The position numbers and the translations under genes are program-made. Below are positions 1-64,000 of a stretch of DNA of 64,000 nt, one piece after another. This DNA is from Levilactobacillus brevis (GTDB lineage Bacteria; Bacillota; Bacilli; Lactobacillales; Lactobacillaceae). The stretch covers positions 124,001 to 188,000 of the forward strand of contig CP032931.1 in the NCBI GenBank assembly GCA_003666485.1, written 5' to 3'. The notes beneath the pieces were generated by a model, which worked only from the letters and a program-made list of their open reading frames with translations, made no database searches and was not told the origin of the DNA. Each line of letters starts with the position of its first letter. Positions within the stretch are counted from its first letter, which is position 1.

Positions 1-1
1 A

Positions 2-553
2 CTGTTTCTGCGCAATGCCAGTCGACTGGCGACGTTGAAAGACAACCCGCGCGTGACCCTAATCGAAGGCGACATCACGGATTCCGCTGCAGTTTCAGCA
101 GCGATGGCTGGTCAAGACCTGGTCTTTGTGGCTGTGGTCGATCACGATAGTCAAAACCGGCTGACGAAAAATGTGATTGCGGGGATGCAGGCTAATCACG
201 TGGACCGCGTTCTGTTCACCAACGTCTTGGGCCTGTACGATGAGGTTCCCGGTGAATTTGGCCGCTGGAACTTGGAAATGATTGGCGCAGGGATGGCGCC
301 AGCACGGCAGTCCGACCAATTGTTGGCGGATTCCGGGTTGGACTACACCACGTTGCGATTGCCTTGGTTAAATGACCGCGACGTTAATTATACCGTTACC
401 ACCCGCAATCAGCCCTACGACGGCGTTTCGGGCTCACGGTCCAGTGTCGCCGACGTGGTCTTGCAGATCATTGCTGACCCAAGTCGCTACAGTCGTGATA
501 GTATTGGGATGGCAGATCCAACCACAGCGGGACAAAACCGGCCAGTCTACTAA
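2..553 (+). CDS. NmrA-like NAD(P)-binding protein, 5' end cut by window
   Basis: Atypical short-chain dehydrogenase of the NmrA/NAD(P)H-binding type. The reading frame is open to the left window edge, so the start and the N-terminal GxxGxxG loop lie outside. The visible part (about 183 residues) aligns with the two paralogues at 1140 and 8791: an acidic stretch ending in a GDITD-like motif, a GQDLVF strand, a VDRVLFTNVLGLY core and a C-terminal TTRNQP region. It ends 20 bp before the MerR gene, so the two are probably cotranscribed. The family includes redox-sensing regulators and quinone reductases; the substrate is unknown. Confidence 0.8.
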   Translation: MFLRNASRLATLKDNPRVTLIEGDITDSAAVSAAMAGQDLVFVAVVDHDSQNRLTKNVIAGMQANHVDRVLFTNVLGLYDEVPGEFGRWNLEMIGAGMAPARQSDQLLADSGLDYTTLRLPWLNDRDVNYTVTTRNQPYDGVSGSRSSVADVVLQIIADPSRYSRDSIGMADPTTAGQNRPVY

Positions 554-573
554 CAGTGAGGAGCTAAGACAAC

Positions 574-1011
574 ATGAACATTAAAGAAGCTAGCGAAAAA
601 ACGGGGGTCTCCTCCGCGGCCATTCGGTACTACGAAAAGGAATCCCTGATTCCCGCGATTGACCGGACCGCAGTGGGTAACCGCGACATCGATGACCGGA
701 TCATTCGCCGCATTCGCTTCGTCACGCAAATGCGGGCGGCGGGGATGAGCATTGAAAATCTCCGGCGGTACATTGAGCTGTTTGACGCCCAAGAGGACAA
801 TACCAAGGAACAAAAGGCGTTGTTAAAGGAACAACTGGCCGTCATGGAAGAAAAGCGCGACGACTTGCAGGCCGCCATTGACCATTTGAATTACAAACTC
901 AACCACTTCCATGACCATATGGAATCAACGGAAGCGGAACTGCGGGAACTGGAGCGCCAACACGCGGACAAGGTGGCCAAGGAAGACCCGGCAGACGAAG
1001 ATAACTTTTAG
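574..1011 (+). CDS. MerR family transcriptional regulator
   Basis: A 145-residue MerR-type activator/repressor. The N-terminal winged helix is clear (residues 1-70, with the GVSSAAIRYYEKESLIP signature), followed by a long dimerisation coiled coil (about 80-135). There is no obvious C-terminal drug-binding domain and no cysteine metal site, so it belongs to the small AdhR/YfmP-like group. It lies directly downstream of an NmrA-like gene. Five promoters in the next 9 kb have a 19-bp spacer with a dyad, as MerR proteins require, so this protein is the natural candidate for their control (inference). Confidence 0.9.
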   Translation: MNIKEASEKTGVSSAAIRYYEKESLIPAIDRTAVGNRDIDDRIIRRIRFVTQMRAAGMSIENLRRYIELFDAQEDNTKEQKALLKEQLAVMEEKRDDLQAAIDHLNYKLNHFHDHMESTEAELRELERQHADKVAKEDPADEDNF

Positions 1012-1082
1012 ACGATTAAGACCAATAATTATCCAATTAGCGATTTAGCCAATAGCTAGATTGCTTTTTATTTTATAAAAAT

Positions 1083-1113
1083 TTGCCTTCGAGTTGACTC
1101 GAAGGGGTAAGCT
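1083..1113 (+). promoter_or_regulatory. MerR-type promoter/operator 1
   Basis: TTGCCT (1083-1088) and TAAGCT (1108-1113) are separated by 19 bp. A perfect 9-bp dyad, CCTTCGAGT/ACTCGAAGG (1086-1105), fills the spacer. It precedes the NmrA-like gene at 1140. Confidence 0.75.
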
Positions 1114-1139
1114 GATCCTATCAGAAAAGGAGCGATGAC

Positions 1140-1775
1140 ATGAAAGTGTTAATTTTAGGTGCATATGGTCAGATTGCCCGCTTGGTGCGCCAGCGGTTGT
1201 TGGCGGAAACGGACGTGCAGTTGACCCTCTATTTGCGCCGTGCTAATCGGTTGCAAGACGTTGATGCCACGCGAGAAACGGTCATTGAAGGTGACGTGAA
1301 CGATTACGCCATGTTGAAGGCTGCCATGGCCGATCAAGACCTCGTGTTAGCCGACTTGGGTGGGACGTTTGAACCCATGGCGAAGAATATCGTGCGCGCC
1401 ATGGAAGAAACTGGCGTGCAACGCTTACTGTATATCACGGGATTGGGGTTGTACCACGAATTGCCAGCGAAGTTTGACGCCTGGCTGGAACGGTCGATCG
1501 GGCATGCCGTCATGGAAGACACGCGGCGAGCAGCCAAACTGATCGAAGACTCGCCGCTTAATTACACGATCATTCGTGCCGGCTACATGACCAATAAGGA
1601 TGAAATTGATTACGAGCTAACGGAGAAGGGCGAAACGTTCAAGGGCACCACGATCTCACGGAAGAGCATTGCCGATCTGATCGTGAAGATTGCTAATCAT
1701 CCTACCCTGCACAGCCATAGTAGTCTAGGCATTGCCAAGGCGGGTACGGATGGCGATACGCCGGTGTATGCCTAG
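1140..1775 (+). CDS. NmrA-like NAD(P)-binding oxidoreductase
   Basis: A 211-residue Rossmann protein. The N-terminus carries a GAYGQIARLVRQ nucleotide loop (residues 7-18), and a YITGLGLY segment near residue 100 replaces the classical SDR catalytic serine region. It has no YxxxK catalytic pair, as usual for NmrA/SDR_a5 proteins. It is a paralogue of the genes at 2 and 8791. It starts 27 bp after the -10 of MerR-type promoter 1, with an AAAGGAG ribosome site. Likely role: redox sensing or quinone/electrophile reduction; the substrate is unknown. Confidence 0.85.
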   Translation: MKVLILGAYGQIARLVRQRLLAETDVQLTLYLRRANRLQDVDATRETVIEGDVNDYAMLKAAMADQDLVLADLGGTFEPMAKNIVRAMEETGVQRLLYITGLGLYHELPAKFDAWLERSIGHAVMEDTRRAAKLIEDSPLNYTIIRAGYMTNKDEIDYELTEKGETFKGTTISRKSIADLIVKIANHPTLHSHSSLGIAKAGTDGDTPVYA

Positions 1776-1879
1776 TTAAAGTTGGCAAGGCGGGGACGGT
1801 GAGTCCGCCAGATGAATTTGCGAGAACAACTAAAACGACCACCCAACAAGAAGATCCTTGCTGAGTGGCCGTTTTTAAC

Positions 1880-2134
1880 TTAAGACTTCGGTGCTTTCGG
1901 ATGCGTGAACTTATGCTGGCGAAAGGCACAGAAACTGACGAACGAGAAAATGACGGCCAACGTTAGCGACCAGCCAAAGGCTCCCTGTGGTCGATTATAA
2001 GCGATGATGGGAATTAGCTTTAGTAAATGATGGTCCTGATAGGCCGTCATAAATAGTCCTATGGCGCTGCCCCACAACAAAATAGTGGCCCCGTAAATCC
2101 AGTAACGTAAGGCGAAACTCCGATTGTTTTTCAA
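1880..2134 (-). CDS. Small two-TM membrane protein
   Basis: An 84-residue hypothetical protein if started at TTG 2134. That codon sits 8 nt after a GAGGAGG ribosome site, whereas the longer in-frame ATG has none. Two hydrophobic segments are visible (about residues 9-30 and 50-72) with a basic C-terminus. Family not recognised. It converges with the NmrA-like gene at 1140. Confidence 0.6.
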   Translation of the reverse strand: MKNNRSFALRYWIYGATILLWGSAIGLFMTAYQDHHLLKLIPIIAYNRPQGAFGWSLTLAVIFSFVSFCAFRQHKFTHPKAPKS

Positions 2135-2269
2135 GTAAATCCCCTCCTCAATCAGTATACGATTAAGGGAAATTGCGCACAAGTTGTGGATGGCTTGTTG
2201 GGAAGATATTGCGGCAACCAGACCTTTCGTTCGGCCATCGAGATGTCGCTATATTTTTCAAAAAAGCGC

Positions 2270-2300
2270 TTGCCTTAAAGTCCACTTTAAGGTCTAAACT
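2270..2300 (+). promoter_or_regulatory. MerR-type promoter/operator 2
   Basis: TTGCCT (2270-2275), 19 bp, TAAACT (2295-2300). A perfect dyad, CCTTAAAGT/ACTTTAAGG (2273-2292), fills the spacer. It precedes the flavodoxin-alcohol dehydrogenase operon. Confidence 0.78.
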
Positions 2301-2332
2301 GAACGTATTGAATCGATAAAGGAGATCTGCAC

Positions 2333-2815
2333 ATGGCAACGAAAGTGTTAATCATTGCTTATTCATGGTCCGGCACCACGGCCAAACTGGCGACGGCGCT
2401 TCAGCGTGTGACTGGTGGTGACCGGGTGGACTTGACGGTCGCCGCGGGAACCTTTCCCAACGATATGTACGCCACGTCCGATGTGGCGAACCAGCAACTG
2501 GCGACGCATCAGTTACCAGCCTTAACCAATGCTGTTCCCGATGTTAGTGCCTATGACGTGTTGCTCGTGGGGGGTCCCGTTTGGTCGGCGAAGGTCTCGA
2601 CGCCGGTGCGATCATTCTTGCAGTCACTCTCGAATTTCTCGGGAATCGTCGCGCCGTTCTACACCGATGCCGGGACCCCCGGCGGTTATGAGAATGATTT
2701 TGCCAGCTTGGTCACCTCAGCCACTGTGGCGTCAGGTATTGGCCTGACATCAAGTGAGCTTCAAGGGGCCAATCAGCAACTGGCGAGTTGGTGGCAGCGT
2801 TTAACAACGAAGTAA
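2333..2815 (+). CDS. Flavodoxin family protein
   Basis: A 160-residue flavodoxin-like FMN protein. The phosphate-binding loop is SWSGTT (residues 11-16), and a GGPVWSAKVSTPVRSFL segment near residue 80 forms the second flavin loop. YTDAGTPGGYE near residue 115 fits the third. Acidic and cytosolic. It is cotranscribed with the alcohol dehydrogenase (15-bp gap) from MerR-type promoter 2. Likely a quinone/NAD(P)H-linked electron carrier or reductase in a stress response (inference). Confidence 0.85.
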   Translation: MATKVLIIAYSWSGTTAKLATALQRVTGGDRVDLTVAAGTFPNDMYATSDVANQQLATHQLPALTNAVPDVSAYDVLLVGGPVWSAKVSTPVRSFLQSLSNFSGIVAPFYTDAGTPGGYENDFASLVTSATVASGIGLTSSELQGANQQLASWWQRLTTK

Positions 2816-2830
2816 ATGGAGGAATTTTAA

Positions 2831-3874
2831 ATGAAAACAGCAGTATTTATCGAACCAGGCAAGGTGGAAGCTCAAGAATTACCTAAGCCAGCGGTCAAGA
2901 ACCCAACGGACGCCGTCTTAAAAATCGTACGGGCTTGCGTCTGTGGCTCCGACCTGTGGTGGTATCGCGGCATCAACGATCGGCAAAAGAATACGCCCGT
3001 CGGCCATGAAGCCATTGGCATCGTTGAAAGTGTCGGGTCCGCCGTCACCAACGTCCAACCGGGCGACTTTGTGATTGCGCCGTTTACCCACGGCTGTGGT
3101 CACTGTGCGGCTTGCCTAGCTGGCTTTGACGGTGATTGTGAAAATGCCCGGACCGATGACGAAATCGTCGGCTACCAAGGCGAATACTTACGCTTCAAGA
3201 ATGCCGACTGGGCCTTGGTCAAGGTGCCTGGTCAACCCAGTGATTACTCTGATGCCCAGTTGAACGACCTGTTAACGCTGGCTGACGTCATGGCGACTGG
3301 TTATCATGCTGCCGCTACGGCCGAAGTCAAGGCCGGCGACACGGTCGTGGTCATGGGCGATGGCGCCGTGGGCTTGTGTGGCGTGATTGCCGCCAAGCTT
3401 CGTGGGGCTAAGCGGATCATTGCGATGAGTCGTCACGCCGATCGCCAAGCCTTGGCCACCGAATTTGGCGCTACGGATATCGTTGCCGAACGGGGCGATG
3501 AAGCTGTTCAACGCGTGATGGACCTGACCAATGGTGCTGGTGCCGACGCCGTGTTGGAATGTGTCGGGACCGAACAATCCGTGGACACAGCCGTAAAGGT
3601 AGGTCGTCCGGGCGCCGTTGTGGGTCGCGTGGGTGTGCCACAGAAGGCCGAAATGAACACCAACAACCTGTTCTGGAAGAACATTGGTCTGCGGGGTGGC
3701 ATTGCTTCGGTCACGACTTATGACCGCGCCGTTCTGTTGGATGCTGTCTTGAAGGGTGAGATTCACCCGGGGAAGGTCTTCACACAACGATTTGATCTTG
3801 ATCACGTGCAAAATGCCTATGAAGCGATGGACAAACGTGAAGCTATTAAATCATTATTAGTTATTAGCGATTAA
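2831..3874 (+). CDS. Zinc-dependent alcohol dehydrogenase (MDR family)
   Basis: A 347-residue medium-chain dehydrogenase. Catalytic zinc ligands are Cys38 (CGSD) and His59-Glu60 (GHE). A structural zinc set is complete (Cys89, 92, 95, 103). The Rossmann loop GDGAVGLCG lies near residue 175, and the following strand ends AMSRH, which suggests NADP(H) rather than NAD. It is the second gene of the flavodoxin operon and is followed by a strong terminator. Expected reaction: reversible alcohol/aldehyde oxidoreduction, probably aldehyde detoxification in this context. Confidence 0.9.
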
Positions 3875-3894
3875 TTATTAATAATAGATATTGC

Positions 3895-3930
3895 AAAGGG
3901 CCACTGTGTTTTTTTACAGTGGCCCTTTTT
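3895..3930. terminator. Bidirectional intrinsic terminator
   Basis: Inverted repeat AAAGGGCCACTGT (3895-3907) / ACAGTGGCCCTTT (3916-3928), with T runs on both strands. It lies between two convergent genes. Confidence 0.85.
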
Positions 3931-3947
3931 ACTAACGAATGCCTCAA

Positions 3948-5756
3948 CTAATCTCGTAACATGATTAACCCCTTGGTCCCGCGGGAAGTCGCGACGTACC
4001 GGCGATTCGCGCCAGTTTCTGGGTCAGCGTAGTAGGCAGAATCCCAATCGGTGATGATTGCAAAATCAAACTCGAGGCCCTTGGCGACGGGAAGCGCCAT
4101 GATGTTGAGCCCTGGCTGAACCGTGTGGGTGCCGTTGCCAGTGATCAGGTGAGCCTGTGGCAGCTGTTGCGCTAAGCGGCTAGCAGCGCTGACGGTTGGC
4201 GTGAAGAGACCGACACTTTGCGTTGACTTGACCGGGAGTTGTTTGAGAAGGGTGGGCCAATCCGCTTGTTGACTCACTTGTGGCGGCGTCCCCGCCGCTT
4301 GCACAGCCTTAACTGTATCTTGCCAGTCCCCCGCATACTGGGCAAAGAACCGGGTAATTTCGCCGGTCGCCCGGTAGCTAGTGGTCAGGCGTAGGGTTGT
4401 GGTCTGACGCGACGGAAAGTAGGTGGCAATCGTGGGGGCCGTGCCCGTTAATCGCTGACGGTGATCCCCGACAATCGTGATTTCAGCGTTCGCAAATAAG
4501 GTGCTTAGAAATAGCCAAGCGTCAGCGTCATAGTCCTGAGCCTCATCGACAAATAGTGCGGCGGTGGTTGTTTGGCGATAGGCAGTGAAGTTGAGCAGAA
4601 GGTAGAGTTGGTCGTAGGGGGTGAGCACCGGCATTTTTAAATCTGTCGCCAAGTTGGGCCAGTCAAGCCATTGGCTGATATCCGCGGGACGTTTGCCAAC
4701 CGCGGACAGCCAGCGCCAAGCCCGTTGCATGCGCACCAGCCAGGGGTCGCGGTCGTTGGATTGGGCGTAAGCTTGGGAATCGAGACCGGCTGGTGTGAGG
4801 ACAAGGGGCTGTTGCAGGCGGGCAGCGAGTTGTTCGAGATGGTTATTGGCGGTGTCCAAGATGTCCAGACCGAAACGCTGGCCCCATGAGCGGACCAAAT
4901 GATGATAGGTACTGCTTAACGGTTCGGCCTCTCCCAGCGCGGGGAGCACGCCACGAATGTAGCGACTGAAGGCCACGTTGGGCGTTAAGATTAAGATGTC
5001 AGCTGGCGTCCAATCTGCGCGGTGGCGGTAAAGTTGATAGGCGACCCGTTGCAGGAGCACGGAAGTCTTACCGCTGCCGGCAACCCCATCAACAATGACA
5101 ATGGGATGCGTATTTTCACGGATGATGGCGTTTTGTTCCCGTTGAATGGTGGCGGTGATTTCTTGTAACCCGCCTCGCCGGTCACTGGTAAGGACGTCAA
5201 GGAGCAGGGGGTCGCCGATGGCCGTGTCGGTGTCGATGACCTGTTGTAAATGATCGTGATCAATGACGAATTGTTGGCGACCAAGGACGGTGACAGGAAT
5301 TTGGCGGCCGTTTGCCTGGTAGCTAGTGGCACCAGTACGATTAGCGTAGTAGGCGTCAGCTACCGGGGCGCGCCAATCGTAAATCAAATCGTTGGTGTCT
5401 TCGTCCGTATAGCCAACTTTTCCCAGATACAACTGTTCTGGCGCATCATCACCAAAGTCCAAAGTGAGCTTCGCAAAATAAGCCTGGGGAAGCAAGAGCT
5501 TGGCATGGGCTAACCGCGTGATGGCGGTGTCACGCCGGGCATTGAGCGTGTCGATCTGACGGTTATTACTCTCGATGCTGGCAAAGGTTTCAAGTTGATC
5601 GTTGAAAGTGCCTAGGTCTAAGTGTCCTTCACCAATTAACTGTTGTTTCATGGTGCGCGCTTCCTGCGTGAGACGGGTTAATTGATCGGTAAGCTGTGCA
5701 ATATCACCTGTTAGTTGTTGGTAAATCACCTGTAAATGTTGTGCTTCTGAATGCAT
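3948..5756 (-). CDS. HelD/UvrD-like superfamily 1 helicase
   Basis: A 602-residue SF1 ATPase. An N-terminal coiled coil (about 1-75) leads to a Walker A AGSGKTSVLLQRV near residue 227, a Walker B LFVDEAQD near 400, a GDHRQRLTG motif and a C-terminal YVATSRGTKGL motif VI. This arrangement matches HelD, which removes stalled RNA polymerase from DNA, or related UvrD-like proteins. It is shorter than Bacillus HelD (about 770 residues), so the RNAP-secondary-channel arms may be reduced. A GGAGGTGAT ribosome site precedes ATG 5756. Confidence 0.8.
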   Translation of the reverse strand: MHSEAQHLQVIYQQLTGDIAQLTDQLTRLTQEARTMKQQLIGEGHLDLGTFNDQLETFASIESNNRQIDTLNARRDTAITRLAHAKLLLPQAYFAKLTLDFGDDAPEQLYLGKVGYTDEDTNDLIYDWRAPVADAYYANRTGATSYQANGRQIPVTVLGRQQFVIDHDHLQQVIDTDTAIGDPLLLDVLTSDRRGGLQEITATIQREQNAIIRENTHPIVIVDGVAGSGKTSVLLQRVAYQLYRHRADWTPADILILTPNVAFSRYIRGVLPALGEAEPLSSTYHHLVRSWGQRFGLDILDTANNHLEQLAARLQQPLVLTPAGLDSQAYAQSNDRDPWLVRMQRAWRWLSAVGKRPADISQWLDWPNLATDLKMPVLTPYDQLYLLLNFTAYRQTTTAALFVDEAQDYDADAWLFLSTLFANAEITIVGDHRQRLTGTAPTIATYFPSRQTTTLRLTTSYRATGEITRFFAQYAGDWQDTVKAVQAAGTPPQVSQQADWPTLLKQLPVKSTQSVGLFTPTVSAASRLAQQLPQAHLITGNGTHTVQPGLNIMALPVAKGLEFDFAIITDWDSAYYADPETGANRRYVATSRGTKGLIMLRD

Positions 5757-5814
5757 CCAATCACCTCCGAGTTCTCTAGTCTACGCGCTTTAGCGGCAAT
5801 GACCAGTCTGTTTC

Positions 5815-5930
5815 TGAAGTGGTTGGCATGGTATAATAAATGTGGGGAAAGAGTCGGACGACTAACAAAATATGATTATTAATAATCAAGGCACAGGTTG
5901 ACTATAACTAGTTGAACTGTGCCTTAAAAA
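5815..5930 (+). ncRNA. Candidate small RNA transcription unit
   Basis: An extended -10 promoter (TGGTATAAT, ending 5836) is followed by a perfect 16-bp palindrome, TGATTATTAATAATCA (5873-5888). A hairpin with AAGGCACAG/CTGTGCCTT arms (5889-5926) and an A/T-rich tail comes next. No reading frame lies between. If transcribed it would give an RNA of about 85 nt. Prediction only; no similarity recognised. Confidence 0.3.
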
Positions 5931-6002
5931 TTAAAGTGTAAAATCATGTAGGAGCTGTTGCCGCAGAGTCGAATTGTTCACGATACGAGGGGTGAGATTG
6001 AA

Positions 6003-6410
6003 ATGGTGAAGAGCGCGTTGAAATACTTATTAGTCTTGCTTTACGGGATAATTCCAATGCTGGTTCTGCTTACTTGGAATACACGAAATCTTAAGAACGG
6101 TTGGCTAGTCCCCATAACGCCTTATATAGCTTGGGTATTTCTTAGCTGGTTATTATGTTATCCCTGGTTAAGGGGTAAACTAGGATTCTTGTTTATTAAG
6201 AATGATAAAAACAGAAGATTAACATCAAATGATATTTACGCGTATCCATTCCAATACACGCTAGGAAGCACGCGGAATATTGGCGAAATTTTTAGGCTGA
6301 ACTATATATTATTTAAGCATCTATTGATAAGTTTTTTACTAATACTGTTCGGTCCACTGATCATGGGCACGCTGCTTCTAATGACGTTGCTCAAAAGAAT
6401 AAGGTCGTAA
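6003..6410 (+). CDS. Hypothetical membrane protein
   Basis: A 135-residue protein with three predicted transmembrane segments (about 5-25, 34-55 and 108-130) and a basic cytoplasmic-type linker. ATG 6003 is chosen because GGGGTGAG lies 6 nt upstream. The longer TTG-started frame from 5958 has no ribosome site. Base composition is more AT-rich than the flanking genes, suggesting acquisition. Family not recognised. Confidence 0.5.
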   Translation: MVKSALKYLLVLLYGIIPMLVLLTWNTRNLKNGWLVPITPYIAWVFLSWLLCYPWLRGKLGFLFIKNDKNRRLTSNDIYAYPFQYTLGSTRNIGEIFRLNYILFKHLLISFLLILFGPLIMGTLLLMTLLKRIRS

Positions 6411-6737
6411 TTATTCTGTCGAGAGTTATTTATGCGGGGGTTAGGCCTCTTAATTTTCATGAGCATAAAAAGATTGTCAGATTACTGAGTGGAACTGTTA
6501 CTGTCCGACAAAAGCATTTAATGGCTTGATCGGACTTTTAACTTTCAGTTAATGAGCTAAATATTGCGGGTCTATTTCTTCGGCCGAACAAAGCCCCCAC
6601 TACTCTTACTAACGAAATTGGCAGGGAATTTGTGACCTTTTGTGGCCGAATTTAAGGCTTTCTTACAGAATTGTTGGCTTACCGCACAGTTGAAGATAAT
6701 AAAAAATACAGGATTACCTTGAGTATTTTCAATGGTT
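6411..6737. other. Non-coding stretch, nothing assigned
   Basis: About 330 bp without a supported gene, RNA or repeat. AT-rich towards the antitoxin promoter. Confidence 0.4.
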
Positions 6738-6767
6738 TGACGTCAGATGTATGTTAAAATGATGTCA
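6738..6767 (+). promoter_or_regulatory. Probable antitoxin autoregulatory operator
   Basis: The perfect palindrome TGACGTCA (6738-6745) is followed by near-copy TGATGTCA (6760-6767) 22 bp on, about two helical turns. A TAAAAT -10-like element lies between. The site is directly upstream of the RelB/DinJ gene. Paired palindromes are typical for ribbon-helix-helix autoregulation. Confidence 0.45.
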
Positions 6768-6783
6768 AAAGGAGGCGTTTCTA

Positions 6784-7080
6784 ATGAGCACAACACCGAC
6801 AACAATTCGTCTAGATGATGACCTACGTAAAGAATTAGATGTTCGTTTAAAAGCAGTTGGTATTAGTTTAAATACCTATGTCACAATGGCTGCGAAACAA
6901 TTGGTCATTCAAAATCGGATTCCTTTTGACGTTGTAGCGGCTGAAAAAGATGAACCTAATGAAGTCACTAAGCGGGCGATGGTACTAGCAGAGGCTAAGG
7001 ACTTAGGTTTGTTGGCCGAGGATTCACCGGTATTTTCAGACGTCGATCAAATGATGAACTTTCTAGAGCGTGGGGAGTAA
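6784..7080 (+). CDS. RelB/DinJ family antitoxin
   Basis: A 98-residue ribbon-helix-helix antitoxin. The N-terminus TTIRLDDDLRKELDV, with LNTYVTMAAKQLV helices (residues 5-45), is the DinJ signature. The acidic C-terminal half would wrap the toxin. An AGGAGG ribosome site lies upstream. The partner toxin immediately downstream is internally deleted, so this is probably an orphan antitoxin that could still autoregulate or neutralise related toxins. Confidence 0.85.
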   Translation: MSTTPTTIRLDDDLRKELDVRLKAVGISLNTYVTMAAKQLVIQNRIPFDVVAAEKDEPNEVTKRAMVLAEAKDLGLLAEDSPVFSDVDQMMNFLERGE

Positions 7081-7084
7081 ATAG

Positions 7085-7222
7085 ATGTATCTACTACGAT
7101 TTGAACCCCAATTTAAGAAGGATTACCAATTACTGAAAAAGAGTCATCCGGAATTTGTTTCTGAGTTACGGCAGGTGCGTATCGGAACGCATCAGGAGCT
7201 ATTTCATGGCGAATTAAAGTAG
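7085..7222 (+). pseudogene. YafQ/RelE-type toxin, internally deleted
   Basis: A 45-codon frame 4 bp after the antitoxin. Its first half (MYLLRFEPQFKKDYQLLKK) is the start of a YafQ-like mRNA interferase. Its end (VRIGTHQELF) is the typical C-terminus (RTGTHSxLF). About half of the usual 90 residues, including the central catalytic region, is missing, and the two parts are joined in frame. It should be inactive as a nuclease. Confidence 0.65.
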
Positions 7223-7252
7223 TGTCGTTACCATATAAAACCAAAGTTTCTT

Positions 7253-7286
7253 AACTCTCGACCAATCACCGGCCGAGAGTTTTTTC
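7253..7286 (+). terminator. Intrinsic terminator
   Basis: AACTCTCG/CGAGAGTT arms (7253-7260, 7274-7281) followed by T residues. It ends the antitoxin unit. Confidence 0.7.
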
Positions 7287-7306
7287 AATTATTTTAAAAT
7301 TCCCCC

Positions 7307-7337
7307 TTGCCTTGAAGCATGGATGAAGGTCTAAACT
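7307..7337 (+). promoter_or_regulatory. MerR-type promoter/operator 3
   Basis: TTGCCT (7307-7312), 19 bp, TAAACT (7332-7337). The dyad CCTTGAAGC/GATGAAGG is imperfect. It precedes the MFS gene. Confidence 0.65.
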
Positions 7338-7373
7338 CCTAATCATTCACTTAAAGACGAGGAGCAAATACAC

Positions 7374-8711
7374 ATGGCAAAGCAAAAACGATTTGACTGG
7401 ATTTTACTGGTCATCTTAATGAGTTACTTCATGATTCTCTTGGACAATTCAATCATCTTTACGGGGACGGTCAAAATCGCCCAGGATCTTCACCTGAACC
7501 AAGCGACATTGTCTTGGGTCAGTAGCGCCTATTCGCTGACGTTCGGCGGTTTTCTTTTGTTAGGTGGCCGCGCCGGTGACTTATTTGGCCGGCGGCGGGT
7601 CTTTCAGTTAGGGCTGATCATCTTTGGGCTGGGGTCGCTGATCGTCGGCCTAGCGGTAAATGCACCAATGATTATTGCGGCGCGCGCCTTTCAGGGAATT
7701 GGGTCAGCCATCCTGGCGCCCACGACGCTGGCCATTTTAATGGACACCTATGGAGGGGCCGAACGCACCAAGGCGATTGCGTATTACGGCGCCATGGCCG
7801 GCATCGGTGCCAGCGTGAGTCTGGTGATTGGTGGCGTCTTCGCCAGTCTATTGACCTGGCGAGTCGGCTTCTTCATCAATGTGCCGATCAGCATGTGGAT
7901 GTTCTACCTGGCCGTTAAGCACCTGAGCAAGGACAGCGGTCAGACTGGTAAATTGGATTGGGTGGGCACCCTCAGTTCCCTGATTGGGATGAGTGCGCTG
8001 GTCTACAGCATTGTCGGCGATTGGGCCCAGCTGCCAGCGCTGGTGATTGCCGTGCTCTTCTTGGCCGGTTTCATTTTCCAAGAGCACCGCACGGGCCAAC
8101 CGATCATGCCGCTGCGTTTATTCACAGACCGCGAGCGCATCGGTGCCTATATCGGCCGTTTCCTGTATCTGGGTGCCATGATGGGCTTTTGGTTCATCAC
8201 GCCCCAGCTGATGCAAAATCAACTTGGCTTTTCGGCCTTGATGGCGGGGGTGGCCTTCTTCCCACTGACCATCGTCAACTTTATCGTCGCCCTACAAGTG
8301 GCCCGGTTAACGGCGAAATGGGGGAACGGTGGCTTGCTAGTTGGTGGCATCGCGCTGACTGGGGCGGGGATGCTCTGGTTGAGCTTCTTCACGCCGGCAG
8401 TGGGGTACTGGTGGGGCATTGCCGCGCCAATGCTCGTGATTGGTTTGGGTCAAGGCCTGTCGCTGAGTCCCTTCACGGCGGCCGGAGTCGCCCACACGCA
8501 GGGCGCTGACGCTGGGGCCGCTTCCGGCGTGGTCAACGTGATGCACCAAATCGGTGGCTCCGTTGGGCTGGCCATCTTGGTGACCGTGCAGGATCTCTTC
8601 GGCGACCAAGTCGTGGGTTTCCAACACGCGATTTTAATGGGTGCCATCCTACTGGCTGTAGCTTTGGTCGCGGCGGCCTGCCTGATTGTACCAGGTGAAC
8701 GGCAAAAATAA
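7374..8711 (+). CDS. MFS multidrug exporter, DHA2 (EmrB/QacA) type
   Basis: A 445-residue polytopic membrane protein. The N-terminal MILLDNSIIFTGTVKIAQDL helix and GGRAGDLFGRRRVF motif A (about 60-73) are those of proton-driven drug exporters of the DHA2 group. It is short for 14 TM segments, so either 12 TM or compact loops. It is transcribed from MerR-type promoter 3, like the neighbouring redox genes, which suggests export of a toxic organic compound. Substrate unknown. Confidence 0.85.
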   Translation: MAKQKRFDWILLVILMSYFMILLDNSIIFTGTVKIAQDLHLNQATLSWVSSAYSLTFGGFLLLGGRAGDLFGRRRVFQLGLIIFGLGSLIVGLAVNAPMIIAARAFQGIGSAILAPTTLAILMDTYGGAERTKAIAYYGAMAGIGASVSLVIGGVFASLLTWRVGFFINVPISMWMFYLAVKHLSKDSGQTGKLDWVGTLSSLIGMSALVYSIVGDWAQLPALVIAVLFLAGFIFQEHRTGQPIMPLRLFTDRERIGAYIGRFLYLGAMMGFWFITPQLMQNQLGFSALMAGVAFFPLTIVNFIVALQVARLTAKWGNGGLLVGGIALTGAGMLWLSFFTPAVGYWWGIAAPMLVIGLGQGLSLSPFTAAGVAHTQGADAGAASGVVNVMHQIGGSVGLAILVTVQDLFGDQVVGFQHAILMGAILLAVALVAAACLIVPGERQK

Positions 8712-8725
8712 TTTCAGAAAAGGCC

Positions 8726-8756
8726 TTGCCTTGAAGTAACTGCAAGAGTCTATATT
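8726..8756 (+). promoter_or_regulatory. MerR-type promoter/operator 4
   Basis: TTGCCT (8726-8731), 19 bp, TATATT (8751-8756). The spacer begins TGAAGTAACTGCAAG, nearly the same as in operator 5. It precedes the NmrA-like gene at 8791. Confidence 0.7.
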
Positions 8757-8790
8757 AAGGGCATCAACAAATGAACTGGAGGAATTTATC

Positions 8791-9393
8791 ATGACAAACG
8801 TTTTAATTATTGGGGCAACGGGTTCCGTGGGTAGCGTTACCCGTCAGTACTTCTTAGACCATACGGATGATCAGTTGACCTTGATGGCACGCAATACCCG
8901 TCGCTTAGGCCAACTGTCAGACCGTGAACGCGCAGTTACGGGGAGTGTTACGGGCACAGCAGCGTTGACAGCGGCTCTCAAAGGCCAGGATGTTGTTTTC
9001 GCCACGCTGAGCGGGAACCTCGCTGGGATGGCGAAAAGTCTAGTCGCTGCCATGGATGAGACGGGCGTCAAGCGCCTCCTGTTCATCGCTTCAATGGGGA
9101 TCTACAACGAAATTCCAGCTAGCGTGGGCGCCAGTGGCAACTTGGCTACTAACCCGATGCTCCAGGGGTATCGGAACGCCGCCGACGTGGTCGAAGCGTC
9201 TGATTTGAACTATACGGTCATCCGGCCCGGCTGGTTTGACAACGGCAACGATACCGACTATCAGGTGACTAAGAAGGGCGAACCCTTCGGTGGCCACGAT
9301 GTTTCGCGGAAGAGTATCGCGGATCTAGTCGTCCGGTTGGCTCACGATGAAACGTTGGGGTCACGCGATAGCTTGGGGATTAACCGGAAATAA
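8791..9393 (+). CDS. NmrA-like NAD(P)-binding oxidoreductase
   Basis: A 200-residue Rossmann protein. The nucleotide loop is GATGSVGSVTRQ (residues 8-19), with TGVKRLLFIASMGIY near residue 95 and IRPGWF near residue 145. It is a paralogue of the proteins at 2 and 1140 and under the same type of promoter. A GGAGGA ribosome site lies upstream. The physiological substrate is unknown. Confidence 0.87.
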   Translation: MTNVLIIGATGSVGSVTRQYFLDHTDDQLTLMARNTRRLGQLSDRERAVTGSVTGTAALTAALKGQDVVFATLSGNLAGMAKSLVAAMDETGVKRLLFIASMGIYNEIPASVGASGNLATNPMLQGYRNAADVVEASDLNYTVIRPGWFDNGNDTDYQVTKKGEPFGGHDVSRKSIADLVVRLAHDETLGSRDSLGINRK

Positions 9394-9416
9394 ATGTATA
9401 CAGATAAAGACTTTCC

Positions 9417-9445
9417 AAAAAATCCCACCACAGGCGGGATTTTTT
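9417..9445. terminator. Intrinsic terminator
   Basis: AAAAAATCCCAC/GCGGGATTTTTT hairpin between convergent genes. Confidence 0.7.
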
Positions 9446-9449
9446 AGTA

Positions 9450-9770
9450 CTAGGCCAGAGCCACAGCTGCCGCATGAATGTATTGCACGCTGTTGATGAC
9501 CAAGGGAAAGCCGATAACCGGGACCAACTGGTAGAGAGCCTCGAGAATCGTCTGCGCTGAAATGCCTTGGCGTTGGGCCGCGATAACGTGTTGCGGCAAC
9601 ATGGCGGGTGTGTGCTGGACGGTCAGCGTGATGATAGCAATCAAGCTGGCCTCGCCAGGTGCGATGGCTGCCGGGGCCGCATCAATAGCCGTCATCAGCC
9701 GGTTGACGATTTGTGCTAAGTCCGGGTCGTCGGAAAAGTAGGTGGCGAGTAGGTGTTCATTTTCAGTCAT
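9450..9770 (-). CDS. Carboxymuconolactone decarboxylase family protein
   Basis: A 106-residue all-helical AhpD-like protein. It shows the family pattern H-x-x-A-x-x-x-G (QHVIAAQRQG, about residues 60-69) followed by the EALYQLVPVIGFP segment. No CxxC redox pair is present, so it is not a typical AhpD peroxidase partner. It converges with the NmrA-like gene. Function unassigned; members often act in redox or aromatic-compound metabolism. Confidence 0.8.
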   Translation of the reverse strand: MTENEHLLATYFSDDPDLAQIVNRLMTAIDAAPAAIAPGEASLIAIITLTVQHTPAMLPQHVIAAQRQGISAQTILEALYQLVPVIGFPLVINSVQYIHAAAVALA

Positions 9771-9892
9771 TGTGAGGACTCCTTATTGTAGATTCACCTT
9801 TCAGTGTACCGGTTGGACAGCATAAAGGATAATACTTAGTCTTTATGGCCGTCTAAGAGAGAGGGCCATCACAAAATATTTGTCAAAGTGGC

Positions 9893-9923
9893 TTGCCTTG
9901 AAGTAACTGCAAGGGACTAAAGT
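9893..9923 (+). promoter_or_regulatory. MerR-type promoter/operator 5
   Basis: TTGCCT (9893-9898), 19 bp, TAAAGT (9918-9923). The spacer begins TGAAGTAACTGCAAG, as in operator 4. It precedes the NTF2-like gene. Confidence 0.7.
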
Positions 9924-9964
9924 AAATGCATCAAATGAAATCGCGTTGAGAGGAGATTTTTTAA

Positions 9965-10327
9965 ATGAATACTGAGATGTTACAACTTTACCGCGACTAC
10001 AACGTCGCCATGGCAGCAGACGATACGGTGGCGCTGGATCACCTGCTGGGACCAGACTTTACGTTGACCCACATGACGGGGGTCGTGCAGCCCCGCGCCG
10101 AATGGCTAGCCGAGTTAGAACATGGGACCATGCATTACTTCTCCTCGGTCGAGGACCACGTGACCATGCAAGCGACCGCGACAGGCTGGCAGGTAACCGG
10201 GCAAAACCGCGTTGTAGCCAGCATTCATGGTGGGGGTAAGTACGAGTGGCCGTTAAACACAGTTATGGCGGTGGCCCGGATTGACGGCCGGTGGCAGATC
10301 TTATCGGCGGTCGTCACAACGTATTAG
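9965..10327 (+). CDS. NTF2-like (SnoaL/DUF4440) protein
   Basis: A 120-residue cone-shaped NTF2 fold. It starts with a helix (LYRDYNVAMAADDTVALDHLLGPDFTLTHMTG, residues 6-38) and ends in long beta strands (INGKYEWP-like, then GRWQILSAVV). Such proteins are small enzymes or ligand-binding modules. It is the first gene of a unit with a broken sugar acetyltransferase (13-bp gap), under MerR-type promoter 5. Confidence 0.8.
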   Translation: MNTEMLQLYRDYNVAMAADDTVALDHLLGPDFTLTHMTGVVQPRAEWLAELEHGTMHYFSSVEDHVTMQATATGWQVTGQNRVVASIHGGGKYEWPLNTVMAVARIDGRWQILSAVVTTY

Positions 10328-10340
10328 GAGGTTAGTAAAA

Positions 10341-10898
10341 ATGAGTGTATTTGAAAATTTACGGCGCGGTCAGGCCTATGATATCCATGACTCAGAATAT
10401 TTAAAAGAAGTTCATGGTGAAATTGACCGGTCAGACGATCTGTAATTTCAGATTAATCAAACCAATCCCAAATACAAGCAACGAATCATAGACTTGGAAA
10501 ACACGTTACTCCACGGGCAAATGGCCGATGGTACCTTCTTCACGCCGCCGATGCACATCGACACGGCCAGCCGGGTCTTCCTGGGTAAGAATGTGTATGC
10601 CAATCATGGATTGACCAGGATGGCAGCGGGGACAATCACCATTGATGATGGCGTCATGATGGGACCGGAGGTGGGTTTCTTCACGGTTAATCATGAGCCG
10701 AAAAACATTCGGACCATCTTGGCTAAGGAGATTCACATCAAGCGCAATGCCTGGATTGGCGCCCGCGTCAGCATTTTACCAGGCGTGACGATTGGGGAGA
10801 ATGCGATTGTCGGGACTGGTGCTGTGGTCACCAAGGACATTCCCGATAACGCGGTTGCCGTGGGCGTGCCAGCCAAGGTCGTGAAGACGCTGGATTAG
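10341..10898 (+). pseudogene. Maltose/galactoside O-acetyltransferase, nonsense-interrupted
   Basis: A 185-codon frame encodes a left-handed beta-helix acetyltransferase (LacA/Maa type): an N-terminal MAC domain (MSVFENLRRGQAYDIHDSEY), the NHG hexapeptide region, the catalytic-type FFTVNHEP segment and the C-terminal GTGAVVTKDIPDNAVAVGVPAK. A single in-frame TAA at codon 35 (10443-10445, one base from CAA) breaks it. A restart at TTG 10494 would lack the MAC domain. The downstream frame is intact, so the mutation is recent or readthrough/restart is tolerated. Confidence 0.8.
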
Positions 10899-10905
10899 GT
10901 GGAGA

Positions 10906-10921
10906 TGTTTCATGTGAAACA
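10906..10921. promoter_or_regulatory. parS-like site 1
   Basis: TGTTTCATGTGAAACA differs at one central base from the Firmicutes ParB site TGTTTCACGTGAAACA. A second similar site lies at 24426. Confidence 0.5.
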
Positions 10922-11043
10922 CCGGTAGATGCGAACGACCTGAATGAAGTAAATTTTTGCAATTTTTAGAATAATCATTCCAACATTTGATTTTGGAATG
11001 CTGTTTTGAGCTTTTGAAGAAAAATCATTCAATGGCCAAATAA

Positions 11044-11090
11044 ATAGCGCAGACCCACCACGGATTTCCCGCCCGGTAGATCTGCGCTAT
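11044..11090. terminator. Terminator of the AEC permease gene
   Basis: ATAGCGCAGA/TCTGCGCTAT arms (11044-11053, 11081-11090), just beyond the minus-strand stop at 11110. Confidence 0.7.
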
Positions 11091-11109
11091 CTTATTTTAA
11101 TCGGTTGTA

Positions 11110-12081
11110 TTAGATGAATTGAATCAACGACATCAAGACTGGTACCACCACAATGAACAGCACCGTACTGGTCGTGACCACGTTGGTGGCATAGGCCACG
11201 TCACCGTGGGCTTCGTTGGCCAGGATAGGTAAGACGGCCAACATTGGTGTAGCGGATTGGACGATCAACGTTTGCGAAGCCATGCTGGGGAAGGTGGCGC
11301 CAAAGTGACCGGCTGCCAGGAGCACTGCCACCATCAGGATAGGGGACAGGACAAACCGGCCCAGCAGAGCGACGATGGTGTCGCGGTCAAAATGAATGCT
11401 CTTCAAGCCGGCATCGGCTAGGACAATCCCGATGTAGACCAGGGACAGTGGCGTCACCAAGTTGCCGACATAGGTCAGCGTGGAGTTGATGAAGCTGACC
11501 TTGAGCACGGGGATGTTTAGCAGCAAGAAGACCAATGCGACCAGGAAGCCGACCAGCGGCATGGGGATGACCTTTTTCCAATCGATGTGGTTGTGGTGCT
11601 TTTCCTTGGGCTTGGTCGGGTCATCGTTGGAAATCAAGAAGACCCCAAACGCCCAGGTCGAGACCGTGTTCACGATGTAATAGACTAGAAAGTAGGTCAT
11701 GCTCTGGTCGCCAAACAGCGCGATGTTCAGCGGTAACCCAATGAAAATCGTGTTGGCGTTGACGATGGCATTGACGAAGATTCCTTTCCGGCCCGGCCGC
11801 ACGTGCATGATTCGTACCAGAGCGAAGGCAATTAGGTAGCCGATGATGACGGCTAGAAACGCATACCCCAGGTACCCGGAAAAAGAAACCAATTGCCCCC
11901 GCGTCAGCCGGCTCAATACCGACACGAAGATGGACGCGGGAAGGGCAATATTTTTGATGAGCTTAGAAATGATACCGCCAAATTTGTCATCAAACCAGCC
12001 TTGCCGCCGCAGGACAAAACCTAAAATCATAATTAAAACGACGACAAGGACACTTTGAATAGAGTTCCACAAAACAGCCAT
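11110..12081 (-). CDS. AEC family transporter (malate permease-like)
   Basis: A 323-residue auxin-efflux-carrier family protein with about ten TM helices in two inverted halves. The start is set at ATG 12081, 10 nt after AGAAGG; the longer frame lacks a ribosome site. In lactobacilli this family includes the malate/proton symporter MleP/MaeP. Its position beside a malic enzyme gene and a LysR regulator supports malate or another dicarboxylate as substrate (inference). Confidence 0.82.
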   Translation of the reverse strand: MAVLWNSIQSVLVVVLIMILGFVLRRQGWFDDKFGGIISKLIKNIALPASIFVSVLSRLTRGQLVSFSGYLGYAFLAVIIGYLIAFALVRIMHVRPGRKGIFVNAIVNANTIFIGLPLNIALFGDQSMTYFLVYYIVNTVSTWAFGVFLISNDDPTKPKEKHHNHIDWKKVIPMPLVGFLVALVFLLLNIPVLKVSFINSTLTYVGNLVTPLSLVYIGIVLADAGLKSIHFDRDTIVALLGRFVLSPILMVAVLLAAGHFGATFPSMASQTLIVQSATPMLAVLPILANEAHGDVAYATNVVTTSTVLFIVVVPVLMSLIQFI

Positions 12082-12239
12082 GGAAGTGATGCCTTCTTTC
12101 TGAAAAATTAGTCTCATAATAGTGGCTGGTTAATCGAGCCAAGCGCGCCAATCAAAATGGCTAATGACCAGCGACTTTTAACCGGGCATTAGTATTGTAC
12201 GGTTTTCGGTTAACCAGCTGAAATAACACTGATAATAAC

Positions 12240-12288
12240 AACGTACCAGTAGTGAATGGGCTGAACCCATAGCTACTGGTACGTTTTC
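12240..12288. terminator. Large inverted repeat, probable terminator
   Basis: ACGTACCAGTAG/CTACTGGTACGT arms with an inner GGGCTGAACCC hairpin and a TTTT on the plus side. It lies between the malic enzyme 3' end and the AEC gene. Confidence 0.55.
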
Positions 12289-12384
12289 GGATAGATTGAA
12301 TTGTTAACTTAAAGGGCGAACGGTAAGGCGGCCAGCACGGACTAGCTTGCGTGCAACGATTAATTTTGTCGCCAAAACCACAAA

Positions 12385-12767
12385 TTAGTTCCGGTAGGCG
12401 GGAACCCACTTCATGTCAGCGACGGCCTGCTTGGCGTCAGTGATTGGTTCCTTGTTCAAGCCTTGGTCCAAGACGCTTTGGGCCACGACTTCTGCCAGCT
12501 TTTGGGAGAAGGACGTCAGTTGTGAAACGGGTGGCAGGACGGCGGCACCCGGTTGTGTTGGGTCGACCAGACCACCTAAGGCGTGGCAAGCTGCGGAGAG
12601 CGTTTCGCCGTTCAAGACCTTAGCCGTTGCTGCAATCAGACCGAAGCCCAGACCGGGGTACATCAAGGCGTTGTTGCCTTGGCCAATGTGGTAAGTCGTC
12701 CCCTGGTAGTCCACGTCGCCAGCCGGAATCCCGGTCGCGATGAGGGCCTTGCCATCGGTCCATTTGA
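12385..12767 (-). pseudogene. Malic enzyme, 3' part cut off by ISL3 insertion
   Basis: C-terminal 127 codons of an NAD(P)-dependent malic enzyme, including LKWTDGKALIATG and the GQGNNALMYPGLG segment. It is joined in frame to the 5' part at 14321-15580 if the IS and one 8-bp duplication are removed, restoring 544 residues. It has no start codon or promoter of its own and should not give a working enzyme. Confidence 0.85.
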
Positions 12768-14320
12768 GGGTCTAGAATTTTTGGTGTTGGAAAGTATTTC
12801 CATTCCAAAAGTACTAGGCCCTTTTTGATAACAAAAAAAGGCATCTAAGCCTCCCTAGTGCTATGCTTTAAGCGACGAAACTCAAGATAAGCGGGGTAGG
12901 AATAGATGTCTCAACTGGATAATACACTTAAATTACTGGGAATTACAGACACAAACATTCAGGTGTTCGGTACTCGTGAGGAATTTCATGGTCGGGGCTC
13001 GGGTCGCAAAAAGTATTTGGTCATCCAGGCAGAGCTTACCTACACACTCAGGCGCTGTCCCAGCTGTGGATACAATACGTTGCACCCTAACGGACACAAG
13101 CTCACTCATGTCCACATTGCAGGACCCATGGACCGGCCCGTAATTCTAGAGCTAAACAAGCAACGCTGGCGTTGTAGTAACTGCCATAGCACTTGTACGG
13201 CCACCACTCCAGTGGTATCAACCAACCACGCCATCGGTCACGGACTAGCGACTCATGTGCTGAAGCTAGCCAGTAAATCACTCCCGGCTAAGACTATCGC
13301 CAGTCTCACCGGTATTTCGACAAACTCAGTTCAGCGTATTTTGACGGCTAATATTCATCCACACGCGAGCCGCCGGTTACCGATTAATCTATGCTTTGAT
13401 GAATTCCGTTCCACGCACGGCTCCATGTCGTTTATTTGCATTGACGCCGACACTCACAAATCAGTTAAAGTACTTAGCGACCGCCTTAATAGAACCATCA
13501 AACAGTTCTTTCTTAGTCAGTACAGCACCGCAGAACGGACCGCGGTTCAACGCGTCATCATGGACATGAACGCCTCCTATCAGGCATTCGTGCACGAACT
13601 ATTCCCTAACGCCGAACTCATTATTGATCGGTTCCACATTATTCAATTAATGGGCCGGACGATGGATACCATTCGCACTCAATGTTTAAAGCAACTCGAC
13701 AAGCATTCGCGGGAATATAAAGTACTGAAATCACTATGGCGCCTATTCCACAAGGCCAACCCTGACGCACAAAAGAGCCGCTACCTCTTCGGCCTGAATG
13801 AGTACTTGACCGAACAGAACGCTATTGATATTGGAACCGATGCGTTTCCGGCCTTCAAAACAGCTTATGAAACCTACATCGATCTCCACGATGCTTTGAT
13901 GGGGCGTCACGCTGATGAACTCAAGAATATCATCACTAACTATCAGCCTAACGGCACGCACCTAGATACGGCCATGCATACCCTACGAAAGAATCTTAAT
14001 GGAGTAATTAACGCCGCCAAATCGTCCTACTCTAACGGACCGATAGAGGGCATCAACCGTAAGATCAAGGAGCTCAAACGTGCTTGTTATGGCTTATCCA
14101 ATCAGGCCAATATGTTCACACGCGTCTACCAGCTGATTGCCTAGATTATCTACCACAATAACGTCACGATGGTAGGCTTATTTGTTATGCCTTCAAGTAC
14201 GATATTCAGACAACACACCAGATTAAACGCCGCAACTAATAAAACAACAAAAAAGATCTCCCACACGAGGAGATCTCCAAAGGATAGAAACTATCCTTCA
14301 ACACCATTTGACAAACTTCC
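12768..14320 (+). mobile_element. ISL3-family insertion sequence
   Basis: A 1553-bp element with imperfect ~39-bp terminal inverted repeats sharing a GGTGTTG core. It is flanked by perfect 8-bp target duplications CCATTTGA (12760-12767 and 14321-14328), the size expected for ISL3. One transposase gene. The intact duplication implies direct transposition into the malic enzyme gene. Confidence 0.9.
12906..14144 (+). CDS. ISL3 family transposase
   Basis: A 412-residue DDE transposase. An N-terminal zinc-ribbon pair (CPSCGYNT and CSNCHST, residues 53-98) is followed by a helix-turn-helix ([17 protein letters not shown]) and the DDE core: [16 protein letters not shown] and a C-terminal [15 protein letters not shown] segment supplying the glutamate. 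The length is normal for the family and no break is visible, so it is probably active. Confidence 0.95.
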
Positions 14321-15580
14321 CCATTTGATGAGGTCGGCAGCGGTGGCTTCGGCTAATTTCGTCGGGTTCGACAGCGGGAAGATGATGGGCCGTGGGGTGT
14401 GCGCCGCCATGTCCTTGACGATGTCTTCGGTAAAGGTCCCGGGTTGCGTCGAGGTCCCAATCAGAACGGTGGGGTGAACGGCCTTGACCACAGCGGCCAG
14501 GTTCGTCAGCTCATCGGCGTTGGCAAACTCGGACCGGTCCCGCGTGAACGGCTTTTGAGCGGCAGTCAGATCTGGCGTGTCGTTAAACAGCAGGCCTTGA
14601 CGATCGACGGCGTAGAAGTGTTGCCGCGCTTCGTCTTCAGAGAGACCGGCGCGTTGGAGTTCGTCTAAAATTTGGTTGGCAATGCCCATGCCGGCGGTCC
14701 CGGCGCCAAAGGTCACGAACTTTTGGTCCTTGATGTCTTCCTTAGAAATGTTGAGGGCGCCCAGAATGCCGGCTAACACGACCATACCAGTCCCTTGAAT
14801 GTCATCGTTAAAAGTTGGAAATTGGTCCTTGTACTTGTCAAGAATGACCTGCGCGTTGGCCCGACCGAAGTCTTCCCAGTGCAGCAGGGATTCGGGGAAC
14901 AGTTTACGTTCGGCGGTGACAAATTTATTGATCACAGCCAGGTAGTCGTCACCGGCCAACCGCCGATGATGGTTCCCCAGGTACAGGGGGTCGTCCAGTA
15001 ATTGCTGGTTGTTGGTCCCGGCATCAATACTGACGGGCAGTACTTGAGCGGGGTCGATGCCAGCAGCGGCCGTGTAGACCATCAACTTGCCGACCGCGAT
15101 GTCGACGCCGTTGACGCCCCAGTCGCCCATGCCTAAGATCCCTTCCGCATCGGTGACGACGACCAGGCGGATGTCCCGGCCGTTGGCGGCATTCTTCAGG
15201 GACGCTTCGATGTTGTCGGGGTCATCCACGGAAATGAAAGCCGCGTTTTGCGGGTCAGTGAACAGGTGGCTGTAGTCTTCGATTGAATCAGCCACCGTGG
15301 GGTCATACACGATCGGCATGAATTCCACCACGTGCTCGTCCATCAGCTTGAAGAACAGCGTCCGGTTCTCGTTGAACAGGGTCATCAAGTAGATCCGCTT
15401 TTCCAGATTGCTAGGCTTGCTTTGGTATTGTGCGTAGGCCTGCGTTGCCTGTTCATCTAGCGTTTGAACGTGACTCGGTAAGGTGCCGACCAGCCCCAAA
15501 GCCTGGCGTTCAGCGGTCGTGAAGGCCGTGCCCTTGTTTAAGAATGGGTTATTTAAAATAGAATCTGCTGTTTTCATCAT
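14321..15580 (-). pseudogene. Malic enzyme, 5' part, interrupted by ISL3
   Basis: First 420 codons of a malic enzyme (malate to pyruvate and CO2). The N-terminal [14 protein letters not shown] segment, the catalytic [18 protein letters not shown] region, the metal-binding [11 protein letters not shown] segment and the GAGTAGMG Rossmann loop are all present. After the insertion point ten IS-derived codons follow before a stop at 14291. Missing: the last 125 residues. The divergent LysR gene is the likely regulator. Confidence 0.9.
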
Positions 15581-15661
15581 AAGATTCCTCCAATTTGGTT
15601 TGCGTTAACTTTACAAGACACAGTATAAAAGGCGCATAGACGTATAGTCAAATGTAGCAGT

Positions 15662-15684
15662 CATTATAAAAATAATTTATAATG
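15662..15684. promoter_or_regulatory. LysR-type operator candidate
   Basis: Perfect 9-bp inverted repeat CATTATAAA/TTTATAATG with a 5-bp spacer in the intergenic region between the malic enzyme and LysR genes. Confidence 0.45.
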
Positions 15685-15717
15685 GTCTCATAAATGGCGT
15701 TATTAGGAGGACTTGAA

Positions 15718-16605
15718 ATGAATACCAAGGACCTAGCTTATTTTAATCAATTAATTCGAGTGAAAAATTTTTCCAAAGTCGCGCAGGCCTTCAATGTGAC
15801 CCAGCCAACCATCACCATGGCCATCAAACGGCTGGAAGCTGAATTCCAGACCAAGCTGGTCTTGCGCGACCGTATCCACAACGAGCTGGTCGTGACGGCT
15901 AGCGGCCAGCAACTGGCCGTCCACGCCCAAACCGTTTTGCGTGAACTGGACCTGGCGCACCAAGAGATTACGCACCTGACCCAGGATCGCACCGTGTTGG
16001 GATTGCCACCGATCATTGAAAATTACTACTTTCCCCGAGTGGCGGCGCATCTGCAGGCCCAGGGGATGTTGGCCAATCTGCAAACGTTGGAAGGTGGGTC
16101 GGTATGGCTACGTAATGCGTTACGTGATGGCCGCGCGGACCTGGCATTGTTGGGGTCGACTGAGCCGTTATCGTACAAGACGTTGGTAGCCGAGGAATTC
16201 GACCGGCAGCCATTTAACATCTTCGTGGCGGCGACCCACCCACTGGCCAAGCGTAAGCGCATCTACTTTAGTGAATTGAAGGGTGAGAAATTTGTCCTAT
16301 TTAATAGTAGCTTTGTCCATAATACGGCCTTCAATACATTAACGCGACGTAACCATTTCCGGCCAGAGGTGGTCTTTCGGGCCAACGACACTCACGTCAT
16401 CATGAACCTGGTTGCGGCCAACGTGGGCGTGACCTTTCTCACGGATATTGTTGACCAGCATCGCCAAGACGTGGTGCGTCTGGAATTGTTAGACGACGAG
16501 CAGCCGGAATTTATTTCCAGCATCGTCACCCGCACGTCCCACGTCTTGACGCCGACGCAAGAGCAGGTGCTCGCGGTCTTGCGGTCGACGTTGGGGGATG
16601 ACTGA
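15718..16605 (+). CDS. LysR family transcriptional regulator (malate locus)
   Basis: A 295-residue LTTR. N-terminal winged HTH (LAYFNQLIRVKNFSKVAQAFNVTQPTI-type) and a C-terminal periplasmic-binding-like effector domain from about residue 90. ATG 15718 is preferred because AGGAGG lies 7 nt upstream. It is divergent from the malic enzyme gene, the classic LTTR arrangement, so it probably controls malate use (MleR-like). With the malic enzyme split, its output now reaches a dead gene. Confidence 0.85.
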   Translation: MNTKDLAYFNQLIRVKNFSKVAQAFNVTQPTITMAIKRLEAEFQTKLVLRDRIHNELVVTASGQQLAVHAQTVLRELDLAHQEITHLTQDRTVLGLPPIIENYYFPRVAAHLQAQGMLANLQTLEGGSVWLRNALRDGRADLALLGSTEPLSYKTLVAEEFDRQPFNIFVAATHPLAKRKRIYFSELKGEKFVLFNSSFVHNTAFNTLTRRNHFRPEVVFRANDTHVIMNLVAANVGVTFLTDIVDQHRQDVVRLELLDDEQPEFISSIVTRTSHVLTPTQEQVLAVLRSTLGDD

Positions 16606-16612
16606 TTTTTTG

Positions 16613-16784
16613 TTCAGTATACTGAAAGAAAACCAAAAATTTGGAGATTTATTCAGTATAATGAAAGAAACCTAGAAATTTGTGATTTTTATCCATTATA
16701 ATAGAAGAAATTAGAAAATTTTAAAGTTTATACGTTATATGAAACAAAAGTAACTAATTTTAGCTTTTTGTATAGTATACTGAA
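16613..16784 (+). repeat. Array of five degenerate palindromes
   Basis: Five units spaced 38-41 bp, each built on TTCAGTATACTGAA (perfect palindrome at 16613-16626). Variants lie at 16652, 16692, 16730 and 16771, each followed by an A-rich GAAAGAAA tail. Every unit contains a TATAAT- or TATACT-like hexamer. The array ends 23 bp before the ATPase start. Confidence 0.75.
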
Positions 16785-16807
16785 AGAAAACTGAGGAGTG
16801 TTCAATC

Positions 16808-18013
16808 GTGGTAGTCCGCCAACTTTACCTAAATCGTTTGAAAAAGTATCAAGATACAGAATTTGTTAAAGTCATTACCGGCGTGCGACGGTCGGGGAAG
16901 ACTTACGTATTACGCATGTTTCGCGACTATTTAAGGGATAGCGGTATCTTGGCGGAACAGATCGTCTTCTTAAATTTTGAATCCATGAAATACAGCTCGC
17001 TACTCACTAAAGAGGCGCTTTATCAATACGTGACTGATCGGGTTGTTCCTGGTAAAAAGATGTATCTGTTCTTTGATGAAATCCAACGCGTCAATGGTTG
17101 GGAAGACGCTATCAATAGTTTTCGAGTAGATTTTGATGTGGATATTTACGTTTCGGGGTCCAATGCCTCCCTATTATCCGGTGAGTTGGCAACGCTATTG
17201 ACGGGGCGGATGGTGGAAATTCCAGTCTATCCGCTGTCGTTTAAGGAATTTATGGCATTTACCCAGACGACTAAAAACCCTGACCTGGCGTTTAATGACT
17301 ATGTCACGGAGGGGGGCTTTCCAGCGGTGGCGCTAGTGGATGATTCAGAAGTCAAGCGCAGCGTCTTGGATGGTATCTATAGCTCAATTCTGTTGCGCGA
17401 CGTGAATGAGCGAGCGGCGGTTAGAAATGACACGCTGTTGACCCAGGTGGCGGCCTACTTGCTGAGTGAAATTGGCAACCCAATTTCTGGCAATAAAATT
17501 GCGGGGGTCTTGAAGAATGACGGCTGGTCCAAGGTAGGGGTTTCCTCGGTGTTGCGATACATGCAGCTGCTGAGCGATGCGTTCATTTTTTATCCAGCTA
17601 GGCGTTACGACTTGCGGGGGAAGAGTTATTTGCGGTCAACGGCCAAGTACTATGCTGTCGATACAGGATTACGCAACGTTACGCTGAACCGAAACTATCA
17701 GGATAATTTTGGCCACCAAATTGAAAACATTGTGTATCTGGAATTGTTGCGGCGCGGCTACCGGGTGGATGTCGGTAAATACGAGACCCAAGAAATTGAT
17801 TTCGTGGCACGCCGAGGATCTGAAGTGGCCTACTATCAGGTCACCAGACAGATGCCCGCGGCAGATAATCGAGAAATTGGGAATCTTCAAGTACTGGCGG
17901 ATAATTATCCTAAGACACTAATCACCGCGAACCGTATGGATGTTGGCGAGGTTGCGGGAATTCCTATCGTGCATATTGTTGATTGGCTTTTAGGCCAGGA
18001 CTGTTCTATTTAG
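16808..18013 (+). CDS. AAA ATPase with DUF4143 domain
   Basis: A 401-residue protein with an N-terminal AAA_14 ATPase (Walker A TGVRRSGKTYVL, residues 25-36; Walker B MYLFFDEIQRV near 90; sensor VSGSNASLLSGE) and a C-terminal DUF4143 domain with nuclease-like EIDFVARRGSEVAYYQV near residue 345. The GTG start has a GAGG ribosome site. The role of this common prokaryotic family is unknown; the E-x-D...Y-x-Q residues suggest a restriction-endonuclease-like fold. Confidence 0.88.
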   Translation: MVVRQLYLNRLKKYQDTEFVKVITGVRRSGKTYVLRMFRDYLRDSGILAEQIVFLNFESMKYSSLLTKEALYQYVTDRVVPGKKMYLFFDEIQRVNGWEDAINSFRVDFDVDIYVSGSNASLLSGELATLLTGRMVEIPVYPLSFKEFMAFTQTTKNPDLAFNDYVTEGGFPAVALVDDSEVKRSVLDGIYSSILLRDVNERAAVRNDTLLTQVAAYLLSEIGNPISGNKIAGVLKNDGWSKVGVSSVLRYMQLLSDAFIFYPARRYDLRGKSYLRSTAKYYAVDTGLRNVTLNRNYQDNFGHQIENIVYLELLRRGYRVDVGKYETQEIDFVARRGSEVAYYQVTRQMPAADNREIGNLQVLADNYPKTLITANRMDVGEVAGIPIVHIVDWLLGQDCSI

Positions 18014-18052
18014 GCTAAGCATCTTTTTTAAGCGCATAAGGTTTCACAACCA

Positions 18053-18139
18053 ATGAGTGTGTTTCAGGCACTTTCGTTGATGTTACTGCTCGGCACGTTT
18101 CTAATAGCGTTGCTGACGTACATTGACAAACGCAAATAA
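18053..18139 (+). CDS. Holin-like toxin peptide (type I TA, Hol-Tox family)
   Basis: A 28-residue peptide: MSVFQALSLM, then a single TM helix LLLGTFLIALLTYI, and a charged DKRK tail. This matches the putative holin-like toxins of lactobacilli. The following region has the usual layout of a type I toxin mRNA: long 3' UTR, then a GC-rich terminator, with a TATTAT -10-like element on the opposite strand near 18280 that could drive an antisense RNA. Confidence 0.7.
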   Translation: MSVFQALSLMLLLGTFLIALLTYIDKRK

Positions 18140-18230
18140 AAAAGCCGCCCCCACAATAACTTTGGCGAGTTAAGGGACGTCTAAAATATCGTTCAGTTTC
18201 TAGTCACCGTCTTTGAAGCGGTCTGCTGTG

Positions 18231-18263
18231 GAAGGGCCTGGTGTACAATCACCGGGCCTTCTC
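18231..18263. terminator. Terminator of toxin mRNA / antisense region
   Basis: GAAGGGCCTGGTG/CACCGGGCCTTC stem (18231-18243, 18250-18261) downstream of the holin-like toxin. Confidence 0.5.
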
Positions 18264-18401
18264 GTTCACCCTATTTATAATATCATGGATATAATTATTC
18301 AATCAACAATTGTCTTTCAGACAAAAAATTTCCGATAATTCTTACTATAATTACATTACATATAGTGTAATTATAGTAAGTGTGGAGAGGGTGTGATAAG
18401 G

Positions 18402-18538
18402 ATGAATGGTAAAGAAATTATAGAGCCGAAATAAACCCACTAACAGCGATTGTCACGCTAGCAGGTTCAGTGATTAACCTGATTGCCGTTGCTACGGCTA
18501 CACGAAAGCCGAAACGGCACCACAGGAAACGTAAATAG
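18402..18538 (+). pseudogene. Small TM peptide remnant with frameshift
   Basis: ATG 18402 gives ten codons then TAA. A second frame from 18431 continues INPLTAIVTLAGSVINLIAV, a TM helix, and ends in a strongly basic tail before TAG 18538, but it has no start codon. A single frameshift would join them into a 45-residue phage- or toxin-like peptide. Weakly supported. Confidence 0.3.
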
Positions 18539-18604
18539 AAGCAATGAGCGGGCGGCAACCCGCTTATTGTTGTACAATATTATAACATAAAGGGAGTGGA
18601 GGTA

Positions 18605-18706
18605 ATGACACATATAATTTCAATTACAGCTTTGGGACTTTCTATCATTGGCTTACTACTGGCGATTTATAATTTAGTTAGGGTAAGTCACAATGGCAAA
18701 GAATGA
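18605..18706 (+). CDS. Small single-TM peptide
   Basis: A 33-residue peptide with one hydrophobic helix (ISITALGLSIIGLLLAIY) and an AGTGGAGG ribosome site. It overlaps the start of the next gene by 14 bp, suggesting translational coupling. Function unknown. Confidence 0.5.
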   Translation: MTHIISITALGLSIIGLLLAIYNLVRVSHNGKE

Positions 18707-18881
18707 GTACACTGAGGTACGTGCCAAGGCCAATAAGGAATGGGACGAAAAGAACAAAGAACGAACACACTACCTTCGATCCCAATCTAGCGCACGTAGT
18801 TTTATTCGCACTAAGGCGACAACTGACGACCTACAAGAACTTAGAGAACTACTTGACCAACGGGAAGCTGATTTAAAGTAA
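18693..18881 (+). CDS. Hypothetical charged protein
   Basis: A 62-residue, mostly helical, highly charged protein (KANKEWDEKNKERTHYLRSQ) with no cysteine or TM segment. It is coupled to the small TM peptide upstream. Not recognised beyond being of a type common in lactobacilli and their phages. Confidence 0.6.
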   Translation: MAKNEYTEVRAKANKEWDEKNKERTHYLRSQSSARSFIRTKATTDDLQELRELLDQREADLK

Positions 18882-18890
18882 TAACAATAA

Positions 18891-18921
18891 ACCGCCCTGC
18901 CGATTAATAGGGTGGTTTTTA
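18891..18921 (+). terminator. Intrinsic terminator
   Basis: ACCGCCCT/AGGGTGGT hairpin followed by TTTTT. Confidence 0.7.
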
Positions 18922-18978
18922 ATACTTTTAGGCTTGCGTTATACTGTCCAGTAAGGAATTATATTAGGGGGTAATTGT

Positions 18979-19923
18979 TTGTTTAAAATGGGAAGTAAGA
19001 GCGCGGTATTATTAATGCTGCTAGGTGCTGCTGCTGGTAGTCTAGCTGTTACCAATGCCAGTGCAAACAGTAACGTGGATATCCTTGTAAACAAAATTAA
19101 TATTAATAATCTTTTCAATGTAAACACAGTGTATACGGGCGGAATAGGTGTTACGGAAAACAATAATGGTATTTCGATATATAATCGCTTTCAAACCTAC
19201 AAAATAAAGCGTTCATTAAAGGTTACTAATGAATACAAGCATAAAACAGCAACACTACCAAAAGGATCAGTTGTTACCGGATATAATGACGGCCAAGGAA
19301 ATTTGGTTAACATTGACAATACAACCTTGAGTATTAAAAACCAATCCCGAGTTCGCAAACTAGGAAATTGGCATTACAGCTATCCGAGCGTTAAAGAAAA
19401 CAATGGTGCGGCCAATAAGTATGTCCGAAATACGGCATTTTCTTATAATTCTTTGGCTAGTGTTCCTATGCTATCAGTAAAAACGTCAAAGGCTCAGGTT
19501 GATGGTGCGACTTCGGAACTGCCATTCATATCAGTAACTGCTGATAAAAAGCTTGTTTACCACAAAACTGGCCAAACTTTTCGCGCAACTAGCTACGCGA
19601 AAATTAGCAAGGTAAAGCGCACTCATTCTATGATTACCTATTATCTGAATCGCCGGACTAGTGGTGTAACCACAAAGAAAGTAAAGGTTGGAAAGCATTA
19701 CCGGTACAGAGTTAGCCTCAAATTAGCTGGTAGTTTCCAAAGCGGTTACAATGGTGACCGCGGTGCGTATAATTTAAACGTCAAAAACGGTAAGCAGGTA
19801 TTTTTCTTACCAATTGACATAAATTCACCCGTTGAGTCACAGCTAGATTTGATAACAGGATATGAGACGGTTAGTGCTCACGACAAAAAAATAAGTGCTG
19901 CCTATGTTCAAGGGTTGTACTAA
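18979..19923 (+). CDS. Secreted hypothetical protein
   Basis: A 314-residue exported protein. The N-terminal signal peptide (KMGSKSAVLLMLLGAAAGSL, cleavage expected near NASA|NS around residue 30) is followed by asparagine-rich and lysine/tyrosine-rich beta-type repeats. The TTG start (18979) is favoured because AGGGGG lies 7 nt upstream. No sortase motif or lipobox. AT-rich for the window. Probably a cell-surface or secreted protein of unknown role. Confidence 0.7.
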   Translation: MFKMGSKSAVLLMLLGAAAGSLAVTNASANSNVDILVNKININNLFNVNTVYTGGIGVTENNNGISIYNRFQTYKIKRSLKVTNEYKHKTATLPKGSVVTGYNDGQGNLVNIDNTTLSIKNQSRVRKLGNWHYSYPSVKENNGAANKYVRNTAFSYNSLASVPMLSVKTSKAQVDGATSELPFISVTADKKLVYHKTGQTFRATSYAKISKVKRTHSMITYYLNRRTSGVTTKKVKVGKHYRYRVSLKLAGSFQSGYNGDRGAYNLNVKNGKQVFFLPIDINSPVESQLDLITGYETVSAHDKKISAAYVQGLY

Positions 19924-19953
19924 AAAAAGACACCTCGATGGGTGCCTTTTTAC
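19924..19953. terminator. Intrinsic terminator
   Basis: GACACC/GGGTGCC short hairpin with a T run, between convergent genes. Confidence 0.5.
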
Positions 19954-19961
19954 TAGCAATT

Positions 19962-21449
19962 TCACGGCTGCAACCGTACCACCTGTGTCGCCACATCAGC
20001 GATAAAGTCCTGGTCATGCTCAACCAAGAGCAGTGTCGGCTGCGCTTGCGTGAGCAGGGTGGTCAGCTGATCTTGGTTAAATACGTCTAAGTAATTTAAC
20101 GGCTCATCCCAAATGAAGAGGTTGGCCGGCGTCATGAGCGACTGGGCGAGTTCGACTTTTTTCTGCTGGCCCAGGCTCATCTGGTCGATGGGCGTGGCAA
20201 ATACGTCACGGGGGAGGCCCAGCTTCTTCAGGGTATTCAACAGATCACGGTAGTTCAGGTGACGGGCCGTAGCAAATGCCGTCAGCGAGCCGTGTTCGGC
20301 GGTCAACTGGCGGGTCACGCTCAGGGTTAACTGCGGATGCATGGTGGCGAGCCCGGTGTGGTGGCCGGTGAAGGTGCCTCGCAAATACTGAATGAAGGAG
20401 GATTTGCCACAGCCGTTGGGGCCAACCAGGGCGAGCCGGTCGCCGGCATTGAGGTCAAAAGAAATCGGCTGAAATAGCTGGCGGTCGCCATACCACAACG
20501 AAAAATCAGCGACGTGAATCAATGGTTGGTAGTGCGTGGGCACCGACGTCAAGGAAAGTGGGGCCACGTGCTCGATGTTTTGTCGTAGTCCCTCGGTGGC
20601 TTGAAGTTCGCGGTCACGGCGGCGTTCGAGGTTCTTGGCGCGTTTCATCATCTTGGCCGGTAGGGTGCTGGCCCCGGCCGCTTGCCAACCACTATTCTTT
20701 TGGTGCGGGTTGCCGTGCTTGCGGCTTTCGGTGACCTGCGCCCAGTTGGTCCGGTCGACGGCCACTTGTTTCAGGCGGTCGGCTTCCTTCTTTAATTTGG
20801 CGTCCTGCTGGGCTTCAAAGGCATCCTGGCGTTGTTTTTGGTCCTCGTAAACGGCGAAATTTCCCTGGTAGAGGCGAATTTGTCGGCGTTCAATGGCCAG
20901 GGTGTGGTCGGTGACCTGATTGAGAAAATGGCGGTCGTGACTGACCACGATGAAACCGCGGCGCTGGCGTTTGAGATAGGCCGCGACCTGTTGGCGACTA
21001 GGTAGGTCCAGGTGATTGGTGGGCTCGTCAATTAAAGGCAAGGCGTTTTCGTCGGCAAATAAGATAGCGAGTAGCGCCTTGGTCTGTTCACCACCAGACA
21101 GCGCGGCAAACGGCTGAGTCAAGCGCGTGGGGGCCAACTGGAGCTGACGGAGTTCCCGTTCTAATTGCCAGTCGGCGACGCCCGCAATGTCCTGGAGAGC
21201 GGTCATTGCCGGTAAGCCGGGGTCGAGTACCGCGGCGGGAAAATACGTATAGGGCGTGGTACTGGTGATTTGTCCCTGGTAGGGGTAGTGGCCTTGTAAG
21301 AGATTGAACAGCGTGGTCTTCCCCCGCCCGTTGCGACCGACCAAGCCGAGTTTCCAGCGGGTATCGAGGTTTAAATCCACGTGATCAAAGAGTAAGTCGG
21401 TGTTCGACGCAAAGCCGAAGGTCAATTGGTGCAATGAAATTTTGGGCAT
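19962..21449 (-). CDS. ABC-F family ATPase (Lsa-like)
   Basis: A 495-residue protein of two fused ABC domains with no TM segment. Walker A loops GRNGRGKTT (about 38) and GPNGCGKSS (about 325). Signatures LSGGEQTK and MSLGQQKKVEL; Walker B IDEPTNHLD and WDEPLNYLD. A charged linker near 190-270 includes AKMMKRAKNLERRRDRE. Length and linker resemble the Lsa group, which displaces antibiotics from the ribosome. Whether it confers lincosamide/pleuromutilin tolerance cannot be told from sequence. Confidence 0.88.
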   Translation of the reverse strand: MPKISLHQLTFGFASNTDLLFDHVDLNLDTRWKLGLVGRNGRGKTTLFNLLQGHYPYQGQITSTTPYTYFPAAVLDPGLPAMTALQDIAGVADWQLERELRQLQLAPTRLTQPFAALSGGEQTKALLAILFADENALPLIDEPTNHLDLPSRQQVAAYLKRQRRGFIVVSHDRHFLNQVTDHTLAIERRQIRLYQGNFAVYEDQKQRQDAFEAQQDAKLKKEADRLKQVAVDRTNWAQVTESRKHGNPHQKNSGWQAAGASTLPAKMMKRAKNLERRRDRELQATEGLRQNIEHVAPLSLTSVPTHYQPLIHVADFSLWYGDRQLFQPISFDLNAGDRLALVGPNGCGKSSFIQYLRGTFTGHHTGLATMHPQLTLSVTRQLTAEHGSLTAFATARHLNYRDLLNTLKKLGLPRDVFATPIDQMSLGQQKKVELAQSLMTPANLFIWDEPLNYLDVFNQDQLTTLLTQAQPTLLLVEHDQDFIADVATQVVRLQP

Positions 21450-21832
21450 ACTGTGAGACTTCCCATCTAAGTTGGCTAGGTTTCCGCAATAATGGGGTGT
21501 TCTGTGTTAGGTTCTTCACGTGAATCGCATTCTTTCAATTAGTGTGGGGATGGGTAACCCATCTTAAAGTAAATTTTAAATTAAAATTTGATTAAAATCA
21601 ATCGAGTTGTATCAGAATCTGGCGGTTACGCCGCGGTCAAGATCAAGCGGTAGCCTCAGAACCGTTACGCCAGCCAATGCCGTACAATAAAGGGGTGACC
21701 GCGGCGGAGCCCGCACCAGTGAATTTGGTTTTTGTTTTTCTTTAATTTTCACAGAATATTTGGTATGCTAGTCGGATACTGAAAAAAGCTCGGGCGACTA
21801 TCGGAGTAGGCCTGGAGGGAAAGTGAGTTATC
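21450..21832. other. Intergenic region between ABC-F and LysE genes
   Basis: A divergent 380-bp region. It has an AT-rich stretch around 21570-21600 suited to promoters and a GC-rich part (21610-21720) with several short inverted repeats. I looked for a lysine riboswitch upstream of LysE and could not identify its conserved core. Confidence 0.35.
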
Positions 21833-22450
21833 ATGTCCGCAATGTACTTGAAGGGCCTGCTGTTGAGCCTGGCTCTGGTATCCTCGATTGGGATGCAAAA
21901 TTTATTCGTCTTTAACAATGCCATTAACCAGCCATTGAAGCGGGCCTGGCCCGTCACCATCATGGTCTGGTTCGCCGATACGGCGTTAACGTTAGCCGCC
22001 TTCTTCGGCATGGGCGCCATCATCAGTTCCCATGAAATGTTCAAGCTGATCATCATGTTCTTAGGGGGCCTGCTGGTCATCTGGATTGGTTTTGGTATTC
22101 TGCGCTCGGCGGCCAGTTTTAAACTGGAAAGTTCCAACACGCCGCTACCAATGAAGAAGTCGTTGGTCAACGCCTGGGTCGTGACCTGGGCCAATCCACA
22201 GGCCATCATCGATACTAGTCTGATGTTCGGGGCGATGCGGGGGTCCTTGGCAGATACGGAAGTGACGCCATTTATTACGGGGGTCGTGTCGGCCACGGCC
22301 ATCTGGTTCTTCGGTATTACGTTGATCTTGGGCCTGCTCAAGGAACGGTTGCCACAAAAGTTCCTGATGTGGGTCAACATCGTTTCCGGAGTCATCGTCA
22401 TGGTATACGGGGCTTACCTGTTGTACCAGGCTGTGATGATGGTGATTTAG
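21833..22450 (+). CDS. LysE/ArgO family amino-acid exporter
   Basis: A 205-residue protein with six hydrophobic segments. N-terminal GLLLSLALVSSIGMQNLFVFNNAI (residues 6-29) carries the family G-x-x-N-x-x-V pattern, and WANPQAIIDT near residue 115 is the second conserved block. Members export lysine, arginine or related basic amino acids across the membrane. Substrate not determined. Confidence 0.87.
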   Translation: MSAMYLKGLLLSLALVSSIGMQNLFVFNNAINQPLKRAWPVTIMVWFADTALTLAAFFGMGAIISSHEMFKLIIMFLGGLLVIWIGFGILRSAASFKLESSNTPLPMKKSLVNAWVVTWANPQAIIDTSLMFGAMRGSLADTEVTPFITGVVSATAIWFFGITLILGLLKERLPQKFLMWVNIVSGVIVMVYGAYLLYQAVMMVI

Positions 22451-22569
22451 AAAAATATTTATGGGAGCACACTGGCATTGGCTGGCGTGTTCTTTTATTT
22501 TATTCAAGTGGATTGTTAATGCCAAGCGGCCCTGCTAAGATAATGGCAAGGCATGAAAGGAGACTCGCT

Positions 22570-23505
22570 ATGAAGACAGCACAAATCTTAAATGTTCTCC
22601 GCACCGCCGCCGTGGCGGATGCCCTGGGCGTCCCGGCGGAAATGAAAATTCGCGGTAGTTATCAGCTAACTGGGATGACGGGCAATGGTAGCTGGCCGCA
22701 GCCGGCCGGAAGTTGGTCTGATGACACCTCAATGACATTGTGTTTACTGCAAAATATTTTGGAGCAAGGAACTTATGAGGACTTACTAGATAAATTTGAA
22801 CACTATATGATGTTTGGTGACTGGACGCCGCGCGGAATCGCTTTTGATGTTGGCCACACCTGTGCGCATGCCGTTCGCCAGCACGCCATCAATCACGTTC
22901 CTGCTCAGCAATGTGGGGATGCGGCCGAGAATGCCAACGGCAACGGTGCGCTGATGCGAATTGCACCGCTGGCATTTGTACTGGCCAACCAACCCAGCGT
23001 GGCAGCGCGCTTTGCAATCACTAAAGCCTACACGACGCTGACGCATGGGCATCCACGGGCAGTCGTGGGAAGCTTTATTTACCTGGAATTGTTGCATGAA
23101 TTATTAGCAGGGCAGAACCTGGTCGCCGCGTTGGCCGCTGTGAAAGTCACGCTCACGGGGTTGAATCCGGATTCAGCGTATGCGCTGGAAGTCCCGGCCT
23201 ATCAACGATTGCTTACTGAAAATTTCCAGAATTGCCAGCTAGCTGATATCCGAACCTCCGGCTACGTCGTCGACACACTAGAGGCGGCCGTGTGGGTGGC
23301 CTTGAACGCGACCGACCTGCGTACGGGACTTCTGCAAGCGGTCAATCTGGGCGGTGACGTCGATACGATTGCAACAGTAGCTGCACCGTTATTGGCAATA
23401 AGCCATCCCGAGCAACCCGTTCCGGCAGACTGGTGGCAGGTCATGATCAACCGACCACTGCTGGATCAAGTGATGGTGCCGTTCGCACAAAAATATGGCG
23501 ATTAA
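22570..23505 (+). CDS. ADP-ribosylglycohydrolase family protein
   Basis: A 311-residue ARH/DraG-like hydrolase. The binuclear metal site is visible as WSDDTSMTL near residue 55 and GGDVDTIAT near residue 262, with the intermediate GNGALMRIAPLA segment. ATG 22570 follows AAAGGAG at 8 nt; the longer frame overlaps LysE's 3' region without a ribosome site. The family removes ADP-ribose from proteins, nucleic acids or small molecules; target unknown. Confidence 0.9.
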   Translation: MKTAQILNVLRTAAVADALGVPAEMKIRGSYQLTGMTGNGSWPQPAGSWSDDTSMTLCLLQNILEQGTYEDLLDKFEHYMMFGDWTPRGIAFDVGHTCAHAVRQHAINHVPAQQCGDAAENANGNGALMRIAPLAFVLANQPSVAARFAITKAYTTLTHGHPRAVVGSFIYLELLHELLAGQNLVAALAAVKVTLTGLNPDSAYALEVPAYQRLLTENFQNCQLADIRTSGYVVDTLEAAVWVALNATDLRTGLLQAVNLGGDVDTIATVAAPLLAISHPEQPVPADWWQVMINRPLLDQVMVPFAQKYGD

Positions 23506-23513
23506 AATGGGGA

Positions 23514-23643
23514 GTGGGCCAAAAGGCGGTTAGCCGGCGAGCATTAAGGCTGATAAGCGGAACCAGCTGCCTTTTGGCCCAGGTTTCAACACCAGATATT
23601 CGGAGACGCAAAGGGCCTGAGACTTTTTGTCCCAGGCCCTTTG
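23514..23643. repeat. MITE-like structured repeat R2, copy a
   Basis: A 130-bp sequence repeated at 34189-34355. It has a CCAAAAGGC...GCCTTTTGG outer pair and a terminal AAAGGGCCTG/CAGGCCCTTT hairpin that serves as terminator for the minus gene at 23649. The ends read like TGGGACAAAAG, similar to the IS1182-type element ends near 50259 and 52077. Confidence 0.65.
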
Positions 23644-23648
23644 TGATG

Positions 23649-24347
23649 CTATTTATCTTTCGGTCGAAACGGCAGCACGTTTCCGGTATCATCCGGGTCG
23701 CCGCCCATGTCATCAAACATGGCTTCCATAAATTTGTCAAATTCTGCTGGCGTATCCGGCACGTCTGCCGCCGCGGTTTCGTCTGGTTTCAGTTCCGTGT
23801 AAAGCTGGTGTTCCCGCGCGTACGCAAAGATGGTGTGCAGGGCCTTGAGGTCGGCCGGGTAGGCGTACAGGGCAAAGTTCAGGTTGGCTTCGTCGATGAA
23901 GTATTTAAAATCCCGCTTGCCCATGGCCATTTTGGCCGCCTGGTAGGCATCGTGCATGATGATGCCCAGGACCGAGTCCTTAAAGGTGAGATAGACCACG
24001 TCCTCATTGGCCGCCACATCGGTGAGGTCGGCCAGCGTAATTTGGTGGATTTCCCGCCGCCCAGACCGTGGATTCTTTCCGGATAGCTTGACGCGTTGGG
24101 CTGTGGTGGCGCGTTGCGGCGTCGCGGATTCAGGCGCCGCTTGCTGTAAGGACAGGTGTAAGAAGGCTTGGAAGGCCTGTTCGTCCGTCAAATGTAATTG
24201 GTCCCGCATCTCGCTGATCAACTGCCCGAGCACCTTACTGTAAGTCGCGGGATCTTTCATGACGGCCGCAGTATTGGTCGCTTTGACCCACGGTTTGCCA
24301 TCGCCCCCAACCCCGATCGTGAAGAGGGGAAATCCATCAACTGCCAT
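23649..24347 (-). CDS. Hypothetical protein
   Basis: A 232-residue cytosolic, acidic protein of unrecognised family. It begins with a conserved-looking FPLFTIGVGGDGKPWVK segment and has a proline/alanine linker near 115-130. A predicted alpha/beta region (DVVYLTFKDSVLGIIMHDAYQAAK) follows, and it ends in a DDMGGDPDDTGNV tail. No TM or signal sequence. A GGAGGA ribosome site is present. Confidence 0.65.
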   Translation of the reverse strand: MAVDGFPLFTIGVGGDGKPWVKATNTAAVMKDPATYSKVLGQLISEMRDQLHLTDEQAFQAFLHLSLQQAAPESATPQRATTAQRVKLSGKNPRSGRREIHQITLADLTDVAANEDVVYLTFKDSVLGIIMHDAYQAAKMAMGKRDFKYFIDEANLNFALYAYPADLKALHTIFAYAREHQLYTELKPDETAAADVPDTPAEFDKFMEAMFDDMGGDPDDTGNVLPFRPKDK

Positions 24348-24425
24348 ATTTTCCTCCTGTGAAAATGCATTTAGTGCCTATAGTATACCGTAATTTGGGG
24401 GAAGCTGGACGTACGCGCTAGAAAT

Positions 24426-24441
24426 TGTTCCATGTGAAACA
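24426..24441. promoter_or_regulatory. parS-like site 2
   Basis: TGTTCCATGTGAAACA: the Firmicutes parS consensus TGTTNCACGTGAAACA with the same central C-to-T change as site 1 at 10906. Confidence 0.5.
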
Positions 24442-24483
24442 CCCCCGAGATACGGTATCATGGAGACAGATAGGAGTGATCAC

Positions 24484-24774
24484 ATGAACCTCGAAGAAAA
24501 ATTCACGTACATGGCTACTGGGAAGCCTTATGACGACAGTGATCCCTTGCTGGTAGACGCGCGTGACCGGTCGACGGCCAAAACCAACGCGCTCAATGCG
24601 GCGTCGACCATGGCTGACCGTGGCCGGTTGTTTCAAGCATTGGTGGGCAGCGCCGGCAGTGTGGTGACCCACGATATCCCGGCCAATGTGATTGCGGCGG
24701 GCAACCCGTGTCAGGTGCTGCGACCGATCACGGCAGCGGACAAGACGGACTTCGTGGGCCACGATTTCATTTGA
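24484..24774 (+). pseudogene. Sugar O-acetyltransferase remnant, core deleted
   Basis: A 96-residue frame joins an N-terminal MAC domain (NLEEKFTYMATGKPYDDSDP) to the C-terminal end of the same enzyme class (GSVVTHDIPANVIAAGNPCQ). The hexapeptide beta-helix core and catalytic histidine are missing (a full enzyme has about 185-200 residues). It keeps a TAGGAG ribosome site. It overlaps the 3' end of the CadD-like gene on the other strand by 8 bp. Confidence 0.65.
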
Positions 24775-25348
24775 GCACAATAACTAGGCCAATACCGATG
24801 AACAGTAGCGGCGACAGCCAGGCCCCAAATCGCGCGAAGAAGTGGCTGGCAATGGTGGACCGTGCCCAGTGGTGACTGAGAATGAGCCACAGGCCAATCA
24901 TCGTGAGAAAGACCACCAGAACCACCACAAACTCAGGGGTGTTGAGGTGCGTGAAGTAGGGGATGTAAATGCTGAGGTTGTCGCCACCATTGCCAAGCGT
25001 CAATGACCAGACCAGCGGCAGGCTGACGGGATGCGTCAACGTGGGTGGGAGTTGCGCCACGCCGCGGTTATGCCACCAACGCGTGAGCCCGATGAGGCCA
25101 AGTGACAGTGGCACCAGCCCCAGCCAATGGACCAGACCACCGACGTTGTAGCGCAGGATGCCACGACTGACCAGCCAAGACACTAAGATGAGTGTGGAAA
25201 TGCCCAGGTACTGGCCAATCACAACGTGCCGCTGCTGGGCTGGGGTGGCCGCGGCTAGCCAAAGTAAGAGTAAGACGACCAGGTCATCGGTATCGGTGAC
25301 GAAAAAGATGCCCATGGCGGTCAAAATAAAGGATAGCGTACGACTCAC
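24767..25348 (-). CDS. CadD-like transporter
   Basis: Five to six TM helices. An N-terminal FVTDTDDLVVLLLLWLA segment resembles the first helix of the cadmium-resistance transporter CadD, and GDNLSIYIPYF near the middle matches its second conserved acidic helix. The start is uncertain: GTG 25348 is tentative (AAGGAAG directly before it), and the open frame extends to 25483 without a ribosome site. Likely a cation exporter; metal not known. Confidence 0.65.
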   Translation of the reverse strand: MSRTLSFILTAMGIFFVTDTDDLVVLLLLWLAAATPAQQRHVVIGQYLGISTLILVSWLVSRGILRYNVGGLVHWLGLVPLSLGLIGLTRWWHNRGVAQLPPTLTHPVSLPLVWSLTLGNGGDNLSIYIPYFTHLNTPEFVVVLVVFLTMIGLWLILSHHWARSTIASHFFARFGAWLSPLLFIGIGLVIVLK

Positions 25349-25635
25349 CTTCCTTGGTGGTGCAAGATTACCTCCATTGTACAAGAAAATTAGGAGCGAT
25401 AACCGGATTGCTTGAAAAATATTTAACAAGCAGGTAAGTTGGGTAACCGTGCGAAGAGGTAGGGGAAAACGAGGAGCCGGCATCAGCCAGATTTCCGCCT
25501 GCTCTGAGGAACGCCGTCGACCTGACCAACCCCTGCAAGTTAACGCTTATCAGTAACGTTGTGTTGGCTAGGAACTAGTTGACGGGTTAACCTACTGTCG
25601 GTGGTTAGGTCAATTATTGTTGACAAGCACGCCAG

Positions 25636-25822
25636 TAGCCGAGAGTCCGCCAAATATGGGTTCAGCCGTGGGAGTTATCTGAGCGGCATGAACCATGCCA
25701 CTCAGATAACTGGCGTCTTTGAGACGTGCACTTCGGCTCAAAGGCGAGGTGTCGAGACCGCACTTTGGCTCGACCCGTCCGCCCACAGCGACCCGACCCA
25801 TATTTGGCGGACGGTAGGCGAC
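25636..25822 (+). repeat. Structured repeat R1, copy a
   Basis: A ~185-bp intergenic element bounded by a perfect 15-bp inverted repeat, TCCGCCAAATATGGG (25646-25660) / CCCATATTTGGCGGA (25797-25811). Inside: AGTTATCTGAG/CTCAGATAACT (25673-25683, 25701-25711), CGTC-TTTGA-GACG and GTCGAG/CTCGAC hairpins. Other copies lie at 31960 (inverted) and 35917. Stem sequences differ between copies but stay paired. Confidence 0.8.
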
Positions 25823-25843
25823 AGTTGAAACAAGTTTAAAAAA

Positions 25844-25875
25844 TGAGCGCCTAACCGCAGTGGGTTAAGCGCTCA
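25844..25875 (-). terminator. Terminator of the GtrA gene
   Basis: TGAGCGCCTAACC/GGTTAAGCGCTCA stem downstream of the minus-strand stop at 25895. Confidence 0.75.
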
Positions 25876-25894
25876 AAGTATTGTTCAAACAAAT

Positions 25895-26404
25895 TTAGTC
25901 AGCTGGGGCCGGTTGGTTCTTGAAGACCAGCTTCTTAGATAAGAAGAAGTTCAAGACCAGCGCGATTGCGTGGCCGATGACCTTGGTCATGGTCCCGTTG
26001 GCGTTGAGCCAAGAGATCCCCAAGAACAAGATGACCGTTTCCAGCAGGAACGTGGCGACCCGGGTCATGTAGAACGTGCCCATTTCTCGCATGGGCTTGT
26101 CGGACTTGTGTTTGAACACGAAGGTCCGGTCGAGCCAGAAGGAGCATTGCACACTGATGACCCAGTCAATAAAGTTGGCCAATTGGTACTCGATACCAAA
26201 GGTGTGGTAGAACAGGTAGAACAACGTGATGTTGATGACTACCGAGATGGCCCCAAACAACAGGTAGCGGGCAGCTTGGCCCTGAACCTTGTCCTCGACT
26301 TGTTGGAGCTGTGCAGCGTATTCGTTTTCCGTTTCGGTTAACTCAGCTTCGTACTCTTCTTTCGAAGCCGGGTAGTGATCGTGACGTAAGGGTTGACTTT
26401 CCAT
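25895..26404 (-). CDS. GtrA family membrane protein
   Basis: A 169-residue protein with a charged N-terminal tail (about 1-45) and four TM helices. LLFGAISVVINITLFYLFY and IDWVISVQCSFWLDRTFVFK are the GtrA hallmarks. GtrA proteins help move lipid-linked sugars for glycosylation of teichoic acid or polysaccharide. ATG 26404 follows GAAAGG; an upstream GTG would add ten residues. No glycosyltransferase lies next to it. Confidence 0.85.
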   Translation of the reverse strand: MESQPLRHDHYPASKEEYEAELTETENEYAAQLQQVEDKVQGQAARYLLFGAISVVINITLFYLFYHTFGIEYQLANFIDWVISVQCSFWLDRTFVFKHKSDKPMREMGTFYMTRVATFLLETVILFLGISWLNANGTMTKVIGHAIALVLNFFLSKKLVFKNQPAPAD

Positions 26405-26427
26405 AAATTTCGGAACCTTTCTGTGAC

Positions 26428-26449
26428 GTTTCACTTAGCTGGGTGAAAC
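26428..26449. promoter_or_regulatory. Inverted repeat upstream of GtrA gene
   Basis: GTTTCAC (26428-26434) / GTGAAAC (26443-26449) with an 8-bp spacer. Possible operator; not a parS because of the spacing. Confidence 0.3.
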
Positions 26450-26567
26450 CTTTTTGAAAACTCCCCGGGTCCCACCTGAGTTATGAAAACGTGTAATTGT
26501 CGTGCTAGCTTAATTATACCGTTTTTGGCTGGCACTGCAACGAGAATACCCTGGTAAATTTAAACGG

Positions 26568-28208
26568 TTAATCAGTCACGTAAGCGTGCTGATAGTCGGG
26601 GCTACCATTGAATTTGTTATAAACGATGCCCTTGATCTGGGGATTGACCAGCGTGTTGGTCCGCGCCTCGTACAGTGGGGTGACGGCTTGATCGGTCAAA
26701 GCGGTCTTGGCTGCCGTCAACAGGTCTTGATACCGTGCCGACCGGTTGAGTGCGTCGCTGCCTTCAGCCTTGGTGATGGCCTGGTCGTAGGTCTTGCTGT
26801 CGTAGTGCCCCATGTTAGAGTTGTTGGTCGACGCCAGAATTTGCAGGGACTGAATCGGGTCGGCGTTGTCCATGCTCCAGCCGGTCAGGTTCAGCTCGAA
26901 GTTCCCCTTGGAAACGTTGCTGAGCATGGATGGAAATGGCATCGCGGAGACGTGGATCTTTAAGCCGAGTTGACTACCCACCGTGCTTTGAATGAATTCG
27001 GCCACGTTTTGGGTGGTATCATCATCGCCACAGGTAATCGTGACGCTAAGGGCAGATTTTCCCAGCTGTTTCAAGGCGCGCCGGTAGTATTGCTTGGCTA
27101 GCGTCGGGTTGTAATTGGCGGTGTTCTTGACGTACGCATCGGTCGTGAAGTCCTTGCCTGTCTTGGCGTTGGTCATCATGTGGTGAATGGCAAAGGTCTG
27201 GGCGGGCCGTGAGCCGTTCTTCAACACCTTGTCAGCCAATTGTTGGCGATTGATGGCCAGCGAAATGGCTAGGCGCAGATCCTTGTTCGCCGCAATCTTG
27301 TTTTGTTGATTGTATTGGATAAAGCCAATTCGACCGGCCGCTAATGACTTGAGGTCGGGGTTGTGCTTGTTTTGCGTGGTTTGTTCACCATCCAGGGTGA
27401 CAGCATCTAGTCGTTTAGACTGGTATAAGTTGTAAGCCGTCGAGCTGGTCTTGATGACCTGGTACTTGATGCTGTTGAGCTTGACGGTCTTGGCGTCAAC
27501 GTAGGTCGGATTCTTCTTTAACGTCCAGCTGTCATTGGTTCCGTTCCAGTTCTTCAAGACGAATGGCCCGTTGTAAACGGTCGTGGCCGCCGATGACCCG
27601 TACTGCTTGCCGTATTTCTCGACGGCACGCTGGTTCAGCGGATAATAGGTGGTGCTGGCCAGCATTTGCTTGAAGTAAGAGGCGGGGCGGCTCAAGGTGA
27701 TCTGCAATTGATACTTGCCGGTTGCCTTGACGCCCAATGTGTTCACAGCTTTTTTACCCGCCGCGATGGCACTAGCGTTCTTGATATTAGCGAATTGGTA
27801 AGTGAACTCCGACTTGGACTTAGGGTTGAGCGTCCGTTTCCAGGAATAAACGAAGTCCTGCGCCGTCACGGGAGCGCCATTGCTCCACTTGGCGTCGTGC
27901 CGCAGGTCAATCGTGTAGTGGTGGCCGCTGTCCGTGACCGTGGTCTTGGTGGCCAGGGCGTTTTGGGCCTGACTGTCAGCGTTCAGGCGATACAGGCCTT
28001 CGCCGACTTGACTCAAGGTGTTGCTAGAGACGCTGTCGGTAATCTTGGCGACGTCTAAGCTTGTGATGGGTGCCGTTTCGGATAGGCGTAATCGCTGGGC
28101 CACGGCCTTCTTAGTGGCTTGAGAGTGACCGGTCACGGCAAAGATCCCGCCGATTAAAATAATCCCGCCGCAAAGGGCAAGTGCTTTCTTGTGTTGTAAT
28201 AAACTCAT
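26568..28208 (-). CDS. Oligopeptide ABC transporter substrate-binding protein (OppA-like)
   Basis: A 546-residue SBP_bac_5 protein with an N-terminal hydrophobic export segment (ALCGGIILIGGIFAVTG) that lacks a convincing lipobox cysteine. Family blocks: LRLSETAPITSLDVAKITD at the mature start, the WSNGAPVTAQDFVYSWKRTL motif near 115 and AINRQQLADKVL near 325. It binds extracellular peptides for uptake; no permease or ATPase genes lie next to it, so it serves a remote Opp system or is an accessory receptor. A T-box leader precedes it. Confidence 0.9.
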   Translation of the reverse strand: MSLLQHKKALALCGGIILIGGIFAVTGHSQATKKAVAQRLRLSETAPITSLDVAKITDSVSSNTLSQVGEGLYRLNADSQAQNALATKTTVTDSGHHYTIDLRHDAKWSNGAPVTAQDFVYSWKRTLNPKSKSEFTYQFANIKNASAIAAGKKAVNTLGVKATGKYQLQITLSRPASYFKQMLASTTYYPLNQRAVEKYGKQYGSSAATTVYNGPFVLKNWNGTNDSWTLKKNPTYVDAKTVKLNSIKYQVIKTSSTAYNLYQSKRLDAVTLDGEQTTQNKHNPDLKSLAAGRIGFIQYNQQNKIAANKDLRLAISLAINRQQLADKVLKNGSRPAQTFAIHHMMTNAKTGKDFTTDAYVKNTANYNPTLAKQYYRRALKQLGKSALSVTITCGDDDTTQNVAEFIQSTVGSQLGLKIHVSAMPFPSMLSNVSKGNFELNLTGWSMDNADPIQSLQILASTNNSNMGHYDSKTYDQAITKAEGSDALNRSARYQDLLTAAKTALTDQAVTPLYEARTNTLVNPQIKGIVYNKFNGSPDYQHAYVTD

Positions 28209-28308
28209 GATAATTTCCTCCTGATAGATTGAAGTTGTCGGTTAGAAAAGATAATGAGCGTTGCCATCGAATCATCATAGGTGAATCCCCCTCGGAAAAA
28301 AGTCGACA

Positions 28309-28560
28309 AAAAACCGCCCTCAACAGCCAATGTGTTAAGGACGGTTTTAACCGCGGTGCCACCTTAATTAGACGGGTCCCCAAAAGAGACCGCGCCCCTC
28401 TCCACAGGAAACTAACATTTCCCTGACAACTGACGTATGTCGCACGTCTTCCCGTACTAAAGGTTCGGGGAAGCCCTCGGTGGTCCATTTAACTATCTGC
28501 GTTCGGCCGTACTCTCAGCAACGACGGCTCTCTGCACGTGCACGATAATCTTGATCTCCA
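28309..28560 (-). promoter_or_regulatory. T-box riboswitch leader of the OppA-like gene
   Basis: On the minus strand the T-box core AAGGTGGCACCGCGG (complement of 28351-28366) is followed by a terminator with arms at about 28310-28348 and a T run. It can form the alternative antiterminator. An AGTA-type specifier-loop motif lies in Stem I (about 28500-28520). The specifier codon could not be assigned with confidence. Expression should rise when one tRNA is uncharged. Confidence 0.85.
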
Positions 28561-28677
28561 CCTCAATGGTTTGTTTCGGACGATTTATTGAATTGAGGCT
28601 AGTGTACCCCTGGAAAGGGTGGGTGTCAACGGAAAATTGAAATTCGATTGTATTGATTATTAAATCAATATTAATAA

Positions 28678-29037
28678 TCAACGTTTAATAATAGATTGAT
28701 AACTCCCATCAAGCAATTGAAACAACGTCTCGCGGTCCGTATCCTGGTCCAGCACGATCGACAGCCAGTGCTCCTTGTTCATGTGGTAACCGGGCAAATA
28801 ACCGGGCTTGCTGCGCAGGATGCCGCTCAGTTCCGGATCGACCTTGACATCTAGAACATCGATTTCTTCCTTGCCAGCCAAGCCGAGTTTCTCGCGGGGG
28901 ACGTTCATGACCAGCCCGAACCATTTGCCCTGCCGGTTCTTGAGCGCGGCATAGTGGGGGTACTGCTTGAAGGTGTACTCAGGGGTAACGCCGTAATTAT
29001 CTTCAGTGTAGGTAAAAATATCTTTGCGCGTGACCAT
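28678..29037 (-). CDS. MmcQ/YjbR family protein
   Basis: A 119-residue CyaY-like fold protein. YGVTPEYTFKQYPHYAALKN near the start, FGLVMNVPREKLGL in the middle and PGYHMNKEHWLSIVLD (about 83-98) are the MmcQ/YjbR signature. ATG 29037 follows AAAGGA; an upstream in-frame start lacks one. DNA binding has been proposed for the family; role unknown. An inverted repeat (28653-28681) after the stop may end transcription. Confidence 0.87.
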   Translation of the reverse strand: MVTRKDIFTYTEDNYGVTPEYTFKQYPHYAALKNRQGKWFGLVMNVPREKLGLAGKEEIDVLDVKVDPELSGILRSKPGYLPGYHMNKEHWLSIVLDQDTDRETLFQLLDGSYQSIIKR

Positions 29038-29146
29038 GGTCAGCATCCTTTCTGAAAGCGCGTGATTACCTCTAGTATACAGCTCATAAGCACAAAAATA
29101 AGCAGGGCCCATCAATTGGACAGTGCTTATTTTAAGGTTAAATCGT

Positions 29147-29995
29147 TTATTTAGTTGTTGGTGCTTGAGGAGTTGGTGGTGTGGCCAATCCCGTCTTCAA
29201 AGCCGCGCCCACCGCGGGAATCTGGCCTAAGTCGGCCACGTGATCGTTCGGTACGACCACCACGTTGGCAGGGGACTTGGCCAGGTCGCTGAAGGCTGAG
29301 ATCGACTGGTTCTCAAAGAATTCCTTGGTAGCCGATTCCAAACTGGAATTGACCGTGTCGATCCGGTACTTTTCGGCGTCGGCACGGGTTCGCGTAGCCG
29401 TGGCCTCGGCGGAAGCAGTGGCCATCAAGGCGTCGTTCTTGGCCTTGGTGGTCAGCTCGATGGACTTGGCTTCCCCTTCAGCCTTGGCGATGGCGGCGAT
29501 CCGTTCCCGGTCGGCCGTCAACTGCTTGTCCATGGCGGACTGAATGGCCTTAGAAGGCGTGAGTTCGTCGATGTTGGTCCGATCAACGTTGATGCCGTAA
29601 GTGTCGGTCAAGTCGCCGATTGCTGTGGCGAGTTCCTGGTTGATCTTGGCCGTGGACCCCAACGCTTGGTTCAGGTCCATCCGGCCAATGATGTCGCGCA
29701 AGTGGCCCCGCACCAGTTGCGCCATGGATTCCACGGAGTCCGTGTTTTCGTATTGATACTTCACCGCGTTGGTCACGTGGTAGTTCAGCGTCAAACTGGC
29801 CGAGACGTCCGCGTTATCCTTAGTGATGACCGAATAGTTCGGTAAGGCCAGCGGCGACATGGCCAGGCTGACGGTCCGAATTTTTTGAATGCCGGGCAGA
29901 TAAAAATGAATCCCGGATGAGACAGAGTGCTTGTACTTTCCCAGTGTTTCTACCAAACCGACGTTATTTTGCCGGACGATTCTAATCCCAAGCAT
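29147..29995 (-). CDS. SPFH/band 7 (stomatin-like) protein
   Basis: A 282-residue protein. The short N-terminal segment is not a strong TM helix. The SPFH domain covers about 10-160 (GLVETLGKYKHSVSSGIHFYLPG), followed by an alanine/glutamate coiled coil (AKAEGEAKSIELTTKAKNDA, about 165-225). Such proteins scaffold membrane microdomains. It forms a two-gene operon with the ribbon-helix-helix protein (11-bp gap). Confidence 0.9.
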   Translation of the reverse strand: MLGIRIVRQNNVGLVETLGKYKHSVSSGIHFYLPGIQKIRTVSLAMSPLALPNYSVITKDNADVSASLTLNYHVTNAVKYQYENTDSVESMAQLVRGHLRDIIGRMDLNQALGSTAKINQELATAIGDLTDTYGINVDRTNIDELTPSKAIQSAMDKQLTADRERIAAIAKAEGEAKSIELTTKAKNDALMATASAEATATRTRADAEKYRIDTVNSSLESATKEFFENQSISAFSDLAKSPANVVVVPNDHVADLGQIPAVGAALKTGLATPPTPQAPTTK

Positions 29996-30006
29996 ACCAA
30001 TTCCCC

Positions 30007-30336
30007 CTAGATCTTCTTCAATGTCAAAATATTCCCATGACTCTCGATGACCGTGTAAGTCGCAGTTGCGTCCGGTTTTTCTGGTGCCTCCAACAGGTAG
30101 CGGTAGTAAATACCAGCAACCAGGACCAGACCGGATTTCACGTCTAGTTCCTTCCCCGAAATGGCGCGGCCAATCAATTGGCGCTGCTCCCAGTTACCAG
30201 CTGGTGCCGCACGTGAGAGAACCTGTGAAATGTAGGCGTTGATGCTCCGTCCATCAGCGTCCGCTGCCGCGGCAACGCGTTCAAATAGGCTCTTGTCTAA
30301 GCGTAAGAGAAATCGTTTCTGTGGTTCCTTAGCCAT
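30007..30336 (-). CDS. Arc-like ribbon-helix-helix protein
   Basis: A 109-residue protein with an N-terminal RHH fold (KRFLLRLDKSLFERVAAAADADGRSINAYISQVL, residues 7-41) like Arc/HicB-type DNA-binding proteins, and a small C-terminal beta domain. Two TGATATCA palindromes upstream suggest autoregulation. It is cotranscribed with the SPFH gene. No toxin gene is visible nearby. Confidence 0.75.
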   Translation of the reverse strand: MAKEPQKRFLLRLDKSLFERVAAAADADGRSINAYISQVLSRAAPAGNWEQRQLIGRAISGKELDVKSGLVLVAGIYYRYLLEAPEKPDATATYTVIESHGNILTLKKI

Positions 30337-30365
30337 GCAAACACCCCTTCCTGATGATAGCTTAA

Positions 30366-30384
30366 TGATATCACGATGATATCA
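30366..30384 (-). promoter_or_regulatory. Tandem TGATATCA operator
   Basis: Two perfect 8-bp palindromes (30366-30373 and 30377-30384), 11 bp apart, one helical turn, upstream of the ribbon-helix-helix gene. Confidence 0.5.
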
Positions 30385-30496
30385 CTTTTGCCAGCCCCAT
30401 GAACGATTAATTGGTGGGGGATTGTTTGGCTTGGGTTCTTAGGTCCTGTAAATGTTGCAGGGCACCGCGTGTATCATCAAGAAAATTTACCGCAAA

Positions 30497-30530
30497 AAAG
30501 CACGATACCTCACAGGATACCGTGCTTTCG
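30497..30530 (-). terminator. Terminator of the alcohol dehydrogenase gene
   Basis: AAAGCACG/CGTGCTTT stem with a T run on the minus strand. Confidence 0.65.
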
Positions 30531-30548
30531 GATAACGCTTAAATTAAG

Positions 30549-31673
30549 TTATTTGCCAGGAATGTAGCTGTCATCAATGACCAGAACTGGCTTGATGGTC
30601 TTCCCGGAAACGGAGTCGGCGTTGGCTTCGTTGATTTGACTGAACTTGTAGAACTTTTCAGTCTTATCGAAGTCGAACATGCCCAGCTTGTAGAATTCAA
30701 TCAAGCGAGGGATGTCGATTTGTGGAACGGAGTCGCCCATGTTAACCCCGATGACACTCTTGTCGTTGACACACAGGTCATTCCAAGTGTCGAGGTCAAT
30801 GTGTTGGTCGGTCACAGCGATGGCTGCGGAGACCCCACCTTGTGCTAAGGCTTGGATGGAGTTGGCAATCACGCTGGAAACACCGGTCGTATCAACCGCG
30901 TAGTTGACACCGAAGCCGCCAGTTAAGTCTTGAACGGCCTTGACCACGTCGTCGACCTTCTTGCTGTTGATGACGTCAGTAGCGCCGAGTTCCTTGGCTA
31001 ATTCCAAACGAGAATCAACGATATCAATAGCAATGACCTTGGTGCAACCGGAGATCCGGCCAGCCATCATGGCAGCCAACCCAACGGCACCGGTCCCAAA
31101 GACGGCGATGGTGTCACCAGGCTTTGGCTTCAAGGTGTTCAGGACAGTCCCCGAACCCGTGACATAGCCACAGCCCAGCGGTCCGAGCTTCCGTAAGTCT
31201 AAGTCCTTGTCGACCTTAACGGCGTTCCGTTCACGAACGACCGTGGTCGAGGTAAATGAACTTTGGTCGAACATGTCGGCAACCTTGTGGCCGTCTTCAG
31301 TGAAGTGTGCGGTCCCATCTGGACGAACACCAGAGAGGTTGTTAGCCGCGTAGTTTTCACATTGCGTTGGCTTGCCGGCCAGACAGCTCTTGCAGTTTCC
31401 ACAACCGTAGAAACTCAAAACAACGTGGTCACCCGGCTTGAATTGGGTAACTTCTGGTCCAACCTTTTCAACGATTCCAGAGCCTTCGTGACCTAACACG
31501 ATAGGGTAGTCGATGGTCGCAACCCCGGAACGCAGGGCTTCATCGGAGTGACAAATCCCACTGGCAACCATGTGGACTTGGATATCATCCGCACCCATGT
31601 CAGCCAGTTCAACGTCATCACGAATTTCAAAATCAGCATTTTGCTTATCAACAACTGCAGCTTGAATCTTCAT
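30549..31673 (-). CDS. Zinc-dependent alcohol dehydrogenase (class III/aryl-alcohol type)
   Basis: A 374-residue MDR enzyme. Catalytic zinc: Cys41 and His62-Glu63 (GHE). Structural zinc: Cys91, 94, 97 and 105. The Rossmann loop GTGAVGLAAMMAG is followed by IAIDIVDSR, whose aspartate indicates NAD. The insert after the zinc lobe matches aryl-alcohol/benzyl-alcohol or FrmA-like dehydrogenases. ATG 31673 lies 7 nt after GAGGT. It is close to an aldehyde dehydrogenase on the same strand, suggesting sequential alcohol-aldehyde-acid chemistry. Confidence 0.9.
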   Translation of the reverse strand: MKIQAAVVDKQNADFEIRDDVELADMGADDIQVHMVASGICHSDEALRSGVATIDYPIVLGHEGSGIVEKVGPEVTQFKPGDHVVLSFYGCGNCKSCLAGKPTQCENYAANNLSGVRPDGTAHFTEDGHKVADMFDQSSFTSTTVVRERNAVKVDKDLDLRKLGPLGCGYVTGSGTVLNTLKPKPGDTIAVFGTGAVGLAAMMAGRISGCTKVIAIDIVDSRLELAKELGATDVINSKKVDDVVKAVQDLTGGFGVNYAVDTTGVSSVIANSIQALAQGGVSAAIAVTDQHIDLDTWNDLCVNDKSVIGVNMGDSVPQIDIPRLIEFYKLGMFDFDKTEKFYKFSQINEANADSVSGKTIKPVLVIDDSYIPGK

Positions 31674-31734
31674 AATCGGCACCTCGGTTTAAAAGTTATT
31701 TACACTTGATAATTATTACACAACTAGAGAGAAA

Positions 31735-31748
31735 AGCAAGCGCTTTCA
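31735..31748 (-). promoter_or_regulatory. cre-like site
   Basis: TGAAAGCGCTTGCT on the minus strand, 12 of 14 positions of the CcpA consensus, about 60 bp upstream of the alcohol dehydrogenase start. Confidence 0.45.
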
Positions 31749-31959
31749 TGAAAACGATAAGTTTCGGTATAGCCTAACAAACCGTTGTCGTTGCTGTTAT
31801 GGCGCCTATTGTTAACACCTGACTCCAAATTTAAAAATTGGTAACGCTTTATTTCACATGCATCGTTTAGCCAACGGAATAAGGGACCGTGACCAGCGCC
31901 ACCGCCCCTCGTTCGTCGCGTTGAAATGACTGACAAAGGTATACGGATATTGCTGGCCG

Positions 31960-32135
31960 CCTGCCGTTACCCAAAATTGCGCTGGAACGCGGTGGGCGGA
32001 TCGGTCGAGCCAAGGGGCGGTCTCGATCTCGCTTTGAGCCGATTGACCCGTCTCAAAGACGCCAGTTCCCTAACCGACTTGAGACCATGCCGCAAGGGAA
32101 CTTCCACGGCTGAGCGCAATTTTGTGTCACTCTCG
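31960..32135 (-). repeat. Structured repeat R1, copy c (inverted)
   Basis: Minus-strand copy of the R1 element. Outer pair GTTACCCAAAATTGCGC (31966-31982) with GCGCAATTTTGTGTCAC (32114-32130), 15 of 17 paired; inner AGTTCCC/GGGAACT (32064-32070, 32096-32102). The CGTC-TTTGA-GACG hairpin is conserved. The outer stem sequence is quite different from copies a and b, yet still paired. Confidence 0.75.
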
Positions 32136-32160
32136 GGTTATACTGATTCTGGCCATCCGT

Positions 32161-32410
32161 AAGTCACTATGGCCATGAATGCGGACGGCACGAGCATGAA
32201 GTATTTTGACAATCGTGCCGGAGGTCGTCAGGGGTGGAACCAGCTGTGTCGACGGTGTTACCTGGCGTGGTTTGCCAGGTTACAGCGTGGGGCGACTTGA
32301 GAGACTCGTGGTTTTGGCGAGGCTTTCAAGCGAACCGGAAGCCCGCACCTGGGCTGGAGGTGTCCCCCATAGCAGGTGGAACCCCTGGCAGCCGCAAGCA
32401 ATGGGAACCA
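32161..32410. other. GC-rich structured intergenic region
   Basis: 250 bp without a supported gene between repeat R1c and the aldehyde dehydrogenase stop. Several hairpins are visible, for example ACCTGGC/GCCAGGT near 32270 and CTTGA...TCAAG near 32297-32330. Not matched to any RNA I can recognise (not RNase P, SRP or tmRNA cores). Confidence 0.4.
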
Positions 32411-33886
32411 CTAGCCTTGAGTCTTCTCTGGGTGGCCTTGGAGGTAGATGACGTGGGTGTTGAGGAATTCTTCGATTCCGTGCTTCCCGTCATCGCCGCC
32501 GATTCCGGATTCTTTCCAGCCGGAGTGAGAGCCGTTCATGGCTTCGAAGTTGAAGCGGTTAATGTAAGTTTCACCATCTTCGAGCTCGTTGGCAGCCCGC
32601 ATGGCATTTTCAATGTTTTCGGTAAAGATGGAAGAGGTCAGGCCAAAGTCACTGTCGTTGGCCATGTCGATGGCGTCGTCCAAGGTCTTGAAGGTCAAGA
32701 CTGGCAGAACGGGGCCAAAGATTTCATCTTGCACGATTTCGGAATCTTGCTTGACGTTGGTAATGACGGTTGGTTCGTAGTAGAAGCCGTTGGCAATCTT
32801 AAGGGTGTGGCCACCGGTAGCTAATTTGCCACCGGCCTTGACTGCGCGGTCGACCATGCCGGCAACCTTGTCCAAAGCACCTTGGTTGATCAGCGGACCC
32901 ATGCCGATGTCTTCATGTGCCATAGGGTCACCGACCGTGACGGCAGCCATCTTATCGGCTAACTTCTTGGTAAATTCATCCGCCACGTCTTCTTGCACGT
33001 AGACCCGTTCACAGTTGTTGCAGAGTTGGCCGTTGTTGTCGACCCGAGAGTCGATGATGGATTGAACGGCCAAGTCGATGTCGGCATCCTTGCAGACGAT
33101 GGCAGGGGCCTTCCCACCTAATTCCAAAGAAACCTTGGCCATGTGAGTCGCAGCGGCTTCCATGACGCGTTTCCCGGAGTTGACGGACCCGGTCAAACTG
33201 ATAATGCCGACCTTCTTGTTGCGGGATAATTCGTCGCCGATGACAGACCCAGGACCCGTAATGATGTTGACGACGCCCTTAGGAATCCCAACTTTTTCAA
33301 CGATCTTCGCAAATTCCAAGCCCAGGTTAGGTGTATCGGTACTTGGCTTCATGACGATGGTGTTCCCGGTAACCAAAGCTGGCCCCATCTTCCGGGCAAT
33401 CAGGAAGAATGGGAAGTTCCAAGGTAAAATGCCGGCGGCAACGCCAATTGGTTGCTTGGCAATCATGATGTTTTCGTTAGGGTTGTCGGATTGTAGAATT
33501 TCGCCTTCGTAGGTCCGTGAAGCGCTGGCCATGTAATCAAAGTAGTCAGCGGAGAACAGAATTTCCGTAGTGGCTAAGGATTTGATCTTGCCTTGTTCTT
33601 CTTGGAGCATGGCAATCAAGTGGGCTGAGTCTTTGCGAATCTCAGTGGCGACGTCGTGGAGATATTGGCCCCGAGTTGCGGCTGGGACTTTCTTCCAGGA
33701 CTTTTGAGCCACATAGGCAGCGTCGATGGCTTCTCGGCATTCGTCGAGCGTAGCGCTAGGGACGGTCGAAATTGGTTCGCCAGTTGCGGGGTTAAGTACG
33801 GTAATCAGATTACCAGAAGATGAATCCTTAAACTCACCGTTAATGTACATTTGATAGTGTTTGAGTGCAACTGAACTCGTAGACAT
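32411..33886 (-). CDS. Aldehyde dehydrogenase (lactaldehyde/glycolaldehyde type)
   Basis: A 491-residue NAD-dependent aldehyde dehydrogenase. The GILPWNFPFFLIARK cofactor block, GSVNSGKRV loop, LELGGKAPAIV with the catalytic glutamate, and NNGQLCNNCERV with the catalytic cysteine are all present, as is the C-terminal EIFGPVLPV. The sequence style is AldA-like. ATG 33886 follows AAGGGAG. It lies on the same strand as the alcohol dehydrogenase at 30549 but is separated by two repeats and has its own promoter region. Confidence 0.92.
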   Translation of the reverse strand: MSTSSVALKHYQMYINGEFKDSSSGNLITVLNPATGEPISTVPSATLDECREAIDAAYVAQKSWKKVPAATRGQYLHDVATEIRKDSAHLIAMLQEEQGKIKSLATTEILFSADYFDYMASASRTYEGEILQSDNPNENIMIAKQPIGVAAGILPWNFPFFLIARKMGPALVTGNTIVMKPSTDTPNLGLEFAKIVEKVGIPKGVVNIITGPGSVIGDELSRNKKVGIISLTGSVNSGKRVMEAAATHMAKVSLELGGKAPAIVCKDADIDLAVQSIIDSRVDNNGQLCNNCERVYVQEDVADEFTKKLADKMAAVTVGDPMAHEDIGMGPLINQGALDKVAGMVDRAVKAGGKLATGGHTLKIANGFYYEPTVITNVKQDSEIVQDEIFGPVLPVLTFKTLDDAIDMANDSDFGLTSSIFTENIENAMRAANELEDGETYINRFNFEAMNGSHSGWKESGIGGDDGKHGIEEFLNTHVIYLQGHPEKTQG

Positions 33887-34188
33887 AATGATAAGACTCC
33901 CTTCAACAGCAGTGAAACAGACTAACTTGATCCGCAGTTGCGATGAGGTCATGCGCCCGCGTAGGTTATCCGACAAAAGACGAGATGATTAATTATTTCG
34001 TGGGTAATGCCTCAACTCTGTTATAACGCATTTATGGGTGTATATGTGATAATTTTCACAAATAAAATAACCGTTGATAACGTGGCGGATTAAAATGGCC
34101 TGGGCGCGTAGGTGTTCAGTTTGTAAAGATACTTGACGAAGCAGGCGCCCCAATGCTTTGGGAATGCGAGACAGCAGAAAAAATGAGA
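33887..34188. other. Intergenic region upstream of aldehyde dehydrogenase
   Basis: About 300 bp. Minus-strand promoter elements for the aldehyde dehydrogenase are expected here, but none stands out; no gene seen. Confidence 0.3.
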
Positions 34189-34355
34189 GTGAGACAAAAG
34201 GCGGTTAGCTGGCGAGCATTAAGGCTGATAAGCGAATAATCCCGGGTTTGGATTGTTTGCTTATCAGTTTTAAGCGGAACCAGCTGCCTTTTGGCCCAGG
34301 TTTCAACACCAGATATTCGGAGACACAAAGGGCCTGAGACTTTTGTCCCAGACCT
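34189..34355. repeat. MITE-like structured repeat R2, copy b
   Basis: A 167-bp copy of the element at 23514. It carries an extra hairpin, CTGATAAGC...GCTTATCAG (about 40 bp), cleanly absent from copy a. It again sits just after the stop of a minus-strand gene (34377), and its terminal hairpin can act as terminator. Confidence 0.65.
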
Positions 34356-34376
34356 AAGAGAGTTATTGACATGTGG

Positions 34377-35165
34377 TTAATCATTTAAAAATTCCGGATG
34401 TTGCTGTAAAAAGGTGGCCGCCTGGGGATGATCCTGCAAGAAGGCCTGTAATCGGGCGGGGTCTTGCGTCGCGGCTCTGAGTGCCGTGAATTCTGACTGC
34501 GTTTGCTGGCCGTGCGGGTACAAGATTTCCGTGCCCTGGCGGTCGGCCACGGCCTGAAGATAGGCCTGGGCGACCTGGTCTGGTGCCATGGCAGCGCTGG
34601 TATTTGCGATGCCTTGAACCGTGATCAGGCCCACGTAAACGGCGGTGTCGGCTAGTTCATCGGCCAAGGAGTAGGCGTAGCTACGCAGGGCCGCCTTGGT
34701 CAAGGATAACGTGGTGGTTTCCTTGACCGGGTGAAGGGCCGCGCCACCCCCGGTGATGAGAATGTTGCGCGGCGTTGGGTCATCGGCATCGAGCAAATCG
34801 ATAAATTGCCGAGTCGTACGGATGGCGCCGAGAACGTTGACGTTGAGGGCCGTCGCAATGCGGTCGGTTGGGGTGTCGCGGGGCCGGTCCAGCGTGGTGT
34901 CGGCCACATTGTAGACGAAGGTCTCGGGCACGCCAAAGTGTTGTACGACCTGTCGGAAGAGGTCCGCAGTCTGATGGGAGCTGGTGGCGTCCGCGACGAG
35001 CCAGTCGGCACTGATATCGTCCGCCCGGAGTTGGGTCACCAGGTTTCGCAAGGCTTCAGCGTGCCGTGCGGCGAGAACCACGTGTTTGCCTTGCTGTCCA
35101 AATGCTTTGGCGATGGCCAGCCCGAATCCCGAGCCCGCCCCTAAAATGACAACTGTTTCTCTCAT
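34377..35165 (-). CDS. SDR-family protein lacking the catalytic tyrosine
   Basis: A 262-residue Rossmann protein with an intact GAGSGFGLAIAKAFG loop (residues 8-22) and VYNVADTTL strand. At the active site, where SDR enzymes have S...YxxxK, it reads ILITGGGAALHP...LSLTKAAL: the serine is glycine and the tyrosine is leucine, while the lysine remains. Such variants exist in the superfamily; classical hydride-transfer chemistry would be impaired. Substrate and role unknown. Confidence 0.82.
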   Translation of the reverse strand: MRETVVILGAGSGFGLAIAKAFGQQGKHVVLAARHAEALRNLVTQLRADDISADWLVADATSSHQTADLFRQVVQHFGVPETFVYNVADTTLDRPRDTPTDRIATALNVNVLGAIRTTRQFIDLLDADDPTPRNILITGGGAALHPVKETTTLSLTKAALRSYAYSLADELADTAVYVGLITVQGIANTSAAMAPDQVAQAYLQAVADRQGTEILYPHGQQTQSEFTALRAATQDPARLQAFLQDHPQAATFLQQHPEFLND

Positions 35166-35278
35166 AAAATGCCCTCCAATTTGCCTTGTCCACTACCACC
35201 TAATTTACTGTTAACAGAATCAGTATAGGGGTTCCCGCTGGCGAAGTCTAACGATTCAGCTTACAAATTTACTTGTTT

Positions 35279-35602
35279 TCAGTGACCGGGTCCAGCTAGA
35301 TTGAGAATGACCACGCCCAAGATGACCAGCGTAATTCCCAGTAGACTGGCAAAGTTCAGCGGTTCATGCCACAGCACGACGGCCAGCACCGTGGTGACCA
35401 CGATGCCGACGCCGGCCCAAATGGCGTAGGCCACGTTCAAGTCGATGTGTTTCATGGCCAGCGAGAGAAAGAAAAAACACAGCCCGTAGGCCACCAACGC
35501 CCCCACCGTCGGCCAGAGCCGCGTGAATCCCGCTGCGGCCTTCAAGAGGTTGGTGCCAATCAGTTCGCCAATAATGGCGGTCCCCAAGTAAACGTATGCC
35601 AT
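35279..35602 (-). CDS. Small multidrug resistance (SMR) transporter
   Basis: A 107-residue protein with four TM helices of the EmrE/QacC type. The membrane-embedded glutamate lies in AIIGELIGTNLLK (residue 13), and YAIWAGVGIVVTT (about 60-72) is the family signature. It works as an antiparallel dimer exchanging protons for lipophilic cations or guanidinium. Confidence 0.92.
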   Translation of the reverse strand: MAYVYLGTAIIGELIGTNLLKAAAGFTRLWPTVGALVAYGLCFFFLSLAMKHIDLNVAYAIWAGVGIVVTTVLAVVLWHEPLNFASLLGITLVILGVVILNLAGPGH

Positions 35603-35713
35603 GTACCACGCCCCCTCGCATGTAAAATACTTGCTTGGAAGGCTAGTCTAGCAGGCTGAGAAACAAGAAGAACGGGAAAGGCGTGGGTTGGTAAAATGAC
35701 TCACCCAAGCAGC

Positions 35714-35746
35714 AAAAAAAGCCTGAGCGCGGTTGGCTCAGACTTC
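35714..35746. terminator. Intrinsic terminator-like hairpin
   Basis: GCCTGAGC/GCTCAGAC stem (35721-35728, 35736-35743) preceded by seven A residues. Confidence 0.5.
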
Positions 35747-35916
35747 CCTGGATTATTTGGTTAAAAGCCATTAAGTGATTGGACCGCGACCCAAAATTGA
35801 GACTGGTCAAACCCGCAGCCTACGTCAGCTAAGACCCGCAATGACTTTAAGTTAGCCGGGGCGAGACGATAAATCTAGTCGCTAGGGGCTAAACCAGATG
35901 TCGCTGACTAGCACCA

Positions 35917-36105
35917 CCGTAGCCGAGAGTTCGTCAAATATGGGCTCAGCCGTGGGAGTTCCCTTAGCAGCGGTTTTTGCTGGTTAGGGAACTGGCGTCT
36001 TTGAGACGCGGATTTCGGCTCAAAGGCGAGGTGTCGAGACCGGTCTCTGGCTCGACCCGTCCGCCCACCGCGTTCCAGTCCCATATTTGACGAACGGCAG
36101 GCGGT
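35917..36105 (+). repeat. Structured repeat R1, copy b
   Basis: Same orientation as copy a. Outer pair TTCGTCAAATATGGG (35930-35944) / CCCATATTTGACGAA (36080-36094), perfect. Inner AGTTCCC/GGGAACT (35957-35963, 35987-35993), the conserved CGTC-TTTGA-GACG hairpin and GTCGAG/CTCGAC. Two outer-stem C:G pairs of copy a are T:A pairs here. Confidence 0.8.
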
Positions 36106-36144
36106 CAGTTCGGACGATGTAGCTGTGCACAACCAAATTTATAG

Positions 36145-36846
36145 TTACTTAATGTGTTCGTTGGTAATGGCTTCGATGTCGGCTTTGGCAATTTTGGCCA
36201 TGTGCTTCTTCAGGTGCTTGACGTCAGTCTTGTTGGTGATGAAGCCGGATTCGACCAGACTGTAGTCGATGCCGCGACGGCGTAATACGTTGCAGTTCCG
36301 CAAGTTGGTCCGGAAGCTGTAGCCGTTGTAGGCGCGGTTCAAGCCGACGTACTTCTTGATGACCTTAGCCAGGCGCTTGTCACGGGCCGTGGGGTGCTTC
36401 TTGTGAATGATGACGTGACCACCGTGGCCGGCAGGGGCGTCCAAATGGAACATGATGACCGTGGTCTTCTTGCTCAATTTGTAAGACCCCTTGTGATGGT
36501 AGAGGGTGTCGCTGACCAGGTTACGCTTGGGATTGTAGAAGGTGATCTTGGCATTCGTGACCTTCTTAGCATACTTACGGAGTTGCGGTAACATGTAGTG
36601 CCGCAAGAAGTGGGCTTCCGTCGTACCGTTGCCCCGGGCGCCGGGATCGCCGGCACCATGGCCCATGACGATGAGGTAGTGCTTCTTCGGGGTCGTCTTC
36701 TTGGCCGCTTTAGTCTTCTTAGCGACTTTAGTCGTTTTGGCAGTGGTTGTTTTGGCCGTCGTGGTCTTGGCTGAGGCTGAGACGGTGCCCAGTGCCAGTG
36801 GCAGGCACAGTAGGGCGGCCACTAGGCCGATTTTCCATTTACGCAT
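36145..36846 (-). CDS. Secreted N-acetylmuramoyl-L-alanine amidase (Amidase_3)
   Basis: A 233-residue exported protein: signal peptide (LVAALLCLPLALGTVSASA), a lysine/threonine-rich linker (about 28-52), then an Amidase_3 domain. Zinc-site residues appear in GHGAGDPGARGNGTTE (His, Glu) and FHLDAPAG (His), with the catalytic glutamate in LVESGFITN near the C-terminus. It should cut the bond between muramic acid and the stem peptide in peptidoglycan. The linker resembles wall-binding basic tails. Confidence 0.85.
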   Translation of the reverse strand: MRKWKIGLVAALLCLPLALGTVSASAKTTTAKTTTAKTTKVAKKTKAAKKTTPKKHYLIVMGHGAGDPGARGNGTTEAHFLRHYMLPQLRKYAKKVTNAKITFYNPKRNLVSDTLYHHKGSYKLSKKTTVIMFHLDAPAGHGGHVIIHKKHPTARDKRLAKVIKKYVGLNRAYNGYSFRTNLRNCNVLRRRGIDYSLVESGFITNKTDVKHLKKHMAKIAKADIEAITNEHIK

Positions 36847-37094
36847 ATGTAATTCGCTCCTTATTCAAATTGGTTACCAGTCCAGCTGGTTAACAGAATT
36901 AAGCATACGCCAAGTCACTGATTTTTGGTAGTCTAAGTTGCACGGCCAAGGAATTCTACATGCCAAAATGCACTGCGATAGGCAGTTGAAAAGGGAAGGA
37001 TACCTTACAGGTATAAGGTCTAACGCAGTTTTAACGGCACTACACCTTTGTTACACTATAAAGGCAAAAAAACAATTGGTTAGGAGAATGCGGC

Positions 37095-37367
37095 ATGGCA
37101 ATGCGGACAGATTTACTACAAGAATCATACGCGCAGCTCTATGATTTAGTGGGTGAGGAGTTAACGGAGAAAATCTACGAAATGTATCGTGGCCGGCAGA
37201 TTTCATTTCCCATGCGACTGTACAATCGCGATAAGGTTGCGGCGCAAATCGTCAAGGAATATGACGGCCACAACTTGGCGGAGCTGACGAAGAAGTACGA
37301 GTATTCCCAGCGCTGGATTCGCCAAATTATTCAGAAAAGTCGGGAAGCCACGGAAGCAAAAAAGTAA
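37095..37367 (+). CDS. Mor family transcription activator-like protein
   Basis: A 90-residue protein of the Mor/C family first known from phage Mu middle-gene activation. GEELTEKIYEMYRGRQISFP (dimerisation part) and a C-terminal helix-turn-helix (IVKEYDGHNLAELTKKYEYSQRWIRQII). An AGGAG site lies 8 nt before ATG. A truncated second copy lies at 37545. No phage genes surround it. Confidence 0.87.
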   Translation: MAMRTDLLQESYAQLYDLVGEELTEKIYEMYRGRQISFPMRLYNRDKVAAQIVKEYDGHNLAELTKKYEYSQRWIRQIIQKSREATEAKK

Positions 37368-37379
37368 GTAGACATAGGA

Positions 37380-37438
37380 CGTGTTGCTGGCTTGATTTGG
37401 GGTTAAGAACCCAAATCAAGCCAGCAACACGGTTTTTT
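37380..37438 (+). terminator. Strong intrinsic terminator
   Basis: Perfect 22-bp stem (37380-37401 with 37410-37431), 8-nt loop, T6 tail, after the Mor gene. Confidence 0.85.
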
Positions 37439-37544
37439 CGGCTGCGGTTAGTAGTGACAGTCGGGAATTGTCTGCTAATTGGAAATAAGCAGGATAAAAA
37501 TACCAACCGTATTTCTCGCGTGAAATGTGGCTGGTGTTTTTAAG

Positions 37545-37676
37545 GTGGCTAAGCAAGTGCTACTGGAGTACAACGGCCACAACATTGCGGAGTTAACCCG
37601 GAAGTATGATTACTCGCAGCGCTGGGTGCGGCAAATGATTCAGTTGGGGAAAAACAAGGGCAAACTAACGAAATAG
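37545..37676 (+). pseudogene. Truncated second Mor-family gene
   Basis: 43 residues equal to the HTH half of a Mor protein (YNGHNIAELTRKYDYSQRWV), about 75% alike to the protein at 37095. The N-terminal dimerisation half is missing. It looks like the remnant of a tandem duplication. Confidence 0.6.
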
Positions 37677-37893
37677 TGGATAAATAATCTTGGGCAGATG
37701 TCATTAAAAAGATGTGGTCGCTTTTATAAGTTGGATATTATAAATTGATGATACTTTGTCATGTGAGCGGAGAAAGCTCTGGTGAAACGGCGGCATCAAA
37801 CCGAGAAGGCGCCATGGTCATCTTCCCTGTCACTTGCAATCCCCACCACACGCGGTATCGTAGAGGCAAAGACCTACGAAAGGGAGTCATTAC

Positions 37894-38604
37894 ATGAATA
37901 CCACCACACTCTACCAACATGGGACGCTGGCCTTGCTAGTGCCGGGGCTTTTGGCCGGCACACTGACGATGAAGGAACTACTACGTCACGGCGACACCGG
38001 CATTGGGACCGGCGCCGGCCTGGATGGTGAGCTGATTATTTTGGATGGGCACCCGTATCAAGTCACTGCGCAGGGGGCTGTGCATGAGGTGCCGGATGAC
38101 TTTACCATGCCGTTTGCCAACGCCCACTTTGCCGATTACCAGCCGCTGATGTCGGTGCTGGGGGCCAGCGATGCCGATTTGAATCATCAGATCCGCGCGC
38201 TGGCACAGTTCGACAACGCCTTTTTCTCCGTCAAGGTCACCGGTGTGTTCACGGCCATCCGGACCCGCGCCGTGGCCAAGTCCGAGCCACCGTACCAGAC
38301 GTTGGCCCAGGCCGCTAAGCAACAGCAAGTTTTTTCTCGTGGCGAGATTGCCGGCACGTTGATTGGCTACTACGCGCCACAGTTATTTGATGGCATCGCG
38401 GTTGGCGGCTTTCATGACCACTTTCTGGCAGATGACCACTCATTTGGCGGCCACTTGCTGGGCTTTGAAAAGGTCACCGGCGACGTTAGTGTTCAAGCAT
38501 TCAGTACGCTTGAACAGCATTTGCCCGTGACTGATGCGGCTTACCGCAGTCACGATTTCAGTGCAGATGACATTACTGGAGATATCCACCGGGCGGAACA
38601 CTAG
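37894..38604 (+). CDS. alsD: Alpha-acetolactate decarboxylase
   Basis: A 236-residue enzyme converting acetolactate to acetoin. N-terminal LYQHGTLALLVPGLLAGTLTM and LLRHGDTGIGTGAGLDGE are family blocks. The zinc-binding histidines are in GGFHDHFLADDHSFGGHLL (about 172-190), with a conserved glutamate in GFEKVTGDV. Acetoin formation consumes pyruvate and limits acidification. No acetolactate synthase gene lies beside it; it stands as a single-gene unit with its own terminator. Confidence 0.93.
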   Translation: MNTTTLYQHGTLALLVPGLLAGTLTMKELLRHGDTGIGTGAGLDGELIILDGHPYQVTAQGAVHEVPDDFTMPFANAHFADYQPLMSVLGASDADLNHQIRALAQFDNAFFSVKVTGVFTAIRTRAVAKSEPPYQTLAQAAKQQQVFSRGEIAGTLIGYYAPQLFDGIAVGGFHDHFLADDHSFGGHLLGFEKVTGDVSVQAFSTLEQHLPVTDAAYRSHDFSADDITGDIHRAEH

Positions 38605-38611
38605 AGTGATT

Positions 38612-38657
38612 AAAAACGCAACGGCCATCACCAATTCGAGTGAGGGACGTTGCGTTT
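38612..38657 (+). terminator. Terminator of alsD
   Basis: AAACGCAACG/CGTTGCGTTT stem followed by a T-containing tail. Confidence 0.7.
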
Positions 38658-38709
38658 CATTGTATGGACTTGTGACAAGTACTGCTGAAAATTAAGATTT
38701 AAAAAAATG

Positions 38710-38758
38710 AAAAAATCAGCCCCGACCGCCATTCACGGCGACCGGGGCTGATTTTTTT
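38710..38758. terminator. Bidirectional terminator-like hairpin
   Basis: AAAAAATCAGCCCC / GGGGCTGATTTTTT, perfect 14-bp arms. Confidence 0.7.
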
Positions 38759-38786
38759 CCTTGGCGTGGGACCGCAGAAAATAGAA

Positions 38787-38820
38787 AAACGTCGCCCACT
38801 AGGTAATAGCGGCGACGTTT
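38787..38820 (-). terminator. Terminator of the DUF2798 gene
   Basis: AAACGTCGCC/GGCGACGTTT stem just beyond the minus-strand stop at 38827. Confidence 0.7.
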
Positions 38821-38826
38821 AGTTGG

Positions 38827-39330
38827 TTAATCTTCGACTGATTTTGGGGCTAAATTTTCGGCTGGAGCAGTCCGCTTTTGGACGGCACCCAGGATGGCGC
38901 GGGCGATGGGCCCAACGATCAACAGTTGTAATGGCAGGGCCATGAACAAGTTGAAAATCCAGGTGTGCAGGTAAGTTAGAAGGACGTTGTCGCCAAAGTT
39001 CTGGGTGACGACCATGCCGAACAGAGACATCAGCGTGACCATGCCGGCGACCATCATGACTGAGATGGTCAGGGCAATCCTAATTTGTTTTTTCTTCATG
39101 TAATCGTTAATAATAAAATGGAAAAAGATGTATTTGACGCCGGGGCCAATAATCCCCAGGTCACAGATCGCCGCGACCACTAAGGCTAGCGGGTAGCCGG
39201 TCAGGACCTCCCGGATGAAGTGATGGGAGAAGCCATCGGCTAAGGCGATATTGTAGCCAGCCATGACCAAGACCATCAGGCCCGCCATAACGGCAGTGAA
39301 CAGTAATTCTTCTTTGAAATTTTTAGGCAT
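38827..39330 (-). CDS. DUF2798 membrane protein
   Basis: A 167-residue protein with four TM helices in two similar halves (LLFTAVMAGLMVLVMAGYN and IALTISVMMVAGMVTLMSLFG starts), the pattern of DUF2798. Role unknown. A GGAGCAAC ribosome site precedes ATG 39330. Confidence 0.75.
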   Translation of the reverse strand: MPKNFKEELLFTAVMAGLMVLVMAGYNIALADGFSHHFIREVLTGYPLALVVAAICDLGIIGPGVKYIFFHFIINDYMKKKQIRIALTISVMMVAGMVTLMSLFGMVVTQNFGDNVLLTYLHTWIFNLFMALPLQLLIVGPIARAILGAVQKRTAPAENLAPKSVED

Positions 39331-39398
39331 TGTGTTGCTCCTCGTTTGAATTTCCCACGAGATGCTAGCGTACCATAAATTAGGGCTGAGCGTAAGGA

Positions 39399-39655
39399 TT
39401 ATTTTGCAGGCCAGATAAAGTATTTGGCGGATAGGCCGGCCAAATGACCCTTAAGCTTGGTACGGCGGCCTTGCTGAGGGTGTAACCTTTGATGTGTAGG
39501 AGGTTGAAGTTGACGGTGTGACCCTTCTCAAGGTAGTCGTAATTGTTGGCGATGTGGACCTGACGTGTCTGGGATACGTGACCGGTATTTCTAAGATGAG
39601 TTACTGTGCATAAATGCCGGCATTCTGCACAGTAAACCGCATTACCCCGCTTCAC
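39399..39655 (-). pseudogene. Remnant of a DUF5776-type surface protein domain
   Basis: About 70 residues read NYDYLEKGHTVNF...IKGYTLSKA in one frame. Shifting by one base continues RRTKLKGHLAGLSAKYFIWP and a stop at 39399, as in the SH3-like terminal repeats of lactobacillus surface proteins. No export signal or start can be assigned. Probably the decayed 3' end of a larger surface-protein gene. Confidence 0.4.
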
Positions 39656-39727
39656 GAAACTCTTGTAGAATAACTATGAGTTCATCATTTGATAACTTAA
39701 TAGTTAACCAATCAGGAGGGATTTACC

Positions 39728-40741
39728 GTGCATCGTCTCAAATACATATTGAGTGGGTTCTTTGCGTTGGGATTAATGGCGACCGGCTTTGCGAGCCAGC
39801 CTGTCACCGCCCAGGCCAGCAATGCCGCTGACAAGACTGTTTACAACAAGGCTGTTAGCAAGACTAAAACGCTTTACCACACCAAGTATGGCTTCTACAA
39901 GAAATTATATAAGTCTGGCATGAAGCGGTCAGCCTCGGCTAAGTATGACTACAAGCACCATTTCAAGGTGACGCGAATGGCGAAGAACGGCCATGGGGTC
40001 TTCTACAAGACCAACCGCGGTTGGATTCGTCAAGATGCCTTTTACAAGTGGGTCCGTTACGCGAACAAGATGGATTACACCATGAAGGTCAATAAGCAGC
40101 ACATTTTGCTCTACAACAAGCCTAAGGGTCTAAAGGGGGCTAAGGTGACGGGCAGTACCAGCACCAAGCAGCTTGTTGGCAAGTGGGTTCACGTGGACAA
40201 GCGCGTGGAGCTCAACACCACGCCATCCAAGTCCGGGTATTACCGCATGAACGTGGGCGACAAGAATTACTGGATTCGTGCCAAGTACCTGACCATGGAC
40301 CAGAAGGCTTTGAAGGGCAACATCAAGAAGGTCGAAAAGGCCATCAAGACTGGGTCTGCCTTGGTCGGCAAGTCCAAATATCTGTGGGGTGGCGGTCGGA
40401 CCAGCTCCAGCATTGCGGCGCGCCGCTTTGACTGTTCATCGTTCATTCACTGGATCTACGCCAAGTCTGGCGTACGCTTAGGGCCGACGTCCAGTTGCAC
40501 GACCTACACGTTGATTCACATGGGCCGCAAGATCAAGGCCAAGAATATGAAACGCGGCGACATTTTCTTCTTCACCGACAAGTCTGAAGGGGTCAACTGC
40601 CACGTCGCGATTTACCTGGGCAACCAAGTCTTTCTACACGATTCACCGAGCTCAGATACCGGTGGTGTGGGCATCTCAAGCCTAAACGATAGTCACTGGA
40701 AGAGTCGGTTCAATGGTAATGTTCGGCGGTTAGTGGGGTAA
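39728..40741 (+). CDS. Secreted NlpC/P60 peptidoglycan hydrolase
   Basis: A 337-residue exported protein. The GTG start has AGGAGGGA 6 nt upstream. A signal peptide ends near NAADK (about residue 36). Two SH3-like repeats occupy about 40-195 (GFYKKLYKSG..., LNTTPSKSGYYRMNVGDKNYWIRAKYL). The C-terminal NlpC/P60 domain has catalytic Cys236 (DCSSFIHW) and His292 (CHVAIYLG). It should cleave stem peptides of peptidoglycan (D-Glu to diamino acid bond). Confidence 0.9.
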   Translation: MHRLKYILSGFFALGLMATGFASQPVTAQASNAADKTVYNKAVSKTKTLYHTKYGFYKKLYKSGMKRSASAKYDYKHHFKVTRMAKNGHGVFYKTNRGWIRQDAFYKWVRYANKMDYTMKVNKQHILLYNKPKGLKGAKVTGSTSTKQLVGKWVHVDKRVELNTTPSKSGYYRMNVGDKNYWIRAKYLTMDQKALKGNIKKVEKAIKTGSALVGKSKYLWGGGRTSSSIAARRFDCSSFIHWIYAKSGVRLGPTSSCTTYTLIHMGRKIKAKNMKRGDIFFFTDKSEGVNCHVAIYLGNQVFLHDSPSSDTGGVGISSLNDSHWKSRFNGNVRRLVG

Positions 40742-40797
40742 GTTGCATAGATTCGAGAGTCGTGACTGCGGTCGCGGCTTTTTTGATCACAATCAAA

Positions 40798-40826
40798 AAG
40801 GCCTGGGAGGCGCTCCCAGACCTTTC
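40798..40826 (+). terminator. Intrinsic terminator
   Basis: AAGGCCTGGGAG / CTCCCAGACCTT stem between convergent genes. Confidence 0.65.
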
Positions 40827-40850
40827 ACTTACCACAAATTATCTAAATGC

Positions 40851-41357
40851 TTAACCCAATTCATTCCCAGGCTCACCCTTATCAGCCGCGTCGTGGTCCT
40901 GGCTGTCGTCGTCCTTAGGCTTTTTCTCCGGAAACAGCTTGAACATGACTTTGTTGAAGTAGTCCGAAGCGTAGCCGATGACGAAGATACCCATGAACAT
41001 TGAAGCCAGCAGTTCAAAGCAGAACATTGGCCAGCTCTTGATGGTGATGTTGGAGATGATCAGCATGGTCGTCCCCCAAGTGATCAGCCAAGCCGGCACC
41101 TCGGTGAACGGCAGGATGGTTCCTTGCAAGAAGAGGGCCAGGAACGTCAGAATCCCAAACATCACGGACGAAGCCACCAGCCCGGAGATCCAAGACACGT
41201 GCAGCAGGGAGAAGGCCATGAGCCCCCAAATGAGGCCCAGGCAGAAACTCAACAGAATATTCCAGATCTTATCCTTCGGGAAGCCGGCACCGAAGAAGTA
41301 GGAGACCGCAATGAAGGCTGCGGCACCCATCCACAGTGAAAAGCCAGTCATGATCAA
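40851..41357 (-). pseudogene. DUF1097 gene copy lacking its 5' end
   Basis: Same as the intact gene at 52265-52837 from codon 23 onward (about 97% nucleotide identity, mostly silent differences). The first 22 codons and promoter are replaced at about 41358 by island sequence. An internal ATG could still start a 168-residue product without a good ribosome site. It marks the left border of the lanthipeptide island. Confidence 0.75.
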
Positions 41358-41532
41358 GCTGTACTTTAGGTTTCACTTGGAAATTGGACAAGAAAAGCCA
41401 GGAAAGGTTTTCACGCTGGAATACCTCTCCTAGTTTTTTTTGGAAACAGGGTATGCTTCTAAATCCAAAATTGTGAATTGGGCATACATCTGGTTAGACA
41501 AAGCCATTTAATTACGGTTGGTTATGAAAGCG
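41358..41532. other. Island left-border sequence
   Basis: 175 bp between the truncated DUF1097 copy and the lanthipeptide precursor stop. No gene supported. It holds a TAGGAGAGG ribosome-like site followed by GTG and only 13 codons on the minus strand, which may be the stub of a lost gene. Confidence 0.3.
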
Positions 41533-41667
41533 TTAGTGTTTAGAGGTTGGCAAGAATTGTGTTTCAACTTTGCAATCGTGACTGCATGCAATGGTCCAGC
41601 CAGCTTCTTCAGAAGATTCATTAACAGGTTTTACTGATAAGGTTTGTAATGCAAGTAGTTCTTTCAT
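41533..41667 (-). CDS. Class III lanthipeptide precursor peptide (LanA)
   Basis: A 44-residue peptide with a TAGGAGA ribosome site about 10 nt before ATG 41667. The leader begins MKELLALQTLSV: the (I/L)LxLQ box recognised by class III synthetases. An acidic ESSEE stretch separates it from a core that starts near GW and contains TIACSHDC, then threonine/serine residues to a lysine-histidine end. T25-C28 and S29-C32 can form two adjacent four-residue (methyl)lanthionine rings. It is divergent from the LanKC gene, with an IS256 copy now lying between them. Confidence 0.82.
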   Translation of the reverse strand: MKELLALQTLSVKPVNESSEEAGWTIACSHDCKVETQFLPTSKH

Positions 41668-41771
41668 AGATACTACATCTCCTAATTTAAAATTGAAGAG
41701 TGACTTGAGCAACTATTCATTTCAAAAGTATATAGAATAATACTAAGCTAATCGATAGCTAGCCGTAAAAA

Positions 41772-43113
41772 GAGAGCGTAAAATATCTTGTGTAAATGCA
41801 TAAAAGATTTCTGAATTGTATAGAAATAGGGAATGCCTTCCCTTATGATATTTAGTAACCACAGAAAACATCACAGGAGGCATTCCCCATGAATGAACTT
41901 ACCACAGAAATTATCGCTGCACTAGCCCAAAAGCAAGATTTGGACGAAATTTTTCGGCAACATTTGGAAACGGCCATCAATGATTTAATGCACGAGGAAC
42001 TTTCATCGTTCCTCGGTTATGAACCCTACGACCGCCAAGGTTTTAACAGCGGCAATTCACGCAATGGGCATTATCTGCGAACCTTTAAAACTAAGTATGG
42101 GGAACTAAACTTGAAGGTTCCACGCGACCGAAATGGCATCTTTAATACGCAAACTATTCCAAGCTATCAACGCCAAACGGATGGTTTAGAAGCCACGGTT
42201 GTCCAGCTCTACGAAAAAGGGATTACCACTAGTGAGATCGCGGATTTGATTGAGAAAATGTATGGCGCTCATTACACACCACAAACGGTTTCAAACCTCA
42301 CGAAGGTCGTTGACCAACAGGTCAACGCCTTCAAGACGCGCCCTCTAGCGAGCCGTTACGCAGTCATTTATGTGGACGCAACATACTTACCTCTGCGCCG
42401 GGACTCAGTGGCTAAAGAAGCCGTGCATATCGCCATTGGCATTCGACCAAATGGGATGAAAGAGGTCCTAGCATATCAAGTCGCTCCAACTGAATCCAGT
42501 ACCGTTTGGGAAGAACTTCTCGTGGACATCCAGCAGCGTGGTGTAAAAGAAGTCCTCTTATTCGTGGCCGATGGCTTAGTCGGCCTTACCAACACAATTG
42601 GTGACCACTTCCCTAAGGCTAAGCTCCAGCAGTGCCTGGTCCACGTCAGCCGGAACATTGAAGCTCACGTTCGAACTAAGGACCGACAAGAGGCCCTTAA
42701 CGACTTCAAACTGATCCATCAAGCAGCTACCATGGACGACGCAAGACAAGCTTTAGCTGACTTCATAGACAAGTGGCAAAAGACGTATCAAAGAGTAACG
42801 GGCAAGCTAGAAAATAATCCTCATCTCTTGACCTGTTTCACGTTTCCAGCTGCGATACGCAGTAGCATCTACAGCACAAATCTCATTGAGTCGTTCAACA
42901 AGAAGCTAAAACGGCAGACAAAGAAGAAAGAACAATTTCCAAATGAACCAGCACTAGAACGAGTTCTGGTCACAGTTATTCGTGACTACAACGGCCAAAA
43001 TTTTGAGCGAACGCATCGAGGTTTCAAGCAAATTCAGGATACGTTAGAATCCATGTATTAGAAGCTAGCTAATGGGAGAGGACTTCCATTTACACAAAAA
43101 ATTTGACACTTCC
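41772..43113 (+). mobile_element. IS256-family element, copy 1
   Basis: 1342 bp with imperfect 25-bp ends (GAGAGCGTAAAATATCTTGT / GGAAGTGTCAAATTTTTTGT) and a perfect 8-bp target duplication CGTAAAAA (41764-41771, 43114-43121). It sits in the divergent control region between lanA and lanKC. Confidence 0.93.
41889..43061 (+). CDS. IS256 family transposase (copy 1)
   Basis: A 390-residue mutator-type DDE transposase: first aspartate in YVDATYLPLRRD, second in LFVADGLVGL, glutamate in STNLIESFNKKLKRQ. GGAGGCATTCCCC precedes ATG; a short GGGAATGCC/GGCATTCCC hairpin upstream may limit expression. The protein is identical to copy 2, so both insertions are recent. Confidence 0.95.
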   Translation: MNELTTEIIAALAQKQDLDEIFRQHLETAINDLMHEELSSFLGYEPYDRQGFNSGNSRNGHYLRTFKTKYGELNLKVPRDRNGIFNTQTIPSYQRQTDGLEATVVQLYEKGITTSEIADLIEKMYGAHYTPQTVSNLTKVVDQQVNAFKTRPLASRYAVIYVDATYLPLRRDSVAKEAVHIAIGIRPNGMKEVLAYQVAPTESSTVWEELLVDIQQRGVKEVLLFVADGLVGLTNTIGDHFPKAKLQQCLVHVSRNIEAHVRTKDRQEALNDFKLIHQAATMDDARQALADFIDKWQKTYQRVTGKLENNPHLLTCFTFPAAIRSSIYSTNLIESFNKKLKRQTKKKEQFPNEPALERVLVTVIRDYNGQNFERTHRGFKQIQDTLESMY

Positions 43114-43160
43114 CGTAAAAAAATTGAATTGTAAAACCAGGTATCAGCGAGTTGTTAAGA

Positions 43161-43189
43161 TTGAACAACCTGTTGGTATTTTCTATTCT
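43161..43189 (+). promoter_or_regulatory. Candidate promoter of the lanKC operon
   Basis: TTGAAC (43161-43166), 17 bp, TATTCT (43184-43189), about 43 bp before ATG 43232. It lies to the right of IS256 copy 1 and was left intact. Confidence 0.55.
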
Positions 43190-43231
43190 ATGCATACAAG
43201 ATAAAAATTCAAATTGGACGGGGTGAATGAA

Positions 43232-45604
43232 ATGAGTATGGAAGTTTTAAATATTATCTCAAAGAGAAAGGTTTTTATGAAAAATCTGAAGCTTAGTGTT
43301 GATATATTGCCAGAAGATGTTGATGAACTGGTTTTGAGTAAATCAAGCTGTGATGAAGTAAGGATTTTCAGACAATTTAATTTTGCTGCCAGTGAACTTC
43401 CGCATCAGGGATTTAAAATACATGTTTCATGTACTTTGCAGAATTTTCAAGATGTACTGGATAGTGTTTACGTCTACTGCAAAAGAAACATGCTCACTTT
43501 TAAATATATATCGAATTTTGACTACCTTGAATATAATCTTTCTGGTAATGGTGATTTATGGGAGGCAGGCAAGTTTATTACGATTTATCCTACAGATTTG
43601 CGAGAATTTGTAAAAAATATAAAAGGACTCTATAGATGCATTTCTCCAAAAAAGATGCAAGGGATAGCTATTTATACGGATCGTAGGTTCAAGGATGCTA
43701 CGAATATTTTTTACAGATATGGTATTTTATCAGCGAATGGGAATCGAATCATTTATGACTTGAATGGGACTCCACAGTATGAGGATTATAAGCTGTCTGA
43801 ATATTTTCTGCCAAACTTTATTGAAGAACCATTTCCAAAAAATAAAGATGATGGAATGATCTCAAAAAAATTATTCAAGATGTATCAGCCATACCGGGCA
43901 CTAAACTCGAAAGTGTCTGGATCTGTTTTCTTAGCTAAGTATGGAGATGAAGATGTTGTTCTTAAGACTGCTAAGGATGGGTTTAGCGATACAAGAGAAA
44001 CCTGTATTTGTAAGTTGCAACAAGAATCTCATTATTTGAAGGTGCTAGAGGATTGTGAGTGCTTTCCTAAGAAAATCGATTCATTTTGGGAAGACGATGA
44101 TTATTTCTTAATTGAAACAAAAGTCAATGGTGTGGATTTTGATGTTTATCGAGCCACCGTAGTTGATCGCGTAGTGAATAGTGATAGAACAAGAACAAAC
44201 TATTCAGAGCTCAAGAAGATTATGCTTGATTTACTTAACAAGGTGCAGCGGCTGCATATGCGTGGATATTACTTGGGAGATATTTCGAGTGCTAATGTTT
44301 TGATTGATAGCAATACGGATACGGTGTCATTTATTGATTTGGATACGATTTCCGAGTTAAATGTACAAGATAATCAACGAAAAGTTCAGTATAGAACGGT
44401 AGGATTTTATAATTCTGAAATATCACACCTTAGCTTAAATGAACAGGATAACCAGCAAATTGGTTACTTACTTATTTCCTTGTTTTGTAGAGCTAACAGT
44501 TTTTTAGGTGTAGATGAATCTGGGGAAATGACGCTTAGGTTTTTTAAAGAATGGGCGATTAGGTATCATTTACCACTGGTCTTTGTTGAAGTTATTGAGA
44601 TTTTGATAAAAGGCAGGAAAGATTCGTTGAGAAGAAGCATCCAAGTAATAGAAGACGGAAATTTGGAAGTTATCTTTGAAGATGATGAGCATCATGATAA
44701 ATACTCAGCTAAGTATATAACTGACGAGTTAAATAAAACTGTCGAACTGGAGCGATTGAGTAATGGTGGGGTGAACATGCTTTCGCACACTGGAAAGAAA
44801 ATTGCGTGTGATCATTTAAGTGAAGATTTTCCAGTAGGCATCTCAATGGATTCGGACGTGTTAGTTGACATGGCATTTGAATTGCTCCATAAAGATCGAA
44901 GGATGGCAGCAAGATTCTGCAGTTTGAATAGGATTAAAATACTAATAGATGATTTAAGACTGCTCAATGTTAGACTAAATCGGGGAGTAATTGGTGATAA
45001 AGAGAACATCGTGTATATTAAACGTGCGTTGGCTTTGGTGATTTGTACGGGATATGCCTTGCATCATCTAAAATTACGTATGAGGAAGGATAAGTTTAAT
45101 GACAATAGAACGTTAATACTACAGACGTTTGATATGTTGATAACTACTTATTCAGTTTCGATTGATCAGAGTGATAAAATTGGTTTCCGAATTAGTAATG
45201 TATCTCGTTATGTATCTCCATACTTATCTGATGGTATGTCAGGGGTATTGGTCTGTTCCATTTATTTATCTAGATGGTTTAAGACAACTAAGTACGACAA
45301 GTTAATGGAGGAGTGGGGAGAGTCTCTGTCCAAAGTATATTTACCTCAAAGCGTTACATTGTATCGGGGCTTGTCAGGGATTATTTTGGCAGTACTACTT
45401 TTTAGAAAATATAAAAAGAATAGTAAGTATGATCAATGGATATCTAAAAGTAGTTGGGACGTTGGTGAATATCTGTTGAAATATGATCGGAAATTATACG
45501 TTGTAAATGAGTCGTTTCAATTACTTGATTCAAGCTTTGAACATGGAAATAGAGGAGTTTCCTTTGTATTGAAAGAGTTATTGGGGGCAAATCTATGCGA
45601 TTGA
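43232..45604 (+). CDS. Class III lanthipeptide synthetase (LanKC-like)
   Basis: A 790-residue trifunctional enzyme. Residues about 1-200 form the phosphoSer/Thr lyase part, with His64 in KIHVSCTLQN, Lys91 in TFKYI and a GKFITIYPTD block. About 200-500 is a Ser/Thr kinase: GSVFLAKYG loop, VVLKTA lysine, catalytic Asp350-Asn355 (GDISSANVL) and Asp369/371 (IDLD). The rest is a LanC-like cyclase with SDGMSGVL, YRGLSGI and EHGNRGV repeats but no Cys-Cys-His zinc set, which defines class III. ATG 43232 follows GGGGTGAA; an upstream TTG has no such site. AT-rich. It would dehydrate and cyclise the peptide at 41533. Confidence 0.88.
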   Translation: MSMEVLNIISKRKVFMKNLKLSVDILPEDVDELVLSKSSCDEVRIFRQFNFAASELPHQGFKIHVSCTLQNFQDVLDSVYVYCKRNMLTFKYISNFDYLEYNLSGNGDLWEAGKFITIYPTDLREFVKNIKGLYRCISPKKMQGIAIYTDRRFKDATNIFYRYGILSANGNRIIYDLNGTPQYEDYKLSEYFLPNFIEEPFPKNKDDGMISKKLFKMYQPYRALNSKVSGSVFLAKYGDEDVVLKTAKDGFSDTRETCICKLQQESHYLKVLEDCECFPKKIDSFWEDDDYFLIETKVNGVDFDVYRATVVDRVVNSDRTRTNYSELKKIMLDLLNKVQRLHMRGYYLGDISSANVLIDSNTDTVSFIDLDTISELNVQDNQRKVQYRTVGFYNSEISHLSLNEQDNQQIGYLLISLFCRANSFLGVDESGEMTLRFFKEWAIRYHLPLVFVEVIEILIKGRKDSLRRSIQVIEDGNLEVIFEDDEHHDKYSAKYITDELNKTVELERLSNGGVNMLSHTGKKIACDHLSEDFPVGISMDSDVLVDMAFELLHKDRRMAARFCSLNRIKILIDDLRLLNVRLNRGVIGDKENIVYIKRALALVICTGYALHHLKLRMRKDKFNDNRTLILQTFDMLITTYSVSIDQSDKIGFRISNVSRYVSPYLSDGMSGVLVCSIYLSRWFKTTKYDKLMEEWGESLSKVYLPQSVTLYRGLSGIILAVLLFRKYKKNSKYDQWISKSSWDVGEYLLKYDRKLYVVNESFQLLDSSFEHGNRGVSFVLKELLGANLCD

Positions 45605-47181
45605 TGGGAATAATCAGAACAAATAAGGTAAGGAGTTCCATAATTATGATTGTTAGTGTGTTATCCGCACTGTCAATTACATTGGGAAATTATAGCCTGA
45701 CCTTTGCGATTAACGTGTTAAAAAACGGAAATTTGTCTCAATTTATTACGAAAATGGTTTTTTTTATTCTCTTACTACTAGGAGGCTATGTTAGTAATAT
45801 ACTAATGGGTTATTTGTTCAATTCCCAGGTTCAGATATATTCTCATCAATTAAGAGAGAATTTTGTCCAATCAGCCTACAATAACAGTGATACGTCAGTT
45901 GATTTTGTTCAGAACAAGTTGACAAATGATTTAAAAACGCTTACTAATCAATATGCAACGCCTTTGTTCTCAATTTTCACGGGAGCATTGACACTGGCTT
46001 TTTCGTGTGTTGCTCTCTTTACGCTTAATTGGACATTAATGATTCTTGTAGTGGTATTGGCCATTGGTATTCTGTTCTTACCACGGCTACTTTCAAAAAG
46101 TCTGCAAGTTACGACAATGAATGTGTCAAAATCTAATCGAGAGTACTTAAGTACGATTGATGAATGGTTTTCAGGACTTTCTGAAATTAGACGTTATGGG
46201 GCAAAGGGGCATTTTTATAAGGTACTAAGTAGAGAATCAGAACAGCTTGAACAAAATATTATGAAGAGGGTAGGAAAGGTCTGTACGTTGGGAATTCTAA
46301 ATACGTTTGCTAACGTTTTTTCGCAGTTCTTAGTAATCGCATGGACAGGGTATTTGATAAGTAAAAATTCAGTTTCATTTGGAACGATTTTGAGTGCAGG
46401 ACAATTTGCTGAAATTATATTTAATGGAGTAGTTACAATCTCCAATTCTTTTGGCTCTATTTTGTCTTCAAAAACGTTAAGCAAAGAGTTTATGGAGCAT
46501 GCAAGGCAAGTGAAGAATATCAGAGAAGGGCCAGACAATAATCCTAATCAAGTTAGATGTCTAGTCACTCATAAATTAACTAAAAGTTTTCCGAATGGCG
46601 AAACGCTTGTCTTTCCAGATCTATGTATTCGTATGGGAGAAAAGATTTTAATTACAGGAGATAGTGGTAGTGGCAAATCGACACTATTGAAAATTCTCAT
46701 TGGAGAAGTGGAGCCTACAAAAGGTAATGTAGAGTTTTTGAATGGTGAGTCTAAAACTGTGAAAGTTAATTTAAATAAAATTGGATATATTCCACAAGAT
46801 GCAATATTGTTTCCAGATACAATTAAAAACAATATAACGATGTTTAATGCAAAGCTTGATTCGCTTATTAACGAAGTGGTCAAAGGTGCAGATTTGAAAA
46901 AGGACATTGATTCTTTTGATTCTGGACTTGGTACAGTACTCAACTTAAAAGAAAAGAATTTTTCAGGAGGTCAGCGACAAAAGATTATAATTGCAAGAGC
47001 AGTAATACATGAGCAGAAGATTCTTATTATTGATGAAGGGACATCGGCTATTGATTATGAGGGTACGTCTGCCATATTGAAGTCTCTGTTAAGCTTACCA
47101 ATTACTGTTTTATTTGTTGCCCACAATTTTGACGCTAGTACTCGTAGCCTTTTCGATCGCGAGATTTGCATAAAGAAGTGA
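45595..47181 (+). CDS. ABC transporter, fused TM and ATPase domains (LanT-like)
   Basis: A 528-residue half-transporter. About six TM helices lie in residues 1-300; the nucleotide-binding domain has Walker A GDSGSGKST (355-363), Q-loop YIPQD, signature FSGGQRQK, Walker B ILIIDEGTSAID and an H-loop VAHN. No N-terminal C39 peptidase domain, so leader removal needs another enzyme. Its ATG overlaps the end of lanKC by 10 bp, showing tight coupling. Probable role: export of the lanthipeptide. Confidence 0.85.
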   Translation: MRLMGIIRTNKVRSSIIMIVSVLSALSITLGNYSLTFAINVLKNGNLSQFITKMVFFILLLLGGYVSNILMGYLFNSQVQIYSHQLRENFVQSAYNNSDTSVDFVQNKLTNDLKTLTNQYATPLFSIFTGALTLAFSCVALFTLNWTLMILVVVLAIGILFLPRLLSKSLQVTTMNVSKSNREYLSTIDEWFSGLSEIRRYGAKGHFYKVLSRESEQLEQNIMKRVGKVCTLGILNTFANVFSQFLVIAWTGYLISKNSVSFGTILSAGQFAEIIFNGVVTISNSFGSILSSKTLSKEFMEHARQVKNIREGPDNNPNQVRCLVTHKLTKSFPNGETLVFPDLCIRMGEKILITGDSGSGKSTLLKILIGEVEPTKGNVEFLNGESKTVKVNLNKIGYIPQDAILFPDTIKNNITMFNAKLDSLINEVVKGADLKKDIDSFDSGLGTVLNLKEKNFSGGQRQKIIIARAVIHEQKILIIDEGTSAIDYEGTSAILKSLLSLPITVLFVAHNFDASTRSLFDREICIKK

Positions 47182-47203
47182 GTGAGCATTGGTGAGGTGT
47201 GTA

Positions 47204-47281
47204 ATGGATTATTTACTTAAAGATTGGAAGTGTCAAATTTTTTGTGTAAATGGAAGTCCTCTCCCATTAGCTAGCTTCTAA
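47204..47281 (+). pseudogene. Severed 5' end of the M13 peptidase gene
   Basis: GAGG and ATG 47204 lie 22 bp after the transporter stop. Seven codons (MDYLLKD) run into IS256 copy 2 and stop at 47281. If the IS and one target duplication are removed, this start is in frame with the peptidase at 48584, giving 531 residues. This is the original start and ribosome site of that gene. Confidence 0.8.
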
Positions 47282-48567
47282 TACATGGATTCTAACGTAT
47301 CCTGAATTTGCTTGAAACCTCGATGCGTTCGCTCAAAATTTTGGCCGTTGTAGTCACGAATAACTGTGACCAGAACTCGTTCTAGTGCTGGTTCATTTGG
47401 AAATTGTTCTTTCTTCTTTGTCTGCCGTTTTAGCTTCTTGTTGAACGACTCAATGAGATTTGTGCTGTAGATGCTACTGCGTATCGCAGCTGGAAACGTG
47501 AAACAGGTCAAGAGATGAGGATTATTTTCTAGCTTGCCCGTTACTCTTTGATACGTCTTTTGCCACTTGTCTATGAAGTCAGCTAAAGCTTGTCTTGCGT
47601 CGTCCATGGTAGCTGCTTGATGGATCAGTTTGAAGTCGTTAAGGGCCTCTTGTCGGTCCTTAGTTCGAACGTGAGCTTCAATGTTCCGGCTGACGTGGAC
47701 CAGGCACTGCTGGAGCTTAGCCTTAGGGAAGTGGTCACCAATTGTGTTGGTAAGGCCGACTAAGCCATCGGCCACGAATAAGAGGACTTCTTTTACACCA
47801 CGCTGCTGGATGTCCACGAGAAGTTCTTCCCAAACGGTACTGGATTCAGTTGGAGCGACTTGATATGCTAGGACCTCTTTCATCCCATTTGGTCGAATGC
47901 CAATGGCGATATGCACGGCTTCTTTAGCCACTGAGTCCCGGCGCAGAGGTAAGTATGTTGCGTCCACATAAATGACTGCGTAACGGCTCGCTAGAGGGCG
48001 CGTCTTGAAGGCGTTGACCTGTTGGTCAACGACCTTCGTGAGGTTTGAAACCGTTTGTGGTGTGTAATGAGCGCCATACATTTTCTCAATCAAATCCGCG
48101 ATCTCACTAGTGGTAATCCCTTTTTCGTAGAGCTGGACAACCGTGGCTTCTAAACCATCCGTTTGGCGTTGATAGCTTGGAATAGTTTGCGTATTAAAGA
48201 TGCCATTTCGGTCGCGTGGAACCTTCAAGTTTAGTTCCCCATACTTAGTTTTAAAGGTTCGCAGATAATGCCCATTGCGTGAATTGCCGCTGTTAAAACC
48301 TTGGCGGTCGTAGGGTTCATAACCGAGGAACGATGAAAGTTCCTCGTGCATTAAATCATTGATGGCCGTTTCCAAATGTTGCCGAAAAATTTCGTCCAAA
48401 TCTTGCTTTTGGGCTAGTGCAGCGATAATTTCTGTGGTAAGTTCATTCATGGGGAATGCCTCCTGTGATGTTTTCTGTGGTTACTAAATATCATAAGGGA
48501 AGGCATTCCCTATTTCTATACAATTCAGAAATCTTTTATGCATTTACACAAGATATTTTACGCTCTC
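47226..48567 (-). mobile_element. IS256-family element, copy 2
   Basis: 1342 bp, opposite orientation to copy 1, same ends. Perfect 8-bp target duplication TAAAGATT (47218-47225, 48568-48575), different from that of copy 1. It inserted in codon 8 of the peptidase gene. The right end places TTTACA (48543) 17 bp before TCTAAA at the junction, a possible hybrid promoter. Confidence 0.93.
47278..48450 (-). CDS. IS256 family transposase (copy 2)
   Basis: 390 residues, identical in protein sequence to copy 1; DDE residues intact. Confidence 0.95.
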   Translation of the reverse strand: MNELTTEIIAALAQKQDLDEIFRQHLETAINDLMHEELSSFLGYEPYDRQGFNSGNSRNGHYLRTFKTKYGELNLKVPRDRNGIFNTQTIPSYQRQTDGLEATVVQLYEKGITTSEIADLIEKMYGAHYTPQTVSNLTKVVDQQVNAFKTRPLASRYAVIYVDATYLPLRRDSVAKEAVHIAIGIRPNGMKEVLAYQVAPTESSTVWEELLVDIQQRGVKEVLLFVADGLVGLTNTIGDHFPKAKLQQCLVHVSRNIEAHVRTKDRQEALNDFKLIHQAATMDDARQALADFIDKWQKTYQRVTGKLENNPHLLTCFTFPAAIRSSIYSTNLIESFNKKLKRQTKKKEQFPNEPALERVLVTVIRDYNGQNFERTHRGFKQIQDTLESMY

Positions 48568-48583
48568 TAAAGATTGTAAAGCA

Positions 48584-50149
48584 ATGGATTATTTTGAGAA
48601 AATAAATGGGCCGCTTATACAGTCAGTATCGAGTAGTCTAAGTGAAGATGGTTTTCTTTTGAATCAAACTATTGTGATGAGCACGTTCAATGATGTGTTG
48701 GAAGGAATGTCTGATAATATTAATAGTTCATTAATCAGAGTTGCAAAGGAGGGGTTCCTAGAAGATTTGAAAAGAGAAATAGGAACAATTGACAGTTTAA
48801 AGGATGAAAGGGACTTGTCATCTATAGATGATATTTCCCGAGACTATAACTTAGTAATGCCGTTTGAATTAAAAACAGTGCGAGTTAAAAAGATAATTAA
48901 GAAAGTTTTGGTTAGAAATAGAATTGAGAATGTAGCACGCAGGCGGAAACAAATGTGTAAAGTTATTCATTTCTTATTTAAAGGAACAGCTAAAGACATC
49001 AGTGTAAATGACTTTTATCTAAAAGTAGTAAATTTTGAAAGAATCATGGCTAACGAAGCTTTTGATTCATCTGACCAGAAGTACTTTTATGTAGAGCAAG
49101 CGTCTAATCACCAAAATGTTGATACAATTCTTGTAATGCAGAATAAGTATCAATGCAATGAAGTATATAATGTTATTATTAAACATTTTGATGAATTTCG
49201 TTGTTGGGTGCTGTTGGCAACAGCGCTGAGCAACAGTATGTTTTTGGGAATGCACTTTTTTGAGTTAGCAACGGGTATGTCTTCTGGTGATAAGAGTATG
49301 GATAAATTGCTGAGTAAAAGCATTATGCTTCGGCTTTATCCTCAACAAATTATGGTTAATGTCTTAAAGCGATTGAACGTTGAGAATACAGTTAGGCGAC
49401 TAGCGGATTTTGTTAGAATCTTACAAGCAAGAGAAGTATCGTTAACTTGCTTTACCACTGCTGCGTCCAGGCTAATGCAGGTAACGGAAATTGTTCTTCC
49501 GAGGTTCTCCAAAGAAAGACCTGAAGAAGTTATTCCAACGACATATCAAGAAGTTATTAGTATTTTAAAGAAAAACAAATTAGCTGATTTCACTCAAAAT
49601 GAGCTGCTTCAAATTATAACGAGGGGAATTTTTTTCGACAGAGAGAGATTGAAGATTACGGTGCCATTAAGCTTTTTGATGCCACCGTATGTTGAAAAAT
49701 CACACTTCTATGGGCTAAGTGTGATTTTATCTCATGAATTATTTCATTCAATTGATTCAGTAGCTAGTCGGAGAATCAATACAGGATTTGTGGAAAATCA
49801 AAATTTGGCAGATATTTCTAGGAAGATTGTGCAGAAAATTCAACATATTTCCTTTGACGGCATCCCATTGGCTCCTGGTAAAACGAAAAATGAAGACTTA
49901 GCTGACTATGTTGGTTTGCATGTTGCCTTTGAAGTGTCGTCGAATTTAACGGATAGTTTTTTCCAGGAGGCTTTTTTTGAAGCGTATGCAAAGCTTTTCT
50001 TAGTCCATTTGACTATTAGTGATCAAAAGGAAGAAATACTGAAGTCAAAACATTCACCAGTTTTTGTGAGATGTAATCTGCAGTTGAGTTTGTTGCCATC
50101 ATTTCAAACATGGTGTAGAAAGACCAAAGTAACACCGATGTTTGGATAA
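48584..50149 (+). CDS. M13 (neprilysin-like) metallopeptidase, N-terminus cut by IS256
   Basis: A 521-residue remaining frame. The zinc site is HELFH (384-388) with Glu437 and Asp441 in NEDLAD. His490 and Arg496 (HSPVFVR) match the substrate-binding pair of neprilysin with the same spacing, and PLSFLMPPYV just before the zinc site fits the family. Shorter than usual M13 enzymes (about 630-700). It was the third gene of the lanKC-transporter operon; ten residues and the ribosome site are now separated. It is the best candidate for leader removal or core trimming. Expression from ATG 48584 is uncertain. Confidence 0.8.
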   Translation: MDYFEKINGPLIQSVSSSLSEDGFLLNQTIVMSTFNDVLEGMSDNINSSLIRVAKEGFLEDLKREIGTIDSLKDERDLSSIDDISRDYNLVMPFELKTVRVKKIIKKVLVRNRIENVARRRKQMCKVIHFLFKGTAKDISVNDFYLKVVNFERIMANEAFDSSDQKYFYVEQASNHQNVDTILVMQNKYQCNEVYNVIIKHFDEFRCWVLLATALSNSMFLGMHFFELATGMSSGDKSMDKLLSKSIMLRLYPQQIMVNVLKRLNVENTVRRLADFVRILQAREVSLTCFTTAASRLMQVTEIVLPRFSKERPEEVIPTTYQEVISILKKNKLADFTQNELLQIITRGIFFDRERLKITVPLSFLMPPYVEKSHFYGLSVILSHELFHSIDSVASRRINTGFVENQNLADISRKIVQKIQHISFDGIPLAPGKTKNEDLADYVGLHVAFEVSSNLTDSFFQEAFFEAYAKLFLVHLTISDQKEEILKSKHSPVFVRCNLQLSLLPSFQTWCRKTKVTPMFG

Positions 50150-50230
50150 TTGTGAGCTGAAAGTTGATGAGCAGCCAGTTATTGGTTGTTTATTTACTGA
50201 ATGATGAATTGTAAACCAGCCGGATTTAAA

Positions 50231-51833
50231 TTATAGGGACATGAACATACGAAGAAATGAGTCTGGGACAAAACCATAGAATCTGAAGTAATAAGTGGTG
50301 TTAATTGCCGGTTCGTGGCAATTAACACCACTTTTCTTTGGCATGATATGAGCCTGTTTAACTGTCTTCGATAACTTTGATAGGTTCTCAGCCATTAAGG
50401 CAATGCCAATCTCATTGGTAGCTGCGGTTAAGCCGCGAACTGAGAATCGTTTGAACTTCAGGTAGGTCTTTAAATCAGCGAAGATTGGTTCAATCTCAAT
50501 TTTACGATGCGCATACAAAGCATGGCCAACCTTACTAGTCAGCCGTTTCTTCGCCTGGTCTTTAAAGTAAAGCCAATTTTCACACTGATTTGACGGCGGT
50601 TACCGCTCTTGGTTGTCGCCAAAGTCTCGCGCTTTGGGTCTTCAAAGTATTTGACTGAGCGATAAACCTTAAATTGTCTTTCGTAGCCGTAGCGGTCATG
50701 GCGGGTACTGTAATGGTGAAAAGTAAAGATTATGCCATCAGGATCGGTGTACTGATCGTTCAGTTCATCGTATTGCCAGTTAGCGACTTTGCGCCGGTCT
50801 TTATGATAAGAACGGGTTTGTTCTTTTTCGTACATGCCATAAGGAATCAAATACTTAGTTTGAAAGTCATCAGTAAGCTTTTGGTAGTTCATCTCACTGC
50901 CATACCCAGCGTCCGCCACCAAATATTGAACGACTCGCGGCGACTGTTTAAAGATATGCGTCACGAATGGAATCAAGGTTCACGTATCCGTTGGGCGCTG
51001 GAAAAGCTGATAATAAAGGGCAAATTGTCGTTGACTGGCGACCTGTAAATTATATCCTGGTTTTAGTTGGCCATTTCTCATGGGATCCTCTTTCATCCGC
51101 ATGAAGGTCGCATCATGATCAGTCTTCGAGAAGCTATTTCGGTCACTAAAGGTCTTCTCAGCCAGCTCATAGCGCTGTTTACGAGGTAAATAGTCCGTCG
51201 TCAACAGGTGGAGAAAATGCTTTAATTTCCGGCGATGACGTTTGGCTTGTGAACCACCACGATGCGGCTTTTCTAAGTTGATTTTTCAGTTAAACTATTG
51301 ATTGCGAGTGTTAAGTTAGTGGTTAATTTAATCAGCTCAGCACTAGTTAACGCGCATTTTTGCGGCGAGAAATGCGGTACGGATACTTGATAATTCAACA
51401 ATTCTTGATAAAGCGAGGCCGTCTTATCATCGAGCTTAGGTTCGGCCTTCTCAATGGATTTACGCCAGACAAACGTGTATTTATTAGCGTCAGCCAAGAT
51501 CTTCGTCCCATCAATGAAAAGTGCGGAATTATTGAAGAGGCCGATCATCGTCAGGTAATCACGAAAGGCGCGAAAGAGCCCTTCAATCAGTCTCAAGGTT
51601 TTAGGATTACTGCGGAATCGATTGAAGGTACGATAACTCGGAATGGCCAGATTTGGGCCAATGAACCAACGCATCACTAAGTTTTCGTTGGCCATTTGAA
51701 CTAGCTTACGTCCCGAAAAAGTCCGGCGTAAGTAACCGAAGAGCCAAAGCTTTAAGAGTAACTGTGGCGGATATGAAGGTCGACCGGTAGGAGCTGAACT
51801 GGTTTGAAAAGTAGCGGTCGGAATATCGTCCAC
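50231..51833 (-). pseudogene. IS1182 family transposase, fragmented
   Basis: The pieces in order are 51273-51833 (DUF772-type N-terminal region, GRPSYPPQLLLKLWLFGY, then LFIDGTKILADANKYTFVW), 50980-51204, 50539-50976 (VADAGYGSEMNYQKL) and 50231-50518 (C-terminal RKIEIEPIFADLK). At least three frameshifts or stops separate them, and about 30 N-terminal residues are missing. Inactive. Confidence 0.8.
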
Positions 51834-52104
51834 AATAGCGTTAATAGCCCATGCGACGCTGTTTGGTTGAGGTTGCCAAGATAGATTGAGTTTTTAAAGT
51901 GGTGCGATTACTGGTATAATTCATTTGCATAGAGTTGGTTATCTCTTTTCTTTTTTGGTTCAGCACCTAAAGAATAGCAGGGATTACCATCTCTGTGTAT
52001 ACATAAGCTCAAAAGGGGTCCTCTCAAGAAATCATACGATTTCTTGAGAGGACCCCTTTTAATATGCGAGTTGGGAGTTTTGTCCCAGGCTCTTTCCTTC
52101 GTAT
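50247..52104 (-). mobile_element. Decayed IS1182-family element
   Basis: About 1.86 kb between inverted ends that read ATACGAAG...GAGTCTGGGACAAAAC (left, ending 50274) and the matching GTTTTGTCCCAGGCTC...CTTCGTAT (right, 52077-52104). No clear target duplication. It contains a transposase broken into several frames. Confidence 0.7.
52011..52060. terminator. Perfect 23-bp hairpin
   Basis: Arms 52011-52033 and 52038-52060, 4-nt loop ATAC, AAAA/TTTT at the ends. Bidirectional terminator-like, inside the right part of the IS1182-type element, shielding it from outside transcription. Confidence 0.75.
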
Positions 52105-52264
52105 TGTTTGTACATAAAATTTAGATGATTGAAACGATAAAAAGAAGTTAGTTTTTCTTAAAGTTGATATCCCAATATCCCAAATTCTAGAATTATCTGA
52201 CTAGTAAACTTAACACCTGATCGATGGTCAGCTATCCCTTGTTTTACTCATAAACAATAGCTCT
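52105..52264. other. Island right-border sequence
   Basis: 160 bp of AT-rich sequence between the IS1182-type element and the DUF1097 stop codon. No gene seen. The match to the left DUF1097 copy begins about here, at TTAACCCAATTC. Confidence 0.35.
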
Positions 52265-52837
52265 TTAACCCAATTCATTCCCAGGCTCGCCCTTATCAGC
52301 CGCGTCGTGGTCTTGGCTGTCGTCGTCCTTAGGCTTTTTCTCCGGGAACAGCTTGAACATCACCTTGTTGAAGTAGTCCGAAGCGTAGCCGATGACGAAG
52401 ATACCCATGAACATCGAAGCCAGCAGTTCAAAGCAGAACATTGGCCAGCTCTTGATGGTGATGTTGGAGATGATCAGCATGGTCGTCCCCCAAGTGATCA
52501 GCCAAGCCGGCACCTCGGTGAACGGCAGGATGGTTCCTTGCAAGAAGAGGGCCAGGAATGTCAGAATCCCAAACATCACGGACGAGGCTACCAGTCCGGA
52601 GATCCAAGACACGTGCAACAGGGAGAAGGCCATCAGCCCCCAAATGAGGCCCAAGCAGAAACTCAACAGAATATTCCAGATCTTATCCTTCGGGAAGCCG
52701 GCACCGAAGAAGTAGGAGACCGCAATGAAGGCTGCGGCACCCATCCACAGTGAAAAGCCAGTCATGATCAAGCTGTAAACGATGGTGAACCCACCAACGC
52801 CGATGGAGTCGAACCAAACTTTTTTACTAATTTTCAT
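52265..52837 (-). CDS. DUF1097 family membrane protein
   Basis: A 190-residue protein with five to six TM helices and an acidic, charged tail (EKKPKDDDSQDHDAADKGEP). It fits DUF1097. It is intact, with a start and promoter region, unlike the copy at 40851. It lies next to preA on the same strand, but a terminator at 52942-52995 separates them. Role unknown; small-molecule transport is possible. Confidence 0.75.
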   Translation of the reverse strand: MKISKKVWFDSIGVGGFTIVYSLIMTGFSLWMGAAAFIAVSYFFGAGFPKDKIWNILLSFCLGLIWGLMAFSLLHVSWISGLVASSVMFGILTFLALFLQGTILPFTEVPAWLITWGTTMLIISNITIKSWPMFCFELLASMFMGIFVIGYASDYFNKVMFKLFPEKKPKDDDSQDHDAADKGEPGNELG

Positions 52838-52941
52838 GATGTGATTTCCCCTTTACTAGTTAGCGCTTCCATTTCTCAGTCAGAATACCAGTGTATCTGA
52901 TTCTGTGAAATGGCGCAAGGACTTTAGGTAAAACGTTTAAA

Positions 52942-52995
52942 CCCAAAATGAGGCGGACCCCAAACGCAATGTTTTTGGCCCAGCCTCTTTTGGGG
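52942..52995 (-). terminator. Terminator of the preT-preA operon
   Basis: CCCAAAATGAGGC / GCCTCTTTTGGG arms (52942-52954, 52983-52994) with an inner hairpin, downstream of the minus-strand stop at 53061. Confidence 0.65.
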
Positions 52996-53060
52996 CGTCA
53001 CACCCCGATCACTCAAATTTTTTAAATCCCCCGGACAGCGGGCGTGACGCGCTTGTCGTT

Positions 53061-54332
53061 TTAGAAGTGCGTTAAGCGTGGTGACTCGATCTTGATATCT
53101 TCTGGATTGCCTTCACGGCCTGGCTTCATCACAACTTCACCGGTCGAGATGGCGCCCACTGGGCAGACCAGGTTGCACAGGTGGCAGCCGACACATTTTT
53201 CGGTATCGACCGTTGGGCGGCGAGCTTCTTCATTCCAGGAGATAGCTTGGTGCGCGCCATCGAAGCAAGAAATGTAGCAGCGGCCACAACCGATACACTT
53301 GTCCCAGTCGATCTTAGGGTAGACTTTGTAGTCCCGGTTCAGAGACTCAACGGGAACGATGCTCTTGTTGGCAGCGCCAATGATTTCTGACAGGTGGTCA
53401 ATCCCTTGTTCTTCCATGTAGTGCATCAACCCGTTCTTCATGTCTTCCACGATCCGGTAGCCGTATTGCATAACGGAGGTGGTTACTTGAAGAGTAGTTG
53501 CCCCTAACAGGAGGAATTCAGCGGCGTCTTGCCAAGTTTCGATCCCACCGATCCCGGAGATTGGCAGTTGTTCCAGACCAGCGGCTTCCCGTAATTGTTG
53601 GATAAAGCGTAAGGCGATTGGCTTAACGGCTTTCCCGGAGAACCCGGAGATGGAGCCCTTGCCGTCAACCGTTGGTAAGGCCGTCTTGCGGTCGATATCT
53701 AAGTTGGCGATAGACTTGACCGTGTTGATGGTCGCAATCCCATCAGCCCCGCCATCCAGGCTGGCTTTAGCAGCTGGCACCATGTCGGTGATGTTGGGTG
53801 TCATCTTGGCTAAGATTGGTAAATCAGTTCCGCGACGAACGGCGGCACAGTACTTCTTAACTAATTCAGGGTTAGTCCCAACATCAGAACCCATTTCGTG
53901 AGAGGTCATCTGTGGGCAAGAGAGGTTCATTTCAATCATGTCAGCCTTGGCTTCGGTGACCAATTGGGCCAGTTCTTCCCAGTCTTGTTCGTTGGTCCCC
54001 ATGATGGAGGCAATGATGATCTTGCTTGGGTAGTTTTCCTTTAACTTCTTCAAGTCATGCAGGTTTTCTTCCAAGGAGTGTTCGGCAATTTGTTCCATGT
54101 TCTTGAACCCAACGAACGGGGTGCCTTCCTTGGTCAGTTCATCAAACCGTGGGGAAACTTCGTCAACTTTAAAGTGCTTAGGGCCAATCGTCTTGAACGC
54201 AACCCCAGCCCAGCCTTCATCAAAGGCCTTGGCACACATTTCATAACAGTTATCTACTGGCGAAGATGATAGGAGGAATGGATTTTCAAAATGTACTCCT
54301 AAGAAATCTACGGATAAGTCTTTTTTAATCAT
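53061..54332 (-). CDS. preA: NAD-dependent dihydropyrimidine dehydrogenase subunit PreA
   Basis: A 423-residue FMN enzyme. A dihydroorotate-dehydrogenase-like barrel ([37 protein letters not shown]) is followed by two C-terminal 4Fe-4S motifs, [11 protein letters not shown] and [11 protein letters not shown]. It reduces uracil and thymine to the 5,6-dihydro forms together with PreT. Its ATG overlaps the PreT stop by one base, so the two are translationally coupled. Confidence 0.9.
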
Positions 54333-55594
54333 TATTCGTTACCTCCTACCAAGTCGGCTTCTTTTGCGTCGCCCATAATCATTTTGTCCATTTGTTCTGC
54401 AACTTCTTTACCCTTGCGAACGGCCCAAACCACGGTCTTGTCGCCTTGGGCAATGTCACCCGTGACGAAGACCTTAGGATCAGCGGTACCGTAGCCAGCG
54501 TAAGGAACTTCTTCATGCTTATCAATAGTGATGCCGAGGTTAGCGGCGTTGACGCGTTGACCAACAGCCAAGATGATCTTGTCGGACTTGATGGTCATTT
54601 CACTATCAATGTGACGGTGTTTGAAGGTGACTTCATTGCCGTTCACAGCGGTTGGCACGTAGCCGTCGACGATTGTCACGCCGGCTTCACGAGTGCCTTT
54701 GAGTTCCTTCTTGGAAGCTTTGAATTCGTCAAATTCTTCGTAAGCCATGTCGGTAACGTTCTTAACGTTTAAGCGGCGTAAGGTCGTGGCCACATCCATG
54801 GCAACGTCCCCACCACCAACGACAACGGCGTTTTCAGGCAAGTCAGTGATGTTACCTTTGGCTTCCTTGACACGAGCTAAGAAGCCGACTGCCGTTTCAA
54901 CGTTTTCGTTGTTAGCAAACATCGGTAAGACCTTGCTTTCGCTGGCCCCAACGGCGATAACAACGGCGTCATTGTTGGCTTTCAGTTCGTCCATCATGAT
55001 GTCTTCACCCACCGTGGTGTTGTAGTGGATGTTGGCACCTAAGTTGACGATCCGCTTGATTTCGTATTCCACGATGTCGTTTGGCAGACGGTATTCTGGA
55101 ATCCCGTAGGTCAGGTAACCACCGGCCTTTTCGGCTTTTTCGTAAATGTCTACGGCGTAACCCTTGGTCAACATGGTCGTGGCAACTTGTAAGCCGGCAG
55201 GACCACTCCCAACGATGGCGATGTGGTGGCCGTTGGACTTGCCTTGCTTTAAGATATCCATCTTAGCGGCTTGTTCAAAGTCGGTGACGTAGCGTTGAAT
55301 CCCACCAATATCAATGGGGCAGTCAATGCCAGTCCGGGAGCAGGCCAATTCACAGTACTTTTCGGTTGGGCAGACGCGGGCACAGATGGCACCCAAGGCG
55401 TTGTTTTCCCGAATCGTTTCGGCAGCACCCTTGACGTTGTTGAAACGCACGCTGCGGATGAAACGCGCTGGGTCAGTGTCAGCGGGGCAAGCCTTGGAAC
55501 AAGGTGCGTCGTGGCAAAGCAGGCAACGAGCAGCTTCTTCCATCACAGTGGTCATGGTGTATCCTGGGGCTTCTGTTTCGTATTTTTTAGTCAT
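54332..55594 (-). CDS. preT: NAD(P)-dependent dihydropyrimidine dehydrogenase subunit PreT
   Basis: A 420-residue flavoprotein like the glutamate synthase small subunit. N-terminal cysteine-rich FeS region ([34 protein letters not shown]), FAD loop [10 protein letters not shown] near 130 and NAD loop [10 protein letters not shown] near 265. It passes electrons from NAD(P)H to PreA. GAGGGTATCAGC precedes ATG 55594. The hydrolytic genes that usually follow in pyrimidine breakdown are not in the window. Confidence 0.9.
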
Positions 55595-55747
55595 GCTGAT
55601 ACCCTCACTATCTTTTTTTGATTTGGTTGATTGCTATAATGATGAGGCCCGTGATGGGTTGGATAACCTGGTTATGTAACTTGTTATTTCTTTCACGTGC
55701 CTTGAACACTTAGAGAATAGCATGTCTAGCGGATACGGTAAAAAATT

Positions 55748-55790
55748 CCCGGCAATTCTCACGGATATTCGTGAAAATGCCGGGTTTTTA
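55748..55790. terminator. Hairpin in the preT leader region
   Basis: CCCGGCA/TGCCGGG arms (55748-55754, 55778-55784) with an inner TCACG/CGTGA pair and T runs on both sides. It lies 150 bp upstream of preT, after a TATATAAT-rich stretch on the minus strand. Terminator or attenuator. Confidence 0.5.
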
Positions 55791-56099
55791 TATATAATTA
55801 TATATAGAAAAAACACCAACCATTTGGCATAATTGAGGGTTTTGCCTAATAGTTAGCGCTCGTAAACTGCCGTGAAAACGTGATTTAACAAGGATTTGGC
55901 CGTTTTTGATGAAAATGATGAAATTTTTCCATGTCATTTTGGCATAAAATACTGGCGACATTTTATTCCTAACTTTATGCGGGAAATTCTGGCAGTGGGT
56001 ATATTTGGTCAGGCGGCTAAACCAGGAGTGCTCATCCCAGCGCAAACCGCTGGCGTATGGTTAAATGGAAGTAACCTAAACGAAGGTCGGTGGACAATT

Positions 56100-56957
56100 T
56101 TGACTGATGAGATTAATTTACTGGTGACCCTGAACGCGGGCTATTTGCCGCCACTGAAGGTCATGCTGTACTCGGTACACGCCAATAACCCGGGCGAGCG
56201 GATTCATCTGTGGCTGTTGCACGCCTCATTGACGCCAGCAGAAGTGGCAGCGGTACGGCAACTTACGGATGCGTTTGGCTGGACGCTCAGTAATGAACAA
56301 GTGACCACGGACTTTGCGGCGGGGGTGCCCCTGATCAAGCGGTATCCCAAAGAAATGTACTTTCGCTTGCTGAGCGGGCAAATTTTACCGCCAACGGTGA
56401 AGCGGGTCATCTATTTGGACCCGGATCTGTTGGTGATTAATCCGCTGCGGCCTTTGTGGGAAATTGATTTGCGGGGGAAGATGCTGGCGGCAGCCGTTCA
56501 CCGCGGCGTGACCAAATTGGTTGATGGGCTGAATCAGCTGCGACTGGGCACGACGACAGCTTACTTCAATTCCGGCGTGCTGGTGATTGACCTCGACCAA
56601 GCGCGGGCTAAGATCAAATTGGGTGACATTACCGCTGCCATTCAGAAGTACGAAAGCGAGCTGATCTTGCCAGACCAAGACATTTTAAACTTCCTGTACG
56701 GCGCGGACATTTTGGAGATTCCCGAGGAAATCTGGAATTACGACACGCGCAAATACTTCGTCTACCAGACGCGCAGCCTGAACGCCCACGAGATTCACTG
56801 GGTGATGGCCAACACGGTGGTACTGCACTATTGTGGCACGCCCAAGCCGTGGGAAGCGACCAGCGACAGCAAGTTCACCGGGCTGTTTTTGACTTATCAG
56901 CAGCAGTTGCGGCGGTTGGTGGCGAGACTTGGTAACGGGTCACGAAAGGTCGAGTAA
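56100..56957 (+). CDS. Glycosyltransferase family 8 protein
   Basis: A 285-residue GT-A enzyme. LLVTLNAGYLPPLKVMLYSVHANNPGE at the start and IYLDPDLLVINPL near residue 105, whose DPD is the DxD metal-sugar site, define GT8. YFNSGVLVIDLDQAR and the LHYCGTPKPW C-terminal motif are also typical. TTG 56100 is chosen: GGTGG lies 7 nt upstream, and the 68-residue extension to 55896 has no family similarity. It probably transfers glucose or galactose to a cell-surface acceptor. Confidence 0.85.
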   Translation: MTDEINLLVTLNAGYLPPLKVMLYSVHANNPGERIHLWLLHASLTPAEVAAVRQLTDAFGWTLSNEQVTTDFAAGVPLIKRYPKEMYFRLLSGQILPPTVKRVIYLDPDLLVINPLRPLWEIDLRGKMLAAAVHRGVTKLVDGLNQLRLGTTTAYFNSGVLVIDLDQARAKIKLGDITAAIQKYESELILPDQDILNFLYGADILEIPEEIWNYDTRKYFVYQTRSLNAHEIHWVMANTVVLHYCGTPKPWEATSDSKFTGLFLTYQQQLRRLVARLGNGSRKVE

Positions 56958-57165
56958 GCTATTTTCCAGCCCGAATTGGCCAAATCAGATGCTTGCGTCA
57001 GCTTGCCCTGGGGATCACCTCCAGCCTGAGTAAGGCTGTCAAGGATCCGCTAGTCTCTTGCCAATGTGTGTCATGACGCTGTAAACAACTAGTTTTATCC
57101 TTATGAATCGCGCTAAAGGAATGCGTCTAGTTGGCTTCTGTCTTTCAAGTTTTAAGAGTAAGTTT

Positions 57166-57203
57166 AATAGCCGTCGACTGTAGTAATGATGTCGGCGGCT
57201 ATT
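57166..57203 (-). terminator. Terminator of the AraC-family gene
   Basis: AATAGCCG/CGGCTATT arms just beyond the minus-strand stop at 57220. Confidence 0.6.
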
Positions 57204-57219
57204 CGTATGGCCATAAATG

Positions 57220-58149
57220 TTATTTCTGCTCGGGTGGTTCCAAGACGATAGGAACCTCAGGATCAAAATGACTGCTGTCCAAAAATTTCTTGGTATAGGT
57301 GTGGCGAAATTCAGTTGGTGTTAAGTAATACCGGGCCTTGAAGGCCTTCATGAAGCGTTTTTCGTCAGAAAAGAAGACAGCGCTGGCGATACGTTTGATG
57401 GGAAAATTAGTCTGTAGTAATAATTCAGCTGCTTGTTGAAGCTTGAGCTGATTGATGTACTGGATGATAGTCTGGCCAGTCTGTTCCTTGAAGATGCGGA
57501 CTAGATAGTGGGCGTTCAAGTCAAAATGCTCTGCAACGGTACTGGCCTTGAGTTCAGCATTGAGATTGGCACGAATCCACTCCTTGATGCCGTCGATGCG
57601 GGCTTCAGCGCTAGAGGCATTGGCACCAGATAGTGAGCTGTAGAAGTCTTGTGAAATTTCAATTAGTAGGGCGGTCAGGAGATAATCTACGGACATCGAC
57701 GTGAAGTAGTGGGTCTTGGCCACGTCTAGGACCTGGTAGATGATGATCAGAATTTTTTCCAGACTCACAGCCTGGTACTGTAGCGGCAAGACGATTTGGT
57801 CTTTTTTAAATAAGTTGGCCAAAGATTGGTCATCTTGGCCGTCCACGTGTAATGACCGCATGGCATTCTTGTGTGTAAAGAAATGAAACCAGAAGTATTG
57901 CGTGTTCTCAGGCGATTCCTTGTAACCGTGGAGATGGTGAAATGGTGGTAATGCAAAAACATCGCCGGTTTGAATGACATAATAGCTGTTATCAACTTGT
58001 AAGTAGAGAGTGCCCTTGACGACAATGATGATTTCAAAATTCCCATCATGATACATTGGCTTATGTTTCCAGTGAGAACCCGCTGTGAATTTTCCGGATG
58101 AAAAATGGAGAACGGGTTCACTGATATCAATACAAGTTATGGTTCGCAT
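57220..58149 (-). CDS. AraC family regulator of the alpha-galactoside locus
   Basis: A 309-residue protein: N-terminal cupin sugar-sensing domain (about 15-150; YHDGNFEIIIVVKGTLYLQ, GDVFALPPFHHLHGY) and a C-terminal double HTH (LKASTVAEHFDLNAHYLVRIFKEQTG; RIASAVFFSDEKRFMKAFK). It diverges from the GH36-GH27-GPH genes, as do MsmR/RafR-type activators of raffinose and melibiose use. An inverted repeat (58341-58358) in the shared promoter is a candidate binding site. Confidence 0.88.
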   Translation of the reverse strand: MRTITCIDISEPVLHFSSGKFTAGSHWKHKPMYHDGNFEIIIVVKGTLYLQVDNSYYVIQTGDVFALPPFHHLHGYKESPENTQYFWFHFFTHKNAMRSLHVDGQDDQSLANLFKKDQIVLPLQYQAVSLEKILIIIYQVLDVAKTHYFTSMSVDYLLTALLIEISQDFYSSLSGANASSAEARIDGIKEWIRANLNAELKASTVAEHFDLNAHYLVRIFKEQTGQTIIQYINQLKLQQAAELLLQTNFPIKRIASAVFFSDEKRFMKAFKARYYLTPTEFRHTYTKKFLDSSHFDPEVPIVLEPPEQK

Positions 58150-58325
58150 CGTGATTGACTCCTCTCGTGAGTGTAGCGATTCATATTTGGTTAAGCACTA
58201 TTTTCACCCGTTTTGGGCACGTCGTCTAGATGTAATGGCCTAAAAGTGAGAAATTACCACTAAATCGCCTGCTAATAGTTATAAATAAACACCTTTCCTA
58301 CAAAATACACCATTTTTAACGTAAT

Positions 58326-58339
58326 TGAAACCGTTTACA
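58326..58339 (+). promoter_or_regulatory. Catabolite-responsive element (cre)
   Basis: TGAAACCGTTTACA matches the CcpA consensus TGWAANCGNTNWCA at all 14 positions, 93 bp before the GH36 start. Predicts glucose repression. Confidence 0.85.
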
Positions 58340-58340
58340 A

Positions 58341-58358
58341 TTAGGCTAAATAACCTAA
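58341..58358. promoter_or_regulatory. Inverted repeat, candidate AraC-family operator
   Basis: TTAGG (58341-58345) / CCTAA (58354-58358) separated by 8 bp, directly after the cre site. Confidence 0.35.
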
Positions 58359-58431
58359 TTGCTAGGGAAATGATTATCTGGATTCAGTAACCTACTTAGA
58401 CAGATTGGTCGGTTAGAAAGGGAAGATAAGG

Positions 58432-60534
58432 ATGGAAAATTTTGCGGTTGAAACGGATCACGCACAGCTGAAGTTTGAAGTGGCTCAAGAAAAGGTTCGC
58501 TTGGTCGTCATGAATTCCAATGACTTGCGTGCGGCGGATGATGAGCTCAAACAACATTTACAGATTGCTGAGGTACAGGTCACTGGTCGAAACTTCCACC
58601 ACAAAGGGGTCGGTTTTGTGGATACAAATCCAGGACGCGACCTACGTTACGTCAGGCATACCGTGGTGGATGAATCTGATGGCAAGCTCCTAACAGTGGT
58701 ACAAGAAGATACGGACCACACGTTGCGGGTCAGTAGTTTTTATAGGCTCTACAACGGGACGGCCGTTGTACGGAGTTGGACGCAATTGGAAAACATCGGG
58801 TCCGCAGATCTGGGGATTGAATATGCCTCATCTTTTGCGTTGAGTGGTATCAATCAAGCTAAGGATCTAGCTGGCAATTATGCTGAACACAATGTGGTGT
58901 ACATCCCCAACAATGATTGGACAGCGGAGGCCCAGTGGAAAGCCAATACGCTCAAGGACGCTGGCCTAGATTACTGGGTCGATGGTGACCAAGCGCAAGC
59001 ATCGACGAAGCGTCTGAGTGTCACCAACAATTCCTCGTGGTCCTGTTCAGAATACTCGCCGAACGGTATCTTGACCAATACCCAGACGGGGCAGACAGCT
59101 ATTTGGCAGATTGAAAACAACGGGGCTTGGCATTATGAGTTGAAGGACATTGGCCGTGGAAACTTATTGGCCATTCGTCTGTCCGGACCTGAGGAATTCG
59201 ATAATCATTGGTGGAAGAACTTAACGCCGGGAGCTACCTTCACAACAGTACCGGTAGCATTTGGTCAGTTGATAGGGGATTTTGAGGATGCCATTGGCGA
59301 GATGACCAAGTACCGACGTGCAATCCGCCGGCCTAATGCAGACGACCAGAAGCTAGCGGTCATTTTCAACGACTACATGAATGGCCTATCTGGTGACCCA
59401 ACGACGGCCAAAGAACTGCCGCTGATCGATGCGGCCAAGAAGGTTGGTTGTGAGTACTTTGTTATTGACTGTGGCTGGTATGCGCCAGGCTACTGGTGGG
59501 ACAGCGTGGGTGAATGGCAACCATCGAAGGAACGATTCCCTGACGGCATCGAAAAACTGATTCAATACATCCGTGACCAGGGCTTGACTCCTGGTTTGTG
59601 GTTGGAGTTAGAGGTCATGGGAATCAAGAGCCCGCTAGCCGCAGAATTACCGGATGACTGGTTCTTCATGCGTCATGGCAAACGTGTGATTGACGCAGAC
59701 CGTTACCATTTGGACTTCACTAATCCAGCGGTCCGTGACTTTGCGGATGGCGTGATGAAGCGTCTGGTTGAACAGTACGGTGTGGGTTATATCAAGATGG
59801 ATTACAACATTACTACCGGTATCGGGACGGATCGTCAAGCCGATAGTGTTGGCGATGGACTGTTGAAACATAACCGTGCTTATCTGAAATGGTTAGATGC
59901 CATCTTCGCTCGTTACCCTGATTTGGTTATTGAAAACTGTGGGTCTGGTGGGATGCGGCATGACTATGCCATGCTTGAACGCCACAGTATTCAGTCAATG
60001 ACGGATCAAACCAACTATGTCCGCAATGGTAATATTGCCGCGGTAGGCGCATCGGTCGTCGCTCCAGAGCAGTGTGCCATCTGGTCTTACCCACTGCAGG
60101 ATGGGGATGACGAAGAGGTAGTCTTTAATATGGTCAATGCCATGCTCTTGCGAATTCACCAGAGCGGCTATCTGAATAAAGTAAAGGGTCATCGTCTAGA
60201 CCTAGTTGCTGAAGGCATTCGGGCTTACAAGACCTACCGGCAAAAAATCGCAACTGGTTTGCCAATTTGGCCAGAAGGATTAGGACAGCTGGATGATGAC
60301 TGGTTTAGCTATGGTTTTAAGCAGGGTAAGGACCTGTATCTAGCCGTTTGGCGGGGGATTGGGCAAACGGTCGACCATACTGTGTCACTAGCCAAATACG
60401 GCCAAATTGCGGCCGTCACGCAGCTCTATCCCAGTGCGACTGGAAATAGCGATTTTACTAATGATCAAGAGACGTTACACGTGAACTTCTCTCGCGAAAA
60501 GATGGCGCGGCTTTACCACGTACAGTTACAGTAG
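58432..60534 (+). CDS. Alpha-galactosidase-like glycoside hydrolase, GH36
   Basis: A 700-residue enzyme with the GH36 layout: N-terminal beta-supersandwich (1-290), catalytic barrel (about 310-640) and C-terminal beta domain. Barrel blocks are EYFVIDCGWY and LWLELEVMG. The nucleophile Asp457 lies in YIKMDYN, and the acid/base Asp525 in SMTDQTN after NCGSGGMRHD. It lacks a signal peptide, so it acts in the cytoplasm on imported alpha-galactosides such as melibiose or raffinose. AGGGAAG precedes ATG. First gene after the cre site. Confidence 0.9.
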   Translation: MENFAVETDHAQLKFEVAQEKVRLVVMNSNDLRAADDELKQHLQIAEVQVTGRNFHHKGVGFVDTNPGRDLRYVRHTVVDESDGKLLTVVQEDTDHTLRVSSFYRLYNGTAVVRSWTQLENIGSADLGIEYASSFALSGINQAKDLAGNYAEHNVVYIPNNDWTAEAQWKANTLKDAGLDYWVDGDQAQASTKRLSVTNNSSWSCSEYSPNGILTNTQTGQTAIWQIENNGAWHYELKDIGRGNLLAIRLSGPEEFDNHWWKNLTPGATFTTVPVAFGQLIGDFEDAIGEMTKYRRAIRRPNADDQKLAVIFNDYMNGLSGDPTTAKELPLIDAAKKVGCEYFVIDCGWYAPGYWWDSVGEWQPSKERFPDGIEKLIQYIRDQGLTPGLWLELEVMGIKSPLAAELPDDWFFMRHGKRVIDADRYHLDFTNPAVRDFADGVMKRLVEQYGVGYIKMDYNITTGIGTDRQADSVGDGLLKHNRAYLKWLDAIFARYPDLVIENCGSGGMRHDYAMLERHSIQSMTDQTNYVRNGNIAAVGASVVAPEQCAIWSYPLQDGDDEEVVFNMVNAMLLRIHQSGYLNKVKGHRLDLVAEGIRAYKTYRQKIATGLPIWPEGLGQLDDDWFSYGFKQGKDLYLAVWRGIGQTVDHTVSLAKYGQIAAVTQLYPSATGNSDFTNDQETLHVNFSREKMARLYHVQLQ

Positions 60535-60543
60535 CTTTAAACC

Positions 60544-60579
60544 AAGACCTGTTCGGCTTACTTGAGCCGAACGGGTCTT
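60544..60579 (+). terminator. Terminator of the GH36 gene
   Basis: AAGACCTGTTCGGCT / AGCCGAACGGGTCTT, 15-bp arms with one G-U pair. Confidence 0.75.
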
Positions 60580-60713
60580 GTTCACGTCTGGTGAGGAATA
60601 CGGTACCAGTAGATTCTGATAGAAATTGCGTGGAAATTAACGAATGTGAGATTTTAACACTAATTCGCATTAGGCCCGTTACTTTATACCACTAAATGTA
60701 CGTTATCGTTTGT

Positions 60714-60727
60714 TGAAAGCGTTTTCT
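60714..60727 (+). promoter_or_regulatory. Second cre site
   Basis: TGAAAGCGTTTTCT, 13 of 14 consensus positions, 91 bp before the GH27 start. The GH27-GPH unit thus has its own CcpA control. Confidence 0.75.
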
Positions 60728-60817
60728 TAGATGCTATGATGTTGAGTGTACATAGGATATCCAAGCAAACAACGCACTTAATAACCGGTGATTGAGTGAT
60801 CAGAAAGGATACTAAGC

Positions 60818-62092
60818 ATGACTCAAAAATTTAGAAGTTTTGCCGCAGTTCCACCGAAGGGCTGGAATAGTTGGGATAGTTATGGTGCCTCGGTTCGGGA
60901 ACCAGAAGTCAAACGCAACGCGGATTATCTCAGCCAACACCTTAAGCAGTTTGGCTGGGAGTACGTGACCGTTGATATCCAATGGTACGAACCGACTGCG
61001 GATTCGTCAAAATATCACAATTTTACGCCACTAGTGATGGATGATTACTCACGACTGATGCCAGATCCCAAGCGCTTTCCTTCGGCTACTAATGGACAAG
61101 GCTTTCGCCCGCTAGCCGAGTATGTTCACGGACTGGGCTTGAAATTTGGGATTCACATTATGCGAGGAATTCCACGTCAGGCCGTCCATGCGGCCACGCC
61201 GATTTTGGGAACGACCAAGACGGCACGCGATATTGCTGAAAACACGATTTGTCCGTGGAATGCCGATACGTATGGTGTCAACGTTGACCTCCCAGAGGGA
61301 CAAGCGTACTACGACTCACTGATGGCGCTGTATGCCGAATGGGGTGTTGACTTTATCAAGTGCGACGACATTGCTAATTCAGTGATTTACCGCGGCACGT
61401 TGAAGAAAGAAGTGGTGGCCTTACGCAAGGCCATTGACAAGACCGGTCGTGATATGGTGCTGTCGTTATCGCCAGGACCAGCGCCGGTTGAGAACGGTGC
61501 GTTCTTGCAGCGTAATGCCAACATGTGGCGAATCACGGATGACTTTTGGGATGACTGGTCGCTACTCTTGAATATGTTTGACCGTGCTGAAAAGTGGTCA
61601 GCCATGTCGCGGCCTGGAAATTGGCCGGACTGTGGCATGCTTCCACTAGGGCACATTGGGATCCGGTCCGTCGATGGCCCGGGTGGTGACCGCCAGACCC
61701 GTTTCACCCACGCAGAACAGAAAACCATGATGAGTTTGTGGAGCCTGATGCAGTCACCACTAATTATGGGCGGTGAACTACCAGATCTGGATGAGTGGAC
61801 GACTAAATTGCTGACGAATGCTGATTTGCTCGCAATGGATGATCAAATTACGGAAAAGTATCAGGTCACGCGTGACGAGTCCCAAATTACTTGGTACGCC
61901 ACGAGTCCAAGTCACGAGTACTACGCTGTCTTCAACATCTCTGAGCGGCAACTGACGCTCACGGGCCAAGACTTGATTGGCCTGTCGATTCCGTTAGCTG
62001 GACACGATGTTTGGCGAAATCAAGACATCGCGTTGTCATCGGATCAGCAATTAATCATTGACGCGCACGATGTATATTTGCTAAAAGTTTAA
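60818..62092 (+). CDS. GH27 alpha-galactosidase-like enzyme
   Basis: A 424-residue cytosolic glycoside hydrolase. GWNSWDSYGASV opens the barrel; DIQWYEP; nucleophile Asp183 in FIKCDDIAN; acid/base Asp242 in WRITDDFWDDW; then a short C-terminal beta domain. The spacing of the two aspartates fits clan GH-D. The family also contains alpha-N-acetylgalactosaminidases, beta-L-arabinopyranosidases and isomaltodextranases, so the exact sugar is open. It is followed by the symporter after 27 bp. Confidence 0.87.
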   Translation: MTQKFRSFAAVPPKGWNSWDSYGASVREPEVKRNADYLSQHLKQFGWEYVTVDIQWYEPTADSSKYHNFTPLVMDDYSRLMPDPKRFPSATNGQGFRPLAEYVHGLGLKFGIHIMRGIPRQAVHAATPILGTTKTARDIAENTICPWNADTYGVNVDLPEGQAYYDSLMALYAEWGVDFIKCDDIANSVIYRGTLKKEVVALRKAIDKTGRDMVLSLSPGPAPVENGAFLQRNANMWRITDDFWDDWSLLLNMFDRAEKWSAMSRPGNWPDCGMLPLGHIGIRSVDGPGGDRQTRFTHAEQKTMMSLWSLMQSPLIMGGELPDLDEWTTKLLTNADLLAMDDQITEKYQVTRDESQITWYATSPSHEYYAVFNISERQLTLTGQDLIGLSIPLAGHDVWRNQDIALSSDQQLIIDAHDVYLLKV

Positions 62093-62119
62093 GACAAAAA
62101 TTCTGAGGAGTTGAACACT

Positions 62120-63481
62120 ATGGAAGAAAAAGCAAGTAGCCAGCCTAAAAGACAGATTGTTCCCTGGCTGGAGAAGTTAAGTTACGGTCAACTGGACTTT
62201 GCTGGTCAACTGGTCGCCACAGTCGTTGGGAGTTACCTGATGTACTTCTTTACTGACGTGGTCTTATTACCTGCCGCCGCAGCCGGATTGATTTTGTTAA
62301 TTGCCCGGGTTGTGGATGCCGTAGGAGCCCCCGTTTGGGGAACGTTTATTGACATGACACATACCAAGTATGGGAAGGCTCGGCCTTACTTCTTGTGGCT
62401 GGCATTTCCGTATGCAGCAATGGGTGTACTCTTATTCTGGGCACCACAGTTGAGTGTTACCGGTAAGATTTGGTATTGTGGGATCACCTACATTATCTAC
62501 GGAATCTTATATTTGGGAATCAATGCACCTATTACCACGATGTTACCATTGATCACCTCGGATCCTAAGGAACGGGTGGTTCTTAACTCTTGGTGGATGG
62601 TCGGATCTAACTTAGGGGTCTTCGTTGTGAACTCCCTGACACTGCCGTTAGTTGCATTCTTCGGTCGAGGCAATGACGTTAAAGGTTTCCGTATTTTTAT
62701 TGTGATTTTTGCTATTTTAAATGTCACGCTGACCTTATTCTCATTTGCGCACACTAAGGAACGAGTTTCCTCTAGTACTAGTGAACGAGTTACCTTGAAA
62801 CAAGGGATTCACGCCATGAACAAAAATTGGCCTTGGTTGATTCTGGTTGCCGGAAACTTCTTGTTCTGGGTAGCTCAACAGAACCGGCAACAAGGGATGG
62901 TTTACTATTTCACGTATTACTTTAAGAATAAAGACCTAGTCACTTTCTTTAATTCGATTGGCCTGATTCAAGTGGTCGGGGTTATTGCCATTCCATTCAT
63001 GAATAAGTATATGTCGAAGAGTAAAATTTGGGCATTAGGTTTTGCAATTGCTGTTGTGGGTCAATTAATCATTACCGTATCTGGTTTAAGCATCGTGGGC
63101 GCTGTAATCGGCTGGTTAATCGCCTTGATTGGTTCCGGAATTGCTGTTTCCATGCCATTTGCCATGTTAGGGTCCGCTGTGGACTTTGGAGAATGGAAAA
63201 ACGGTATCAATGCGGCTGGTCTGTTGACTACGATTGGTTCGGCGTTCTGTATGTCCATGGGCCAAGGGTTAGCTGGCTGGTTGAACGGGACGTTCCTGTC
63301 TGCCTTTGGTTACGTGGCCAATCAAGTTCAAACTGCCCATGCTCTGACTGGAATTAGCATCGACTTTAACTGGATGACCATGTTATTGTACGCTGCTGCC
63401 ATCATTCCAGCATTAATGTATCAACGCTACGAAAAGATGGAAGGTCAAATCACAGCTGATTTAGCGAAGACACGTGACTAA
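62120..63481 (+). CDS. GPH-family sugar:cation symporter
   Basis: A 453-residue protein with 12 TM helices of the MelB/GPH type. LSYGQLDFAGQLVATVVGSYLMYFFTD is the first helix pair, VVDAVGAPVWGTFIDMTHTKYGKARPYFLW the cation/sugar-site signature, and a late GMVYYFTYYFKN segment follows. No C-terminal EIIA domain. ATG 62120 lies 9 nt after GAGGAG; an upstream TTG is less likely. It imports the substrate of the GH27 (and GH36) enzymes. Confidence 0.9.
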   Translation: MEEKASSQPKRQIVPWLEKLSYGQLDFAGQLVATVVGSYLMYFFTDVVLLPAAAAGLILLIARVVDAVGAPVWGTFIDMTHTKYGKARPYFLWLAFPYAAMGVLLFWAPQLSVTGKIWYCGITYIIYGILYLGINAPITTMLPLITSDPKERVVLNSWWMVGSNLGVFVVNSLTLPLVAFFGRGNDVKGFRIFIVIFAILNVTLTLFSFAHTKERVSSSTSERVTLKQGIHAMNKNWPWLILVAGNFLFWVAQQNRQQGMVYYFTYYFKNKDLVTFFNSIGLIQVVGVIAIPFMNKYMSKSKIWALGFAIAVVGQLIITVSGLSIVGAVIGWLIALIGSGIAVSMPFAMLGSAVDFGEWKNGINAAGLLTTIGSAFCMSMGQGLAGWLNGTFLSAFGYVANQVQTAHALTGISIDFNWMTMLLYAAAIIPALMYQRYEKMEGQITADLAKTRD

Positions 63482-63508
63482 TAATCTGAAATAACTTATT
63501 TAGAATAA

Positions 63509-63554
63509 CGAATGGGGGTCCCTGTCATTAACCGGTGACAGGGACCCCCATTCG
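63509..63554 (+). terminator. Strong intrinsic terminator
   Basis: Perfect 19-bp stem (63509-63527 with 63536-63554) after the symporter gene. Confidence 0.85.
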
Positions 63555-63556
63555 GT

Positions 63557-63766
63557 TTAAACCAGCTGTCCCAAGCAGGCGGCCAAGAAGCAAACGACCG
63601 TCATCACCAATGCAACGGTCTTCAATAGCCAGGCAACCTTGTACGAGGTTGCCTGGTTTTTGTGGGCCGTGAGAAATTCACCCAGCCAAGCTGACAGGAT
63701 GACGGCGACAATTAAGTAGACCGACAGCTGGTCGCTGAACGAGACGCGCAAAAAGACTGGCGGCAA
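63557..63766 (-). CDS. Small membrane protein, start uncertain
   Basis: At least 69 residues with two or three TM helices (YLIVAVILSAWLGEFL; KTVALVMTVVCFLAACLG). The open frame continues upstream as FIYLYDLFAILSISLLPPVF with no ATG/GTG/TTG that has a ribosome site, so the gene may be 5'-damaged. A terminator-like hairpin, CCAGGCAACC/GGTTGCCTGG (63629-63656), lies inside the frame. Confidence 0.45.
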   Translation of the reverse strand: MPPVFLRVSFSDQLSVYLIVAVILSAWLGEFLTAHKNQATSYKVAWLLKTVALVMTVVCFLAACLGQLV

Positions 63767-63869
63767 CAGGCTAATAGATAAGATGGCGAATAGGTCGTAA
63801 AGGTAAATGAACGATAACTTTACTGATTAAAACAAATCCATTCAATAGATAATGAACACCTCATTATTT

Positions 63870-63920
63870 AAAAAACCGTCGTGACCACAATCCTTCAGGA
63901 TAGTGTGGCCACGACGGCTT
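63870..63920 (-). terminator. Terminator of the gene cut by the right edge
   Basis: CCGTCGTG/CACGACGG arms extended through GACCACA/TGTGGCC, with A/T runs outside. Confidence 0.65.
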
Positions 63921-63925
63921 TTCAG

Positions 63926-64000
63926 TTACGCCTGGTGCTGTTCACGTTGGTGTTTCTTCAGCTGTTGCTTAGCGGCGCAATCGTATTCACACGCCGGACA
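63926..64000 (-). CDS. C-terminus of a gene cut by the window end
   Basis: 24 residues, CPACEYDCAAKQQ then a basic tail, ending in TAA (63928-63926). A CxxC...C arrangement suggests a metal-binding or FeS tail. Too short to identify. Confidence 0.5.
   Translation of the reverse strand, partial: CPACEYDCAAKQQLKKHQREQHQA

Follow-up and report, generated by a model that had tools for sequence, protein, structure and literature searches.

The class III systems described from Bacillota (ThurKC/ThurA1, the bacinapeptins and the paenithopeptins) pair a lyase-kinase-cyclase synthetase without zinc ligands with a precursor that carries an LxLQ-type leader. The leader motif LELQL is critical for ThurKC according to the available text of PMC10604976. 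The accessible portions of the literature give the Pre_24 cores of the bacinapeptins and paenithopeptins as S-x2-S-x(2-5)-C, and name M16B pairs and S8, S9 and M1 types as class III leader peptidases. LanKC was likewise reported, by antiSMASH, in Lactobacillus Firm5 from bees (PMC10673953), and the available part of that paper mentions neither an [ST]xxC precursor family nor an M13 peptidase or a tie to Rgg for the Firm5 clusters. The locus described here lies in a 64,000-nt stretch of Levilactobacillus brevis DNA (the window) and shares the synthetase architecture and leader type of the Bacillota systems. It differs in that the cores of the window peptide and its relatives carry [ST]-x-x-C once or twice, the cluster contains an M13 enzyme, and the window-type synthetases form a tree group separate from the known Bacillota class III systems. 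The favored reading, to which a probability of about 0.8 is assigned, is that the cluster was acquired horizontally and encodes a mini class III lanthipeptide, in which one or two rings of four residues would form; the class III assignment is well supported.

The precursor gene is a 44-codon frame (MKELLALQTLSVKPVNESSEEAGWTIACSHDCKVETQFLPTSKH) at 41533-41667 on the minus strand with AGGAG 11 nt upstream of the start, as an earlier note on this DNA had proposed. The frame reads MKELLALQTLSV...TIACSHDC.... The predicted leader (residues 1-23, 41599-41667, minus strand; its end is a guess) contains the LxLQ-type box of class III precursors as ELLALQTL, which was placed by alignment of four precursors and by comparison with LELQL of ThurKC. 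The predicted ring region TIACSHDC (residues 25-32, 41572-41595, minus strand) has Ser or Thr at -3 of each Cys, giving the predicted pairs Thr25-Cys28 and Ser29-Cys32. The NCBIfam class III precursor model NF038154 matched the leader weakly (13.9 bits, cut-off 22), a 43-aa version minus the first residue had zero NCBIfam matches, and the precursor reached none of the curated cut-offs among family models including Pfam and NCBIfam. A tblastn search of plasmids with the precursor gave no match.

A small divergent ORF with an ELxxLQxL-like leader occupies the same place at all five of the nearest synthetase loci, which belong to L. gasseri plasmids, L. kefiranofaciens, L. jensenii, L. psittaci and Lactobacillus sp. 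ESL0246, by its name probably a Firm5 bee strain. Relatives in genome contigs were found with an alignment query; a single-protein query returned none. The precursor-synthetase gap is 123-204 nt at the five loci and 214 nt in the window when the insertion sequence and its duplication are left out. Ser or Thr lies three residues before 8/8 core Cys in the window and the five loci, which strengthens the prediction of T25-C28 and S29-C32 rings. The earlier note had tied its class III interpretation to a conserved small peptide beside homologous LanKC genes and to maintenance of the 44-codon frame in relatives. Both were found at 5/5 loci with leader box and ring motif kept, and the interpretation is supported. 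In a tree whose rows were hand-picked from 155 loci, partly for a precursor already seen, the window synthetase shares a group (support 100/99) with those of gasseri, ESL0246, kefiranofaciens and jensenii. The L. psittaci locus (L081) is missing from the tree, as the frame finder picked up a 15-aa piece there. In viral contigs, a single distant relative was found.

LanKC-like genes are present in 32 of 397 Lactobacillaceae genomes (host included) and 15 of 40 genera, and are not rare in the family; the earlier note had described class III lanthipeptides as best known from actinomycetes and bacilli. Peptides with [ST]-x-x-C also adjoin more distant Lactobacillales synthetases, streptococci included. 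In 48 LanK(C) loci from 46 Lactobacillales genomes, chosen without regard to precursors, a leader-like ORF with [ST]xxC within 1.2 kb was found at 16, versus 1.9 expected from dinucleotide shuffles. L161 and L180 among these 16 are two loci of one genome with one precursor, and L021 and L163 look canonical. The other 32 loci fail the strict filter, and at least five of them (L024, L166-L169) have an [ST]xxC ORF whose leader does not fit the strict pattern. Within 1.2 kb of a synthetase, [ST]xxC occurs in 108 of 179 leader-like ORFs, and further away in 26 of 105; these counts include redundant loci. An [ST]xxC ORF is near 28/28 tree rows of the window's group, which is not an unbiased rate because the rows were hand-picked. 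A short frame that passes none of the cut-offs of the family models tried could be a chance ORF. This is already contradicted by five relatives that conserve the position, leader and core, and by the enrichment over shuffles; we consider it extremely improbable. At the level of sequence, these comparisons establish the 44-codon ORF as a real gene whose family members adjoin related synthetases and retain the leader box and [ST]-x-x-C core.

Across 23 peptides, 17 of them distant ones selected visually with the motif already in mind, Ser or Thr is at -3 of 26 of the 29 Cys, and other offsets from -1 to -8 reach at most 5/29. Relatives whose core has only one Cys consistently place Ser/Thr at -3 of it. 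This constancy argues against rings that close otherwise, either between Cys and another Ser/Thr, of which there are more in the tail and leader, or as labionin. The labionin motif [ST]xx[ST]x(2-5)C, with Thr allowed for Ser, is absent from the 44-mer, which has [ST]xxC instead, and such alternative rings are judged quite improbable.

The LanKC-type synthetase is encoded at 43232-45604 on the plus strand. The likely start is ATG 43232 with GGGGTG six bases upstream, and a longer TTG ORF begins at 43214. A RamC_N match (Pfam, E 3.7e-27) in the 43214/43232-45604 protein agrees with the synthetase type named in the earlier note, and the N-terminal RamC-type phosphate lyase domain scores 95.5 bits with PF25816 (cut-off 27). 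Six of the eight named ThurKC lyase residues are conserved (K65, H67, K94, K117, D152, R163), and two are changed (K108 to G111 and R191 to K193), which counts against the assignment. The kinase residues K251, E271, D356, N361 and D375, presumably the catalytic Lys, Glu, Asp and Asn and the Mg-binding Asp, are all present; the Pfam Pkinase score of 29.1 bits is slightly below its cut-off of 31.7 and is a second point against. LANC_like scores 22.0 bits alone, slightly below the 23.2 cut-off and likewise a point against, and 29.8 with neighbors in frame, and residues 500-796 contain no Cys-His pair to serve as cyclase zinc ligands. The NCBIfam LanKC equivalog NF038151 is the best-scoring model yet reaches 230.6 bits, below a cut-off of 575 that is an annotation threshold and not a definition of function; this shortfall also counts against the assignment. 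The best solved relative is 8SAO, which we take to be ThurKC. Judged by its residues, the synthetase retains most catalytic positions of the lyase and kinase together with a degenerate cyclase part without zinc ligands. A class IV synthetase (LanL) was rejected based on the missing Cys-His pair and an NF038150 score of 146.1 bits, lower than the class III model. A second cluster in the genome was likewise rejected: besides the synthetase, LanC matches a 51-aa fragment on contig C3, and the LanKC profile matches once genome-wide.

The cyclase part is shortened in several distant Lactobacillales synthetases. One such enzyme belongs to the Lactococcus lactis plasmid locus L008, where an Rgg gene is present and the predicted ring is TFGC. 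LANC_like is above its cut-off in the Lactococcus relative (24.7 bits, residues 541-610), weak in the Carnobacterium relative (15.2), and at E 0.01 gives no match in the Streptococcus k-402, G724, G115 and S. cuniculipharyngis proteins. Class V lanthipeptides are made with the help of phosphorylation and a lyase, and no classical LanC takes part. The relatives with an undetected LanC part resemble class V in this respect; the window enzyme differs from it in that lyase and kinase form one RamC/LanKC-type polypeptide and a degenerate LanC part is kept.

In the proposed pathway, the ELLALQTL leader would dock on the synthetase, the kinase would phosphorylate Thr25 and Ser29, and the lyase would strip the phosphate to yield dehydrobutyrine and dehydroalanine. 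Addition of Cys28 and Cys32 would then form two adjacent four-residue (methyl)lanthionine rings. The last two steps are less certain: the M13 peptidase may cut off the leader, with the amino side of Trp24 as a possible site, and the ABC protein may export the product. Cleavage at this position is proposed because most relatives have a hydrophobic or aromatic residue ahead of the ring.

The ABC exporter (45595-47181, plus strand) consists of membrane (PF00664) and ATPase (PF00005) domains. No peptidase family is among its Pfam matches, consistent with its earlier description as peptidase-less, and it is 37-38% identical to the exporters of two relatives. The remaining frame of the M13-type metallopeptidase (48584-50149, plus strand) matches PF01431 with 34.0 bits against a cut-off of 24.5, which agrees with the family first suggested for it. 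The HExxH...ExxxD residues are present (HELFH, E437, D441, with H490 and R496); the AlphaFold model has a pLDDT of 48.6, too poor to judge the fold. The HExxH, Glu, Asp and C-terminal His/Arg of PepO, the M13 oligopeptidase of lactic acid bacteria, align with the window peptidase, which differs from PepO in its identity of 19-23% and its shorter length (521 aa left). Leader removal by this protein is plausible and rests on adjacency in one genome, since no M13-type peptidase was found beside the relatives' clusters. That same observation favors a role in immunity or as unrelated island cargo, as do the matches listed in other genomes, none of which begins before residue 314, and a tblastn search of plasmids that gave no match. 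The active-site residues are intact, however, the gene started 22 nt from the exporter before it was interrupted, and other metallopeptidase families do remove class III leaders in the available text of PMC10885120. The odds of an immunity or cargo function are placed just short of even.

The cluster has a G+C content of 0.35 versus 0.51 in positions 1-40800 and 0.48 in 52838-64000 of the window. A 513-bp repeat flanks it: the partial DUF1097 gene at the left end (40851-41363, minus strand) is a direct repeat, 97.5% identical, of 52265-52777 in the complete DUF1097 gene at the right end (52265-52837, minus strand). The repeat is single copy in four related genomes, in which 13-15 kb were read. 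Horizontal acquisition is the best reading of the G+C content, the flanking repeat and its single copy in related genomes. Transposase-like pieces lie between the peptidase and the right end (50194-51833, minus strand), with a DUF772 domain in 51273-51833 and no Pfam match in 50539-50976. The synthetase is found in 0/34 other same-genus genomes, and similarity between plasmids suggests Levilactobacillus as the host, so the initial attribution of the gene set to "a lactobacillus" holds in the broad sense.

Two IS256-type (Transposase_mut) elements interrupt the cluster. They are 1342 bp each, inverted and 100% identical, and are located between precursor and synthetase (41772-43113, plus strand) and within the peptidase gene (47226-48567, minus strand). 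Contig C1 carries six full-length identical copies, both cluster copies included. The left element is flanked by the 8-bp target duplication CGTAAAAA (41764-41771/43114-43121) and the right element by TAAAGATT (47218-47225/48568-48575). Inversion of the segment between the copies was rejected because each has its own matching duplication; both are simple insertions, and the precursor was therefore already divergent from the synthetase beforehand. The insertions are recent. The flanks and target duplication of the right element show that the peptidase gene has lost its former start and opening seven codons (47204-47225, plus strand); GAGG at 47194, ATG 47204 and these codons now lie beyond the element. 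The remaining frame begins ten codons further in, at ATG 48584, and lacks a Shine-Dalgarno-like sequence. The earlier note recognized precursor, synthetase, exporter and peptidase but overlooked both insertions and the severed start. Its "one AT-rich operon" is correct as to base composition and held as a single operon only before the insertions, which make expression doubtful.

Expression of the precursor, synthetase and peptidase in the host strain may be reduced or lost. In the extreme case the locus is a relic whose frames are open and which yields no mature product in this strain, the elements having cut the promoters and the peptidase start. The identical, recent copies with target duplications fit this explanation. 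About 100 nt of original upstream DNA remain on each side, no correctly oriented promoter-like match was found in the remaining upstream DNA of precursor or synthetase, and the peptidase start is displaced without a Shine-Dalgarno site. On the other side, the frames are intact except for that start, most catalytic residues are kept, and a separate PepO-like M13 peptidase is encoded elsewhere in the genome. IS256-type ends are also able to supply promoters, and a relic is considered somewhat less probable than not.

The product probably acts as an antagonist of narrow range or as a signal. A signaling role, as a lanthionine-stabilized pheromone and not an antimicrobial, is on the unlikely side. 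The peptides are tiny, and antibacterial activity is often missing in class III products according to the available text of PMC10673953. An Rgg regulator is near some distant clusters, and the six regulators chosen from the surroundings of wider-clade clusters all resemble Rgg (five score above the Pfam cut-off, one below); Rgg might nevertheless control synthesis without sensing the product. The host genome has no Rgg_C protein, and no Rgg was noticed among the genes listed beside the five nearest clusters, for which the L. jensenii contig spans 4.7 kb only. In L. kefiranofaciens a 225-aa helix-turn-helix protein lies 6 kb from the cluster. Among the genes listed, the G386, G339 and G636 clusters have no adjacent regulator of that size, a further point against signaling.

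A broader proposal is speculative and unlikely to hold as a whole. A Lactobacillales kinase-lyase clade, many members of which have a shortened or barely recognizable cyclase, would make one- or two-ring [ST]-x-x-C mini-lanthipeptides that in many hosts serve as Rgg-tied, ring-stabilized intercellular signals. The ring would close with little help from the cyclase, and the window would represent an Rgg-free branch with its own recruited M13 leader peptidase. If the product is as predicted, it would be a very small lanthipeptide. Precursors of 27-44 aa are ready test cases for the minimum class III substrate size, and the family tests how much of a LanC-type domain a four-residue ring needs for closure. 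With the cluster one can test whether an M13 peptidase is able to cut off the leader of a class III peptide, and the Rgg link in some relatives makes lanthionine-stabilized signals testable in Lactococcus. In the plasmid records examined, members of the synthetase clade go under the labels "serine/threonine protein kinase", "hypothetical protein" or "lanthionine synthetase LanC family protein".

The cluster is of the class III lanthipeptide type, a mini-core variant, and has recently been struck by two IS copies. The earlier note had described a gene set at 41533-50149; the precursor, synthetase, exporter and peptidase frames are all present there, and two Transposase_mut (IS256-type) elements inside the interval were overlooked. 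The precursor frame lies on the minus strand (41533-41667; ATG, 44 codons, AGGAG 11 nt upstream). The other genes are on the plus strand. The synthetase ORF (43214-45604) opens with TTG at 43214, but translation more probably begins at ATG 43232, which has GGGGTG six bases before it. The exporter (45595-47181) and the remaining peptidase frame (48584-50149) follow.

The two 1342-bp IS elements are 100% identical and oppositely oriented. Each copy is flanked by an 8-bp repeat of its own, which reads CGTAAAAA for the left copy and TAAAGATT for the right one. A flip of the segment between the copies was rejected, because it would make the 8-bp repeats match across copies and they do not. The insertions look recent, since contig C1 of this five-contig, 3.10-Mb genome, of which the window is 124001-188000, holds the element six times at full length without a sequence difference, both cluster copies included. 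The left IS splits the DNA between the precursor and synthetase genes, of which about 100 nt remain on either side. The right IS interrupts the peptidase gene, with GAGG at 47194, ATG at 47204 and seven codons left on the exporter side; for the bulk of the gene, ATG 48584 is the one start left, and it has no good ribosome site. A promoter scan of the residual original DNA upstream of the precursor and of the synthetase gave no match on the correct strand. Gene expression and peptidase production are therefore doubtful in this strain.

The earlier note's claim that the cluster is AT-rich is borne out by a G+C of 0.35, whereas window positions 1-40800 have 0.51 and positions 52838-64000 have 0.48. 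A DUF1097 gene, incomplete at the left end and complete at the right, brackets the segment 41364-52264 as a 513-bp repeat (97.5%). Both repeat copies map to one single place in four related genomes (13-15 kb read at loci L189-L192), and these same stretches have no match to window 41364-52261. Among 35 genomes of this genus, the window genome is the one in which the synthetase was found. Based on the G+C contrast, the flanking repeat, the missing segment and this distribution, we read the cluster as horizontally acquired. A perfect 23-nt inverted repeat is located at 52011-52060, near the right end of the segment and adjoining transposase-like pieces (50194-51833).

Pfam analysis of the synthetase gave RamC_N at 95.5 bits (cut-off 27), with Pkinase (29.1 bits) and LANC_like (22.0 bits) falling below their cut-offs of 31.7 and 23.2. 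The top NCBIfam match is the LanKC model, but its 230.6 bits fall under the cut-off of 575, and the protein is thus a divergent relative. The L. gasseri and four other synthetases tested likewise fell below 575, at 237.6-316 bits. The best solved relative is 8SAO, taken to be ThurKC because its residues agree, at an offset of three, with the numbering in the available part of PMC10604976. On that basis, ThurKC lyase residues K65, H67, K94, K117, D152 and R163 correspond to window K68, H70, K97, K120, D156 and R168 (796-aa ORF numbering), whereas K108 and R191 are replaced by G111 and K193. The kinase part has residues K251, E271, D356, N361 and D375, and residues 500-796 contain no Cys-His pair.

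A tblastn search with the synthetase matched 70 of 72,556 plasmid records; one, from L. kefiranofaciens, reached at least 80% query coverage in a single place, and three L. gasseri plasmids reached 79%. The synthetase profile matched 32 of 397 Lactobacillaceae genomes in 15 of 40 genera (E <= 1e-10) and 21 of 395 Lactobacillales genomes (E <= 1e-30), the window genome counted in both. A second scan of genome contigs found 231 relatives, and the best 80 of these (79 loci) include L. psittaci, L. jensenii, L. kefiranofaciens and Lactobacillus sp. ESL0246. Alignments with the L. kefiranofaciens, L. gasseri, ESL0246 and L. jensenii proteins show 32-37% identity. In a tree of fifty hand-picked rows, the window protein groups with those of L. 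gasseri, ESL0246, L. kefiranofaciens and L. jensenii (support 100/99), with genome G636 as sister (98/97). These lie within a group of 28 rows (99/95) that, one Salinicoccus aside, are all Lactobacillales; the remaining 22 rows are separate and include the canonical SxxSxxxC types. Roughly half of the 28-row group are short synthetases of about 606-672 aa, whose C-terminal part, judged from six proteins tested for LANC_like, is reduced rather than always missing. The Lactococcus protein scored above cut-off (24.7 bits) and the Carnobacterium protein weakly (15.2); at E 0.01 the domain was not found in those of Streptococcus k-402, genomes G724 and G115, and S. cuniculipharyngis (about 644, 648, 704 and 727 aa).

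The earlier note proposed looking for small peptides beside related LanKC genes, and a divergent precursor is indeed present at all five nearest relatives, with gaps to the synthetase gene of 123-204 nt compared with 214 nt in the window without the IS. The precursors are MQELIELQELDVEVNATEAEWTGICSNQISTK (L. gasseri), MEELDKLQKLVEVQDVVEGSGPWFSYKCTINN (L. kefiranofaciens), MEEMLKLQKLCVQTEKGKDTKVDFTNFTWKCKMTD (L. jensenii; L. psittaci differs by V12A, G17D and T34K) and MELMTSLQELSTKNVDYISGPELFSKFCSNKFTIFCEI (ESL0246). They were recognised from their location, ribosome-binding site, cysteine content or leader, and the ring motif played no part. Across the window and these relatives, Ser/Thr occupies position -3 for 8/8 core Cys; two more Cys fall in leaders. 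More distant candidates have one predicted ring each: TFGC in Lactococcus, TAYC in Carnobacterium, TIYC in S. cuniculipharyngis, TFKC in E. gallinarum and TYKC in Streptococcus. Of 23 listed peptides, 20 have a hydrophobic or aromatic residue (Ala included) in front of the first ring; 17 of the 23 are distant ones, selected by eye in knowledge of the motif.

The motif was also counted at 48 loci (46 genomes) from the Lactobacillaceae and Lactobacillales profile searches, with three repeats and the window genome left out. A leader-like [ST]xxC ORF lies within 1.2 kb at 16 loci, where shuffles predict 1.9; dropping the leader filter gives 28 compared with 7.4. Among the 16, one precursor is common to L161 and L180, and two other loci, L021 and L163, look canonical. 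Over 155 loci, redundant ones counted, 108 of 179 leader-like ORFs near the synthetase carry [ST]xxC compared with 26 of 105 farther off. Upstream of the sister synthetase in G636, a 59-aa precursor (L202:6945-7124) has W-TAVC, F-TLIC and an extra Cys in STAKQC, and is a possible multi-ring member. Kinase-lyase proteins of Lactococcus and Streptococcus (loci L008, L144, L145, L164, L165 and L166-L169), mostly 615-670 aa with a frame of 458 in L169, each have an [ST]xxC peptide of 27-32 aa, which L008 has in duplicate. In Lactococcus the partner gene is annotated MFS, and partners of similar size in two Streptococcus loci had no Pfam match.

Six regulators near wider-clade clusters, chosen for Rgg-like size and start, were tested with Pfam. 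Rgg_C was above cut-off in five; the E. gallinarum regulator scored 23.1 against a cut-off of 27. The neighbor lists of the G386, G339 and G636 clusters contain no adjoining regulator of Rgg size, and Rgg_C has no match in the window genome, so the Rgg link holds in only part of the synthetase clade.

The peptidase matches PF01431 (34.0 bits, cut-off 24.5). In alignment with six PepO-like proteins, to which it is 19-23% identical, its HELFH (384-388), E437, D441, H490 and R496 are matched. Searches matched 280 of 301 Lactobacillaceae genomes (E <= 1e-3) and 4 of 395 Lactobacillales genomes (E <= 1e-9, window genome counted); among the matches listed from both, none but the peptidase itself begins before residue 314. 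Class III and IV leader peptidases named in the available part of a 2023 review on RiPP leader peptidases (PMC10885120) are of M1, M16, M61, S8 and S9 types, and that text has no match to M13, PepO or neprilysin. Relative to it and to mostly non-subscription literature, an M13 leader peptidase would therefore be new.

Neither the [ST]xxC cores nor an Rgg link is described in the available portions of PMC8960859, PMC10673953, PMC7268733, PMC10885120, PMC10604976, PMC10134562, PMC13067958, PMC10206099 and PMC10826417. Pre_181, a Lactobacillus class III precursor group in the part of PMC8960859 available, may overlap with the window's precursor family. A 51-aa C-terminal LanC fragment beside an rve-domain transposase on the plasmid-like contig C3 of the window genome (G000:C3:15864-15989; L002:1492-1650) is a putative remnant of another lanthipeptide cluster. 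Plasmids of L. brevis are the best matches to the initial 20 kb of this contig, which makes Levilactobacillus the probable host genus. On Anaerococcus prevotii plasmid pAPRE01, a class III cluster (L009:9060-9920) has several precursors in tandem and lies near a radical-SAM CXXX-repeat maturase.
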